A stretch of 64,000 bases of DNA from positions 1-64,000 of the forward strand of contig JAIOTZ010000240.1 in assembly GCA_023374045.1 (NCBI GenBank), given 5' to 3'. Shown here piece after piece: positions 1-64,000 of the stretch. Every line of letters starts with the position of its first letter. The stretch's first letter is position 1. A program made the translations under genes and the position numbers. Origin of the DNA: Limonium bicolor (Eukaryota > Streptophyta > Magnoliopsida > Caryophyllales > Plumbaginaceae). The notes under the pieces were generated by a model, which saw nothing but the letters and a program-made list of their open reading frames with translations, was not told where the DNA came from and ran no database searches.

Positions 1-1697
1 AGTGGGAAAGGAAACGTGAGTGAAGAATGAAGAGCAAGAGAGAGATTTAGTGGATTTGTACTATTTACTTTTGCTTTTGTTTTTCTTTTCTTCCTTCTTT
101 TATTTACTAACTGTATTAGAGAGGGGGAAGGCTAATTAAGCCAATAAAATCGGCCCCACTGTATACTTACATGCTGGAGCGTTTTTCGGTTTTTGACAGA
201 AAACGCTCGTTATTTTACCCGGTTTGGCACTATTCATCTCCCGGCCCGTTTCCCGGATTTTTCTCGTTTAATTAATTTTAATGGTTATTAAGCTCCCATT
301 AATACTTATTTATAGTTATTTAACCAACTATAATTTTTACGGGTCCATTTGACCACTTAAAGTCACGTTTTCGGGTTTTCTCGAAAAACGTGCTTTAAAA
401 CTCCGTTAGCGTTTTAATCCATTATTTGGATCCGTTTTCTTCGGGAATCATTCCCGTATACTAATTATGACTAACTAAGCCTTAGGAATCCATCTCGGAC
501 CCTTACGAGATTATATATCTCTTATTTTCATTTAATGCGCATTTTAGCGTTTTTCGCGTTTAACGTATTTTCTCTTTTCTTTTGGTTTTATTCTTTTTAC
601 CAATACTCTCTAGGCACAATTAGGCCCTTAATAATCTTATTAGAGTAATTAAATCACCATTTTTAGATCCGGGGTATTAAATATTGAGTTAAGGAGAGGA
701 ATTATACATTAATGACTGTTGGTTAATACCCGTTAAGGTTTAACTAGCACATGAAATTTAAGACTTTCACTAACCGTAACTCGGGGTGGGAGTGAGGAAT
801 CCGGAATGGTACCGGCACATGTGTATTGGGGGAGGTCGGTATCTGAATCAGATCCGACTTCCAAATAAGACTTGTCCTCGGACTCGTCGCCTAGGGTCAA
901 CAAACCGACCCGACCACCCGGACTACTGTTTGAGGTGAGAGGCACATTAAGGATGGCGTGGGGGGATCAAGCCTACATCCCCAACAAATTAAGGAAGGTT
1001 GCTTATTGCTGGTAAGTGCACTGCTGCCGGCTAGGGTTAACCAAGCTCTATAAAAATAAGCAACCAACTAAGGGCTAACCAGTCTAATAGTAGAATGGTT
1101 GGCAAAAATAAGGTTAAGGAGAATGTGGACCCAAGGGGTTAAGATCTAACTCACTTTTTAAGGGAATGCTTGAGTCGTTCATTTATGTGTGAACTATGTA
1201 TGTTCATTCGTGGTTTGTTGTTTTATTGCATTTCATATTATGATTGTGATTCTAATCAACTTCCATGCTATCGACAATTAGTCGTCGTAGCCCCGTTAGC
1301 TTGGGGGCCATGAGAGGGTCGTACCAGCATTCGTGCTGACCCTCTTTGGGGGCTGTTTTTACTTTTGTTGGTAAGCGGCCCATGAAGTCACACCACGAGA
1401 GTAGGAGTGGGTAGACTTAGGTGGGACTTTTGTTTTGAGTATGGGTGCCTATGCTCCCATCTGTTAATATTAAAACTGTTAGTGAAGATGATGTTAACAT
1501 GAGATACTACGAACTCGGTTGGTGAATGTTTTGGATGTTCGGTATGTTCCTTTTGGATAAGCGTTAGTAAGTAAGTTCGGTATATTCTATTGATCAGACC
1601 GTGGCAAGGTCCCGGTGTTAGTTTATTCCGCTGCGATGTTTTTGTTTCAGTTGTTAAATTTGTGACAACCACGATTGACTTAGGACGGGGTGTTACA
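1..1697 (+). repeat. 3' portion of a chromovirus LTR nested in Element A's 5' LTR
   Basis: The right end reads GGGGTGTTACA at 1687-1697, the LTR terminus shared by the other Tekay-like elements here. From about 690 onward it is similar to Element A's LTR at about 2730-3794, including the 'taccagca...tgctgaccc' hairpin block and the 'cagaccgtggcaaggtcc' block. The sequence right after it (AGGAATGTAAGGG, from 1698) aligns with 12308 onward inside Element A's 3' LTR, so this LTR sits inside Element A's 5' LTR; AGGAA at 1698-1702 is the likely target duplication, whose partner lies outside the window. Short open frames here are not coding. Whether it is a solo LTR or the end of a full element cannot be seen. 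Confidence 0.75.
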
Positions 1698-1901
1698 AGG
1701 AATGTAAGGGATAAAATGTTATGTGTTAAGAGTTTTAGTAAGAATTGAATAAATGGTTAAGAAGAGCTTTGGTGGGTGAATTAATGAGTTTGGTGGATGT
1801 TTTAAGGTGAGTTTTAGTGCCTAAATGATGTTGGAACCCATTAGAACACTTGTGGTGAGGTTTGGAGTGAATTTAACACTTAGAAATAAGTTTATGGAGC
1901 C

Positions 1902-2242
1902 GACCTACCTTAGGACCGACCTTGGCAAGGTCGGTCAGGCTCAGAATACACATGCAGGAAACTCTCTGGAAAGGACCGACCTTAGGACCGACCTTAGGAC
2001 CGACCATGGACAAGGTCGGTCGGGCTGAAAAACAATGAACAAAATGTTTCTGGAATGGACCGACCTTGGGGACCAAACCTGCAAGGTCGGTCGGGGCAAA
2101 TTTTCAGACGGTTAAATGTTACTGGAATGGACCGACCTTCGGACCGACCTTGGCAAGGTCGGTCAAGTAGGCATTTTTTTAACCAGAATGTCTCTAGAAT
2201 GGACCGACCCTGGGTAGGGTCGGTCGGTAGGGTCGGTCGGCC
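1902..2242 (+). repeat. Array of imperfect palindromes (GACCGACC...GGTCGGTC) in Element A LTR
   Basis: About five units, spaced roughly 65-80 bases, each beginning near 'tggaatggaccgacc' and closing with 'aaggtcggtc'. The cleanest stem is 1914-1923 with 1927-1936, ten perfect pairs and a three-base centre. Corresponding arrays lie at 12520-12674 and 27034-27190 in the 3' LTR. Element B inserted within this array. Confidence 0.85.
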
Positions 2243-3418
2243 CATAAATATAAAGAAAAAGGAAAAGTTTAAGAATGTTAAGAGGTATTAATAGTAAGCC
2301 ATTAAGAGGGCAATGATGATAAGAAAGATAGGAATATAAGGACCTAAGGGATTAAGTTAAGTTAAAGATTAAGTTTGTAAGGTTAAGTTTGTAAGAACTT
2401 AGGAGGTGTTAAGTGGGGGTTATTAAGGGTTAAGTAATTTAAGTAATGTATAAGTAATTAATAATCTAAGATGGATGAATGTTTTAGGATTATGAAGTTT
2501 GGAACTGGAAGAGAATTTGACAACCGGGACAACTGACGGTGAACAGTACAGTTTCTTGTGACCTGCTTGCTAACGAGGTGTCCCTTGGCTTGTGTGATAT
2601 CTATTTATTTGCTATGACTAAAACAAGATAAAGCATGCAACCGGTGTTATTGCACCCATTGTGTTTGTGTTTTCTTTACACTAACACACGTGACTTGAGA
2701 TTAGTTACTAACTAGGTTTAGTACCTATTGGAATGAGGAGAGGAACTATAATTTGGTAACTGTTGGTTAATACCCGTTAAGGTTTAACTAATACATGGTT
2801 TATAAGATTTTCACTAACTGGAACTTAAGGGGAGTGAGGAATCTGGGACTGACTCCGGTCATGCATGTTACGGAAAAAGGGGGTCGGTATCTGAATCAAA
2901 TCCGATCTCCGCTTAAGGACTTGTCTTCGGACTTGTTGCCTAGGGTTGAATGTCGGCTCAGCTACATTTGATTTCTAGTCCAAGGTAGGAGGCAGTTAAG
3001 ATGGTGCGGTAGGATCACCTAAATCCTAAATTTTAAGATAAGTTGTTTATTCAACCAATGGAGTTAATAGCTCATTGGCTAGGGTTGCTTTTGACCCGAA
3101 AAAAATAAACATTGAGATAAGATACAACCATTTCTATTTAAAGAACGATACGTATTCTAAGACTGAGGTAATGATTTAGCTTGAGATAAGTTAAGATGGA
3201 CTGAGGTTGAGTGGAATTAGAACTTGAGGAGTTAACTGATTAACTCACCTGTTGAGAGAACGCTTTTAAGTCGTTCATTGTGTGTGAACTATGCTTGTTC
3301 ATTTGTGGATTGTTGTTTTATTGCACTTCATATGATGATTGTGTATCTAATCAATCTCCATGCTATCGACAATTAGTCGTCGTAGCCCTGTTAGCTTGGG
3401 GGCCATAGAGAATTGTAC

Positions 3419-3445
3419 CAGCAAATTTGCTGACCCCCTCGGGGG
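3419..3445 (+). promoter_or_regulatory. Paired hairpin block near the LTR 3' end
   Basis: CAGCAAATTTGCTG (3419-3432) is a perfect palindrome, followed at once by CCCCCTCGGGGG (3434-3445). The same pair with changed loops is at 1325-1352, 12985-13013, 22671-22705 and 45119-45148, so it is a conserved structure of these LTRs, probably in the transcribed R/U5 part. Function unknown. Confidence 0.6.
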
Positions 3446-3799
3446 CTGTTGTTTATATTTTTCAGGTAAGCGTCCCATGAAGACTCACCTTGAGAGTAGG
3501 GGCGGTTAAACTTAGGTTGGGTTTTCATTTTGAGTACGGGTTGCGCCTGTGCACCCGTCTGTTGATATTAAGTCTTATGGAAGATATGTTGTTACTTGAG
3601 ATACTATACACTCAGTTGGTGATTATTTTGGTTGGTATGTATATTTTGGATTAGCGGTTGTAAATGTCTAAGGTTCGGTATATTCTGTTGTTCAGACCGT
3701 GGCGAGGTCCTGGCATTGGTTTAATTCCGCTGTGACATCATATTTATACTATTAAGACGCAATAACCACAATTGTCTTAGGGAGGGGTGTTACAAAAAG

Positions 3800-3811
3800 T
3801 GGTATCAGAGC
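3800..3811 (+). promoter_or_regulatory. Element A primer binding site, initiator tRNA-Met
   Basis: TGGTATCAGAGC five bases after the LTR end, complementary to the 3' end of plant initiator tRNA-Met, the standard chromovirus primer. Its 3' half (CAGAGC, 3806-3811) can pair with GCTCTG at 3820-3825. Confidence 0.9.
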
Positions 3812-4030
3812 GTAGTTTTGCTCTGATCGAAGAATACCGAACATAGGAAACCACCGAGTTAGGATATGAGTTAAGACATAAGTAATGGGTTAAGGGTGTG
3901 AGAAGTTAGAGTGAGTAGAGTCAGATGACCACTATTAAGTGTGGATCATCTTTGCCGTCTACGGACGTTATAAAATTCGTGAACCGAAACCATGGTGGAT
4001 ACGAACCTAATATAAGTTGTGATTGTTCAG
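3812..4030 (+). other. Element A untranslated leader
   Basis: Lies between the PBS and the gag ATG. It shares 'gaataccgaac' with the Element B leader. No open frame of note; 'ttcag' directly precedes the ATG at 4031. Confidence 0.6.
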
Positions 4031-4675
4031 ATGGCAGGACGTCCACGAGGAGGCCGAGGCCGTGGCCACAACGATGAGAGTACTGAGATACCGGGAGGGT
4101 AGACGATCGCTGAGATTGTGGCTGCCGCGTTAGGGCACATGGGCTATTATCCTGGTGTAGGTGCACCGCCACCTCCACCGCCACAGCCCCGGGAACCGAA
4201 TTGGGTGAAGAGTCTTGCTGACCTTTGACCCGCACACTTTAAAGGGGAGACGGATCCCGCCAAGCTTGAGGCGTACATCTCTGAGCTGGAGACCGCCTTC
4301 GAGACCCTTGATGTCCCTGCTGGGATCAAGGTGCGTCTGGCTGCATTTTATCTGAAGGGAGCAGCAGGCGATTGGTGGAAGCTGGTGAGGGCCGAGCATG
4401 TGGCCAACCCAGACTTCGGCTGGGAGCAGTACACAGCTTTACTACGAGCCAAGTACTACCCCGCCCATGTCCAGATGAAGAAGCGTTTATAGTTGGATGT
4501 GCTAAAGCAGACAGACAAGATGACGGTGGACGAGTACTACTCAGAGTTCACCGCCTTGCTTCGTCTTCTGCCCGGTCTTGGGTATTCAGACCAGATACTG
4601 GTGGACCGCTTCTATGGCAGGCTTAGCCATCGACTCCACTACGGCATAGGGCCAACGAGTTATACTACCTTGCAG

Positions 4676-4756
4676 GTAATGAGAATAATTGAGATATGAA
4701 TAAGTGAATACGATTTAGACTTTGAGATATAAGGGAACTAATACTTTGGGAAGCAG
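4676..4756 (+). other. Inferred intron in Element A gag, absent from Element E
   Basis: 81 bases, begins GTAATG and ends GGAAGCAG, with stops in frame. It splits CAG|GAG in the LQ-ECYH stretch of gag, which is continuous in Element E at about 46275 (ttacaggagtgttatcat). Removing it restores the gag frame with no shift. Confidence 0.75.
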
Positions 4757-5003
4757 GAGTGCTATCATGCCTCTGCTAAGGATGAGATAACCGTCCAGCT
4801 GAGGGACGAGGACAATGCTAAGAGGAAGAGTGCCGGTAAGAGTACGGAGAACCAAGGGCAGGGCGGGTACAAGAAACAGAAGTACCAGCCTCAGGCCCAG
4901 AAGAGTTAGAAAGGGAAGGTGGAAACTGAGAAGGCTACTAAAGAGCCGCTTAAGCTGACCTATGCTATTGCTGCGAAGCCCCTGCGCTCTAGGGCGCCAA
5001 AGG

Positions 5004-5083
5004 GTAAGGAAATGGACATTGAGTGAATTGAGAAACATTTAGCAAACCGTTAAGATACAATTACTAATATTGAGAATGATCAG
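5004..5083 (+). other. Inferred intron upstream of Element A zinc knuckles
   Basis: 80 bases, GTAAGG...ATCAG, phase 1. The equivalent Element E intron (46518-46598) has the same phase and a glycine codon at the junction in both, though the intron sequences differ. Confidence 0.8.
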
Positions 5084-5425
5084 GATCTGAGACTGGGAAG
5101 GGAGCCGGTGGTGGCTACCAACGACGCTACATCTGTTAGTGGTGTCACAAGGACCACCCCGGGCTCGATTGTAAGGGAAACAAGGTGGAGTGCAACTTCT
5201 GTGGGGTGTACGGGCACCGAGCTTACGAGTGTTTCCGGAACCCCGAGAACAGAGCCTTTAGGCCCGAGATGAAGGGCAAGGGCAAGACCAACCAGGGTAC
5301 TGGATCTGACGGTTAGAAGGGGGCGCAGCAAGCTACAAATAAGAACCCACGGGTAGTCCAGAAGTCGGGACCCACACTACACATGGTGGACCGGGACGAT
5401 AAGGCTGAACCCTCATCGAGGCCAG

Positions 5426-6455
5426 GTACCGCTATTACCAATAAGTAATAAAAATTGTCTGCTTACCGCATTTTCATGCATGCTTTGGTGAATGAATGAG
5501 TTAGATGAGAATAAGATGAGATTAAAACTTAAGTAATACATAACCTATTACCACCTTAGGAAGCTTAAACATTTGTTATCCAATACCTTCGACACCTAAC
5601 CTGGAGGACACCAACATTGAAACCCGAGATTTTTCAACCGAACAATGTCAGGTTATCCGCCCAGGTATGATTTTATTAAGGGGATACCTAACACCATCAA
5701 CACAAATAGCCATCATCAGGAGATGTAGTCAACTAGGGGTGGGACCGGGAGGTTTTTATACACCAGAGTACCCAGGAGGAGCAAGGATGAAGTTAAAGAT
5801 GATGAGCCTAGGCAAGGATTGGAATCCGTATGCCAAGACGTACCAGACCACGAGAGCAAAAATAGAGTCTCACCACCGGGGATACCCGAAGAGTTCCATC
5901 CAGTTATAAAACAAGTCATGGAGATCGCTCAGAAGTTGGAAGCTGACCCGATTCCAGACATACAAGCAGACATCTGCATTATGAATTTCTACGAGAAAGA
6001 TGGGCAACTTGTACTACATCAGAATATGGACGAGACAACGGAGTCTCTCGAAAGAGGGATGCCCATAGTGTCTTGGTCCATTGGAGACGACGCTGAGTTT
6101 TTGTACGGCGAGCAGAAGCATGCGGACCGTGCTAACAAGTTAGTACTTAAATCGGGGGATGTATTAGTTATGGGAGGAGAATCAAGAATGTTATACCATG
6201 GGATTAAGAGAATTAAGCTGAATACAGCACCGTCGGCAGTAATCAATGCGACACATATGAGACCAGGACGGTTAAACCTAACCTTTATCAATATTAGCTA
6301 TGTAATGTTTTAAGTATGATGTAAGGAATGAGATGTAAGAAAGAAGCACATGATGTAAACAGGATGGTTATGAATAAAATAACAGTGTTGTTCATATTAA
6401 TTGTTACGACTCTTGTTATACCATCATTACTTTTGAAGCTTGTGAATACAATTAG
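5426..6455 (+). other. Alternative intron region around AlkB, Element A
   Basis: Donor GTACCG at 5426. The near acceptor (CCTTAG, ending 5559) gives a 134-base intron and opens AlkB in frame; the far acceptor (CAATTAG, ending 6455) gives a 1030-base intron and opens protease in frame. Both use the single nucleotide G at 5425 to complete a glycine codon. Inferred by eye and by comparison with Element E. Confidence 0.7.
5560..6313 (+). pseudogene. AlkB-like 2OG/Fe(II) dioxygenase segment of Element A, inactivated
   Basis: Same protein as the Element E AlkB exon and at the same position. Recognisable: GPGGFYTPEYPGG, KMMSLGKDWNPY (older copy reads MMSLG), the NxY motif (NFY), GDDAEFLYGEQ, SGDVLVMGGESR, second iron histidine (YHGIKRIK, His codon 6197-6199) and RPGRLNLTF. 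A one-base shift near 5870 splits it into frames 5667-5909 and 5819-6313. The first iron ligand motif, HQD in Element E, is HQN here (Asn codon 6023-6025), and an indel after LTF replaces the final arginine and moves the stop to 6311-6313. Two independent losses in conserved catalytic positions make activity unlikely. The family (AlkB dioxygenases) removes methyl groups from nucleic acid bases using 2-oxoglutarate, O2 and Fe(II). Confidence 0.9.
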
Positions 6456-9400
6456 GTTATGGACTCGGTACGGAAGGTGCGCTAAGCATACTTATAGAGG
6501 CACAGGCTGATACAAGCGGTACTATCCTCACCGGCGCCTTTCCGATTAATGGGATTGAGGCATCAGTTCTCTTCGACTAAGGGGTCTCGCATACCTTTAT
6601 CTCGGCATAGTTTGTGAGAAGGTTGGGGCTAGACGCTGATGAGCTACTCGACTTTACGGTTAAGCTCCCGTCTAAGGAGAAGGTTCGTTGCACTCGCTAC
6701 TACCGAGGAGCCATCATCAGAATTAAGGGGGAAGACTTTCCAGTCAATTTTATTGAGTTCAGGGAGTTAGGATTTGATGTTATCTTCGGGATGAACTGGT
6801 TGGAGTGGCACAAGGGTCGTATCCTCTACGCCGAGCATCGACTGCTGCTCAGAGTCCGTCTGGGGAAACAATATCATACTGCCAGAGGCCCAGAGAGCCT
6901 TCAACCAAGATCATCTCCGTTATGGCAATGTATAAGAAACTGAGGAGGAAGGAGGAAGTATATCTCTGCTATGTCCAGGACATAGAGAGGGACCCCGAGT
7001 TCGACCCCGACTTACCGGTAGTGTCGGAATTCCCCGATCTCTTTCCACGGGAACTGCACAGCATGCCACCCACTCGGGAGGTAGAGTTCACCATCGAGCT
7101 GCTACCTGGAACCGGACCGATAGACAAGGCACCATACCGCATGGCTCCGGCAGAAATTAATGAGTTAAAAAATCAGTTGAAGGATTTGCTAGACAAAGGA
7201 TTCATAAGACCAAGTGTATCACCATGGGAGCACCAGTTCTATTCGTGAAGAAGAAGGATGGCAGTCTCCGCCTCTGCATCGACTACAGAGAGTTGAATGC
7301 AGTGACTGTGAAGAACAAGTACCCACTATCCCGCATTGATGATCTGTTCGATCAGTTGAAGGGGGCATCTGTGTTTTCCAAGATTGATCTCAGATCGGGG
7401 TATCATCAGATAGCCATTAAGGAGGGAGATATTGAGAAGACGGCATTCCGGACACGATACGGCCACTATGAGTTTACAGTGATGCCGTTCGGTTTGTCGA
7501 ACGCACTGGCGAAGTTTATGGATCTGATGAACCGCTTGTTCCGGGAACAGCTAGAAAAGTCAGTTGTGGTGTTTATCGACGACATATTGATTTATTCAAA
7601 GTCGAGAGCTGAGCATGAGGAACATTTGAGGAGGGTGTTAGAAATACTGAGGGAGAACCAGCTTTTCGCGAAGTTCTCCAAGTGTGAGTTTTGGCTTGAC
7701 CCGGTCTCTTTCCTGGGTCATGTCATCTCAGATGCTAGGATCTCGGTGGATCCAGCAAAGATTGATGTCGTGCGTACCTAGCTGAGACCGAAGACAGTTA
7801 CCGATATTCGGAGCTTTCTTGGTTTGGCGGGTTACTATCGGAGGTTTGTTAGGGATTTCAGCAAGGTCGCGAAGCCGATGACTAGTTTGACGAAGAAGGA
7901 TGCACCGTTCGTATGGACGGCTGATTGTGCGAGTTCGTTTCAGAGTTTGAAGGACTCACTGACCACTGCACTGGTTCTAACTATTCCAGACGGTACGGAG
8001 GGCTTTGAGGTATATTGTGATGCATCCGGCAGAGGGCTGGGTTGCGTGCTCATGCAGCATGGCAAGGTGGTGGCATATGCCTCACGCCAGCTGAAGAAGC
8101 ATGAGGAGAACTACCCCACTCATGACTTGGAGTTGGGAGCTGTAGTCTTCGCTTTGAAGATATGGCGCCACTACTTGTACGAGGTTAGTGTGACGATCTA
8201 CATCGATCACAAGAGCTTGAAATATATATTCACTCAAAAGGAGTTGAATCTTCGACATAGGAGGTGGTTAGAATTTTTGAAGGACTATGATATTGACCTC
8301 CAATATAAATAAGGGAAGGCCAATGTTGTAGCGGACGCCCAGAGTCGTCAAGCACACTCACTCCATTCGCTAGTTTCTTTCTCAAGCTTGGTTGATGAGC
8401 TGCGAGAGGCTCAAAGGACCGATGAGTATATGAGGGAAGTCAGACAGAAGCTGACAGAGGGTACCTTTGAGAGTCAGAAATACGACTTCAGACTTCATGA
8501 TGAAGATCTGATCAGACTTAAGGGTCGGTTATGCATACCACGGGGCAACGCGGATCTGAAAGACCGCATACTTAGAGAATCACACTGTTCTTCAGCTTTC
8601 ATCCATCCGGGAGCCTCTAAGATGTATAAAGACATGAAGAGATACTTCTGGTGGTCGGGGATGAAGACAGATGTTACTGAGTTCATCTTGAGGTGTCTCA
8701 CATGCCAAAAGGTGAAGTTTGAGCACCGACGACCGGGCGGAATGGTACAGTCGATGCCAGTTCCGGAGTGGAAGTTTCATGATATCTCCATGGACTTCGT
8801 GGTCGGACTCCCGCCTGCCAAGGGAGGTCTGAACATGATATGGGTTGTGGTGGATCGCCTTACCAAAGTAGCCCGATTCATACCGATGAAGGATACTTGG
8901 AAGGTAACTAAGTTAGCTGAGTTGTTTGAGAGGGAGATCATGAGACACCACGAGATACCAAAGACCATAGTGTCAGATAGAGATACCAGATTCCTTTCGA
9001 GGTACTGGAGAGCTACACGAGAAGCGCTGGGTACAAAACTGAAGTTGAGTACCGCGTTCCATCCTCAGACAGATGGTCAAACTGAGCGTACGATTCAGAC
9101 ACTCGAGGACATGCTGAGGACATGTGCCTTAGACTTTTAGGGCAGTTGGATTGATAAGTTGCATCTGATCGAGTTTTCTTACAACAATAGCTATCACGCT
9201 TCGATCAAGATGGCGCCTTTCCAAGCGTTGTACGGTAGACCATGTTATACACCGCTCTGCTGGGATGAGTCGAGTGAGACGGTCATCATAGGACCAAAAT
9301 ACTTAGAACAAGTTCAGGATGAGGTTCAGCAAATTAAGGAGAATGTGAAAGCTGCTCAAGATAGGCAGAAGTCGTATGCTGATGTTCGACGACGAGACCT

Positions 9401-9833
9401 AGAGTTCACAGGGGGCGACCGGGTATTTCTGCGGGTTTCACCGATGAAAGGTGTATTTAGATTTGGGCAGAAGGGCAAATTGAGCCCGAAGTTTGTTGGT
9501 CCTTATGAGATTACGGAGCGGGTGGGCCCAGTTGCTTATAGGTTGAATTTACCTACTGAGCTGGGTAAAGCGCATGATGTTTTTCATGTTTCACAGCTAA
9601 AGAAATACATGCACCACCCCTCCCATGTGTTAGAACCTGAGAGGTTGACGTTAGAACTGAATATGAGATCAGTGGAGATTCCTCAGAGAATCTTGGATAG
9701 TAAGACTAGGGACACTCGCCATAAGTCAGTGCGACTGATGAAGGTTCTCTAGTCTAACCAGGATGTCGAATAGGCCACGTGGGAATTAGAGGATAAGATG
9801 AGATCGAAGTACCCTTCGTTATTTACCGACTAG
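6456..9833 (+). pseudogene. pol: Element A pol: protease-RT-RNaseH-integrase-chromodomain, decayed
   Basis: Aspartic protease (LFD-stop-G at about 6572-6583: the catalytic DSG serine codon is TAA; HTF follows), reverse transcriptase ([33 protein letters not shown] near 7565-7600), RNase H ([11 protein letters not shown] near 8010; [10 protein letters not shown] type segment), integrase zinc finger (HPGASKMYKDM...RCLTCQKV), integrase core ([30 protein letters not shown]), GPY domain (KFVGPYEI) and a chromodomain-like tail (RILDSKTRD, near 9690). Frameshifts lie near 6885 and 7230; in the remaining frame stops occur at 7779, 8310, 9138 and 9750 and again near 9771. Ends LFTD at 9831-9833. It joins gag in frame through the long intron 5426-6455. 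Confidence 0.93.
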
Positions 9834-10107
9834 ATTGTCTGTATAGGGTACAGGGCGTACCCCTTTTTAAGGGGGGTAGAGCTTCCTCGCTTTTGAGTTA
9901 GTAAACGAACATGTTTGTCGTTGTTTGGTTGTTGTAAGATGTGGTTTTGTGTAAGTTATTACACTCTGTGGTAAGTCTAAGATATGTATAATACTTATGT
10001 ATTGTATTTGTGGTGGATCTTCGAGTCTTGAGATGTGTGAATGTGAGAATAAGATACGATATTAAGATTAAGGAAATTGAGTGCCGTGAATGATTAAGTG
10101 TATATGT

Positions 10108-10127
10108 GAACTTTGGGGACAAAGTTC
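10108..10127 (+). promoter_or_regulatory. Stem-loop upstream of the polypurine tract, Element A
   Basis: GAACTTTG-GGGA-CAAAGTTC: eight perfect pairs with a four-base loop, four bases before the TTAAGGGGGGTAGA tract. Equivalent stems with changed sequence lie at 17374-17393 (B), 51754-51770 (E) and 58880-58899 (F). Confidence 0.75.
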
Positions 10128-10130
10128 TTT

Positions 10131-10143
10131 TAAGGGGGGTAGA
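10131..10143 (+). promoter_or_regulatory. Element A polypurine tract
   Basis: TAAGGGGGGTAGA directly before the 3' LTR; plus-strand DNA primer site. The LTR start, TG in other copies, reads TCAAAATACCCC here. Confidence 0.85.
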
Positions 10144-12674
10144 TCAAAATACCCCAAACCTAGATATGGTGTTTAGATGATAAAATAAGATATAAGAAGG
10201 CTAAATAATGCCTTAGAAACATTAGGGACCAATTTAAACGAAAGAAAACACAAGGAAACACCATAAGAGCAATTTAAGCAAAAACATGCTCTAAGCCTGG
10301 AGTAGCTTGGGTTAGCACCCAAATATCATTTTTAGACCTTAGTAACATCCTAATGGACATGTTAAACCAATTATCAAAGAAAACCAAGCTCACAAACAAG
10401 TTAAAACATAAATTGTGCTTTATGGACTCTTAAAGAACATTTTTGAGAAATTGTCTTAGAAAGAGGTTTTGAGTGGATAAATTCCCATGATTACACCTTA
10501 ATCAACTAGTGTACTACTTAGTATCACATTAGGAAGCCTAAATCAATGGGAAATCAAAAATTTCACAAATATGTGCACTAATTTGTGAATAGTGCTCAAA
10601 TAGTGCTAGTTTAGCATTAAGCTAATATAAGTTAATTAGTTGGTAAAACAAGACCACAAATATCCCTATTATAAGAGGGGGGATGATTTTTAAGGTGGTG
10701 AGTCACCTAAGTGTGGCAGCCAAGATTGTAAAAGAAGAGGGAATGTACAATTGGTTACTATTTGCTTTTAAGGAAAAATATCCCTTTTAACTCACCTCTC
10801 TCCTCCTTTCTTCATTTCTTCTTCTTCCCACCGATTTCATCTGCTCTCTCTTCTTCATTCACGCAAGAACAGCCCCCATGGCTCCATCTTGTCTTGCCCA
10901 TACCTAGCTCATTTTAGCTCCAAAATCAAAACAAAATACATATTATTCTTAGTTAGCCCAAGCTCTTGCTTTCTATCTTTCCAAATATCCAAAAGTTGCA
11001 TTTTGGTGCCAAGGCAAACCACCATTAAAGGAGGAAAAACAAGCTTGAAGACTTCATTAGCTTCTCCATTCTCTTAAGGTAAGGAAAATTTAAGAAAAGG
11101 TAGGTTTCCATCACCTTTTCTCCATTGCCGAAAATTACCACTCATGAGGCCTTGCTTTTATGCCTTGTTCTAGCTTGTTTCTATTATCCAAGGACTTGAG
11201 GAGGTCCTTCTTGATTCATATCCAAGCTTGTCTTAAGACTCCAAGGTAAAACATTCAATTTAATACCTTAAAACACATTTTTAACCTAGGTTTGATTCCT
11301 TAAGGTTAGTGTATTATCTTGTACTCATTGGAGTCATTGGATATTGATTAAAACATTGGCATGGGGAATTAAGTTGGTGTCCGAGATTGTCCAAGGAAAA
11401 AGCCTAAGGAGAAAATTAAGAGGAACTTGAGAAAACAAGGTAAATTGTTTACCTTAAGGTGTTTGATTGTTTAAGGGAATGGGATATAGATATATGATAA
11501 GTTTACCTTAGATTTTACATTGGTAAAGGGTTATAAAACTTAGGAGAATGAACATGATTATATCGAGAACTTGTGACTAAGGAGCAAATGAGAAAGGAGA
11601 TAGATAAATAATGTTAAGGTGAATTATAAGAACATTTATATTGCAACGGGAGCCTTGTTGTATGTATTTGCAGGTCAAAGGCTATATATATTGTGGAAAT
11701 TCAGTGTTTAAGATTTATGAATTTAAGGGCCTAAGAGCCAAGTCATTTAAGGGCCTAAGTGCCAAGCAATTTAAGTTTATGCACTATACTGTGACGTAGT
11801 GTAGTTTGGGTGTATATTGTGTGCTAAGATGGTGTATTGAGGATTTGAGTGTTCATAGTTGTTTAATGGTGAAAACCTAAGAGTTTGGGTGTAGTAATAT
11901 ACTAAGAAACCCATGTCAAAATTTGGGTAAGAAACTAAGTGTTTAAGATGTTCTAAGGAGATTTTATCACTAAGGGATTACTAGGAAACTTTAGGAATTG
12001 TTTGATGGAAAAGAATGAGTTTAAGGTATCCTTGAGAATTAGGATGACCTAGGTATGTCTAGGAGGAACTAGGGGTTATAATGGTGAATTTTAGGCACCA
12101 AGACCATGATAAGAGAAGTTAGGAAACTTGTGCAAAGTTTAAAGAAAATGAGGTGTATAATCTTGAAATGACTTAGGTGAGCTAGGTGCATGTCCTTGAG
12201 GAAGTTGTAGGAAATGAAATGATGATGAATGATGAAGTTTATGGAGTGGTTAAATTGTTAAGGAGGGAACACCTTGGTTAGTTGAAGTTCTAGGTGAATT
12301 ACATGCTAGGAATGTAAGGGATAAAATGTTAAGTGTTAAGAGTTTTAGTAAGAATTGAGTAAATGGTTAAGAAGAGCTTTGGTGGTTGAATTAATGAGTT
12401 TAGTGGATGTTTTAAGGTGAGTTTAAGTGCCTAAATGATGTTGGAACCCATTAGAACACTTGTGGTGAGGTTTGGAGTGAATTTAACACTTAGAAATAAG
12501 TTTCTGGAGCCGACCTACCTTAGGACCGACCTTGGCAAGGTCGGTCAGGCTCAGAATACACACGCAAGAAACTCTCTGGAATGGACCGACCATGGACAAG
12601 GTCGGTCGGGCTGATAAACAATGAACAAAATGTTTCTGGAATGGACCGACCTTGGGGACCGTACTTGCAAGGTC
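10144..12674 (+). repeat. Element A 3' LTR, left part
   Basis: Begins at the PPT and runs to the Element B insertion; 12308-12674 repeats 1698-2085 nearly base for base apart from array units. CT-rich leader-like sequence around 10790-10900 and short open frames (for example 10889-11077) are parts of the LTR, not genes. AGGTC at 12670-12674 is the target duplication of Element B. Confidence 0.88.
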
Positions 12675-12984
12675 TGTAACACCCCAACTCAATCCAAATG
12701 TGGTCTCGCAACTTAACAGTATATATATAAACATGTCACAGCGGAATTCTTTACAATCCAGGACCTTGCCACGGTCTGACTGCAGAATATACCGAACATT
12801 AGTCTAACAACCTTAACCATTTACATAACCTTCTTACAATCCTCTCACAACCTATACATCTTACTAACTCAATTGCCATACGAGTGTACATGCACAACTC
12901 GTAGGTCACACTTAATCCTTAACACTTGTATCCTCTTCTTACTCTTGAGACGGCCGCCTCCTGATGTACCTGTGTAGTAAAAAC

Positions 12985-13013
12985 AGCCCCCAAAGAGGGT
13001 CAGCACGAATGCT
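12985..13013 (-). promoter_or_regulatory. Paired hairpin block, Element B left LTR
   Basis: Complement of the conserved pair: 'agcccccaaagagggt' followed by 'cagcacgaatgct'. In the right LTR (about 22671-22705) the stems are more perfect ('cccccaaaggggg', 'cagcacgaatgctg'). Confidence 0.55.
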
Positions 13014-13388
13014 TGTACGATCCCCTCATGGCCCCCAAGCTAACGTGGCTACGACGACTAATTGTCGATAGCATGGAGGTTGATTATATGCACAACATAA
13101 TAGTGAATGCTGTAAACAACGATCCAAATATGAAAAATCAAAGTTCACACACGATGAACGACTTAAATGCATTCCCTTAATTAGAGAGTTAGTTATTTAA
13201 CTCCTTAAGTAACGTTCCCTCTTAATCTTAGTCCATCCTTATCTCACCTCAATCTTAGTCTTATCTTAATCTTAGAAACAACCATCCTTTAATAAGGAGT
13301 GGATGTAACTTACCTTAATCTTAATAATACAAACCATCCTTTAAAAGGAATGGTTGCAACTTATCTTAACCTCACCTTAATCTATCTT

Positions 13389-13572
13389 AACTTAATCTTA
13401 ATCTTAACGATACAAATCATCCTTTAAAAAGGAATGATTGTAACTTAACTTAATCTTAATCTTAACGATACAAATCATCCTTTAAAAAGGAATGATTGTA
13501 ACTTAACTTAATCTTAATCTTAACGATACAAATCATCCTTTAAAAAGGAATGATTGTAACTTAACTTAATCT
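13389..13572. repeat. 58-base tandem repeat, about three copies
   Basis: Unit contains 'aacgatacaaatcatcc' and 'aaaaaggaatgattgtaac'; the unit anchor aatcatcc recurs at 13415, 13473 and 13531. Each unit can fold (AATCATCCTT with AAGGAATGATT). The right LTR keeps only two clear copies (anchors 23133 and 23190). Confidence 0.85.
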
Positions 13573-14442
13573 TAACTTATTCTCAGAATACAAACCGTTC
13601 CTGGAGGGGAATGGTTGTAGCCTAAGTCCAAACCTGGGATTTAGGTGATCCCACCGCACCATAATGCCACCTACCCTGGACGGGAATCCAGCGTAGCTGA
13701 GCCGGCAACCGGCCCTAGGCTACAAGTCCGAAGACAAGTCCTTAAGCGAAGGGCGGATCTGATTCAGATACCGTCCCCCTTTTTCCTTTGCATGCATGAC
13801 CGGAGATCGGTCCCGGGTTTCCTCACTCAAGTTCCAATTAGTAATAGTCTCAAGACCATGTTCGTTGGTTAACTCTTTCGGTTCATATCGTCCCTTATTA
13901 GGGGCGTTCCTTAGTCTCACTCAATTCCTTACTAAACATTGGTTAGTAGGTTCTCACGGTATGTTGTGTTAGTTTTCAAACATCACACAACAATACAAGA
14001 AATAAATATATTCCGATTGCATGCTTTATCTTGTTTAGTGACACAAAAACAAATAGCACACAAGCCGAGGGACACCTCGTTAGCAAGCAGGTCACAAGAG
14101 AACTGTATCGTTCACCGTCGGCGGTTGTTGGTTTATCTCCTTCGAGTCCCATTTCACAAGTCCTAAAACATCCATCCAGTTTTAGGTTATAATTTAGCAC
14201 AACTTAACACAATTTACTTAACTTCCCTAGGCAATAATATTTACCCATTGTTATTCACTAAGTCCTCATAGTCTTAACTTAAACTCTTAAGCACATCATT
14301 TTCTCATTATCTATTACTTTTGTTCACACACTTAGTAGTCATTACACCCTCCAAACTTCCCCCTTAATAACTTTATAACATCAATATCTAACCATCCACA
14401 TCATTTCCTAACATTTTCCAAGCTTAATTAACATTTTTAGGG

Positions 14443-14692
14443 GGTCCGGGACTTGGTCCTTACCTTACGTCCCGGACCAACACTTGGTTAAACTCTCGGC
14501 TGATTTTATGTTGTGGTCGGGACTTTGTATGGAACCTAAGTCCCGGACCAATACAAGCCAAAACTCTCGGGGTAAATTAAGGGGTGGTCCGGGACTTCTT
14601 ACAAGACTTAGTCCCGGACCCGGGTGCTGGATGAACTCTCGGCTCAATTTAGGCATGGTCGGGACTTTACCCTGGACCTAGGTCCCGGACCA
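14443..14692 (-). repeat. Array of four palindromes (GGTCCGGGACTT...AGTCCCGGACC) in Element B LTR
   Basis: Units near 14443, 14512, 14582 and 14655, about 70 bases apart, each opening with GGTC(C)GGGACTT and closing with GTCCCGGACC, separated by 'aactctcggc'-type spacers. The right LTR copy is at 24103-24352. It occupies a place in the LTR comparable to the GACCGACC array of Element A but has unrelated stem sequence. Confidence 0.85.
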
Positions 14693-17057
14693 GCTGCAGG
14701 TTTAACCATTTGTATTTTTCTAAGTGTGATTGCACATGTTCTCCTCATTCATGCTTTACCCAAAGTCCAATAAGATCTTAGAAATATTCTAACCCCAAAA
14801 AACATCTTAACTTGCCTAATTCCCCATCTAAACTTGTACTCAATTTCTCACATAATCTCTTAACATTGTTATATTTTCCTTAGGTTTTTCTAAGTGGTAT
14901 ATCATACCTACAACTCAACTAACCAGAATATCATCTCACAAGCAACACCACCACTCCTAAGCATTATTTCTCCACAGCACCTCCCTTACAAAACTCCTTT
15001 ATTTCCTCAAGCTTATACTTGGATTCTCACAAGACATTTTCATCCTTGTTTACTCAATTAACTCACCATTCTCATAATTATACCCTCTACTTGTTTACAC
15101 CTCTTAAAACATGCACTAAATCTACCTCAAAAATCACCAAACTGGCACTCAATTTCTTACAAAAATTCTTACACTTAAACTTGATTCCTTACACTTCCCT
15201 CTTGTGACTTTGCCTAAGACCTCAACTAATCATTATGTTTCTTTACCACCATCTTAACTACTCCTCAAGCATCATTTTGCACACCCATTTGCCTTAATCA
15301 AACTTCTCAAAGTCATATATAATCTAGCACATGCTTATATCCTTATAAGTATCATACCTTATTTTCCTTCAAACTTTGTACAAGTTTCCTAGCTTCCTTA
15401 ACCATGGTTTTGGTGCATGAAACTAACCATTATAACCCCTAGTCCCTCTTATACATTCCTTGGTCTTCCTAGTACTCAAGAACTCCATGGTTTATCCATT
15501 TTCACCAAATCAACCCTTAGTGATCACTAGAACATCCTTAGTCATAAAATCTCCTTAGAACACCCTAAACGCTTAGTTCCCTACTCTAATTTCGCCATAG
15601 TTTCTCTAGTATATTATCATGCCCAAATGCATTGTTTTCCTCATTCAACCATCTCACATACATCAAGTCCTTTCTCATCATATTTTCTCATCCAAATCAA
15701 CTCATTCATAATAACTCAATGTAGTGCAATAATCTTAAATTGCATAGCACTAAGGCTCTTAAATGACATGGCTCTTAGGCCCTTAAAATGAATTAAACTT
15801 AAACACTGAATTTCCCACATATATAAGCTTTCAACCTGCAAATACACTCATCATCTCATAGTAGTTTAATGCTCTTAAAATCCACCTTAAACTTATATTA
15901 CTAACTCATTCTCATTAGCTCCTTAATCACAAGTTCATAAGCTTGTTTAAGTTCTTTTTCTTAGGTTATATAACCCAATACACAATGTAAGCTCTAAGCC
16001 ACATTGGTACTTATCTAAAATCATTCCTTAATCTTAAACCACCATTAGGTAAGCATTTACCTTGTTTTCTCAAGCTTATCTTAATCTCCTCCTTAGACTT
16101 CTTTGCATAGATCTCGGCCACCACTTAAAACTTCCTTTGCCAATGTTCTAACCAATATTCAATGACTCATATGAGTATTAAACAATACACTAACCTCAAG
16201 GAATAAAACCTAGGTTAGAAATGTGTTCTAAGGCATAAAAGTGGATGATTACCTTGAAGTCTCAAGGTAGACTTTGGCATTGAATGAAATAGGACCTCCA
16301 CTAGTCCTTGGTGAATAAATCAAGCTAGAACAAGGCATAAAAAAACCCTCATGAGAAGGAATTTTCGGCCATGTACAAGAAATGATGGAAACATGGTTTT
16401 TCTTACATTTTTTACCTTAAGAGAATGGAGAAGCTAATGAGCTCTTCAAACTTGGTTTTCCTCCATCAATGGAGTTTCCTCTTGGCACAAAAATGGAGCT
16501 TTGAAGGATTTGAAAAGATAGAAAGATAGGTCTTGACTTAACTAAGACAAATATGTGTTTAGTTTTTGATTTGGAGCAATATTGTGTATTTGGTAAGTGA
16601 TTGAAGAATGGAAACCATGGGGAAGCAGCACTCTCGGTTTTGGAATAGAGGAAGAAGAAAGAAACCGTGGGTGAAGGAGAGAAATGGAGAATAGAGGAGA
16701 GAAGGTAGCTTATAAGGATATTTTGCTTTATAAAAGCAAATAGTAACTTTTCTCACTTTACTCTTCTTTTCCTTTCTCATTTGATGACTCATGTGGTGAC
16801 TCCCCACATCAAAACCGGCCCCCCTCTAATAAATGGAGTATTTATGGTCTTGGTTGACCATCTTATTGACTTATGTTGACTTATGTCTTAACTAGCACTA
16901 AATAGTTACTATTCACTAAACAAGGCACATAATCGGGAAATTTTTGATTTCTCATTGCTTTAGACCTCCTAATGTGATACTAATTAGTACACATGTTGAT
17001 TAAAGAGTAATGATGGACATTTAGCCACTCAAAACTCAATTCTAAGACAATTTCTCA

Positions 17058-17091
17058 AAAATGTGCTTTAAGACTTCTTAAAGCACATTTT
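17058..17091. repeat. Perfect 15-pair hairpin in Element B left LTR
   Basis: Arms 17058-17072 and 17077-17091 (AAAATGTGCTTTAAG with complement), loop ACTT. Identical at 26735-26768 in the right LTR. Degenerate versions lie near 10416 (Element A) and 37387 (solo LTR D). Confidence 0.85.
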
Positions 17092-17356
17092 GTGTTTTAA
17101 CTTGTTTTCAAGCTTGGTTTTCTTTGCTAATTGATTTAAAATGTCCATTAGCATATTACTAAAGTCTTATAATGGTATTTGGGTGCTAATCAAAGTCACT
17201 CCAAGCTTAGAGCACGTTTTTGCCCTGATTGCCCTTAAGGCACTTTCTTGTGTTTTCCTTGGTTTAAATTGTCTACCAATCTTTCTAAGGCATATTCTAG
17301 CCTTACTACATCATAATTTGATGTTCAATTAGCATACTTAGGTTTGGGGTATTTCA

Positions 17357-17370
17357 ATCTACCCCCCTTA
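17357..17370 (-). promoter_or_regulatory. Element B polypurine tract
   Basis: Complement of TTAAGGGGGGTAGAT, directly against the LTR. A second tract (complement of AAGGGGGGTAGAG) lies at about 18510-18523. Between the LTR and the hairpin at 17374-17393 the arrangement copies Element A. Confidence 0.85.
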
Positions 17371-17373
17371 AAA

Positions 17374-17393
17374 GAACTTTGTCCTCAAAGTTC
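17374..17393 (-). promoter_or_regulatory. Stem-loop upstream of the polypurine tract, Element B
   Basis: GAACTTTG-TCCT-CAAAGTTC as written on +, which is GAACTTTG-AGGA-CAAAGTTC on the element's own strand; eight perfect pairs. Confidence 0.75.
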
Positions 17394-20300
17394 CCATGCA
17401 TCTTATCTCATTAGAATACATGTCTTACCTCATTCCTTAGATCATATAGATCTTATGTATACTTAATCTCATTGGATCATTAGATCTGCCATATCCTTAT
17501 ACTTAAATATCACACAACATGCTTAAGCATGTGTAGCACTCAAAATTCCTTTTGTCCCTTTTGATGATTAAAACATTCACATAACTTCCAACGTATTCTC
17601 CCATGTCACCGGTCCGTAGACAATGGCTCATTCGTCCTCGTCACCATGGGCCAGAATACAAAACACTCTGCTCTCCCCATGTCACCGGTCCGAAGACAAA
17701 GGCTCATGCGTCCTCGACTTCATGGGCGAGACTCAGTAAAAAGGTAATCCTTTTTACGAGGTCATGTGAGGAATAATTCCTCTAATTAAAAATACAAGCA
17801 ACTCCAATTTCATTTTATACTAACGCCTCTATCCTTAGTGTGATTTAATTGTGACCACTGGTAGGGAGTTTCAGGAATAATCCTACCCTGATGTGATCAG
17901 CATCAGTGTAGAACCATCCTTCCACTCCAATTTGTGTTCGGTTTCCCTTGATCCCTAGAAAATCAAGTTCCACCTCCCACGTCATTTTCAAACATCAGTA
18001 ATTCACTCATGTCCAATTTTTTTATCTTTTTAGTTCTTCTAATCATAATCAATACATCTCCAAAGTGTGGACTAAGTCCATCAAACATTCCCGATTCATC
18101 TCTTAGTAATTACCTCAAGACTTAAATTCCTACTAAGTTTTATAACTGTCCCATACCAATTCTCACCATCTTATATCTCATAGCATTACAATTTCCTTCC
18201 TCATATTCATATCAAATTGTATCTCATAATGTTATCTTATTCTTATCTCACACATAGTCTCATATACTTATACCTCATATATTCCTTATTTCTTAATCTC
18301 CTTATTCTTCTTCCTTAATTCTCTTAACTTGTACTCACACCGGAGTTAACAAGATAAGTACTTAATTTGTATGGTATTCACATCTTCTGTGTGCAATAAC
18401 CATGATTTATCTCAAAATGTTTATGTAAAACATATTCTTAAATTATTTTGTGCTATGCACACCGTAGTTTATGTACCCAGTACACAAACATACGCTAAGC
18501 GGTTTTCGCTCTACCCCCCTTAAAATGGATTACGCCCACGTAATCAGCGTCACATCATCTTTGAACATAAGTTCAAGGTGTCTAATTCTCACCAAGCATT
18601 CTAGCTTCCACGCCATCTCTTACTTATAATTCGATCAGAAATGACTTAGTCTCTGTATCGAGGATTCTTAACGGTACTTATACCGTATTCTTAACTTAGT
18701 TTGGTCTAATCTCAAAGTAGTGGTCTGCTAGCTTCCGCTGCGCGACTCTGATAATCTTAGGCTTAATTGTCTCAATGGACACGTGTTATCTTTATATATA
18801 CACGGCCTTAATGAGTTGTAACTCGTCTATCTATTCTCCTTGAAGATCTTATGCTCATACTCTCAGTATTTTTCTCGAATGTCTAAATTGTTCTCCCCAA
18901 CTGACCTTTGGTCTGAGGATGATTCTTAGTCTGAAACTACTGTTTAGTGCATAATGCGCTTTACAGTCTTAATCTCTTACATCTTAAGGCATGTTCAATG
19001 TCTGTACTTAACAATCCGTGCTCTTCGCACTTCATAGTCCTTAATTATTTGTTCTCTGGTTCCTCTGTGTTGCTGGTTCAACTGAATTCTTCTCTTCGAC
19101 TGTTTGTGGTAGTAGCTGCTCTTGTCTGATCTTGCGTCGTTGTCGGTGGTACGGAGTCGACTACTTCCCGTGTTCCTTACACCACTCGTTCACATGCATG
19201 GGGTACCTTACTGGTACATTACTACTTACCCAACTAACTCATAAATGAGCGTGTCAGGCCTGCAAGCCCCTGTGGGGTGCAGTCTCCCACGTCTCGTTTT
19301 AGTAAACTCATAGTGTCCGTCACACGTTTAGCTATTGCTAATTATGAAGTATTCTGTTGTCGATCTCCTCTTTCATCGTTCCATAATAACATTTATTGTT
19401 CTTCTTGAAGTTAATCAAGGGAAGTCCATTTACTGTGTTCTTGGGTATTGTATGCTCTAGCTCTTTCTGTATCCCGTACTGATTCGGTCTCTTAATAATT
19501 GAGGTCTCTTTCCGTAGAGCCTCTTATCTTGTTTCTCATATTTATGCTACTAGGAATGCACTTCCAGTTCCTTAAGGAATGGGTAGTGTGCTTCCTACGA
19601 AATCTTACCTAACAAGGTCCAGACTACTGGCACCAATGCTCAGTTTGTCTACCATCTTATTTTCTTACTTATACTGGTCTTAACTCATAAATCTAATTGC
19701 CTCAGTGTCAATATTTGACGGCTCATTCATAATGGTCGCCTTACCGCGCACCATGACTTAATCCACCTTTCTAACTATTGTACTCACGACCACTACTACC
19801 GTGGTAGTTGGCCCTTACCATGTTGCCCATTGATGGTGCAACCTCTTATTCACTTATTCTAATGTCTTACCTTATACTCAATCCCTTCTTGGTGTAAACA
19901 CCGGGAGTTCTTTCATTCCGGTATAGGCGGTTGTCGTACCGTGTTGTAAAATAGTTGGCTCTTGATATGAAGATGTTCTGTTCCAATCTCAGATTCGTAA
20001 GTAGGCTAACTTCTTTCGCTTTCTTTCATCCTTAGTGATGTTATCTACCATGTAGTTTAACTGGTTACTGAAGAAGTCATCCACTGAATTACAAGCTCTC
20101 CTGAGCATTGATTAATTGACGTGCCATAATGTGCAGTCACGGTGTTTATCTCTGACGATCACTAATTCTTACATCCTGGTGTCGGATATGGGGTCTATCT
20201 CTGCAACCTACCTTATTACTCAAGTGTAACTGGTAATTCTAAGGTAATCTCAAGGTTCATGGTTCCCATTTTCTAAATAAAATGTATTTCATCTCTAATA

Positions 20301-22343
20301 AGTGAAAGCCCTTTTGAGGGGTTCATTCCCACTCATGGCCTCACAACAAGGAGAGGTATCCCCACCTAAAAGGCATGGTTCGTTCTCCGCTCCTGTCCTT
20401 AGCATTATCTCAATATTCTCATTGATACCCTTTCTTGGTAATATCTTCCCAATCTAAGTTATAGGTTTGGTAACCGTTCATATCTACAAATTGTAGTCCC
20501 TTCGTGGCTTAAACAAGCTCTCTTATAACTTACTGCGCCTCGGGCTCTGATGTGGTTAACATCCTTGGCTCGTAGGCTCTTAATGCTTAATGTCTCAGTT
20601 CATTATTTGTACTCTTACTCATCTGCAGGTCTCCTATAAGATTCTGGTTCTTTGAGCACTATCCACCGTTAGGTTACATACTAAATGTAATATCGGATTT
20701 CATGGTAAGTTGCTGCATCCTGCTTCCTGCTATGGAAGTTTATTCAGGTGATCTGCGGTTGCTTAGTGTCTTTGACAATACTGTCATTTTACAAGATTTA
20801 TGTCTTTTAATAGTCAAGGTTAGGTTCGTATTAGGCGTTTGCCTTACGGTGTCCAAGTTGGATATCATCCTGTCGTCTTATACTTCCATCTCAACGCTTC
20901 GTTCAACTTCCGTTGACTATGCCCCCGTTGATGGTCAATCATACTTGGGTGTTAATGAGTTAAACAAACAGTGTTAACTGTCATTCATCAGTTGTTCGGC
21001 TCGACTATGCCCGCTCCTTTTTAGAAAACGTTATGTCAACGGTCTCAATGGTGTCTTATTTTACATTCCTAGTATGTTATTGCTTACATATGTTTTGCTC
21101 GGATCACCGAGCGGTCTCTTAGGTTTTCCTTGTAGAGTTTGAGGTTGGTGTTCTTACCGTACTGTCGGTGTTGTTTGTGGGTTGTACCGTTGCTAATATT
21201 TATATGGTTTAGTATTATGTCCAAGTTCCACTCCTAGCTGACTGGCGTGTCACCTTATCTCATTTTGGTCAGGCCGTCGGGCCTTCCAAGGTCTTATTTT
21301 CCTGTTCTTATGGTTTTACAATCCGGTGCTATTATGTGTTACAACTGTAGCGTTCTCCTATTTCGTCTTGATGGCTTTTCGTGTGGCTTAACCATGGTAG
21401 CACTTGCTATGGCAAGTGCGCCATGCAGGATGGGCTATTGGTACAAGGTACATTGGTAGTGATACTTCCTTCTAATTTCCATGTACTTGGTAGTCCTCGG
21501 GACTCCTCCGATAATCTCTTATTTTGGATAACCGACCATCGGGCAGTTTCCTTGTTGTTTGACAGTACTGTATCTATTAGGGCGTTCCTCTTTCTGAGGG
21601 AATCCCTTAATATTTCCTTATGTCTTAATCCTCGCTCTTGTCTCCACACACCTTGTTGTGGTTACTAAGTAATGATTCTCCTTTAGGCACTACATCGTAG
21701 TCCTATTTCGGTATACAATTTATATGTGTTTCCACCGTTGTCCGCATTATGTTGGCCAGGTTTTATAGCCTTCCTCATTGTATGGGGTTTGGAGTTCCCG
21801 TTTCTAACTGGACTTTCCAGTATCTCAATCCCCATGCTTGTATTTTCACGCTTTAGTCACTCGTTCCGCTGTCCGGTACTCATGTCTCTTATCGTTTCCT
21901 TATCCATTGCACGCGTAGTGCTTTCCTTATCATTGGTATTGCGGGTTATTTCGACTGCGTAGCATGTCGACCCATGTTGCCGGTAATTTCCGTTCCCTTA
22001 TTGATAGAATTCCATAGGTAGCGCCTGTCCCTCTATTGCGCTCCATTACAAACCTCCGAGTTCTCCATAACTGTTGTACAACAAATTGTTTCTCGTATTG
22101 CTTACTGTTAGTTAACTGCCAGATCGGGTTTCCCCGAGTAAGAGAAGGCTTTCTTCTCTCTGGCGTTTGTTCCACATATTCAGGGTTAGGGATGTGGAGG
22201 GCGGGTCTAGGTACTATGGATGTCCGGTAAGCGCCGGGAAGTCCGACTAACGCACCTCTCACTCTATCTCAACCCTTAACCCTTAACTCAACTCAACCTC
22301 TATTCTCCTAAGTTCGGTATTCTTGTCTTCAGAGCGTAACTAC

Positions 22344-22355
22344 GCTCTGATACCA
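22344..22355 (-). promoter_or_regulatory. Element B primer binding site, initiator tRNA-Met
   Basis: GCTCTGATACCA, complement of TGGTATCAGAGC, five bases from the LTR. It overlaps the palindrome CAGAGCGTAACTACGCTCTG at 22330-22349. Confidence 0.9.
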
Positions 22356-22360
22356 CTTTT

Positions 22361-25300
22361 TGTAACACCCCAACTCAATCCAAATGTGGTCTCGCAACTT
22401 AACAGTATATATAAACATGTCACAGCGGAATTCTTTACAATCCAGGACCTTGCCACGGTCTGACTACAGAATATACCGAACATTAGTCTAACAACCTTAA
22501 CCATTTACATACCTTCTTACAATCCTCTCACAACCTATACATCTTACTAACTCAATTGCCATACGAGTGTACATGCACAACTCGTAGGTCACACTTAATC
22601 CTTAACACTTGTATCCTCTTCTTACTCTTGCGACGGCCGCCTCCTGATGTACCTGTGTAGTAAAAACAGCCCCCAAAGGGGGTCAGCACGAATGCTGGTA
22701 CGATCCCCTCATGGCCCCCAAGCTAACGTGGCTACGACGACTAATTGTCGATAGCATGGAGGTTGATTATATGCACAACATAATAGTGAATGCTGTAAAC
22801 AACGATCCAAATATGAACAATCAAAGTTCACACACAATGAACGACTTAAATGCGTTCCCTTAATTAGAGAGTTAGTTATTTAACTCCTTAAGTAATGTTC
22901 CCTCTTAATCTTAGTCCATCCTTATCTCACCTCAATCTTAGTCTTATCTTAATCTTAGAAACAACCATCCTTTAATAAGGAGTGGATGTAACTTACCTTA
23001 ATCTTAATAATACAAACCATCCTTTAAAAAGGAATGGTTTGCAACATCTTACCGCACCAAGAACGGAAGCGGAAACGAGACAAAGCAGCCAAAAAGGGAA
23101 TTGATTGTAACTTCGAACTTAAACAACGATACAAATCATCCTTTAAAAGGAATGATTGTAACTTAACTTAATCTAATCTTAACGATACAAATCATCCTTT
23201 AAAAAGGAATGATTGTAACTTAACTTAATCTTAACTTATTCTCAGAATACAAACCGTTCCTGGAGGGGAATGGTTTGTAGCCTAAGTCCAAACCTGGGAT
23301 TTAGGTGATCCCACCGCACCATCTTAATGCCACCTACCCTGGACGGGAATCCAGCGTAGCTGAGCCGGCAACCGGCCCTAGGCTACAAGTCCGAAGACAA
23401 GTCCTTAAGCGGAGGGCGGATCAGATTCAGATACCATCCCCTTTTTCCTTAGCATGCATGACCGGAGATCGGTCCCGGGTTTCCTCACTCAAGTTCCAAT
23501 TAGTAATAGTCTCAAGACCATGTTCGTTGGTTAACCTCTTTCGGTTCATATCGTCCCTTATTAGGGGGCGTTCCTTAGTCTCACTCAATCCTTACTAAAC
23601 ATTGGTTAGTAGGTTCTCACGGTATGTGTTAGTTTTCAAACATCACACAACAATACAAGAAATATAATATATTCCGATTGCATGCTTTATCTTGTTTAGT
23701 GATCACAAAAAAAAATAGCACACAAGCCGAGGGACACCTCGTTAGCAAGCAGGTACAGAGAACTGTACCGTTCACCATCGGCGGTTGTTTGGTTTATCTC
23801 CCTTCGAGTCCCATTTCACAAGTCCTAAAACATCCATCCAGTTTTAGGTTATAATTTAGCACAACTTAACACAATTTACTTAACTTCCCTAGGCAATAAT
23901 ATTTACCCATTGTTATTCACTAAGTCCTCATAGTCTTAACTTAAACTCTTAAGCACATCATTTTCTCATTATCTATTACTTTGTTCACCCACTTAGTAGT
24001 CATTACACCCTCCAACTTCCCCCTTAATAACTTTATAACATCAATATCTAACCATCCACATCATTTCCTAACATTTTCCAAGCTTAATTAACATTTTTAG
24101 GGTGGTCCGGGACTTGGTCCTTACCTTACGTCCCGGACCAACACTTGGTTAAACTCTCGGCATTTATGTTGTGGTCCGGGACTTTGTATGGAACCTAAGT
24201 CCCGGACCAATACAAGCCAAAACTCTGGGGTAAATTAAGGGGTGGTCCGGGACTTCTTACAAGACTTAAGTCCCGGACCCGGGTGCTGGATGAACTCTCG
24301 GCTCTAAATTAGGCATGGTCCGGGACTTTACCCTGGACCTAGGTCCCGGACCAGCTGCAGGTTTTAACCATTTGTATTTTCTAAGTGTGATTGCACATGT
24401 TCTCTCATCCATGCTTTACCCAAAGTCCATAAGATCTTAGAAATATTCTAACCCCAAAATAACATCTTAACTTGCCTAATTCCCCATCTAAACTTGTTAC
24501 TCAATTTCTCACATAATCTCTTAACACTTGTTATATTTTCCTTAGGTTTTTCTAAGTGGTATATCATACCTACAACTCAACTAACCAGAATATCATCTCA
24601 CAAGCAACACCACCACTCCTAAGCATTATTTCTCCACAGCACCTCCCTTACATAAACTCCTTCTATTTTCCTCAAGCTTATACTTGGATTCTCACAAGAC
24701 ATTTTCATCCTTTGTTTACTCTATTAACTCACCATTCTCATAATTATACCCTCTTACTTGTTTACACCTCTTAAAACATGCACTAAATCTACCTCAAAAA
24801 TCACCAAACTTGGCACTCAATTTCTTACAAAAATTCTTACACTTAACACTTGATTCCTTACACTTCCCTCTTGTGACTTTGCCTAAGACCTCAACTAATC
24901 ATTATGTTTATTTACCACCATCTTAACTACTCCTCAAGCATCATTTTGCACACCCATTTGCCTTACTCAAACTTCTCAAAGTCATATATAATCTAGCACA
25001 TGCTTATATCCTTATAAGTCATCATACCTTATTTTTCCTTCAAACTTTGTACAAGTTTCCTAGCTTCCTTAACCATGGTTTTGGTGCATGAAACTCACCA
25101 TTATAACCCCTAGTCCCTCTTATACATTCCTTGGTCTTCCTAGTACTCAAGAACTCCATGGTTTATCCATTTTCACCAAATCAACCCTTAGTGATCACTA
25201 GAACATCCTTAGTCATAAAATCTCCTTAGAACACCCTAAACGCTTAGTTCCCTACTCTAATTTCGCCATAGTTTCTCTAGTATATTATCATGCCCAAATG

Positions 25301-27033
25301 CATTGTTTTCCTCATTCAACCATCTCACATACATCAAGTCCTTTCTCATCATATTTTCTCATCCAAATCAACTCATTCATAATAACTCAATGTAGTGCAA
25401 TAATCTTAAATTGCATAGCACTAAGGCTCTTAAATGACATGGCTCTTAGGCCCTTAAAATGACTTAAACTTAAACACTGAATTTCCCACATATATAAGCT
25501 TTCAACCTGCAAATACACTCATCAATCTCATAGTAGTTATAATGCTCTTAAAATCCACCTTAAACTTATATTACTAACTCATTCTCATTAGCTCCTTAAT
25601 CACAAGTTCATAAGCTTGTTTAAGTTCTTTTTCTTAGGTTATATAACCCAATACACAATGTAAGCTCTAAGCCACATTGGTACTTATCTAAAACTCATTC
25701 CTTAATCTTAAACCACCATTAGGTAAGCATTTTACCTTGTTTCTCAAGCTTATCTTAATCTCCTCCTTAGACCTTCTTCTTGCATAGATCTCGGCCACCA
25801 CTTAAACTTCCTTTGCCAATGTTCTAACCAATATTCAATGACTCATATGAGTATTAAACAATACACTAACCTCAAGGAATAAAACCTAGGTTAGAAATGT
25901 GTTCTAAGGCATAAAAGTGGATGATTACCTTTGAAGTCTCAAGGTAGACTTTGGCATTGAATGAAATAGGACCTCCACTAGTCCTTGGTGAATAAATCAA
26001 GCTAAAAAGGCATAAAAACATAGCCCCATGAGAAGGAATTTTCGGCCATGTACAAGAAATGATGGAAACATGGTTTTTCTTACATTTTCTTTACCTTAAG
26101 AGAAGAGAAGCTAATGAGCTCTTCAAACTTGGTTTTCCTCCATCAATGGAGTTTCCTCTTGGCACCAAAATGGAGCTTTGAAGGATTTGAAAAGATAGAA
26201 AGATAGGTCTTGACTTAACTAAGACAAATATGTGTTTAGTTTTTGATTTGGAGCAATATTGTGTATTTGGTAAGTGATTGAAGATGGAGAACCATGGGGA
26301 AGCAGCACTCTCGGTTTGGAATAGAGAGAAGAAGAAAGAAACGTGGGTGAAGGAGAGAAATGGAGAATAGAGGAGAGAAGGTAGCTTATAAGGATATTTT
26401 GCTTTATAAAAGCAAATAGTAACTTTTCTCACTTTACTCTTCTTTTCCTTTCTCATTTGATGACTCATGTGGTGACTCCCCACATCAAAACCGGCCCCCC
26501 TCTAATAAATGGAGATATTTATGGTCTTGGTTGACCATCTTATTGACTTATGTTGACTTATGTCTTAACTAGCACTAAATAGTTACTATTCACTAAACAA
26601 GGCACATAATCGGGAAATTTTTGATTTCTCATTGCTTTAGACCTCCTAATGTGATACTAATTAGTACACATGTTGATTAAAGAGTAATTATGGACATTTA
26701 GCCACTTAAAACTCAATTCTAAGACAATTTCTCAAAAATGTGCTTTAAGACTTCTTAAAGCACATTTTGTGTTTTAACTTGTTTTCAAGCTTGGTTTTCT
26801 TTGCTAATTGATTTAAAATGTCCATTAGCATATTACTAAAGTCTTATAATGGTATTTGGGTGCTAATCAAAGTCACTCCAAGCTTAGAGCACGTTTTTGC
26901 CCTGATTGCTCTTAAGGCACTTTCTTGTGTTTTCCTTGGTTTAAATTGTCTACCAATCTTTCTAAGGCATATTCTAGCCTTACTACATCATAATTTGATG
27001 TTCACTTAGCATACTTAGGATTGGGGTATTTCA
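22361..27033 (-). repeat. Element B right LTR (5' LTR of the element)
   Basis: TGTAACACCCC at 22361 to GGGGTATTTCA at 27033, about 4673 bases, near-identical to 12675-17356. Differences are mostly one- to few-base indels, one lost 58-base repeat unit, and an odd patch at about 23044-23110 with no match in the left LTR. Confidence 0.93.
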
Positions 27034-28774
27034 AGGTCAGTCGGGGCAAATTTTCAGACAGTAAAATGTTACTGGAATGGACCGACCTTAGGACCGACCT
27101 TGGCAAGGTCGGTCGAGTAGGAATTTTTTAACCAGAATGTCTCTGGAATGGACCGACCTTGGGTAGGGTCGGTCAGTTGGGTCGGTCGGCCCATAAATAT
27201 AAAGAAAAAGGAAAACTTTAAGAATGTTAAGAGGTATTAATAGTAAGCCATTAAGAGGGCAATGATGATAAGGAAGATAGGAATATAAGGACCTAAGGGA
27301 TTAAGTTAAGTTAAAGATTAAGTTTGTAAGGTTAAGTTTGTAAGAACTTAGGAGGTGTTAAGTGGGGGTTATTAAGGGTTAAGTAAGTTAAGTAATGTAT
27401 AAGTAATTAATAATCTTTGTTTTCAAAAAAAAAGTAATTAATAATCTAAGATGGATGAATGTTTTAGGATTTGGAAGTTTGGAACCGGAAGAGAATTAGA
27501 CAACCGGGACAACCGACGGTGAACGGTATAGTTTTCTTGTGACCTGCTTGCTAACGAGGTGTCCCTCGGCTTGTGTGCTATCTGTTTATTTGCTATGACT
27601 AAAACAAGATAAAGCATGCAACCGGTGTTATTGCACCCATTGTGTTTGTGTTTTCTTTACACTAACACACGTGACTTGAGATTAGTTACTAACTAAGTTT
27701 AGTACCTATTGGAATGAGGAGAGGAAGTATACTTCGGTAACTGTTGGTTAATACCCGTTAAGGTTTAACTAACACATGGTTTATAAGATTTTCACTAACT
27801 GGAACTTAAGAGGAGTGAGGAATCCGGGACTGACTCCGGTCATGCATGTTAAGGAAAAAGGGGGTCGGTATCTGAATCAGATCCGATCTCCGCTTAAGGA
27901 CTTGTCTTCGGACTTGTTGCCTAGGGTCGAATGTCGGCTCAGCTACATTGGATTTCCAATCCAAGGTAGGAGGCAGTTAAGATGGTGCGGTAGGATCACC
28001 TAAATCCTAAATTTTAAGATAAGTTGTTTATTCAACCAATGGAGTTAATAGCTCATTGGCTAGGGTTGCTTTTGACCCGACAAAAATAAACATTGAGATA
28101 AGATACAACCATTTCTATTTAAAGAACGGTACGTATTCTAAGACTGAGGTAAGGATTTAGCTTGAGATAAGTTAAGATGGACTGAGGTTGAGTGGAATTG
28201 GAACTTGAGGAGTTAACTGATTAACTCACCTGTTGAGAGAACGTTTTAAGTCGTTCATTGTGTGTGAACTATGCTTGTTCATTTGTGGATTGTTGTTTTA
28301 TTGCACTTCATATGATGATTGTGTATCTAATCAATCTCCATGCTATCGACAATTAGTCATCGTAGCCTCGTTAGCTTGGGGGCCATGAGAGAATCGTACC
28401 AGCAAATTTGCTGACCCCCTCGGGGGCTGTTGTTTATATTTTTCAGGTAAGCGTCCCATGAAGACTCACCTTGAGAGTAGGGGCGGTTAGACTTAGGTCG
28501 GGTTTTCATTTTGAGTACGGGTTGCGCCTGTGCACCCGTCTGTTGATATTAAGTCTTATGGAAGATATGTTGTTACTTGAGATACTATACACTCGGTTGG
28601 TGATTATTTTGGTTGGTATGTATATTTTGGATTAGCGGTTGTAAATGTCTAAGGTTCGGATATTCTGTTGTTCAGACCGTGGCGAGGTCCTGGTGTTGGT
28701 TTAATTCCGCTGCGACATCATATTTATACTGTTAAGATGCGATAACCACGATTGGCTTAGGGTGGGGTGTTGCA
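27034..28774 (+). repeat. Element A 3' LTR, right part
   Basis: Resumes at the duplicated AGGTC (27034-27038) and matches 2086-3794 of the 5' LTR. It has a small insertion around 27415-27435 containing a poly-A run. Ends GGGGTGTTGCA at 28774. The following ATTTT (28775-28779) is the expected target duplication; its partner is outside the window. Confidence 0.9.
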
Positions 28775-28925
28775 ATTTTGCAACCAGATTATAAATCGAT
28801 GTTTTGTCAGTCATGCAGTTAGGGTTCTTGTCATGCAAATGGGCCCACATCTGTCTTGGGGCAACTCCGCTCCTGTGTGGACTTCTCATACTTGCTCTTT
28901 CATCCACGTTAAAGCAAGGACGCAT
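28775..28925 (-). pseudogene. FAR1-like gene remnant, downstream piece
   Basis: On the - strand it reads MRPCFNVDERASMRSPHRSG then VAPRQMWAHLHDKNPNC and TSIYNLVAK, the pattern that follows the DNA-binding motif in FAR1/FRS and MULE-type proteins (PRQ..., then IYN..AK). It is cut on the left by Element A's LTR and on the right by solo LTR C. It continues the piece at 38790-39114 across the duplicated CGCAT. FAR1-type proteins are transposase-derived nuclear DNA-binding proteins. Whether this was a host gene or a MULE transposase cannot be decided from this much. Confidence 0.6.
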
Positions 28926-31900
28926 TGTAACACCCCGGATTTTCTAACATTTTGTTAGGTCAATTATTTTTTTTAACTCAAGTTTAATATTAATAAGCAG
29001 CGGAAACAAATCCTAATCCGGGACATTACGTGCCACACTCGCAACTAAACGAGTGCTAAGGCCTAAATAATTAACTCACTAATGACCTATTATTATTAAT
29101 AAAGTAAATTCAACGCCTATTAAAGTAATTTCTTACAAATGTAGAATTATCAAGCCAAAATGAGGAGTCGCCTTCCCAAACCCCAAGGACTTCATCAGTA
29201 CCTGTGGCAGAAATCCAAACAAACATAGAAAGGGCCACGATAAAGTTAGAAAAACTGAGTAAGCTACCACTTCACCACGTAAAAATCATTTTCTCATTAG
29301 AAATCATTTTTAACAATATAACCACACAACATACAAATCATTCAACAATATTAACACAACAACAACAAATTACCATAACTGTAAAATCCTTCACATTGGA
29401 TTTCTTTAGTTACCCAAAAATATATTAGTCAGATTATTTTAATTATCTCCTTGTCCCAACGCGCAGCCAGGAAAAACAATTTACTTTCTTTGGGTACAAC
29501 ACGCAGCTGTAACCCGGACCCCAACACGCAGTCGGGAATCCAACCAAGCCACTAAATCCTTAAGTGTGCACTCCCCCCAATAGTTCAAAGGACTAAGGAG
29601 TAGATCTAGGGCTAACTGAGTCCTAGTGTGGCCCACAGTATCTCAAACTTATGCGTCCTAATGCGGCCTGCATTTATCATCTCATCCATGTGTCCTAAAT
29701 ACGGCCCACATGTACCATGGTATAATCTTCCTTATAATTCATTATTCATTGTTATTATTCACCTTATAATCTCATTATAATCCACATATACCACCAAAAC
29801 TCAATCATGCCACAATAAACATGACTAAATAATTACAATTCCACATAATCATATCGTTAACATTTTCACATTGATCTCTCCTCTAAAAATAATACTCAAT
29901 TATTTACCATAGAATAAACCGCGCACTTTAATATTCCCAGTAATCATTATCATAAACATTCATTTCCAAAATAATAGTCACTCACAGATAAGAATCACAA
30001 CCACTACAAAAAGATTTATTTTACGCAGTTAATACAAAGTTAGTGAGCAGTAACTTACCTCAAAAAGAACGTTATCATTTGCACCCACCAAACATATAAC
30101 TAGCCACTACTCTTCGTTTACAAATTTTAGCACTGATTTGTTGACATCATCAATGAAAGAAACAACTCTAGCTGCTGCTACATGCTCCAGTTACTTCGTA
30201 TTGTGGCCGCCCAAGATAGAAAAAAAAACTAATTGATCCCTTTTCCATCTTTTCCTTTTCTGGTGTGTGAGAAGAGAGATTTTTTTTCTTTTTAAATCTA
30301 TGATACAGAGAAAATATGTAACACCCCACTCGTAATCACGCAATAATCACTCACGACGCATCAACTAATGATGTCTCACAACGGAAGTCTCACATTACAA
30401 AAACTCACTCGGGTGTCACATGTCAGTACTCGCCCATACAAGTAAAGAAGCAGAAATAAATGAAATAAGAAATAACACTGGTATTACAAATATAACCGCA
30501 GTGATAACGAGATACTAACTTATACATTATTCTAAACCAAAAGAAACTTTAACGACTAGTGAGCGTCTAGCTAAATCCCAAATGTATACAACGTTTAAAC
30601 GCATTAAACTAATATCCATCCTATGCATTCCAAGTCTCGTACCGTAATTAAAATCCCTACTACCCGGGTCCCGCTCTTCAGCTTCGACGGTAGTCATCAC
30701 CTGCACGTAATGCCATAAAGGCTCACGATAAACGCTGAGTACGCCAGGCCTGGACCCTATGGTCACTTAATAGTCATGGTCACCATTATTAAGTTCGTTA
30801 CATGCCTTACCGGTATACTGGTATATAAAGCAGTAAAACAGATGGCGGTGGGGTAATTTAAACAAGTAAGACAGTCACTACATTTCACATAATCACACAA
30901 CAACACACAACACAATCAGTATTAACATTAACACGTGCAGCCGTTAGTAACGGTCAGGTTATTTAGTTAATCACACGACCCCCCGGGTCCCACATACCTT
31001 ACACATCTTTTTTAGCACTGTCGGAGTCAAGTTAGGACATCCCGAGGTAACCTCACTTGGACAATAGTCCCATTTGCACACGAGGTGCCCATTCACTTTG
31101 CCTTTTTAAAAGCGTCCATATATTGCCTTTTAAAGGCGCCCATGTTATCACCAAACCTGTCGATCTATCTAGGCTCGATCAGTCAAATCAGAGTAAGCCG
31201 ATCCGGGGTTAACTCAAGAGATCTCAACGCGCAAACCAGTAGCCGATGACTAACTGGAATAAGATAACCATCATACTCATCCACATCCATGCACACTCGT
31301 TCACACTCCATTGTTAGACTTCATTAGTCGGTACAGTTTTAGGTATGGAGTACATCACTTATTTGTTGGCTGCCCTATGGGTCTTACGCATGCCTAGAAT
31401 CATTCTAGGTAGTATTCATGTTCGAGTCAAAGCTCTAGAGACCGACGATGTCGTGTCTCGTTTCCTAAGTATTTTACTTTGGTTAATACATACTTATTTA
31501 TAACATCAAGTGTGTTATGATAAGTAACCACATTCACATCACATTTAAACGTATATGTGTTTTATATGTCGATCTATAGTCGACGTAGTATTAGTCCCGA
31601 AGGACGTTCGCGCACAATTAAATGATGCGGGAATTTAAACAATTTACATCCCATAACACACATATCCATACACACATACATGCATGCAACACACTCATTA
31701 TACAACACACATATCCGAGCCCGAGGAAGTCCTCAGGACATCTCGGATCAGACCCCTTTACGTACCGTTCACCAAAGACCTAGGTTGCACAGTAGACCTC
31801 TAGCTCGTCGAGCGCCTTCGTCAGTGATACGGTCTAAATATCAAACATAACATAAGTCAATCCACATGACTTATTTAAGCTCGGTAAATTCGAACAACCC

Positions 31901-32307
31901 AACTAATCCGTCTTTTCATCCCCGGATTTCAACTGTTATTTGCTAAGTTACCGTTATACGAGACTCGTCAATTGTAGTACGCATTAACTATCAATGCCCG
32001 GGTCTATTCTAAATGAGTCGGTTATAAAAACGCTTTAGTTGTAGCGTATTAAAACATTGGGATTTATTCCTTATATTTCGAGTATGTGAATATATATTCA
32101 CGTTCATACTTAGGTATTGATTTAACCGTTCTTTACGTATACAAATATACATTTATATTATATAGTTGCATGTATTCATGCAACTTAGTTTGCATCACAT
32201 TTATGCTTATGCACTCATGTTTTATGCATTATTATTTAACCACACCAATATTGTACCATATAATATACATAATGTTATATCTTAATAACTTACACTTGAT
32301 CTATAAT

Positions 32308-33003
32308 TTTTTTTTTTGAAAACTGAGTGTAGATTTATAATATCAAGTTGCGTACAAGTTCCGGAATGTTCTCCGGTGTCCATGAACCCGTTAACCGTGT
32401 ACTACGGGCATGGTTAGCTAAATTATGCGCTAGAAAATTATCCTCCCTAGGAATATGAAACCATAAAACATCCTGAAACATTCCTAAGGCTGCCAAAATA
32501 CGATCTAAAATGGTAGTTGTTGATGGTAGAAGCGCTGAAGTTTTGCCTGATTGCAAGTACTGGAAGATCGGCCTACAATCGAACAATACCCGTATATTTG
32601 CAACCCTTAAATCCTTTGCCGCATGCAACATATCCTCAATAGTTGTAGCTTCCGCATCCGCAATACTGGTTGGTGCTCTAAAACACCTACCTCCTGCGGA
32701 AATCAACTGTGACCGTTGCCACCCCACCCATGCAACACCCACTTGGCTATTTGAATCTAAACTAGCGTCAGTAAAAAACTCTGACCACATAGGGTAATCA
32801 GAGCGATGCTGCTGAAGGAGTTAAGAACTGGCGTGAGCAGTGGACAAAGATTGGTGGTGGAAGGTGACAGCTTGGGACCAACCATGCTCGAAGTGCTGCA
32901 CCCGACCATGCGAAACCTGGCACTGTGCATACCAAAGTTGCCAGAGAAAACAAACACATTTCTTCACTGCTGCCCTGGAACTACCCAATATAAATTGAAA
33001 CAA
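32308..33003 (-). pseudogene. 5'-truncated LINE, RNase H (RVT_3) end
   Basis: Minus-strand frame 32335-32790 (151 codons) is an RNase H domain of plant LINE type: FFTDASLDSN (first Asp), DAEATTIEDML (Glu), VLFDCR (Asp) and IPREDNFLAHNLANHA near the end. Upstream in other frames (32757-33003) is the LW...-type linker seen between the zinc region and RNase H of LINEs (CFLWQLWYAQ). A run of T at 32308-32319 is the poly-A tail on the - strand, which fixes the 3' end and supports retroposition. The catalytic residues of this last domain are present, but the element lacks endonuclease and RT. A clear target duplication was not found. Confidence 0.8.
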
Positions 33004-36000
33004 CCATTGTTATATAACTTGTAGTATATATTTATAATAATGTCATAACACTTGTCATTTATTACTTCATGACATTAAAAACCATATTGTATATACTTAT
33101 ATATATATATACATTCTCGGTTTTGCATATATATATGCACATGTTATTTTCGGTTATATGCACATATAAATATATACATTGTTATTATTTGATCTTCATC
33201 ATATACTATATAGTTGCATGTATGCATGCACCATATTATATAGTTCCAACTATACCATATACTTAATATGTATATATTTTAATAGTAACCTTAGTTTATA
33301 AATTCTATTTCTCCATTAATTGTCACATTATTTCATGTGAATATTATTAATGATAATTATTTCATCTAATCACATTAATACTATATAATATCTATAGTAT
33401 TTATATCATTGTACCATAGTTTATAAATTCGTTTCTTGAATGTTATATATGCGGTTTTAGCATATAGTTTAATAAACTATGTTTTGACCACATAAAAATC
33501 ATACAATGTTACACTTATATCTTATACCATATAATATGATATTTTTATATCTCATTTAACATTATAATATATAGTTTAAAAACCATATTTAACTAATTGT
33601 CGCAAGACATATATATCATACACTTATTATTTCTTTATTCACATAGTTTTCATTAATTACTATATAACCACACATTATTATTACTATTACAACACATAAT
33701 CATACTACACATCATCCTTTTACAAACTACTGTTATCACTTATGGCGCTTATACTCATGCATCAGTTACGCTGATCTTCATCAACTATGATGCATTGCTT
33801 ATTTGCACAGCAAAACCACACAACTCGCATATATTCTCCCACTTATTACAAATACACCCCTTATTTAATAACATAACATATAATTCATATATTATATCAT
33901 GTAAACTTTATAGTAGTTATATTATATGGTTTTACAATTTTTGGAAATTACAATCAGACCATTATTTTCGGTATTTATGTTTTATACCCCAATAGTTTTG
34001 TAAATTCCATATATAACTTATAATATTATTATAAGTTCACAATTTAATTACTTATGTAACTAATTTTGGTCAAAGCTACTAACATGGTCCATATTGACCC
34101 GTTGACCACCAGTTTGACCATAGTTTCAGTAAATTACAGTTTTGACCCAATATTTTCAGAAATTACATTTTTGACCCCAAACTTTATAAAACTTACAAAA
34201 TTCATTTTAATAGTTTTAAAAGCATAGTTTTCAGCTATAATCCTTATTTAGCCTCTAAAATTTATTTTAATTACAAACTAACCCCAATTGTCCTCGGTAA
34301 TTACTTATTTATTCCTAAGCTTAGTTTAATCTTAATAAAATAAAGTTAAATAGGCTAAAATACATAGCTTTGTTACAAACCTTAGTATATGATATAAATT
34401 ATCTATAAATGTCATAAACAACATTATAACTTACGGTTTTGCTGTATACTTTGTAACAACATTTATAAATTGCATTTTAACTAATTAATTAAATTCCATG
34501 ACATGATATGTCACATATATATTAAGTTAACTACCCAAAATGTTATAAACCATCTTAATATATGGTTTAACCATTTCTAAGCCTTATGACTTACGGTTTT
34601 CTTACATGTTTATAATAATATTTTATTAATGGTGCTTTAAACATTTAATTAACTCTATGACATTATATGTCACAAAAACCTTAGACTAATTTACCAAACA
34701 TGTTATATAACATTTAAATACATGGTTTGGTCCCAATAACCCTCATTAGTCCACGACACCCATTACTCACACTCAAATTATTTTATAAATTGTACTTTGC
34801 CACCTATATCATTTCCTTTGACATTATTAACCATTCATAAGCTAGCCAAATATTATACAATATCATAGTACACATTTACATCATTTAATACTCCCTTATG
34901 CTCTCGGTAATATCCTATCATGTAACAAATGATACGAAAACCTTATAATATGTAAGTATAATTTACTTGATTTTTGAGCAATTAAATCTGCCATACAGCA
35001 TTCCAATAGCTCACGGCTGAGTGAAAATATTTTCAAATCAGCTTTGAACATTAACCTTATAAACACTTGGTTAACACACTAATTAGGTAGTCTTTACCTT
35101 AATTAAACAAGCTCCCACACACTTTTCTCCAGCACTTTTTGGACAGACCCTTCCTCATATCCCAGCACTCATACGCCACTATTTTTGCAAAGAAAGAAAT
35201 ATGTATTAGTCATCTCATTACCAAGGTAATTAAGGGCTAATTTAAGCATAGTTTAGCTTGATTTGTTTACCTTGATAATGGTAGGTTTAGGTGGGTTATT
35301 TACGCTTGAAAAATGAGGCCAAAATATGTGTTAACACACCATCCCAACACCAGAATAAAACGGTAATGATTTGTGAGGAAATGGGCAGATTTCACCTTGT
35401 TATATTTGACGTTTACTAAGCTCATTTGTACCATAAGAAACGGCACAGCATGGGGGTGTATCTCCACTGAAATACACGCTAAAAAGAAGAGAAAAAGGCT
35501 TGAGGAATCAAGTAGAGAAACCAGTACTGAAATGGAGAAAGGAGCATGATTTAACCTTGTAAAGTCTTACACTTTCATTCCCCATTTTTTTTTGGGTTTC
35601 CAGCCGTAAACCCTCCTTACCTGGGCACCATCTCAAGCTGAATGAGAGGTTGGAATGAGTATTAAACGACAGCAACAAGAAGAAGGAGAAGAGGGGAAAC
35701 AAAAGATGATTTCGTGCTTTAAATCCTTACCTATGTCAAGAGTAGTCATCCTTTGAAGCTGGTGTGTGAGCTTACGGTAAGAGAGCAAGAAGGGAGGGTT
35801 TGAGGATGAGGATGACGACTGGAAAGGTGGGCAATAAAGAAAGAAGAACCTTAGTTGTTTTTTTTAATGTAGTAAAGGCTCCTTTATAGTACGATTAGAT
35901 GGGTCATAAAACTTGCTGGGTACTCTTTGGTCTCAGCTGATAAGGAGGAGTACGGAGGCCTTGATAAATGCCACTTACGGCTGGGATAAGCACAAGGGGA

Positions 36001-36014
36001 AAAACCCTCTCATG

Positions 36015-36895
36015 TCATGCTAGGTCCATATCAAGCTTACAAGCCATTCTGATATTAGGGGGAACATGATCCCCCACCCACACCCGATTACTATCAACAA
36101 GAGGGTTTCCCAAATTACAGATAATCTTAGTCAGATAGCTATCATACAAAAAAGTATCACTTCTAATAATACTAGCGAAATTTGGTAATAATCCTCTCAC
36201 CATCAAGATATCCTCCCAACTGGCATTGGGTCTTCTGATATCTCCCAAATTGAGGATATCCTCAAAATATTTTCCAACTAATTCAATGCAAATGCTATGG
36301 CTACCCACCGAGATAGCAAGCTCCATGGCAATTCTTTTTGCTTTGATATCAGCATACTGCACATCACTAGTGCTAGAGATTCTTCGATTGAAAACAACAA
36401 TAGGCAAACCGCGGTCGTCTCGAATGAGACCAGCTATGACCCGATCCCCATACCGACTAGACAGCATACCCGTACAAATGTTGTCATAACCCGTCGGCGG
36501 AGGCTGCCAAATCCTAGGAATAGAGATGGGAAGAAACCTTCATAACTGAAAGATAAGCTTCAATAAAAGAGCTGTTTACCTCGACTTCTTTCCACCACGA
36601 AAGCTCTGAATTATGTTTGACTTTATTCCTCGAAGCATATATGACCCAAAGCTTATTGGCTATAAGAGAAGTCTTCTTCACACTCCACACCTCAGACATC
36701 CGAAGAAACCAGTCCAACATACCATCCACATTATGGTACATCATTCACATCCACCAAGCCCCTCCATAGGTCTCTAACAGCGCAGCAATAGAAGAAACAA
36801 TGAGCCAAGTTATCCTTATCCCCACAGAAGAAGCATTTGGAATTACCCTCAATCCGTCTAGCCAGATTGTCCTGACAAGGGATAGACAAAGAAAG
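36015..36895 (-). pseudogene. Second 5'-truncated LINE fragment: zf-RVT and RNase H
   Basis: On the - strand: a zf-RVT region (about 36750-36895) with CFFCGDKDNLAHC pattern, then LWVIYASRNKVKHN (36514-36744), then an RNase H-like domain (36015-36467) with VIAGLIRDDRGLPIV and KAKRIAMELA. The third acidic residue expected in 'ELDS' reads ELVG, and frames are shifted between the parts, so it is a dead copy. Sequence differs from the LINE at 32308-33003. No clear poly-T was seen at the left end. Confidence 0.75.
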
Positions 36896-38468
36896 GTTAC
36901 TTTTGCCTTATAATATAAAATAAGATCAAGAAGGGAGTGGTAACATGAGTCATTAAATTGACTTAGATATTTGTTAGGATGTTACTGGCTGAAGAGGGAA
37001 AACACATGTGGCTGGCGGAAATGAATGGCCAAGGTGGGAACCGATGAGTTGATTAATTTAAGTTATAACATAGTACTAAAGTCACTTTATGAAATGGATA
37101 TTTAGGAGTCACGTTCATGTGAGCTGGGCCGGCTATTAAGTGAGGAGAAGCTGCCTATTAGGCGGCAATAACTGGTCAAGTCAAGGGATTGACATTTGCC
37201 ATGGATTAAATTATACAATTAAATGTTATAAAAGTACTATTCACCCAAAATCACCCATTTTGATTTTTATTTGTAAACTTTGATTTGGACCTTATAAAAT
37301 GGTGTATAATGTCACATAAGTGTTATTATGAATGTAATCTAGTCCTTAAAGTGGTATAAAACCAATACTTTAGAATTATACACAAAAACGTGCTTTAAGG
37401 TGTTTTTATGCACATTTTGTGTTAAAGCTTGTTTTTAAGCTTGGTTTTCTTTCTTAATGGGTTCATTATACCCATTAAATGATTATTAAACTTAGGAATT
37501 TGATTTGAAACCAAACGGATCGGTCATATGACCTTTAAAGCTTGTTTAGAGCACATTCTGCTCTAAGTGACTTTTAGGCGTATTAATGCTGGTTCTTTAT
37601 GTTGGAGAGTTGTCCAATAATTTTAGTACGTTCATTTATGTGTTAATATGCTTGTGACAAAATTTTAGGTCCTAAGGAGTTCATTTGGGTATATATTACC
37701 CTAAATGGTCAAAGGGTGCAATAATTGTCTTATGTTGACCACTGTTGTTTTAAATTGATTTTTAGGCATGATTAGGCCTTAATTTAATTGATTAAATGTT
37801 TAATCAATGTTTAATTAATTAGGGGTATTTCAAAATAGGCACGACATAGAAAGAATTTATTTTTTTCTAGTCTAGATGAAGAAGAGAGGTATTCGAATAT
37901 AGAGGATGGGCAGATAAAATGGAACATCAAATGAGCGTATATATAGGAGGCCGAGGGTAACTGAAGAGCGAGGAATAAACTGTTTAATTAATACAGAAAG
38001 TAATTATTCAATCAATAAAGAATATTAAACCTTTTAATGAATAGAAAATTAGAAGTTAGGAAATGTGAAGAGGTAAAGATGATTTAATAAATGGAGTTGG
38101 AAATATGGAAAGTTTAAAGTGATTAACTAAATAAAATCAGAAAATACCAAAAGTGTAACCGACATATACTAAAACTAACTTATTAGTGTGTGTAATTAAA
38201 TCAAAACTATCATTATTATAATAAGTTATAAACAAAAATACACTAAAATAATACGAAATACACATGGATCATATTATTACATCAAAAATCATAACCAAAG
38301 TATTTTGAATCGGGTTATTTATTAAAACGGATCATTTTATTAAATACTATTTAACATGCTCATAAATTATAGTATAATCCTCAAAAACTACTTATTATAC
38401 TTGCAAACTAATATACCACTAAACTATATAATAGATGTACTTTGAATCAACAGTATTATTTGAATCAT

Positions 38469-38525
38469 ATCATTATTATTATTATTATATTATTATTATT
38501 TTATTATTATTATTATTATTATTAT
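38469..38525. repeat. (ATT)n microsatellite
   Basis: Near-continuous ATT repeats with two one-base slips, inside solo LTR C. Confidence 0.9.
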
Positions 38526-38789
38526 AGCTCCATTTTTAATAAATAAATATACCAAGTTAACTAGAGAAATACAAGGATCATTAATAAAATAACAATTGGC
38601 CTAATTCAAACATGTTATTTGTTAGAATGGATTCTCTTTAGTAAATAACAAACGTGTAACCTTCATATATATATATATATATACATTCATATATACTATA
38701 CTTGCAAACAATAACACGTAACCTTGCAAACTATAATATATACTCGTAAACTAGAAAATAAATGTATTTTAAAATTTAGGGGTATTTCA

Positions 38790-39114
38790 CGCATGAAGTG
38801 CGAATGCGGATTACTAGCCAACTCATGGTTGTGCAACGATTGCATTACCAGGATAGACCACCCTGTAAGCCCCCACCGCGGATGCTTAGGCGGAACGGGC
38901 AGTTGCATTTCTTCGTGATGCGTCGCCACTTTTGACTAGATGAGGACAATTCGCATTGGCTATTCGGCGGCCTACTCTTGTTGTACCTCTCACACGTCAA
39001 TACTAATTCGCCGGAATAGATAGGGGGCAGCGACACCGGCATGGAAGAAGGGGTGGTGACGCAAGATAGAAGGTGGGGGCGGCGACGCGGGTTAGGATGG
39101 ATGGGCGACATCAC
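38790..39114 (-). pseudogene. FAR1-like gene remnant, DNA-binding piece
   Basis: Minus-strand frame 38845-39114 has LVLTCERYNK then ITKKCNCPFRLSIRG, the Cys-x-Cys-Pro-Phe pattern of the FAR1 DNA-binding domain; an overlapping frame (from 38929 down) continues with GWSILVMQSLHNHELA, the W...HNHE part of the same domain. A one-base shift lies between them near 38885. At 38790-38794 (CGCAT) solo LTR C interrupts; the frame continues in phase in the piece at 28775-28925. The zinc-coordinating Cys, Cys, His, His pattern is complete across the two frames. Confidence 0.65.
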
Positions 39115-40616
39115 CGTCAGCTACTCAGGAATCCTTTTTTGCTTTTTCAGACAGTTGCTTACCAAATTTTGTCTAGAATAACACCTATATTGCAAAAAAA
39201 AAACTATAAAAAGTACCTCAGAATGGGCCCCTCATGAATTCTCCTTAGTGTTAACATCATCTGCATACTCGTTGTAGATCTTCGTATCACCACCTTCGTT
39301 ATTTCCTCCATCTTTTTTGTTCTTCTTACCGTAAAATTTCTTCAAACATTTCAAAACCATTTCCTCTCTTCCTCTCTCTAACTATAAGATTTCTTAATTT
39401 GAATATGATTTCATAACGAATTCAATCTCCTTATATAATGAAATTTGGGTGCATCTCGTAATATGTCACAAATTATAAATAAATATGGTAATTTTCGGAA
39501 AGTATTGAAACATGGACAAAATAATCATTTTCCAACAGAGAGAATTGGAATTCCGACAATAAGTAGCGACCCTTAAACTATTTAGCTATATAATTTCAGA
39601 CGCCTGACAGTCCTTACTGCGTCGTTCAACTGCAAATAAAATGAAAGTTGCTGGTGATCAGATTAGGCATGAATGAGGTCGATTAAAGCAAAGTACATTT
39701 AACACAACTGGGTTGCTATTCGCAGTACAAAATTACTAATCACCGCAGTACAAAATTTTTTTAATTCATATTGACGTTGTACACATGTAGTGACATCGTG
39801 TCGTAAATTTTGTTTTTCAAAATATGCATTTCGTCACCGTGAACCGTAAAAAACGCTCTCATTGTATCGTTAAAGCCGTTTTTATTGTGTTCGAATGTTA
39901 TAATCGGGACTTGACATTGTTAAACGACGTTTTACGTTATGTTTGATTAAATTACAGACATTGTCACAATTTCAGAAACGTCGTATTGAAAATGTAGTTG
40001 ATAACGCCAATTTCGGGTAAAAAAACACTCTCGTTGTAGTAAAAGTCGTTAAACCCGTTTTTATTGTGTTTGGATGTTATAATTGTAATTTCATGCTAAG
40101 TTATTGATGTTTTACTGTATTTAGTACGAAACGACGTTAATATCTTGAAAACGAGTCAAAACGAGCGTTTTTTGAAAAAACGCTCCAAAACGTGCACGTT
40201 ATATATAAACGGGATGTGTTCGGTATCTTCATTTCTCACGAACGCACCATCTCTCCTCCAAACTACCTCGCCGGAATCCTCTCTTCCTGATCGCCGGAGC
40301 CACCGCCGGACCACCGCCGGACCACCGCCGACCACCGCCGGACCACCACCGGAAAAATTTTCCGGTGAGTTTTTCAATTTTTTTTTTGCAAGTTATAGAT
40401 CTTGATGTTGTGATTTCAAATATGTTGTTAGAATTTAGAAATACACATTAAATTAGCCTAGATCTACAAAATAAAAATCTGGAAAAAAAGCTTGAAACTC
40501 CATTAATGGAGTTCAGTCACTCGCCTCAACACTGGACACGACCTGCGTCTCCTCGCCGCGCCGACAAAGGCGAGTTATCGCCGCTCGCCTCTTGCTTGGA
40601 CACGACCTTCCTCTTC
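39115..40616. other. Low-coding flank with promoter-like stretch, up to Element E
   Basis: No gene recognised. About 39845-39910 and 40017-40085 are diverged direct repeats ('gtaaaaaacgctctcattgta...gtttttattgtgtt'). 40161-40183 is an inverted repeat GAGCGTTTTTT-G-AAAAAACGCTC. TATATATAAA at about 40200-40209 is followed by a CT-rich, GC-rising leader, a (CCGCCGGACCA)n stretch at 40301-40347 and a GTGAGT donor at about 40363. This resembles the promoter and first exon of a gene or transposon whose body was displaced by Element E. Confidence 0.45.
40145..40362 (+). pseudogene. Possible first exon of an unknown gene, low support
   Basis: A short open frame with a TATA box before its useful part, a Ser/Pro/Arg-rich product (SPESSLPDRRSHRR, then TTAGPPP repeats) and a good GTGAGT splice donor at the end. 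No domain recognised. Nothing downstream to 40616 continues it clearly; 40500-40616 is GC-rich with 'ctcgccgcgccgac' and repeats 'ggacacgacc' twice. Could equally be a simple-sequence artefact. Confidence 0.25.
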
Positions 40617-43600
40617 TGAAATACCCCAAATCTAAATAATATTATTAGATCATTATTTATGGAATATAATCCAAATATGAATCATTTCACGTACGCATGC
40701 AAACCCATGCATGAAAACGTTACGTAAAAACAGTCGTTTCTCCATAAACGCTAAAACGCCTTAGAAGCATATGGTCAAACATGACCTTGTATGACCCTCT
40801 AATATTCAAACCAAATGGTCATACAATTATTATATGAATATATAAATATATTCCCTAAGCTAAATTCAGTCAAAAACGCAAAACGCTCGGGAGTGCTCAC
40901 GCACGCTCCTTAAAGCACGAAAAGCCCGGAGGAGTGCCGAGGTGGCACGAACTCCTATAAAATTAATTCCTAGAGTTCCTAACATCATTATTTATCATTC
41001 TAAAGAGAAACCACGAAGTGGTTTCTCAAAATTCAACAAAATCCTCGGGAGTATTTCTTAGCGCTCCTTTTTGGCCCGGGAGTGTCCCGATGGCCCGTAA
41101 ATTATGTCACGGGTTGATATAACCCCATATAACTCAATGTAACATCTTAGTATATGTTTATTTACCATAATAAGTGTTTACAAACACTTGTAACTCATAA
41201 AAACAATTGGTTTCCAAAAAGGTTCCTTAGAGCACAAAAACACACCTTCGGGTGTCACGAAAATGCGTTTTACGCAATTGCCTTGTAGTTTTTGACATAC
41301 CACGAATTGGTAATCTTAAAAAGGGTTAAAATGACCTTCTAAATCAGTTGGTGTGACTAGTCAACAAGGCTCTCTATAGGGGCCGATTTTAAGAGCAAAA
41401 ACTAGTATAAAATTTGCTTTAAAAAGTTTATAAAAGGCTTAAAACATGATGACTCATCATCCCATGTGTTATATTACTTAATGCAAAATTATGTAGGTCT
41501 CATATGACCAGCAAGCTGTCGAAATTATGCAGAATAATAAGGCCATGTGAGCTAGGAAGAAAACAAAATGCAAAAAGGTAAAAAGTAGATCTAAGATTCC
41601 TTTCTTTTGCTTTCTTACAAACTAAGTAATCTTCCATGTTCTTCCTTGGCTATTCATGGCCGGTTTTTGAGCTCCATTCAGGCCTCCAATTCGTGACTCT
41701 ACATGAAGAAGAAGACAGGCCAATTAGCATTGAAAAATCAAAGGAATATCCTTACCTTTTCTTACCTTGTCATCTAGCCAACATTATTTGCTTTCCAACT
41801 CTTGCTTAGTCACACCACATGGCCGGTTTTCATGCTGGAAAGGAGGACATTTATTGAGCCAATCAACCAAGAAATAAACTAAGAAAAAGCATAGTCTTTT
41901 GACATTAAAAATTGACAAACAAAAATCAATTCTAGAATTGCATTCTACCTTATACGTGAGTGAGCCTCATTTCCCTCCTTGCACAATTCTTGCACGGTTT
42001 GGTAAGCTCCCTCCTCTCTCTTCTAGCTTCATCTTCTTCCTTTGAAGCTCTTAAGTCCATTAATGGAGTTTTAACTTCTATCTTCATCTTTAAGGTAATT
42101 TCCTAGCATTTCTTGGCAAGTCTTGAAGCAAAACTCTTCCTAGCATAACAAGGTGTGTTCGGCTTCATTTAGTTCTCCAAGGAGATTGTCCAAACCAACA
42201 TTAAACCAAGGAGCATCTCAAGGTTATCTTAAGGTAGGTTTTAAAGCTTGAAAATCCTTAAAGCACATTTTTATGTGTAACCAAGTTCTACTTCTTCTAA
42301 GTCTCTTTTCTTATTCATTTTGATGAAGGAAAACTTGCTCTTCATCTACCTTTGGTGAGCCGAAATTATAAGAGAAAAAGTCTAAGGTAAAGTCTTGTAA
42401 AACTACTTACAAATCCACTTAAGATCTTTGTTGAAGATCTAACTCCTAAACACCTTCACCTCTTGCATAAAACCAAAGAGGAGCATCAAGTTTACCTAGG
42501 AGAAAGCTTGGAGATTCAAGAAGAAGTCCAAGCACTTAACCACCTTTGTTAAGAAGTAAGTTCACTAAGTAAATCTTTATGTTATAAGCTTTGTTAAGCT
42601 TCTAAAAATTATACAAAAATTATGTACACCTCCTAGGTTGTATGAAACCGAAACTATATGGTATTATATGCCAAAAATATAATCTATAACTTATAAGGAA
42701 AATATTTACCTTAAGACACATTTTTGTGTCACAAAATTTATTTATGTTACATACACATTCAAGCCGAATCATCTAGGACAAAAGTACTTCATTTTGAGCT
42801 AAGAATTTATATAAGACATTACAATAATTTATACATGAGTTATATGACTCCTATGAATTTATTTATAATTATTTAGACATATAAATCCACTTTTATATAA
42901 CATATGGTCTCATTTAAAATATGGCCGAATGCTCTAGGTGTTAAATGGAATTCAATGAGCTACTTATGTATATAAACTTATACTATAAAGTTTGGTGAGT
43001 TAAAAATATTTATTTAGTGCTTAAATGGCTAATTAATTAAGTTATGTGGCTTAAATGTAATTTTTACAAAGTTTAGTGCAAATATTGTGAAAGCCGAGAG
43101 CTAAAGGGTATTTAGTGTATTATGATATAATATAAGGTTAGGAATTGAGTTTATGAATTTTAGATAATTTAAACAAGCCTTAAAATAACTTTTATAAAGT
43201 TTTGGGCTATTATGTAATTTATAAAAGTTGATATGAAAGTTTGTAAATTATTAGTGGGCGAATTGATAATTAAGAGAATCATTGAGTTCACTTTCGAAAT
43301 TTTGAAGGATTAAATATTTAGGCTTTAGATTATAAGTTATTAAGATACTAATATAAAGTTTTGGGATGAAAATGTAATTAAGGAAAAATAAATGACATAG
43401 CCGAATTACTTTGGGGTTAGTTTGGTAATTTAAGAATTTATATATATATATTCGGCATTTATGGAGAATTAAAATTAAAACTATAGTTTATAAGACATTA
43501 TGTAAAGATTATAAGATTTTGTGGCTAAATTGCAATTATAGAAAGTATAAATATATGCCGAGATTTTGAGGGGCTAAGATGTAATTCTTGAAAGTTATAA

Positions 43601-45468
43601 TATTTATAAGTTATGTCCAAAAGATTAGTGGTAGTTTTGTAATTTAATTAGATGAGGAATTAAAACTATGTTATATAAAGAGATTAGAATTTAAGTGTAA
43701 AGTTTATGAATTAATGTGGTTGTTTTGTAAATAACCGAAATACAAGTTTAAGAATTTAGATTTAAATAAATATAGGTCCTATATGGATATTTGGAGGATT
43801 TAGAAGAAAGAATTTTGATTAAAGGAATTATGGAATTAAAACTATGGCTTACATGGTTATAAGGAATTAAAAGATAAACAATAAATATTATTTATGGTTA
43901 AAAGGAGAATAAAAAACTATAAGAATTTTATGTCTATGTATGACATATAAATATAGTTAAGAAATTATAAGTTGTTATGTCACCTAGACAAATAAAATAA
44001 ACAACAAATGCAATAAACACATATGTGTGCATTAAAGGATTTATAAATAAATCAAAAGGAATAACAAATAAGTTATACTAAATCATGAGGTAATTAAAAG
44101 AAATAAACCTCACATGAAATAACAAATACGAGATTTGTTAAATGATCCAATAGAATTATTATATAAGGGTAACATAAATTAACCCTCTCAGTCAATCCTA
44201 TTCTAGGACTTTGTTTGACCAGACGTTGACCAGGAATTAAACGAGTACAGTCTACGGTGAACGGTATGGGATTCTTGCAACCTGTTTTCTATCGGATTAC
44301 ACCGGCTTGTGTGCTATCTGTTGTTTGAAATAACGACCAAGATAATTAATGTAAAATGTTGTTTACTCTTGTGCTGTTGTATTATTTTATGTGCGTGAAT
44401 GTTGCTGACTACAACGTGTATGTCCCACGCATACAAACACTACTATACCAGTGGATTAAATACCTGCGCTTCAGTATACCGAGGACTTGTACTCAAGTCT
44501 CTCACTAACTTCACTTTATAACAACGTCATTATCCTAAACGTGATAATTGACAATACACATTGTGTTCTTGTTTAACGTCTTTATATGACACTTAACAAT
44601 TCTATACTTCGAGAACGAGGAGCCCAGTTGGATCTGGCCATGCATGCTACAGGAGTTGTACCTGTCTCAGGTCGTCTCCTACTACGTCGCGACGGAACAT
44701 TCAGTTGGGAGGAAGACTCTATTCCTCCCGGGATTCAAATGCCCATCAGTTCAGTTTGAGGAAGATTTCATTCCTCTAGTGGGATTCATTTTCCCACGCC
44801 TCTCAGTTCAGGGTTTAACTACGTTATCTCCTGGGGTTTTTATACCCAACCTTTCTCTATAACGAGGTCACTATACCTCCACTATTGATATACTTTTATA
44901 CATCTGTCAGTCCCACTGTGTGGACCCGACAGCTATCAGACATTTCAGTTCAGCTAACTTGACCTTCTGTGTCTTGTTCTATGTGACATTATTGTCCTTG
45001 TTTGGATACTTGTTATCATCAGATTATGCTTGTTTACAGCTTTATAAAAATGAACTGCATGTGTTCGACAAAGTAGTTGGTGTGGCCCGGTAGACGATGG
45101 GCTGCACGTTTTCCATACCAGCATTGTTTGCTGAGCCCCTTTGGGGGCACCCCCATTTTTCAGGTACCTGAAGTTTAAGAAGATCACCACACTGAGTGTA
45201 GGTGGGGTAGACCAAGCTTTGGGAGTCTACATTAGTTAATTATTTTATTTCAGTATTTTACTTGAGTTTGATTCCTAGTATCTCGGGTTGTATCTGTATT
45301 CCAGACCGTGACATTTGAGGATTGTATTTGGACTTAGCCTTGTTGGTCACAAGGGTGGCCAACGGCATTGTAATACCGCCCGGTTGTTGTATTTATCTCC
45401 GCTGCAGTTGTATTTTATTTGGGAGTGATCGCCGTTCAGTTTATTGGATTTCGGGTTGGGGTATTACA
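40617..45468 (+). repeat. Element E 5' LTR
   Basis: 4852 bases, TGAAATACCCC to GGGGTATTACA. The body includes a long AT-rich part (42600-44200). The 72-codon frame at 44644-44862 recurs in the other LTR and has no domain. Paired hairpin at 45119-45148 (CAGCA-TTGTT-TGCTG, then GCCCC-TTTG-GGGGC). Confidence 0.93.
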
Positions 45469-45472
45469 AAAA

Positions 45473-45498
45473 TGGTATCAGAGCGTAGTTACGCTCTG
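45473..45498 (+). promoter_or_regulatory. Element E primer binding site within a palindrome
   Basis: TGGTATCAGAGC (45473-45484) fits initiator tRNA-Met. CAGAGCGTA at 45479-45487 pairs perfectly with TACGCTCTG at 45490-45498, so the 3' half of the PBS can be held in a hairpin. Confidence 0.85.
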
Positions 45499-45649
45499 GA
45501 TACAAGGATACACCGAGATTAGGATTTCTAAGACTTTAGATTAAGGGTTGAGAGATAGTATTGAAAAGAGTTTAAGTTAGTTTTACTTAGACTACTATCC
45601 AAGACCAAGATTTTGACCACAGTGCCTAATATACCTCAACATCCTGCAG

Positions 45650-46937
45650 ATGTCAGGAAGAGGAGGACGACGTGGACAGGCTGATGAGGAGCCAAACATC
45701 AGGCTGGCAGACATTGCTACCTTAATTGCTCAGGCATTTGCACAGGCGGGGGTTGCACAGCAGCAGCAGCTACCTCCACCACCACCACCCAGGGAGAGAG
45801 ACTGGGTGAAGAGTTTGGCTGATCTGAGGCCAACTGCATTCAAGGGGCAGACTGACCCTGCTCACTTAGAGACATACATCATGGAGATGGAGACAGCGTT
45901 CGAGACGCTTGCAGTCCCAGCTAGGGAAAAAGTAAGACTTGCAGCCTTTTATCTGAAGGATGCAGCGAGAGATTGGTGGAACATGGTGAAAGCCGACCAC
46001 CTGGATGACCCAGCTTTTACTTGGGGACATTACACTGCACTACTGAGAGGCAAATACTACCCGGCCCACACCAGAATGGTGAAGACTAGGGAGTTCGACG
46101 CCTTGGAGCAGACGGGGAAAATGACCGTGGATGAGTATTATGCCAAGTTTACTTCACTACTTCGGCTACTACCCGGTATAGGTTACTCGGACCAGGTTCT
46201 AGTTGACCGGTTCTACGGGGGACTGAGCCCTCGACTTCAGTTTGGGATGGGACCAATCATCCCCATCAGTTTACAGGAGTGTTATCATGCTGCCTCCGTG
46301 GTGGAGATTACATGCAAAAGAAGGGATGCTTTGAGCTCCCAGAAAAGAAAGGACGGACCTGGCAGTGAGGATGCCAAACAGGGAAACTCCAACAGAAGGA
46401 ACAAGCCCTATCAGAAAGGACAGGGGTCCTACCAAGGGAAGGGGAACCAAACTACTGGGAGCCCCCAGTCAGGAACCCACGGAGCAACAACTTCACAGAA
46501 AACCTACCCATCTAAGGGTAGGAACTCTAAGTTAAATTTGAGACTTTTGTGATTACTTCAGTACCTTTGGGATGTATAATTGACCTTGATTGTGTTAGGT
46601 TCTGGACATGGCTCAAACACGGGCCAGAAGTATGTCCGTCGTTTCAACTGTAAACAGTGCGGGAAGGATCACCCCGGCGTAGACTGCCAGGGGGAGAAAG
46701 TCATGTGCCGCTACTGTCAGATACTCGGGCATCGTGCCTTCGAGTGCATCCGAAACCCGGAAAGCAGGAACTACCGCCCGGGAGCAAAGGCAATCACCGG
46801 CCCTAAGAATGGAGCTAGCGATACTCGCCCTCCACCAACAAACCAGGCTCAGGGGTATAAGGGCAAAGGCCCAGCATCGGGACCCGCCCTACATGTCATG
46901 GACCGCTCGGATGAGGCTGGTCCTTCTACCAACCCAG
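45650..46937 (+). CDS. gag: Element E Gag (capsid/nucleocapsid), two exons
   Basis: Exon 1 is 45650-46517, exon 2 is 46599-46937, about 402 codons. The ATG gives MSGRGGRRGQADEEP, homologous to the Element A start. Residues about 65-250 form the retrotransposon gag domain (YLKDAARDWWNMVKADH, MTVDEYYAKFTSLLRLLPG, DRFYGGLSPRLQ). A basic Gln/Lys/Gly-rich linker follows, then in exon 2 two zinc knuckles: CKQCGKDHPGVDC (CX2CX3HX4C) and CRYCQILGHRAFEC (CX2CX4HX4C), for RNA binding and packaging. The intron 46518-46598 is phase 1 and the spliced codon is Gly. If it is not removed, translation stops within it at 46550-46552. The last nucleotide, G46937, starts a codon completed by either downstream acceptor. 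The protein forms virus-like particles in the cytoplasm. Confidence 0.9.
46518..46598 (+). other. Inferred intron within Element E gag
   Basis: 81 bases, GTAGGA...TTGTGTTAG, with in-frame stops. Same place and phase as 5004-5083 in Element A. Since exon 1 ends at PSKG and the knuckles are in exon 2, unspliced RNA would give Gag without nucleocapsid. Confidence 0.8.
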
Positions 46938-47929
46938 GTATTTCTAAACCATGTGAACCTGTTATTGAGCAATGAATGATGTGAATGAGTGCTTGCATGC
47001 CTTGATTGCCTAGTTGCATAGGAAAGAATTAGTAAGACTCACTAGTAAAAATTTAAACCACGTAGGAAGCTATAAGATATGCTTTCCTATCCCCTCACCG
47101 CCCTCCCTGGAGGAAAACATTATCAAAGTACAAGAACCAGGGAACGAACAATGTAAGGTTATCCAGCCAGGTTTGATATTACTCAAAGGATACCTAACAC
47201 CGGAGACACAAATAGCAATCATCAGGAAATGTCAAGAATTGGGAGCAGGACCAGGAGGGTTCTACACTCCGGAATTTCCAGGAGGATCAAAAATGAAGCT
47301 GAAAATGATGTGCTTAGGAAAAGATTGGAATCCTTACACAAAAACCTACCAAGATACAAGAAATGGAGATGGAGCACAAGTACCAAAAATCCCAGAAGAA
47401 TTTTTACCAATTGTGGAACAAGCAGTTAATACAGCTCAACAGCTAGAAGAAGATCCAGTTCCCAATCTAAGGGCTGATCTATGTATCATCAACTTCTATG
47501 AAGAAGGAGGCCGTTTAGGACTACACCAGGACAATGATGAAACAAAAGGGTCCCTTGAACAGGGAATACCAGTATTATCTTTGTCAATTGGAGATGACGC
47601 AGAGTTCCTTTATGGCGAGCAGAAGCGTGTGGACCTTGCAAAGAAAATAATATTGAGTTCAGGAGATGTTTTGATAATGGGTGGAAAGTCAAGGTTGCTA
47701 TACCATGGAATTAAAAGGATTAAGCTAAACACAGCACCTTCGACAGTGATAAACACCACTCACAGGAGACCAGGAAGATTAAGTTTAACCTTTAGAAAGT
47801 ACTAGTGTTGTAATTGATTTTGGACTTCAGAAAGGAGATCATCTCATCAATGAAGCATTATTGTTTGTGAAAGTGAATGTCTTTAGACCCCATCATGTAT
47901 CAAAGTACTTACTCAGATTCTGTTATTAG
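46938..47929 (+). other. Alternative splicing unit: gag donor with AlkB and pol acceptors, Element E
   Basis: Donor cca g|GTATTT at 46938. Acceptor 1, CACGTAG ending 47065, makes a 128-base intron and joins Gag to AlkB (codon GGA). Acceptor 2, TTGTTATTAG ending 47929, makes a 992-base intron that removes AlkB and joins Gag to protease (codon GGT). Both joins are phase 1 and in frame. Element A has the same arrangement. Splice sites are inferred from GT-AG, frame and comparison, not from RNA. Confidence 0.75.
47066..47805 (+). CDS. AlkB-like 2-oxoglutarate/Fe(II) dioxygenase exon of Element E
   Basis: About 246 codons, in frame with gag when spliced at 47065, with its own TAG stop at 47803-47805. 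Family hallmarks in order: GAGPGGFYTPEFPGG and MMCLGKDWNPY (substrate lid of the plant ALKBH1-like type), NxY (NFY) for 2-oxoglutarate, HxD iron ligands HQD (47524-47532), SIGDDAEFLYGEQ, SGDVLIMGGKSR, second iron His in YHGIKRI (47704-47706), and RPGRLSLTFR with the two arginines at 47776 and 47794 that bind 2-oxoglutarate. All catalytic residues are present and the frame is clean, so it looks functional. AlkB enzymes oxidatively demethylate bases in RNA or DNA. The motifs look more like plant ALKBH1-type proteins than the shorter AlkB domains of plant RNA viruses, from memory and not by search. As a Gag fusion it would be carried into particles. The codons look more AT-rich than gag, a possible sign of later capture. 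Confidence 0.92.
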
Positions 47930-50900
47930 GTTGTGCTAAGGAGACGGAAGGTGCCTTAAGTATACTTACTGAGGAGGAGGCCCGCAAGGGCGGCTCGATT
48001 CTCACTGGTACCTTTCCGGTTAATGGAGTGGATGCATTAGTACTGTTCGACTCCGGAGCCTCACATACTTTCGTTTCGCCTACGCTTGCGGGGAAGTTGG
48101 GGCTAGACGCTGTAGAGTTACCTGATTTTAAGGTGGCACTCCCGTCTAAGGAGAAGATCAGTTGCACTCGTCTTTATAGAGGAGCCACTATCAGTATTAA
48201 GGAGGAGGATTTCTTATTGACCTTATTGAGTTCAAAGGTCTAGGATTCGACGTTATAGTCGGGATGGACTGGTTAGGGCGGCACAGAGGCCGCATTCTTT
48301 GTGCAGAGCGCAGACTGTTGCTTAAGAGCCCATCAGGAGTGACAGTATCTTACCGTCAGAGCCCTAGGGCACCATCGATAAAAGTTATATCTGCTATGTC
48401 CATGTACAAGCACGTCAGGAAGCAGAAGGAGGTATATCTATGTTATGTTCAGGATGTAGAGCATGACCCTGATTTTGATCCAGCTATGCCAGTGGTGTCG
48501 GAATTTCCAGATATTTTTCCAAAGGAACTTCCAGGCTTACCGCCATCCAGAGAGGTAGAGTTCTCCATCGAATTATTACCAGGTACCGGTCCTATAGCTA
48601 AGGCACCGTACCGTATGGCACCAGCAGAGATGGCTGAGCTGAAGGAGCAGCTGAAAGATTTATTGGACAAGGGATACATACGACCTAGCGTATCTCCTTG
48701 GGGAGCACCAGTGCTTTTTGTGAAAAAGAAGGATGGAAGCCTTCGTTTATGTATTGATTACAGAGAGCTTAATGCAGTATCGGTGAAGAACAAATATCCA
48801 CTACCACGGATTGATGATTTGTTTGATCAGCTGAGAGGAGCAAAAGTGTTTTCGAAGATCGATTTGAGATCAGGCTACCATCAGATACCCATCAGGGAGC
48901 AAGACATAGAAAAGACAGCATTCAGAACACGGTATGGCCACTATGAGTTTACGGTTATGCCTTTTGGTTTGTCAAATGCACCTGCAGTCTTCATGGATTT
49001 GATGAACAGATTATTCAGAGAGCAGTTGGATAAGACCGTGGTTGTATTCATCGATGACATCCTCATCTATTCAAAGTCTAAAGAAGAGCATGAGAGTCAT
49101 CTCCGACATGTACTTGAGATCCTAAGGGAGAACCAGCTTTATGCTAAGTTCTCCAAATGTGAGTTTTGGTTAGACAGAGTTTCCTTTTTAGGACATGTTA
49201 TCTCTGATGCTGGGATCGCAGTGGATCCAGCAAAGATAGAAGCAGTTCGCACTTGGCCTAGGCCAAAGACAGTTACGGACATCAGAAGTTTCCTTGGTTT
49301 AGCAGGATACTACAGAAGGTTTGTCAGAGACTTCTCCAAAATAGCCAAACTATGACCAGCTTAATGAAGAAGGACGCACCTTTCACATGGACTACTGAAT
49401 GTGAGACCTCATTCGAGCTTTTGAAGAATGCTTTGACATCAGCACCAGTTTTGACTATACCTGAAGGCACAGAGGGTTATGAAGTTTACTGTGATGCATC
49501 AGGCAGAGGATTAGGGTGTGTACTCATGCAGAATGGGAAGGTAGTCGCCTACGCTTCCCGACAGTTGAAGAAACATGAGGAAATTATCCCACACATGACT
49601 TGGAGCTTGGAGCTATTGTTTTTGCATTGAAGATCTGGCGCCACTACCTGTATGGTGTCCAGATGACCGTATATTCGGATCACAAGAGTTTGAAGTATGT
49701 ATTCACCCAGAAGGAGTTAAACATGAGACAAAGAAGATGGGTTGAATTTCTTAAGGACTATGACATTGATTTGCAGTACAAGGAAGGAAAAGCTAATGTT
49801 GTAGCAGACGCATTGAGTCGACGAGCACATTCTTAAATGCCATTGTGGCTAGCTCGAGTCTTATAGACGACATACGTAGCACAGCAGAGGATCAGCGAAT
49901 GATGGAGATCAGTCAGAAGTTGACTGACGGTACATTTGAGGGTGGTAAGTATGAGTTTCAGCTACATGATGATGGACTCATCAGATTGAAGGGCAGATTG
50001 TGTATTCCCAGAGACAGCACAGATATAAAGGAGCATATTCTTCGAGAGTCCCACACTTCTACCACATCTGTCCATCCAGGAGCTTCTAAGATGTACAAGA
50101 TCTAAAGAGGTATTTCTGGTGGAGTGGTATGAAGGGCGACGTGACAGAGTATGTGATTCGATGTCTCACTTGTCAGAAAGTGAAATTCGAACATAGACGA
50201 CCAGGAGGTATGGTACAGTCTATGCCAGTTCCAGATGGAAGTTTTATGATTCTATGGACTTCGTGGTGGGACTACCACCTACGAGAGGAGGCCTTAATAT
50301 GATTTGGGTTGTTGTTGATCGACTGACTAAGGTTGCTAGGTTTATTCCGATGAAAGACACTTGGAAAGTGCCAAAGTTGGCAGACTATTTGAGCAGAGAT
50401 TATCAGACATCATGGAGTACCTAAGACTATTGTTTCAGATCGAGATACTAGATTTCTCTCACGATACTGGCGAGCTACTCGCGAGCACTTGGCACTGATT
50501 GAAGCTTAGCACAGCATTTCATCCTCAGACAGATGGTCAGTCAGAGAGGACTATTCAGACCTTAGAGGACATGCTACGAGCATGTGCCTTGGATTTCCAG
50601 GGCAGCTGGATAGATAGATTACATCTCATCGAGTTTGCTTACAATAACAGCTATCACGCCTCTATACAGATGTCACCTTTCAGCTTATATGGCAGACCAT
50701 GTCGCACACCATTGTGCTGGGACGAGTCTAGTGAGACCGTCATCATTGGGCCTGAGTACTTAGAGCAAGTCCAGGCAGGTACACAATCAGAAAACATGAA
50801 AGCAGCACAAGACAGACAGAAATCATATGCTGATGAGAGGCGACGAGACCTTGAGTTCGCGGTTGGCGACCAGGTATTTCTACGAGTATCACCCATGAAG

Positions 50901-51282
50901 GGTGTATTCAGATTTGGACAGAAGGGCAAGCTAAGCCCGAAATTTGTAGGACCCTACGCTATCATAGAGCGGGTTGGTCTTGTGGCATATCGACTTGATT
51001 TGCCAGCCGAATTAGGCAAAGTACACAATGTTTTTCGTGTCTCAGCTTAAGAAATACATGCCTCATCCTTCTCATGTTCTACAACCTGAGACACTCTCTT
51101 TAGAACCAACAATGCGGTATGTGGAAACACCGCAACGAATCTTAGACAGAAAGACACGAGATACTCGAAACAAATCTGTAAGCTTAGTAAAGGTTCTTTG
51201 GTCAAACCACGATGTGGAGGAGGCCACATGGGAATTAGAAGCAGATATGCGAGCGAAATTTCCCTCATTATTTACCGACTAG
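47930..51282 (+). pseudogene. pol: Element E pol: protease-RT-RNaseH-integrase-chromodomain, with small frame breaks
   Basis: Begins at acceptor 2, in frame with gag. Protease LFDSGASHTF near 48045-48075; reverse transcriptase [20 protein letters not shown] and [13 protein letters not shown] (about 49040-49080); RNase [12 protein letters not shown] and DHKSLKY, ending [10 protein letters not shown]; integrase zinc finger HPGASKMYK...CLTCQKV; core [16 protein letters not shown] and FHPQTDGQSERTIQ; GPY domain KFVGPYAI; chromodomain-like RILDRKTRD...VKVLWSNHDVEEATWELE; stop 51280-51282. Breaks near 48220, 49348, 49587, 49832, 50102, 50235, 50390, 50495 and 51040 are nearly all losses of one or two bases with no substitution stops. 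Their enrichment in the right half may reflect assembly error. Without them this would be a full polyprotein of about 1100 residues. Confidence 0.93.
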
Positions 51283-51789
51283 ACGCTTTAGTCTAGGGTA
51301 CGGGGGCGTACCCCTCTTTTTTTGGGGGGTAGAGCCTTTTTCATTTGTGAATTTAGTATGCATTTTGTTGCACTTTTGTGCATTTCAGTTGTTGCACTTT
51401 TGTGCATTTCAGTGCACTTGTCTTCAGTGTTCTTGTGTAACACTATTCAGTATATTCAGTGACACTTGTCTTGTATGTGTTCTTGTGTAACACTGTTTGA
51501 ATGTACTTGTACTTCTACTTGTTGTGTGTACTTTGTTACACTACAATGAAAAGTTTATGTGCACTACTCTGCACTATTAAATATGAAAGTGACTGTGTTA
51601 TTACATTACACTATATTGTTCCAAAGTGTTCCTGTGTGTTTGATGTACACTGTGAACTTAGGAATATAGAGACTAGGGACTTGATCCCTACTAGATTGAG
51701 TTGTGGATACTTAGTGGAACTTGATTCCCCACAACCTTATAATTTAGATATGAGACTTCGGGGCGAAGTCCTTTTTAAGGGGGGTAGAT
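51283..51789 (+). other. Element E 3' spacer with duplicated polypurine tract
   Basis: First tract TTTTTTTGGGGGGTAGAG at 51317-51334; final PPT AAGGGGGGTAGAT at 51777-51789 before the LTR. Between them are repeats of 'gttgcacttttgtgcatttcagt' (about 51368-51415) and 'ttcttgtgtaacact' (about 51430-51445 and 51480-51495). No gene. Confidence 0.8.
51754..51770 (+). promoter_or_regulatory. Stem-loop upstream of the polypurine tract, Element E
   Basis: GACTTCG-GGG-CGAAGTC, seven perfect pairs. Stem bases differ from Elements A and B (GAACTTTG) on both sides, so pairing is kept while sequence changed. Confidence 0.75.
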
Positions 51790-54700
51790 TGAAATACCCC
51801 AAATCTAAATAATATTATTAGATCATTATTTATGGAATATAATCCAAATATGAATCATTTCACGTACGCATGCAAACCCATGCATGAAAACGTTACGTAA
51901 AAACAGTCGTTTCTCCATAAACGCTAAAACGCCTTAGAAGCATATGGTCAAACATGACCTTGTATGACCCTCTAATATTCAAACCAAATGGTCATACAAT
52001 TATATGAATATATAAATATATTCCCTAAGCTAAATTCAGTCAAAAACGCAAAACGCTCGGGAGTGCTCACGCCGCTCCTTAAAGCACGAAAAGTCCGGAG
52101 GAGTGCCGAGGTGGCACGAACTCCTATAAAATTAATTCCTGAGTTCCTAACATCATTATTACCATTATAAAGAGAACCCACGAAGTGGTTTCTCAAAATT
52201 CACAAAAACCCAGGAGGATTTCTTAGCGCTTTTTTGGCCCGGGAGTGTCCCGATGGCCCGTAAATTATGTCACGGGTTGATATAACCCCATATAACTCAA
52301 TGTAACATCTTAGTATATGTTTATTTACATAATAAGTGTTTACAAACACTTGGAACTCATAAAACAATTGGTTTCCCAAAATTTCCTTAGAGCACAAAAA
52401 CACACCTTCGGGTGTCACGAAAATGCGTTTTACGCAATTGCCTTGTAGTTTTTGACACCACGAATTGGTAATCTTAAAAAGGGTTAAAATGACCTTCTAA
52501 ATCAGTTGGTGTGACTAGTCAACAAGGCTCTCTATAGGGGCCGATTTTAGAGCAAAAACTAGTATAAAATTTGCTTTAAAAAGTTTATAAAAGGCTTAAA
52601 ACATGATGACTCATCATCCCATGTGTTATTACTTAATGCCAAAGTATGTAGGTCTCATATGACCAGCAAGCTGTCGAAATTATGCAGAATAATAAGGCCA
52701 TGTGAGCTAGGAAGAAAACAAAATGCAAAAAGGTAAAAAGTAGATCTAAGATTCCTTTCTTTTGCTTTCTTACAAACTAAGTAATCTTCCATGTCTTCCT
52801 TGGCTATTCATGGCCGGTTTTTGAGCTCCATTCAGGCCTCCAATTCGTGACTCTACATGAAGAAGAAGACAAGCCAATTAGCATTGAAAAATCAAAGGAA
52901 TATCCTTACCTTTTCTTACCTTGTCATCTAGCCAACATTATTTGCTTTCCAACTCTTGCTTAGTCACACCACATGGCCGGTTTTCATGCTGGAAAGGAGG
53001 ACATTTATTGAGCCAATCAACCAAGAAATAAACTAAGAAAAAGCATAGTTTTGACATTAAAAATTGACAAACAAAAATCAATTCTAGAATTGCATTCTAC
53101 CTTATACGTGAGTGAGCCTCATTTCCCTCCTTGCAATTTTGCACGGTTTGGTAAGCTCCCTCCTCTCTCTTCTAGCTTCATCTTCTTCCTTTGAAGCTCT
53201 TAAGTCCATTAATGGAGTTTTAACTTCTATCTTCATCTTTAAGGTAATTTCCTAGCATTTCTTGGCAAGTCTTGAAGCAAAACTCTTCCTAGCATAACAA
53301 GGTGTGTTCGGCTTCATTTAGTTCTCCAAGGAGATTGTCCAAACCAACATTAAACCAAGGAGCATCTCAAGGTTATCTTAAGGTAGGTTTTAAAGCTTGA
53401 AAATCCTTAAAGCACATTTTTATGTGTAACCAAGTTCTACTTCTTCTAAGTCTCTTTTCTTCTTCATTTTGATGAAGGAAAACTTGCTCTTCATCTACCT
53501 TGGTGAGCCGAAATTATAAGAGAAAAAGTCTAAGGTAAAGTCTTGTAAAACTACTTACAAATCCACTTAAGATCTTTGTTGAAGATCTAACTCCTAAACA
53601 CCTTCACCTCTTGCATAAAACCAAAGAGGAGCATCAAGTTTACCTAGGAGAAAGCTTGGAGATTCAAGAAGAAGTCCAAGCACTTAACCACCTTTGTTAA
53701 GAAGTAAGTTCACTAAGTAAATCTTATGTTATAAGCTTTGTTAAGCTTCTAAAAATTATACAAAAATTATGTACACCTCCTAGGTTGTATGAAACCGAAA
53801 CTATATGGTATTATATGCCAAAAATATAATCTATAACTTATAAGGAAAATATTTACCTTAAGACACATTTTTGTGTCACAAAATTTATTTATGTTACATA
53901 CAATTCAAGCCGAATCATCTAGGACAAAAGTACTTCATTTTGAGCTAAGAATTTATATAAGACATTACAATAATTTATACATGAGTTATATGACTCCTAT
54001 GAATTTATTTATAATTATTTAGACATATAAATCCACTTTTATATAACATATGGTCTCATTTAAAATATGGCCGAATGCTCTAGGTGTTAAATGGAATTCA
54101 ATGAGCTACTTATGTATATAAACTTACTATAAAGTTTGGTGAGTTAAAAAATATTTAGTGCTTAAATGGCTAATTAATTAAGTTATGTGGCTTAAATGTA
54201 ATTTTTACAAAGTTTAGTGCAAATATTGTGAAAGCCGAGAGCTAAAGGGGTATTTAGTGTAATTATGATATAATATAAGGTTAGGAAAGTTTATGAATTT
54301 TAGATAATTTAAACAAGCCTTAAAATAACTTTTATAAAGTTTTGGGCTATTATGTAATTTATAAAAGTTGATATGAAAGTTTGTAAATTATTAGTGGGCG
54401 AATTGATAATTAAGAGAATCATTGAGTTCACTTTCGAAATTTTGAAGGATTAAATATTTAGGCTTTAGATTATAAGTTATTAAGATACTAATATAAAGTT
54501 TTGGGATGAAAATGTAATTAAGGAAAAAATTAAATGAAATAGCCGAATTACTTTGGGGTTAGTTTGGTAATTTAAGATTATATATATATTCGGCATTTAT
54601 GGAGAATTAAAATTAAAACTATAGTTTATAAGACATTATGTAAAGATTATAAGATTTTGTGGCTAAATTGCAATTATAGAAAGTATATAATATATGCCGA

Positions 54701-56600
54701 GATTTTGAGGGGCTAAGATGTAATTCTTGAAAGTTATAATATTTATAAGTTATGTCCAAAAGATTAGTGGTAGTTTTGTAATTTAATTAGATGAGGAATT
54801 AAAACTATGTTATATAAAGAGATTAGAATTTAAGTGTAAAGTTTATGAATTAATGTGGTTGTTTTGTAAATAACCGAAATACAAGTTTAAGAATTTAGAT
54901 TTAAATAAATATAGGTCTTATATGGATATTTGGAGGATTTAGAAGAAAGAATTTTGATTAAAGGAATTATGGAATTAAAACTATGGCTTACATGGTTATA
55001 AGGAATTAAAAGATAAACAATAAATATTACTTATGGTTAAAAGGAGAATAATAAAACTATAAGAATTTTATGTCTATGTATGACATATAAATATAGTTAA
55101 GAAATTATAAGTTGTTATGTCACCTAGACAAATAAAATAAACAACAAATGCAATAAACACATATGTGTGCATTAAAGGATTTATAAATAAATCAAAAGGA
55201 ATAACAAATAAGTTATACGCTAAATCATGAGGTAATTAAAAGAAATAAACCTCACATGAAATAACAAATACGAGATTTGTTAAATGATCCAATAGAATTA
55301 TATAAGGGTAACATAAATTAACCCTCTCAGTCAATCCTATTCTAGGACTTTGTTTGACCAGACGTTGACCAGGAATTAAACGAGTACAGTCTACGGTGAA
55401 CGGTATGGGATTCTTGCAACCTGTTTTCTATCGGATTACACCGGCTTGTGTGCTATCTGTTGTTTGAAATAACGACCAAGATAATTAATGTAAAATGTTG
55501 TTTACTTGTGCGCTGTTGTATTATTTTATGTGCGTGAATGTTGCTGACTACAACGTGTATGTCCCACGCATACAAACACTACTATACCAGTGGATTAAAT
55601 ACCTGCGCTTCAGTATACCGAGGACTTGTAAGTCTCTCACTAACTTCACTTTATAACAAACGTCATTATCCTAAACGTGATAATTGACAATACACATTGT
55701 GTTCTTGTTTAACGTCTTTATATGACACTTAACAATTCTATACTTCGAGAACGAGGAGCCCAGTTGGATCTGGCCATGCATGCTACAGGAGTTGTACCTG
55801 TCTCAGGTCGTCTCCTACTACGTCGCGACGGAACATTCAGTTGGGAGGAAGACTCTATTCCTCCCGGGATTCAAATGCCCATCAGTTCAGTTTGAGGAAG
55901 ATTTCATTCCTCTAGTGGGATTCATTTTCCCACGCCTCTCAGTTCAGGGTTTAACTACGTTATCTCCTGGGGTTTTTATACCCAACCTTTCTCTATAACG
56001 AGGTCACTATACCTCCACTATATTGATATACTTTATACATCTGTCAGTCCCACTGTGTGGACCCGACAGCTATCAGACATTTCAGTTCAGCTAACTTGAC
56101 CTTCTGTGTCTTGTTCTATGTGACATTATGTCCTTGTTGGATACTTGTTATCATCAGATTATGCTTGTTTACAGCTTTATAAAAATGAACTGCATGTGTT
56201 CGACAAAGTAGTTGGTGTGGCCCGGTAGACGATGGGCTGCACGTTTTCCATACCAGCATTGTTTGCTGAGCCCCTTTGGGGGCACCCCCATTTTTCAGGT
56301 ACCTGAAGTTTAAGAAGATCACCACACTGAGTGTAGGTGGGGTAGACCAAGCTTTGGGAGTCTATTAGTTAATTATTTTATTTCAGTATTTTACTTGAGT
56401 TTGATTCCTAGTATCTCGGGTTGTATCTGTATTCCAGACCGTGACATTTGAGGATTGTATTTGGACTTAGCCTTGTTGGTCACAAGGGTGGCCAACGGCA
56501 TTGTAATACCGCCCGGTTGTTGTATTTATTCCGCTGCAGTTGTATTTTATTTGGGAGTGATCGTCGTTCAGTTTATTGGATTTCGGGTTGGGGTATTACA
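51790..56600 (+). repeat. Element E 3' LTR, also the 5' LTR of a second tandem copy
   Basis: 4811 bases, same ends as 40617-45468 and very similar throughout, but shorter by many one- to six-base deletions spread along it. Few substitutions are visible. Confidence 0.93.
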
Positions 56601-56838
56601 AAAATGGTATCAGAGCGTAGTTACGGTCTGGATACAAGGATACACCGAGATTAGGATTTCTAAGATTTTAGATTAAGGGTTGAGAGATAGTATTGAAAAG
56701 AGTTTAAGTTAGTTTTACTTAGACTACTATCCAAGACCAAGATTTTGACCACAGTGCCTAATATACCTCAACATCCTGCAGATGTCAGGAAGAGGAGGAC
56801 GACGTGGACAGGCTGATGAGGAGCCAAACATCAGGCTG
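56601..56838 (+). mobile_element. Second internal region of the tandem array: PBS, leader and gag start
   Basis: Matches 45469-45705 almost base for base: PBS at 56605-56616, leader, and a gag ATG at 56781 (MSGRGGRRGQADEEP). Only about 19 codons remain before LTR G begins at 56839 directly after 'aggctg'. The PBS palindrome has one mismatch here (TACGGTCTG). Confidence 0.9.
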
Positions 56839-57220
56839 TGTTGGGATAAAACTACACTATAATAAATATAGATTTATAGCAAACTAATAGGCAAGTGTAC
56901 CTATACGGAGTAGTAAAACAAGTGTCGTATCCACAGGGAGATTGTTCAATTATCCTAGTTTAGGTAGTTAATAAAAAACTGTAAAAAGGGGGGGTTTAGC
57001 CGGAGGCAAGCTTGATTTGTTTTAGAGAAAATATTAAGCAGATTAGAAAACTGAGTGCAGATGAATTAAATGGAACTCCGGGTTCAGGTTTTATATAATC
57101 TGATTAATTATACTATCTCTACCGGTTTAATTTATTAGTTTGGCAAAATTCCTGTTATTATCCTAAGGACTAAGTCATAGACCCTTAAGAACTCGTTTAC
57201 CAGAAAATGCTCGGTCTAAT

Positions 57221-58860
57221 TGTTAGCAGAAATATGTTACTATCTCTACCTAGGCAGTGTACCTATCGTTTTGCGGAATAGTGAATTGAGTGGGGTAGTC
57301 GATCTCAGGGACCTCGTTCAATTAACTGACAATTTATTTACTAACCGAGAAAACTAAACTAAGAAAACAGGAAACGTCACTTTTTCAGGTTTTACTTAAT
57401 TTAATAAAAGAATAACTCAACGAACGAAGATAAAATAATAAGATAATAAAACAGTAAAAATAAACTAAAATAAAGAGATAAAGATTCAAACTCTAAAATC
57501 TAAAGAAGCACCCCGGATTGTTCTACAAACCTTCACTTTATTAATCTATTTATAAACTCTTCCCTAATTCTGCAGTAAACTCAGGAATCTTAATTAATTC
57601 ATTGACCGGTCCCTGTACAACGAATCCTAACTGGTAGAAATAACAAGCCGCAAACCATGCCCAAGTCAATTCTAACCAATCGCTTTATAATCAATTCCTA
57701 TTGGAGACAGATTAACCTATAGGCAAACCATGCTTCTAGTCGTTAATCCGGTTTAACTTCCTATGTCTTGTTAACTAATCTCGGCGCCACTTTTTGATTA
57801 GAAAACTACAAGGATTGCTTTAATAATTAGCTAGAGAATTAAAGCACATGAAGAACAGGAATTAAACTACTGCAATTATAATCAAAGAAAAAGATTACAA
57901 AATAACTATAAAGATTCGGTTTGCTACCCCAACCCGGGGAGCTAAACTAACTACTCAAACATAACTCTAAAAATAATAAAAACAACAAAGGAAGAACACT
58001 TTGACATATTAGACAAAAAGGAAAGAAGAAACCCTATTAAGAAGATTCTCTGCTCCGTCTTCTGTCTTCACGTGTTTTTGCATTAATCCTCTGTCAGAAG
58101 TGTGGTGTGGTAACAATGGTGGATTTGTATGGAGTGGTCTGGTGTTCGATGGACTGTGATGGTGAAGATGATGGACGATGGCAGTGGTGATGATGCGGTG
58201 AAGAGAATTGGAGAGAGGCATAAGCCTCTGCCCGCGTGGGCGTGGGAGGATGATTTCTCTCGTTCCTGACTTCCTGAATATATAGAGCAGAGAGGCGGTC
58301 CTTGATTTATCAATTTGTAAAATATTTATCTCCTGTTTTTGATAATGATGATGTTGGTCCATCATGTACATGCCGATGATGATGGTCAAAGACCAAAGTA
58401 ATTCGGTTGCATATCTATGTTGCAGCCCATGATTGAATAAATTATATGGGCTCTTCTTGTACGTGCATATGTTGAAAGTCAATGTTCCCGGTCATAGAAC
58501 AAATCAGCCCACTCCTGCATGTGTGGCCCTGTACGTTCACATGCATCTGGCCCATTGACATCGTGAAACAATATTTGAATACCAATTAATCAAAATGCCA
58601 CGTGAAGATGCATTTGATTAATTATAACCGTGAGTGAATTAATATGTCGCGAGTGAATATCGTGAGTCCCATGAGTGTGCAGCCGTATATATATATATAT
58701 AATCCATGAATTTTACCTGTATTTGACACATAAAATGTATCAGTTCACATATAAATATAAATCTTAGAAAAAACACATGATAAGTGTAAAATATGACATG
58801 AATTGTTATAAAAATAGGAAGAATTAAAGCCCTAAAAATATATGTATTTCGCACTTATCA
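57221..58860 (-). repeat. Element F left LTR (3' LTR of the element)
   Basis: 1640 bases. A minus-strand frame at 58009-58482 is not kept in the other LTR because of small indels, so it is not a gene. The (TA)n tract at about 58685-58700 is short. Confidence 0.92.
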
Positions 58861-58899
58861 AACTTCCTCACACTTAGCTTTTGCTTGTCCTCAAGCAAA
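58861..58899 (-). promoter_or_regulatory. Element F polypurine tract and adjoining stem-loop
   Basis: On the - strand: stem TTTGCTTG-AGGA-CAAGCAAA (58880-58899, eight perfect pairs) followed by AAGTGTGAGGAAGTT against the LTR. The hairpin-then-PPT order is the same as in Elements A, B and E. Confidence 0.75.
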
Positions 58900-58900
58900 T

Positions 58901-60296
58901 AGAGAATAAAACTATCTCTAAGGCCGTAGTATCGAACCTCAGGATCAAACAGATGCAGATAGGAAGCAAGCAAAGTGACAATCAAAAGAATAGTTCTGCT
59001 CCCGGTTGTAGGTTTTCGCAATCAGTGAATAAGAATGATTTTAAAAGCATGAAGAAGTTAGATTACAAAATCTGAATATAGATTAACTTGGGATCTTCCA
59101 CCATTCTTTTCCTCTAACCATAGGATGACAAGGGGTGTGAAGTAACACCTTATTCCGTGATACCTTTCAACACCACGTACTCATGATAAAAACAAAAATT
59201 AAACTGCAATTAACTTTTTCGCATGCAAAAACATTCTCCTTCAAGAAATATATACTAAACAAACGAATTATTGAGAATTGCAGAGTTATTCCGTAACCCA
59301 GACTTTTCTCTCTATCCTTGTAACGGTGTTGGGTCAACTATCCCAGATCCCGAGACCTTAGGTAGATAGGTGTTAAGGCACCCCTAGGACTTAATAACCG
59401 GATAGACGAGGCCTGCTTTTGTTAGGAGAAATTTCTGATCAGCGGAGTACCTTGCCTTATCCTTTCATTCCAAACTTTCATATCATTTCCAAAATCCCAA
59501 GCTAAACTAATTTAGTTTTCACAATCAACTAATCCATCAAATTTCAGTGAAAACAGATTAATTTTAATAAAATTATATATACAAACAACCTAAAGCAGAA
59601 AGATTCTTGAGGTGGTCACCTCGCTCGATTTCAAAATTTGAGCAAAAGTTTTCACCCAAGATTCAATATTTATAAGCACTCAGAGAAGTGATTCCCTCAA
59701 AGCAAGAAGGCAATAAAAAACAAGTGTGGCGTTTAAGCGCAACTGGCATATTTTCAGGGAAAGGTCTCTACTTCCTCACACTTAAGAGGAACAATGTCCT
59801 CATTGTTCAAAAATAAAAATCAAGAAAAAAAACTTTCAAAATATGTCAGACTCATGAAGAATTTCATTCGGGACCAAAAGGACTAATATAAAAATAAACA
59901 TTAAGCATGATAGGCTGAACACAAAGATTTAAAATAAAGAAACTAAAACTCCCCTGATATCGTAGATTGAGGAAGGTTCCCTTCTTCACACTTAAGCTAG
60001 AACAAGGAGGGTAGCGTCGTTCCTCACACTTGCTTTCAAGCAAGTGTCCAGCCTTGGGGAATATCAAACACCATAAAAAGAACTCCATCTGCATACACTC
60101 ACAAAACTACCACAAAAATGCTAAAGAGCGTTGCATTAAAAGCACAAGCACCATTACCACTTCTAAATAAAAGAAAAACAAAATAAACCTAAGAAATAAA
60201 TTAATGCCGTAAATAAAACTACCAAAACAAAAATAGAAATAAAAATCAGAAAACACAAAAATAAAACAAAAGAAAGAATAAAACAAAAATTTGACC
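58901..60296 (-). other. Element F interior, non-coding part with repeated hairpin modules
   Basis: No credible coding frame. 59771-59808 holds 'cttcctcacacttaa' then GAACAATG-TCCT-CATTGTTC (eight pairs); 60020-60047 holds 'ttcctcacactt' overlapping the stem ACACTTGCT...AGCAAGTGT; 59983-59997 has 'cttcttcacacttaa' with no clear stem. These copy the PPT-proximal module. Confidence 0.6.
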
Positions 60297-60314
60297 ACTG
60301 GGTTGCCTCCCAGT
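60297..60314 (-). promoter_or_regulatory. Hairpin after the Element F open frame
   Basis: ACTGGG-TTGCCT-CCCAGT as written on +, six perfect pairs. A 'ctgggaggcaacccag' motif of this kind recurs downstream of frames in plant LTR elements, from memory. Lies 43 bases past the stop of the 208-codon frame. Confidence 0.5.
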
Positions 60315-60356
60315 AAGCTGCCCGTCTTTATAGTCTTTGGCTAGACTCCTGCTTCG

Positions 60357-60983
60357 TTATCCCGGATCAAAAATAAAAGTAGATGATAGCCTTGCCAGGA
60401 AAACGAAAAAGGCAGTAATTAAAAGTAAACCACCTGGATCAAAACAAAACGTTACCTCAGCAAATAAAATAGGAAAGTAAATATTCCACAAAACCTGATG
60501 TTTGAGGAGATACTGCCGGTAACGTATTTCTAATTGGAGATCAGGTGATGATGAATTTTCATCCTCAAATTCGAGGACATAAGTGTCCTCCTCCTGTTGT
60601 TGAGGCTTCTGGAGGCAAGGTTGAAATTGCAGATCAATTGGTGGCGCTTCTTCCTCAGATTCCAGAATATAGATATCCTCTTTCAGTTGGTAAGGCTCAA
60701 TTATGCAATCCTGCTCGTAGACAACTGCGGTAGATGCATCAATTCCTTCATTCTCCATGAAATCATCAACTACTGGTGCTTCTACCGGCTCAGAGTTAGG
60801 TTCAGGCAAGATATTCTGCTCTACAGGAGGAAGACTTTCCCACCAATAAAGTTCTCGATCAGATTGTGGTGGTGGTTGATATCCAATCAGTCTTTGAAAA
60901 ACAAGTACTGCATCCCGCTTGCGCTGCAAAGCTTGTTCCACCATCAATCTCATCTCCGCATCGTAACTGATCTCCATTCTCAA
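60357..60983 (-). CDS. Element F 208-codon open frame, unknown function
   Basis: Longest frame in the element and read in its own direction. It begins MRMEISYDAEMRLMVEQALQ (amphipathic, possibly coiled), with a second possible coiled stretch and RLIGYQPPPQ. The middle is strongly acidic with repeats of the form EEDTYVLEFEDE and EDIYILESEEE, plus DLQFQPCLQ/DLQLEIRYRQ. The C-terminal 45 residues are hydrophobic (FAEVTFCFDPGG, LLLITAFFVFLARLSS), like a membrane segment. I recognise no family and no catalytic motif. The frame is open without breaks in a non-autonomous element, which may mean it is used, or only that the element is young. Confidence 0.45.
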   Translation of the reverse strand: MRMEISYDAEMRLMVEQALQRKRDAVLVFQRLIGYQPPPQSDRELYWWESLPPVEQNILPEPNSEPVEAPVVDDFMENEGIDASTAVVYEQDCIIEPYQLKEDIYILESEEEAPPIDLQFQPCLQKPQQQEEDTYVLEFEDENSSSPDLQLEIRYRQYLLKHQVLWNIYFPILFAEVTFCFDPGGLLLITAFFVFLARLSSTFIFDPG

Positions 60984-61596
60984 TAACTAGCCTACAAAAA
61001 CAAAAATAAAAATACAAAGTAAAATAGAACTAATAATAGAAAAGGAACACAAAAACGAAGTTAACTAAATAAAATAACACACAAAAATAAAATAAAAGAG
61101 AATTACCAAAATAAAACACAAATAAGTAAAAGTAAAAACAAAACAAAACAAAAAAAACAAAGATAAAAAAACAAAGATAAAATAAAGATACTAAATAAAA
61201 GTAAAAGACGCAAGGTAAATAATAATAAAAACCAAAAGAAAAAAAAGTAATGAAAAGAAAAACAAAACCTACGTACTACAAATCTAACGACAAAATCAAA
61301 CTCCACGTAAAGCAACTTTGACGTAAAGCAAAACGAAAAAAAAAATTACGTTCTGAAGTAACGAATTCGAAAACAGCAACAACAACAAAACTTACGTACT
61401 AAAGAAAAATTGATCGTAATCAAGTAAGACCACAAAAAAATAATAAAAAAATAAAATAAAATAACGAAATCAGAATTCAATTCGGAACAGAAACAACGAA
61501 ACAAAATTGATTAAAAATAAAATGATAATAAAAGGATATAAACTAAAAGAAATCTCAATCAAATAAATAAAAATGTCAATTAACCGTGTCAGAGGT
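60984..61596 (-). other. Element F leader region, A-rich on the + strand
   Basis: Between PBS and the open frame. Almost purely 'aaataaaa'-type sequence on + (so T-rich in the element's RNA), with two 'cttacgtacta' / 'cctacgtacta' copies near 61268 and 61391. No gene. Confidence 0.6.
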
Positions 61597-61613
61597 CCCC
61601 GGCAACGGCGCCA
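61597..61613 (-). promoter_or_regulatory. Element F primer binding site, tRNA-Asp
   Basis: CCCCGGCAACGGCGCCA on +, complement of TGGCGCCGTTGCCGGGG, which fits the 3' end of plant tRNA-Asp. Six bases separate it from the LTR. Confidence 0.85.
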
Positions 61614-61619
61614 AAAATT

Positions 61620-63078
61620 TGTTAGCAGAAATATGTTACTATCTCTACCTAGGCAGTGTACCTATCGTTTTGCAGAATAGTGAATTGAGTGGGGTAGTCG
61701 ATCTCAGGGACCTCGTTCAATTAACTGACAATTTATTTACTAACCGAGAAAACTAAACTAAGAACACAGGAAACGTCACTTTTTCAGGTTTTACTTAATT
61801 TAATAAAAGAATAACTCAACGAACGAAGATAAAAATAAGATAATAAAACAGTAAAAATAAACTAAAATAAAGAGATAAAGATTCAAACTCTAAAATCTAA
61901 ATAAGCACCCCGGATTGTTTTACAAACCTTCACTTTATTAATCTATTTATAAACTCTTCCTTAATTCTGCAGTAAACTCAGGAATCTTAATTAATTCATT
62001 GACCGGTCCCTGTACAACGAATCCTAACTGGTAGAAATAACAAGCCGCAAACCATACCCAAGTCAATTCTAACCAATCGCTTTATAATCAATTCCTATTG
62101 GAGACAGATTAACCTATAGGCAAACCATGCTTCTAGTCGTTAATCCGGTTTAACTTCCTATGTCTTGTTAACTAATCTCAGCGCCACTTTTTGATTAGAA
62201 AACTACAAGGATTGCTTTAATAATTAGCTAGAGAGATTAAAGCACATGAAGAACAGGAATTAAACTACTGCAATTATAATCAGAGAAAAAGATTACAAAA
62301 TAACTATAAAGATTCGGTTTGCTCCCCAATCCGGGGAGCTAAACTAACTACTCAAACATAACTCTAAAAATAATAAAAACAACAAAGGAAGAACACTTTG
62401 ACATATTAGACAAAAAGGAAAGAAGAAACCCTATTAAGAAGATTCTCTGCTCCGTCTTCTGTCTTCACGTGTTTTTGCATTAATCCTCTGTCAGAAGTGT
62501 GGTGTGGTAACAATGGTGGATTTGTATGGAGTGGTCTGGTGTTCGATGGACTGTGATGGTGAAGATGATGGACGATGGCAGTGGTGATGATGCGGTGAAG
62601 AGAATTGGAGAGAGGCATAAGCCTCTCTGCGTGGGCGTGGGAGGATGATTTCTCTCGTTCCTGACTTCCTGAATATATAGAGCAGAGAGGCGGTCCTTGA
62701 TTTATCAATTTGTAAAATATTTATCTCCTGTTTTTGATAATGATGATGTTGGTCCATCATGTACATGCCGATGATGATGGTCAAAGACCAAGTAATTCGG
62801 TTGCATATCTATGTTGCAGCCCATGATTGAATAAATTATATGGGCTCTTCTTGTACGTGCATATGTTGAAAGTCAATGTTCCCGGTCATAGAACAAATCA
62901 GCCCACTCCTGCATGTGTGGCCCTGTACGTTCACATGCATCTGGCCCATTGACATCGTGAAACAATATTTGAATACCAATTAATCAAAATGCCACGTGAA
63001 GATGCATTTGATTAATTATAACCGTGAGTGAATTAATATGTCGCGAGTGAATATCGTGAGTCCCATGAGTGTGCAGCC

Positions 63079-63147
<69 letters not shown>

Positions 63148-63305
63148 CCATGAATTTTACCTGTATTTGACACATAAAATGTATCAGTTCACATATAAAT
63201 ATAAATCTTAGAAAAAAACACATGATAAGTGTAAAATATGACATGAATTGTTATAAAAATAGGAAGAATTAAAGCCCTAAAAATATATGTATTTCGCACT
63301 TATCA
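61620..63305 (-). repeat. Element F right LTR (5' LTR of the element)
   Basis: 1686 bases, from TGTTAGCAG to GCACTTATCA. Longer than the left LTR chiefly because of the (TA)n tract at about 63080-63144. Confidence 0.92.
63080..63144. repeat. (TA)n microsatellite in Element F right LTR
   Basis: About 32 TA units; the same site in the left LTR has about 8. Confidence 0.95.
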
Positions 63306-63944
63306 CTAATCAAGGTTCGAGAAATACTATGTAAACGGACGTTAAATTCGAGGAATTATAATTGCATCTGTAAATACTAACTTATTAAATCATAATAAGT
63401 TTTCTCCAGATTTACGGCTTAATTAACCTGTCTATTCATCACCTGGTCTGATCAAAATAGACTTAGGGAAGCATTTTAATAAATTCATGTAATTTATTAA
63501 AATGGTGAGAGAAAACCTTTAAGCGTAACAAACTGTATTTATTTTAACCGGTAGAAATATTGATTACATAATTAAACAAACCACAATTAAACCCTCGCCC
63601 GGAGTATATCCTCTTAGCCTGACATATTTAAGACAGAATAAGAAGTAGAGGAATACATCTGAAAAGATGTTTATTTCCGCTCCGCTATCTTATCTGCTAA
63701 TATTTTTGACAGAGGTTGGACAGGATAACGGTATGAAGTGGAATGATTTATGGGATGAGATGTAGTATGGAATTTATGTGATAATATGTGGATGAGATGT
63801 ATGATTTTTGGAGAGTTTTATGGTATTTTTATGGAAAGAAAATGGCATGAGTTTGGGGTGGAATGAGATATATATTAATGGAGGTTTGGAGGTGTATTTA
63901 TAGGAAAATATAGGGTAAAGGGAGTGGTAAGGCGGTGGTGTTAA

Positions 63945-63979
63945 CGTGTGAAGAGATAATGATTTTATCTCTTCACACG
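63945..63979. repeat. Perfect 15-pair hairpin in LTR G
   Basis: CGTGTGAAGAGATAA (63945-63959) pairs with TTATCTCTTCACACG (63965-63979), loop TGATT. Function unknown. Confidence 0.85.
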
Positions 63980-64000
63980 CTGCTGCCCTGTACGCTGGCA

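Follow-up and report, generated by a model that had tools for sequence, protein, structure and literature searches.

A chromodomain Ty3/gypsy retrotransposon of Limonium bicolor with an ALKBH1-type exon and splice sites predicted to join it to gag

A chromodomain Ty3/gypsy LTR retrotransposon of Limonium bicolor, here called element E, carries an ALKBH1-type AlkB domain as an exon between gag and protease, and the genome contains copies in which this exon is joined precisely to gag. We propose that the element splices the exon onto Gag and that the resulting particle-borne enzyme demethylates the element's own RNA or cDNA, a reading to which we assign a probability of roughly 55%. All coordinates refer to the window, that is, the whole stretch of 64,000 nucleotides analyzed (assembly GCA_023374045.1, contig JAIOTZ010000240.1, positions 1 to 64,000), and to its plus strand unless noted otherwise.

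The 5' LTR of element E (TGAAATACCCC ... GGGGTATTACA; 40617..45468) and its 3' LTR (51790..56600) were aligned to each other. They are 4.85 and 4.81 kb long, respectively, and have 27 mismatches over 4,799 aligned positions. At the grass substitution rate of 1.3e-8 per site per year, this divergence of 0.56% would correspond to about 0.2 million years. Behind the 5' LTR lie the primer binding site TGGTATCAGAGC (45473..45484, identified by sequence), which we take to be of the tRNA-Met type, and the first gag exon with the capsid (45650..46517; 868 nt without a stop; PF03732 and PF19259). The second gag exon (46599..46937; open, 339 nt) contains CCHC-type zinc knuckles that were recognized by eye, the Pfam scan of this piece having given no match. 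The start of the protease-pol exon, with a DSGA motif seen by eye, was placed at 47930..48219 by phase and by comparison with a second element of the window, element A. It is followed by the frames of reverse transcriptase (48264..49352; PF00078) and RNase H (49352..49627; PF17919, PF17917) and by a chromodomain (51028..51279; PF00385, E-value 1.5e-6). The core integrase had no Pfam match in the window pieces scanned. By its LTRs, gag, reverse transcriptase, RNase H, and chromodomain, with the protease assigned by eye, element E is a chromovirus.

A second internal region, with a primer site, a leader, and the start of gag, begins behind the 3' LTR (56601-56838), and thus E is a member of a tandem LTR-internal-LTR-internal array; another element cuts this region at 56838. 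Several genome matches of the family are also spaced by about 11 kb. Long direct repeats at 57220-58860 and 61619-63305 (96%) belong to an element that has inserted into the tandem copy of gag.

The sequence-only reading of this DNA had described a clean 246-codon AlkB dioxygenase with the HxD...H motif and both 2-oxoglutarate arginines between the gag zinc knuckles and the protease of E, and had named a profile search as the check. The open frame 47014-47805 matches PF13532 (2OG-FeII_Oxy_2) across the whole model with an E-value of 2.1e-47. The iron ligands are H at 47524-47526, D at 47530-47532, and H at 47704-47706, and the arginines (RxxxxxR) are encoded at 47776-47778 and 47794-47796, so the description stands. 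The same reading had linked the domain to RNA erasers of the ALKBH9 type; this did not hold, as the element AlkB groups with plant ALKBH1C/D and OsALKBH1, reported as DNA 6mA demethylases. The closest solved chain by sequence is rice 5xeg (E-value 4.6e-74), with E. coli AlkB next among the solved groups (4.5e-21). In the fold comparison, a predicted model with mean pLDDT of 87.4 was most similar to 5xoi and 5xeg (The structure of OsALKBH1; 51-52% identity, TM 0.82-0.92), and human ALKBH5 scored much lower (TMq 0.51). An ALKBH9/5-type eraser was therefore ruled out, OsALKBH1 ranking first in both sequence and fold and ALKBH5 far below.

Among the best 120 of 386 matches of the protein search, the top was occupied by four unnamed proteins with 63-74% identity and one more fragment with 68%; the remaining matches were plant ALKBH1-like proteins with 40-54% identity. 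In an unrooted tree of 63 rows, 56 of which were drawn from these matches, the seven element rows, including a long and partial row for element A, formed one side of a 100/100 branch, with the 56 host rows beside. The element AlkB belongs with the plant ALKBH1C/D group, plant ALKBH1 being the nearest known subfamily, and the tree would fit a single capture followed by divergence. The GDDAEF motif of the element AlkBs was found in one of 19 host rows (P0044, Kingdonia), the other 18 having GDS or GDT; possibly, this is a hint at the donor lineage. Viral contigs gave no match in one AlkB scan and three distant loci (29-33% identity) in another; the 80 loci listed by a genome contig scan were all bacterial records with at most 43% identity. 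No Gag-AlkB fusion protein with more than 52% AlkB identity was found among the best 120 of 192 matches, and the element-type proteins at the top of the profile search were P0001-P0004 only (best 120 of 5,065 matches).

What had been called an intact AlkB gene proved to be an intact domain, though not an independent gene. In window E, as in 19 of 20 other E-family copies drawn from the best protein matches in the genome, no in-frame ATG lies ahead of the domain before a stop is reached. Hence, AlkB is an exon, and a free-standing gene was rejected. A single gag donor (46937|46938) faces two acceptors, 47065|47066 at AlkB and 47929|47930 at the protease. Since all three sites are of phase 1, either acceptor joins gag in frame. 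The predicted GT...AG intron 1 (46518..46598, phase 1, 33% GC) splits gag upstream of the zinc knuckles and is missing from most spliced genomic copies. Predicted intron 2a, from gag to AlkB (46938..47065, phase 1, 36% GC), leads to the AlkB exon, which includes its stop codon (47066..47805; assigned by Pfam, residues, and predicted fold), while the alternative intron 2b, from gag to protease (46938..47929, phase 1), takes AlkB out. The GC content is 33-36% in predicted introns and 41-58% in exons. In window E, the unspliced frame yields a Gag of 300 codons lacking zinc knuckles; once intron 1 is removed, it extends to 414 codons, and the additional loss of intron 2a gives an open Gag-AlkB frame of 648 codons. 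The gag-protease frame meets its first stop after 506 codons, and thus pol is broken in this copy.

The donor and both acceptors are kept in all 20 further E-family copies. In A-like copies, the donor and the protease acceptor are kept in 11 of 11, and the AlkB acceptor in 9 of 11. The gag-AlkB-protease layout with phase-1 sites is thus common to the E and A families. Separately, 24 scored genome rows have one identical score (2.9e-167), with one TAG and one TAA in the matched stretch. Five of them (L112-L116) have an open AlkB exon, with a stop in the intron only seven codons upstream of it. Copies of this type may form a recently spread subfamily, where AlkB would be hardly reachable except by splicing.

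The source genome, which comprises 2.92 Gb in 2,686 contigs, was searched for joined junctions with three mismatches allowed. The intron-AlkB boundary is present in its unspliced form at 1,891 places (at most three mismatches), and the E-family gag|AlkB junction, with intron 2a exactly missing, at 11 places with 0-1 mismatches; reversed-pattern controls gave none in either case. As three and two of these 11 places are units about 11 kb apart, they represent eight separate locations. When the eight loci were read, intron 1 was also missing in seven and retained in one; one of the seven has one base missing next to the junction. The gag|protease junction, which skips AlkB through exact loss of intron 2b, was found at three places with 0, 1, and 3 mismatches (reversed-pattern control 0), and intron 1 is missing in two of these loci and retained in the third. 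As a pattern match, the A-family gag|AlkB junction occurs at 11 places (four exact, three with one mismatch, and four with three; control 0).

Flanks were compared for four spliced and three unspliced copies. One spliced copy, at C6:226.25 Mb, is bounded by two LTRs, with 27 mismatches over 4,863 aligned columns, and by AGGAC on both sides as a 5-bp duplication of the target. Hence, at least one spliced form was inserted into the genome in the usual manner of an LTR element. GGGTA flanks the unspliced copy at C2:385.41 Mb on either side; in the other five, the ends are incomplete or unclear within the stretches compared, so that both full LTRs and a duplication are seen in one of the four spliced copies. 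Taken together, the genomic copies are strong evidence that the joined junctions arose through RNA splicing and reverse transcription, although several junction places may be descendants of one spliced copy.

An origin of the junctions by recombination, deletion, or misassembly seems extremely improbable to us. It would agree with the small indels in these copies and with the fact that several junction places are tandem units, but it would have to produce the exact removal of GT-AG segments at predicted sites for three junction types in two families, often together with the loss of intron 1, and to account for the spliced copy on C6, which has both LTRs and a duplicated target. The AlkB frame is shorter than 244 codons in six of the eight spliced loci read (192 codons in the copy with the target duplication) and is whole, at 244 codons, in two. 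As only these two keep it, the spliced loci document splicing rather than function. Our impression is that small indels between near-identical copies suggest some of the frame breaks to be added by assembly errors. On the evidence of phase-compatible introns and of spliced and unspliced forms present as genomic copies, element E appears to be a splicing-regulated LTR retrotransposon.

Element A contains the diverged AlkB that had been noted at the same place in the element as in E. Its exon (5560..6313) is decayed, with a frameshift and HQN replacing HQD, and its product is 55-67% identical to that of E. The sites of element A, a donor at 5425|5426, an AlkB acceptor at 5559|5560, and a protease acceptor at 6455|6456, are all of phase 1, as derived by hand. 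An additional 81-nt GT...AG stretch in the A gag (4676-4756), without a counterpart at that site in E, looks like a further, A-specific intron. A nested element at 12675-27034, with direct repeats at 12675-17357 and 22361-27034 that are 96.8% identical, appears to split the 3' LTR of element A. On the minus strand, a 151-codon frame at 32335-32790 resembles an RNase H domain by eye.

AlkB is under purifying selection between the E and A families. The two window exons differ with pN of 0.19 and pS of 0.78, the latter saturated, and the differences fall on codon positions 1, 2, and 3 in numbers of 56, 45, and 132; the two wrong frames gave ratios of 1.1 and 1.7. Identity between E and A is 47-55% in predicted introns, 68% in the AlkB exon, and 71% in the protease, but just 53% in the zinc-knuckle exon, where dN/dS is 0.18. 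Four A-like copies with open AlkB (244-251 codons) gave similar values against E (pN 0.18-0.20, pS 0.74-0.78) and a mutual dN/dS of 0.15-0.48, the maximum coming from the closest pair, and pN/pS for AlkB was 0.14 among 10 E-family copies; these genomic copies were chosen as best matches or for open frames, which favors intact AlkB, while the window pair was not. Because E and A share intron 1 and the gag-AlkB-protease sites despite saturated synonymous divergence, the intron-bearing form is the older one, and an intronless original state was rejected.

The families are large: for E, 145 matches were scored out of 52,451 initial candidates, and for A, 150 out of 42,146, the candidate sets possibly overlapping. 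Chance insertion of AlkB into two elements, which would have undone the initial interpretation, was rejected by the 1,891 boundary places, the many scored copies, and the purifying selection between E and A.

In the proposed mechanism, host splicing would choose, at the one donor closing the zinc-knuckle exon, between two in-frame acceptors. The near acceptor would give Gag-AlkB, ending at the AlkB stop codon, and the far one would remove AlkB and give Gag-Pro-Pol; unspliced RNA would retain both options and be the form that is mostly inherited. Gag-AlkB would then co-assemble with Gag, which would carry AlkB into particles and place the eraser beside the packaged RNA and cDNA. There, a presumably active AlkB would act on 6mA or m6A of the element nucleic acid, and the "own eraser" role suggested earlier is plausible as a hypothesis. 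By analogy, the ALKBH1 subfamily suggests DNA 6mA as the substrate. Rice ALKBH1 is described as a nuclear enzyme that removes 6mA from single-stranded DNA and also acts on R-loops (PMC10469495), and a review names AtALKBH1A and 1D as 6mA demethylases (PMC12452645). The known methylation control in plants, as given in another review, is by RNA m6A on ONSEN, relieved by ALKBH9B (PMC12786077). The case for 6mA as the target is weakened in that the ALKBH1 type is reported to act on DNA 6mA, while the presence of this mark on retroelement cDNA is not established. The more specific version, in which the one donor switches between Gag-Pol and a Gag-tethered ALKBH1-type eraser and particles package a DNA-6mA (perhaps RNA-m6A) demethylase, is put forward as a tentative possibility.

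The subfamily and the fusion partner of AlkB also bear on where and on what it might act otherwise. It could clear alkylation damage (m1A, m3C) from the element RNA or cDNA, unrelated to host methylation control; E. coli AlkB as the second-best solved group agrees with this, as does the repair idea for AlkB domains of plant RNA viruses cited in a report on orchid retrotransposons (PMC9289625). We consider such a repair role unlikely, given that OsALKBH1, AtALKBH1A, and 1D, which stand closer to the element AlkB, are described as demethylases of 6mA (PMC10469495, PMC12452645). Alternatively, Gag-AlkB could work mainly in the nucleus rather than in particles, lowering 6mA at element loci to favor transcription. 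The closest relative, OsALKBH1, is indeed reported as a nuclear enzyme with activity on 6mA, both in R-loops and in single-stranded DNA (PMC10469495), but the spliced product ties AlkB to the capsid and zinc knuckles, a composition that fits particles better than chromatin, and this makes a nuclear role rather unlikely in our view. That AlkB is a functionless passenger inside an intron is very improbable. The broken AlkB of element A and the stops in part of the scored genomic copies are what a passenger would show, but purifying selection has acted over a span where synonymous sites are saturated, many scored copies in both families have no inner stops, and the in-frame splice sites are kept.

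The expectation that a chromovirus with an AlkB cargo was undescribed held among the PMC papers listed by our searches (the top 20 of 295 entries for one of them; PMC does not cover preprints and most subscription journals), where we found neither a chromovirus with AlkB nor alternative splicing that decides between an enzyme exon and pol. The presence of AlkB in plant LTR retrotransposons as such is already published for Ogre/Tat elements of Phalaenopsis (PMC9289625), the single primary account of such a capture among the papers listed. New here are another AlkB, another Ty3/gypsy lineage, and another mode of expression; AlkB capture itself was known. A second AlkB subfamily, selected across synonymously saturated families, suggests that methylation of adenine is important for plant retrotransposons. 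With an AlkB of the ALKBH1 type, the focus shifts from RNA m6A to DNA 6mA and its possible part in transposon control, and the proposed Gag fusion would be a clear route to deliver the enzyme to the particle. If the mechanism is true, then, together with Phalaenopsis, erasure of adenine methylation would be a convergent counter-defense of plant LTR retrotransposons, using two AlkB subfamilies.

The closest known system is Gypsy_Pa_2799 of Phalaenopsis (Alvarado-Marchena, 2022), described as an Ogre/Tat element of 25.5 kb with an ALKBH5-like separate ORF2 of 565 aa, whose AlkB is reported to demethylate m6A RNA in vitro (PMC9289625). By that report's account, a screen of 121 genomes found PF13532 in no genome beyond the one orchid genus (PMC9289625). 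The Phalaenopsis elements and E are plant Ty3/gypsy elements with a captured AlkB that has catalytic residues, and both reach high copy number. By contrast, E carries a chromodomain, which the Ogre/Tat lineage of the Phalaenopsis elements lacks, and its AlkB is ALKBH1C/D-like and lies as an exon without its own ATG between gag and protease, whereas theirs is an ALKBH5-like ORF. Compared with plant ALKBH1 (OsALKBH1, AtALKBH1A/1D), the fold and residues are the same, with 51-52% identity to OsALKBH1, but the element AlkBs lack the host N-terminal region, except for a remnant of the FDIC motif, and occupy their own 100/100 branch.

Intron-regulated expression is described for Ogre, with an intron between ORFs, and EVADE (PMC12786077, PMC6317226), and for BARE (PMC3735527). 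As summarized in these sources, partial splicing of the transcript sets the polyprotein made, and in BARE and EVADE splicing favors Gag. While those elements produce Gag or Gag-Pol, E, as far as splicing can be read from its genomic copies, would have a third option, an enzyme exon inside the intron. In the betaretroviral nucleocapsid-dUTPase, an additional nucleic-acid enzyme is fused behind the Gag nucleocapsid by ribosomal frameshift. Element E resembles it in placing an extra enzyme behind the Gag nucleocapsid, and differs in the predicted splicing and in the enzyme itself.
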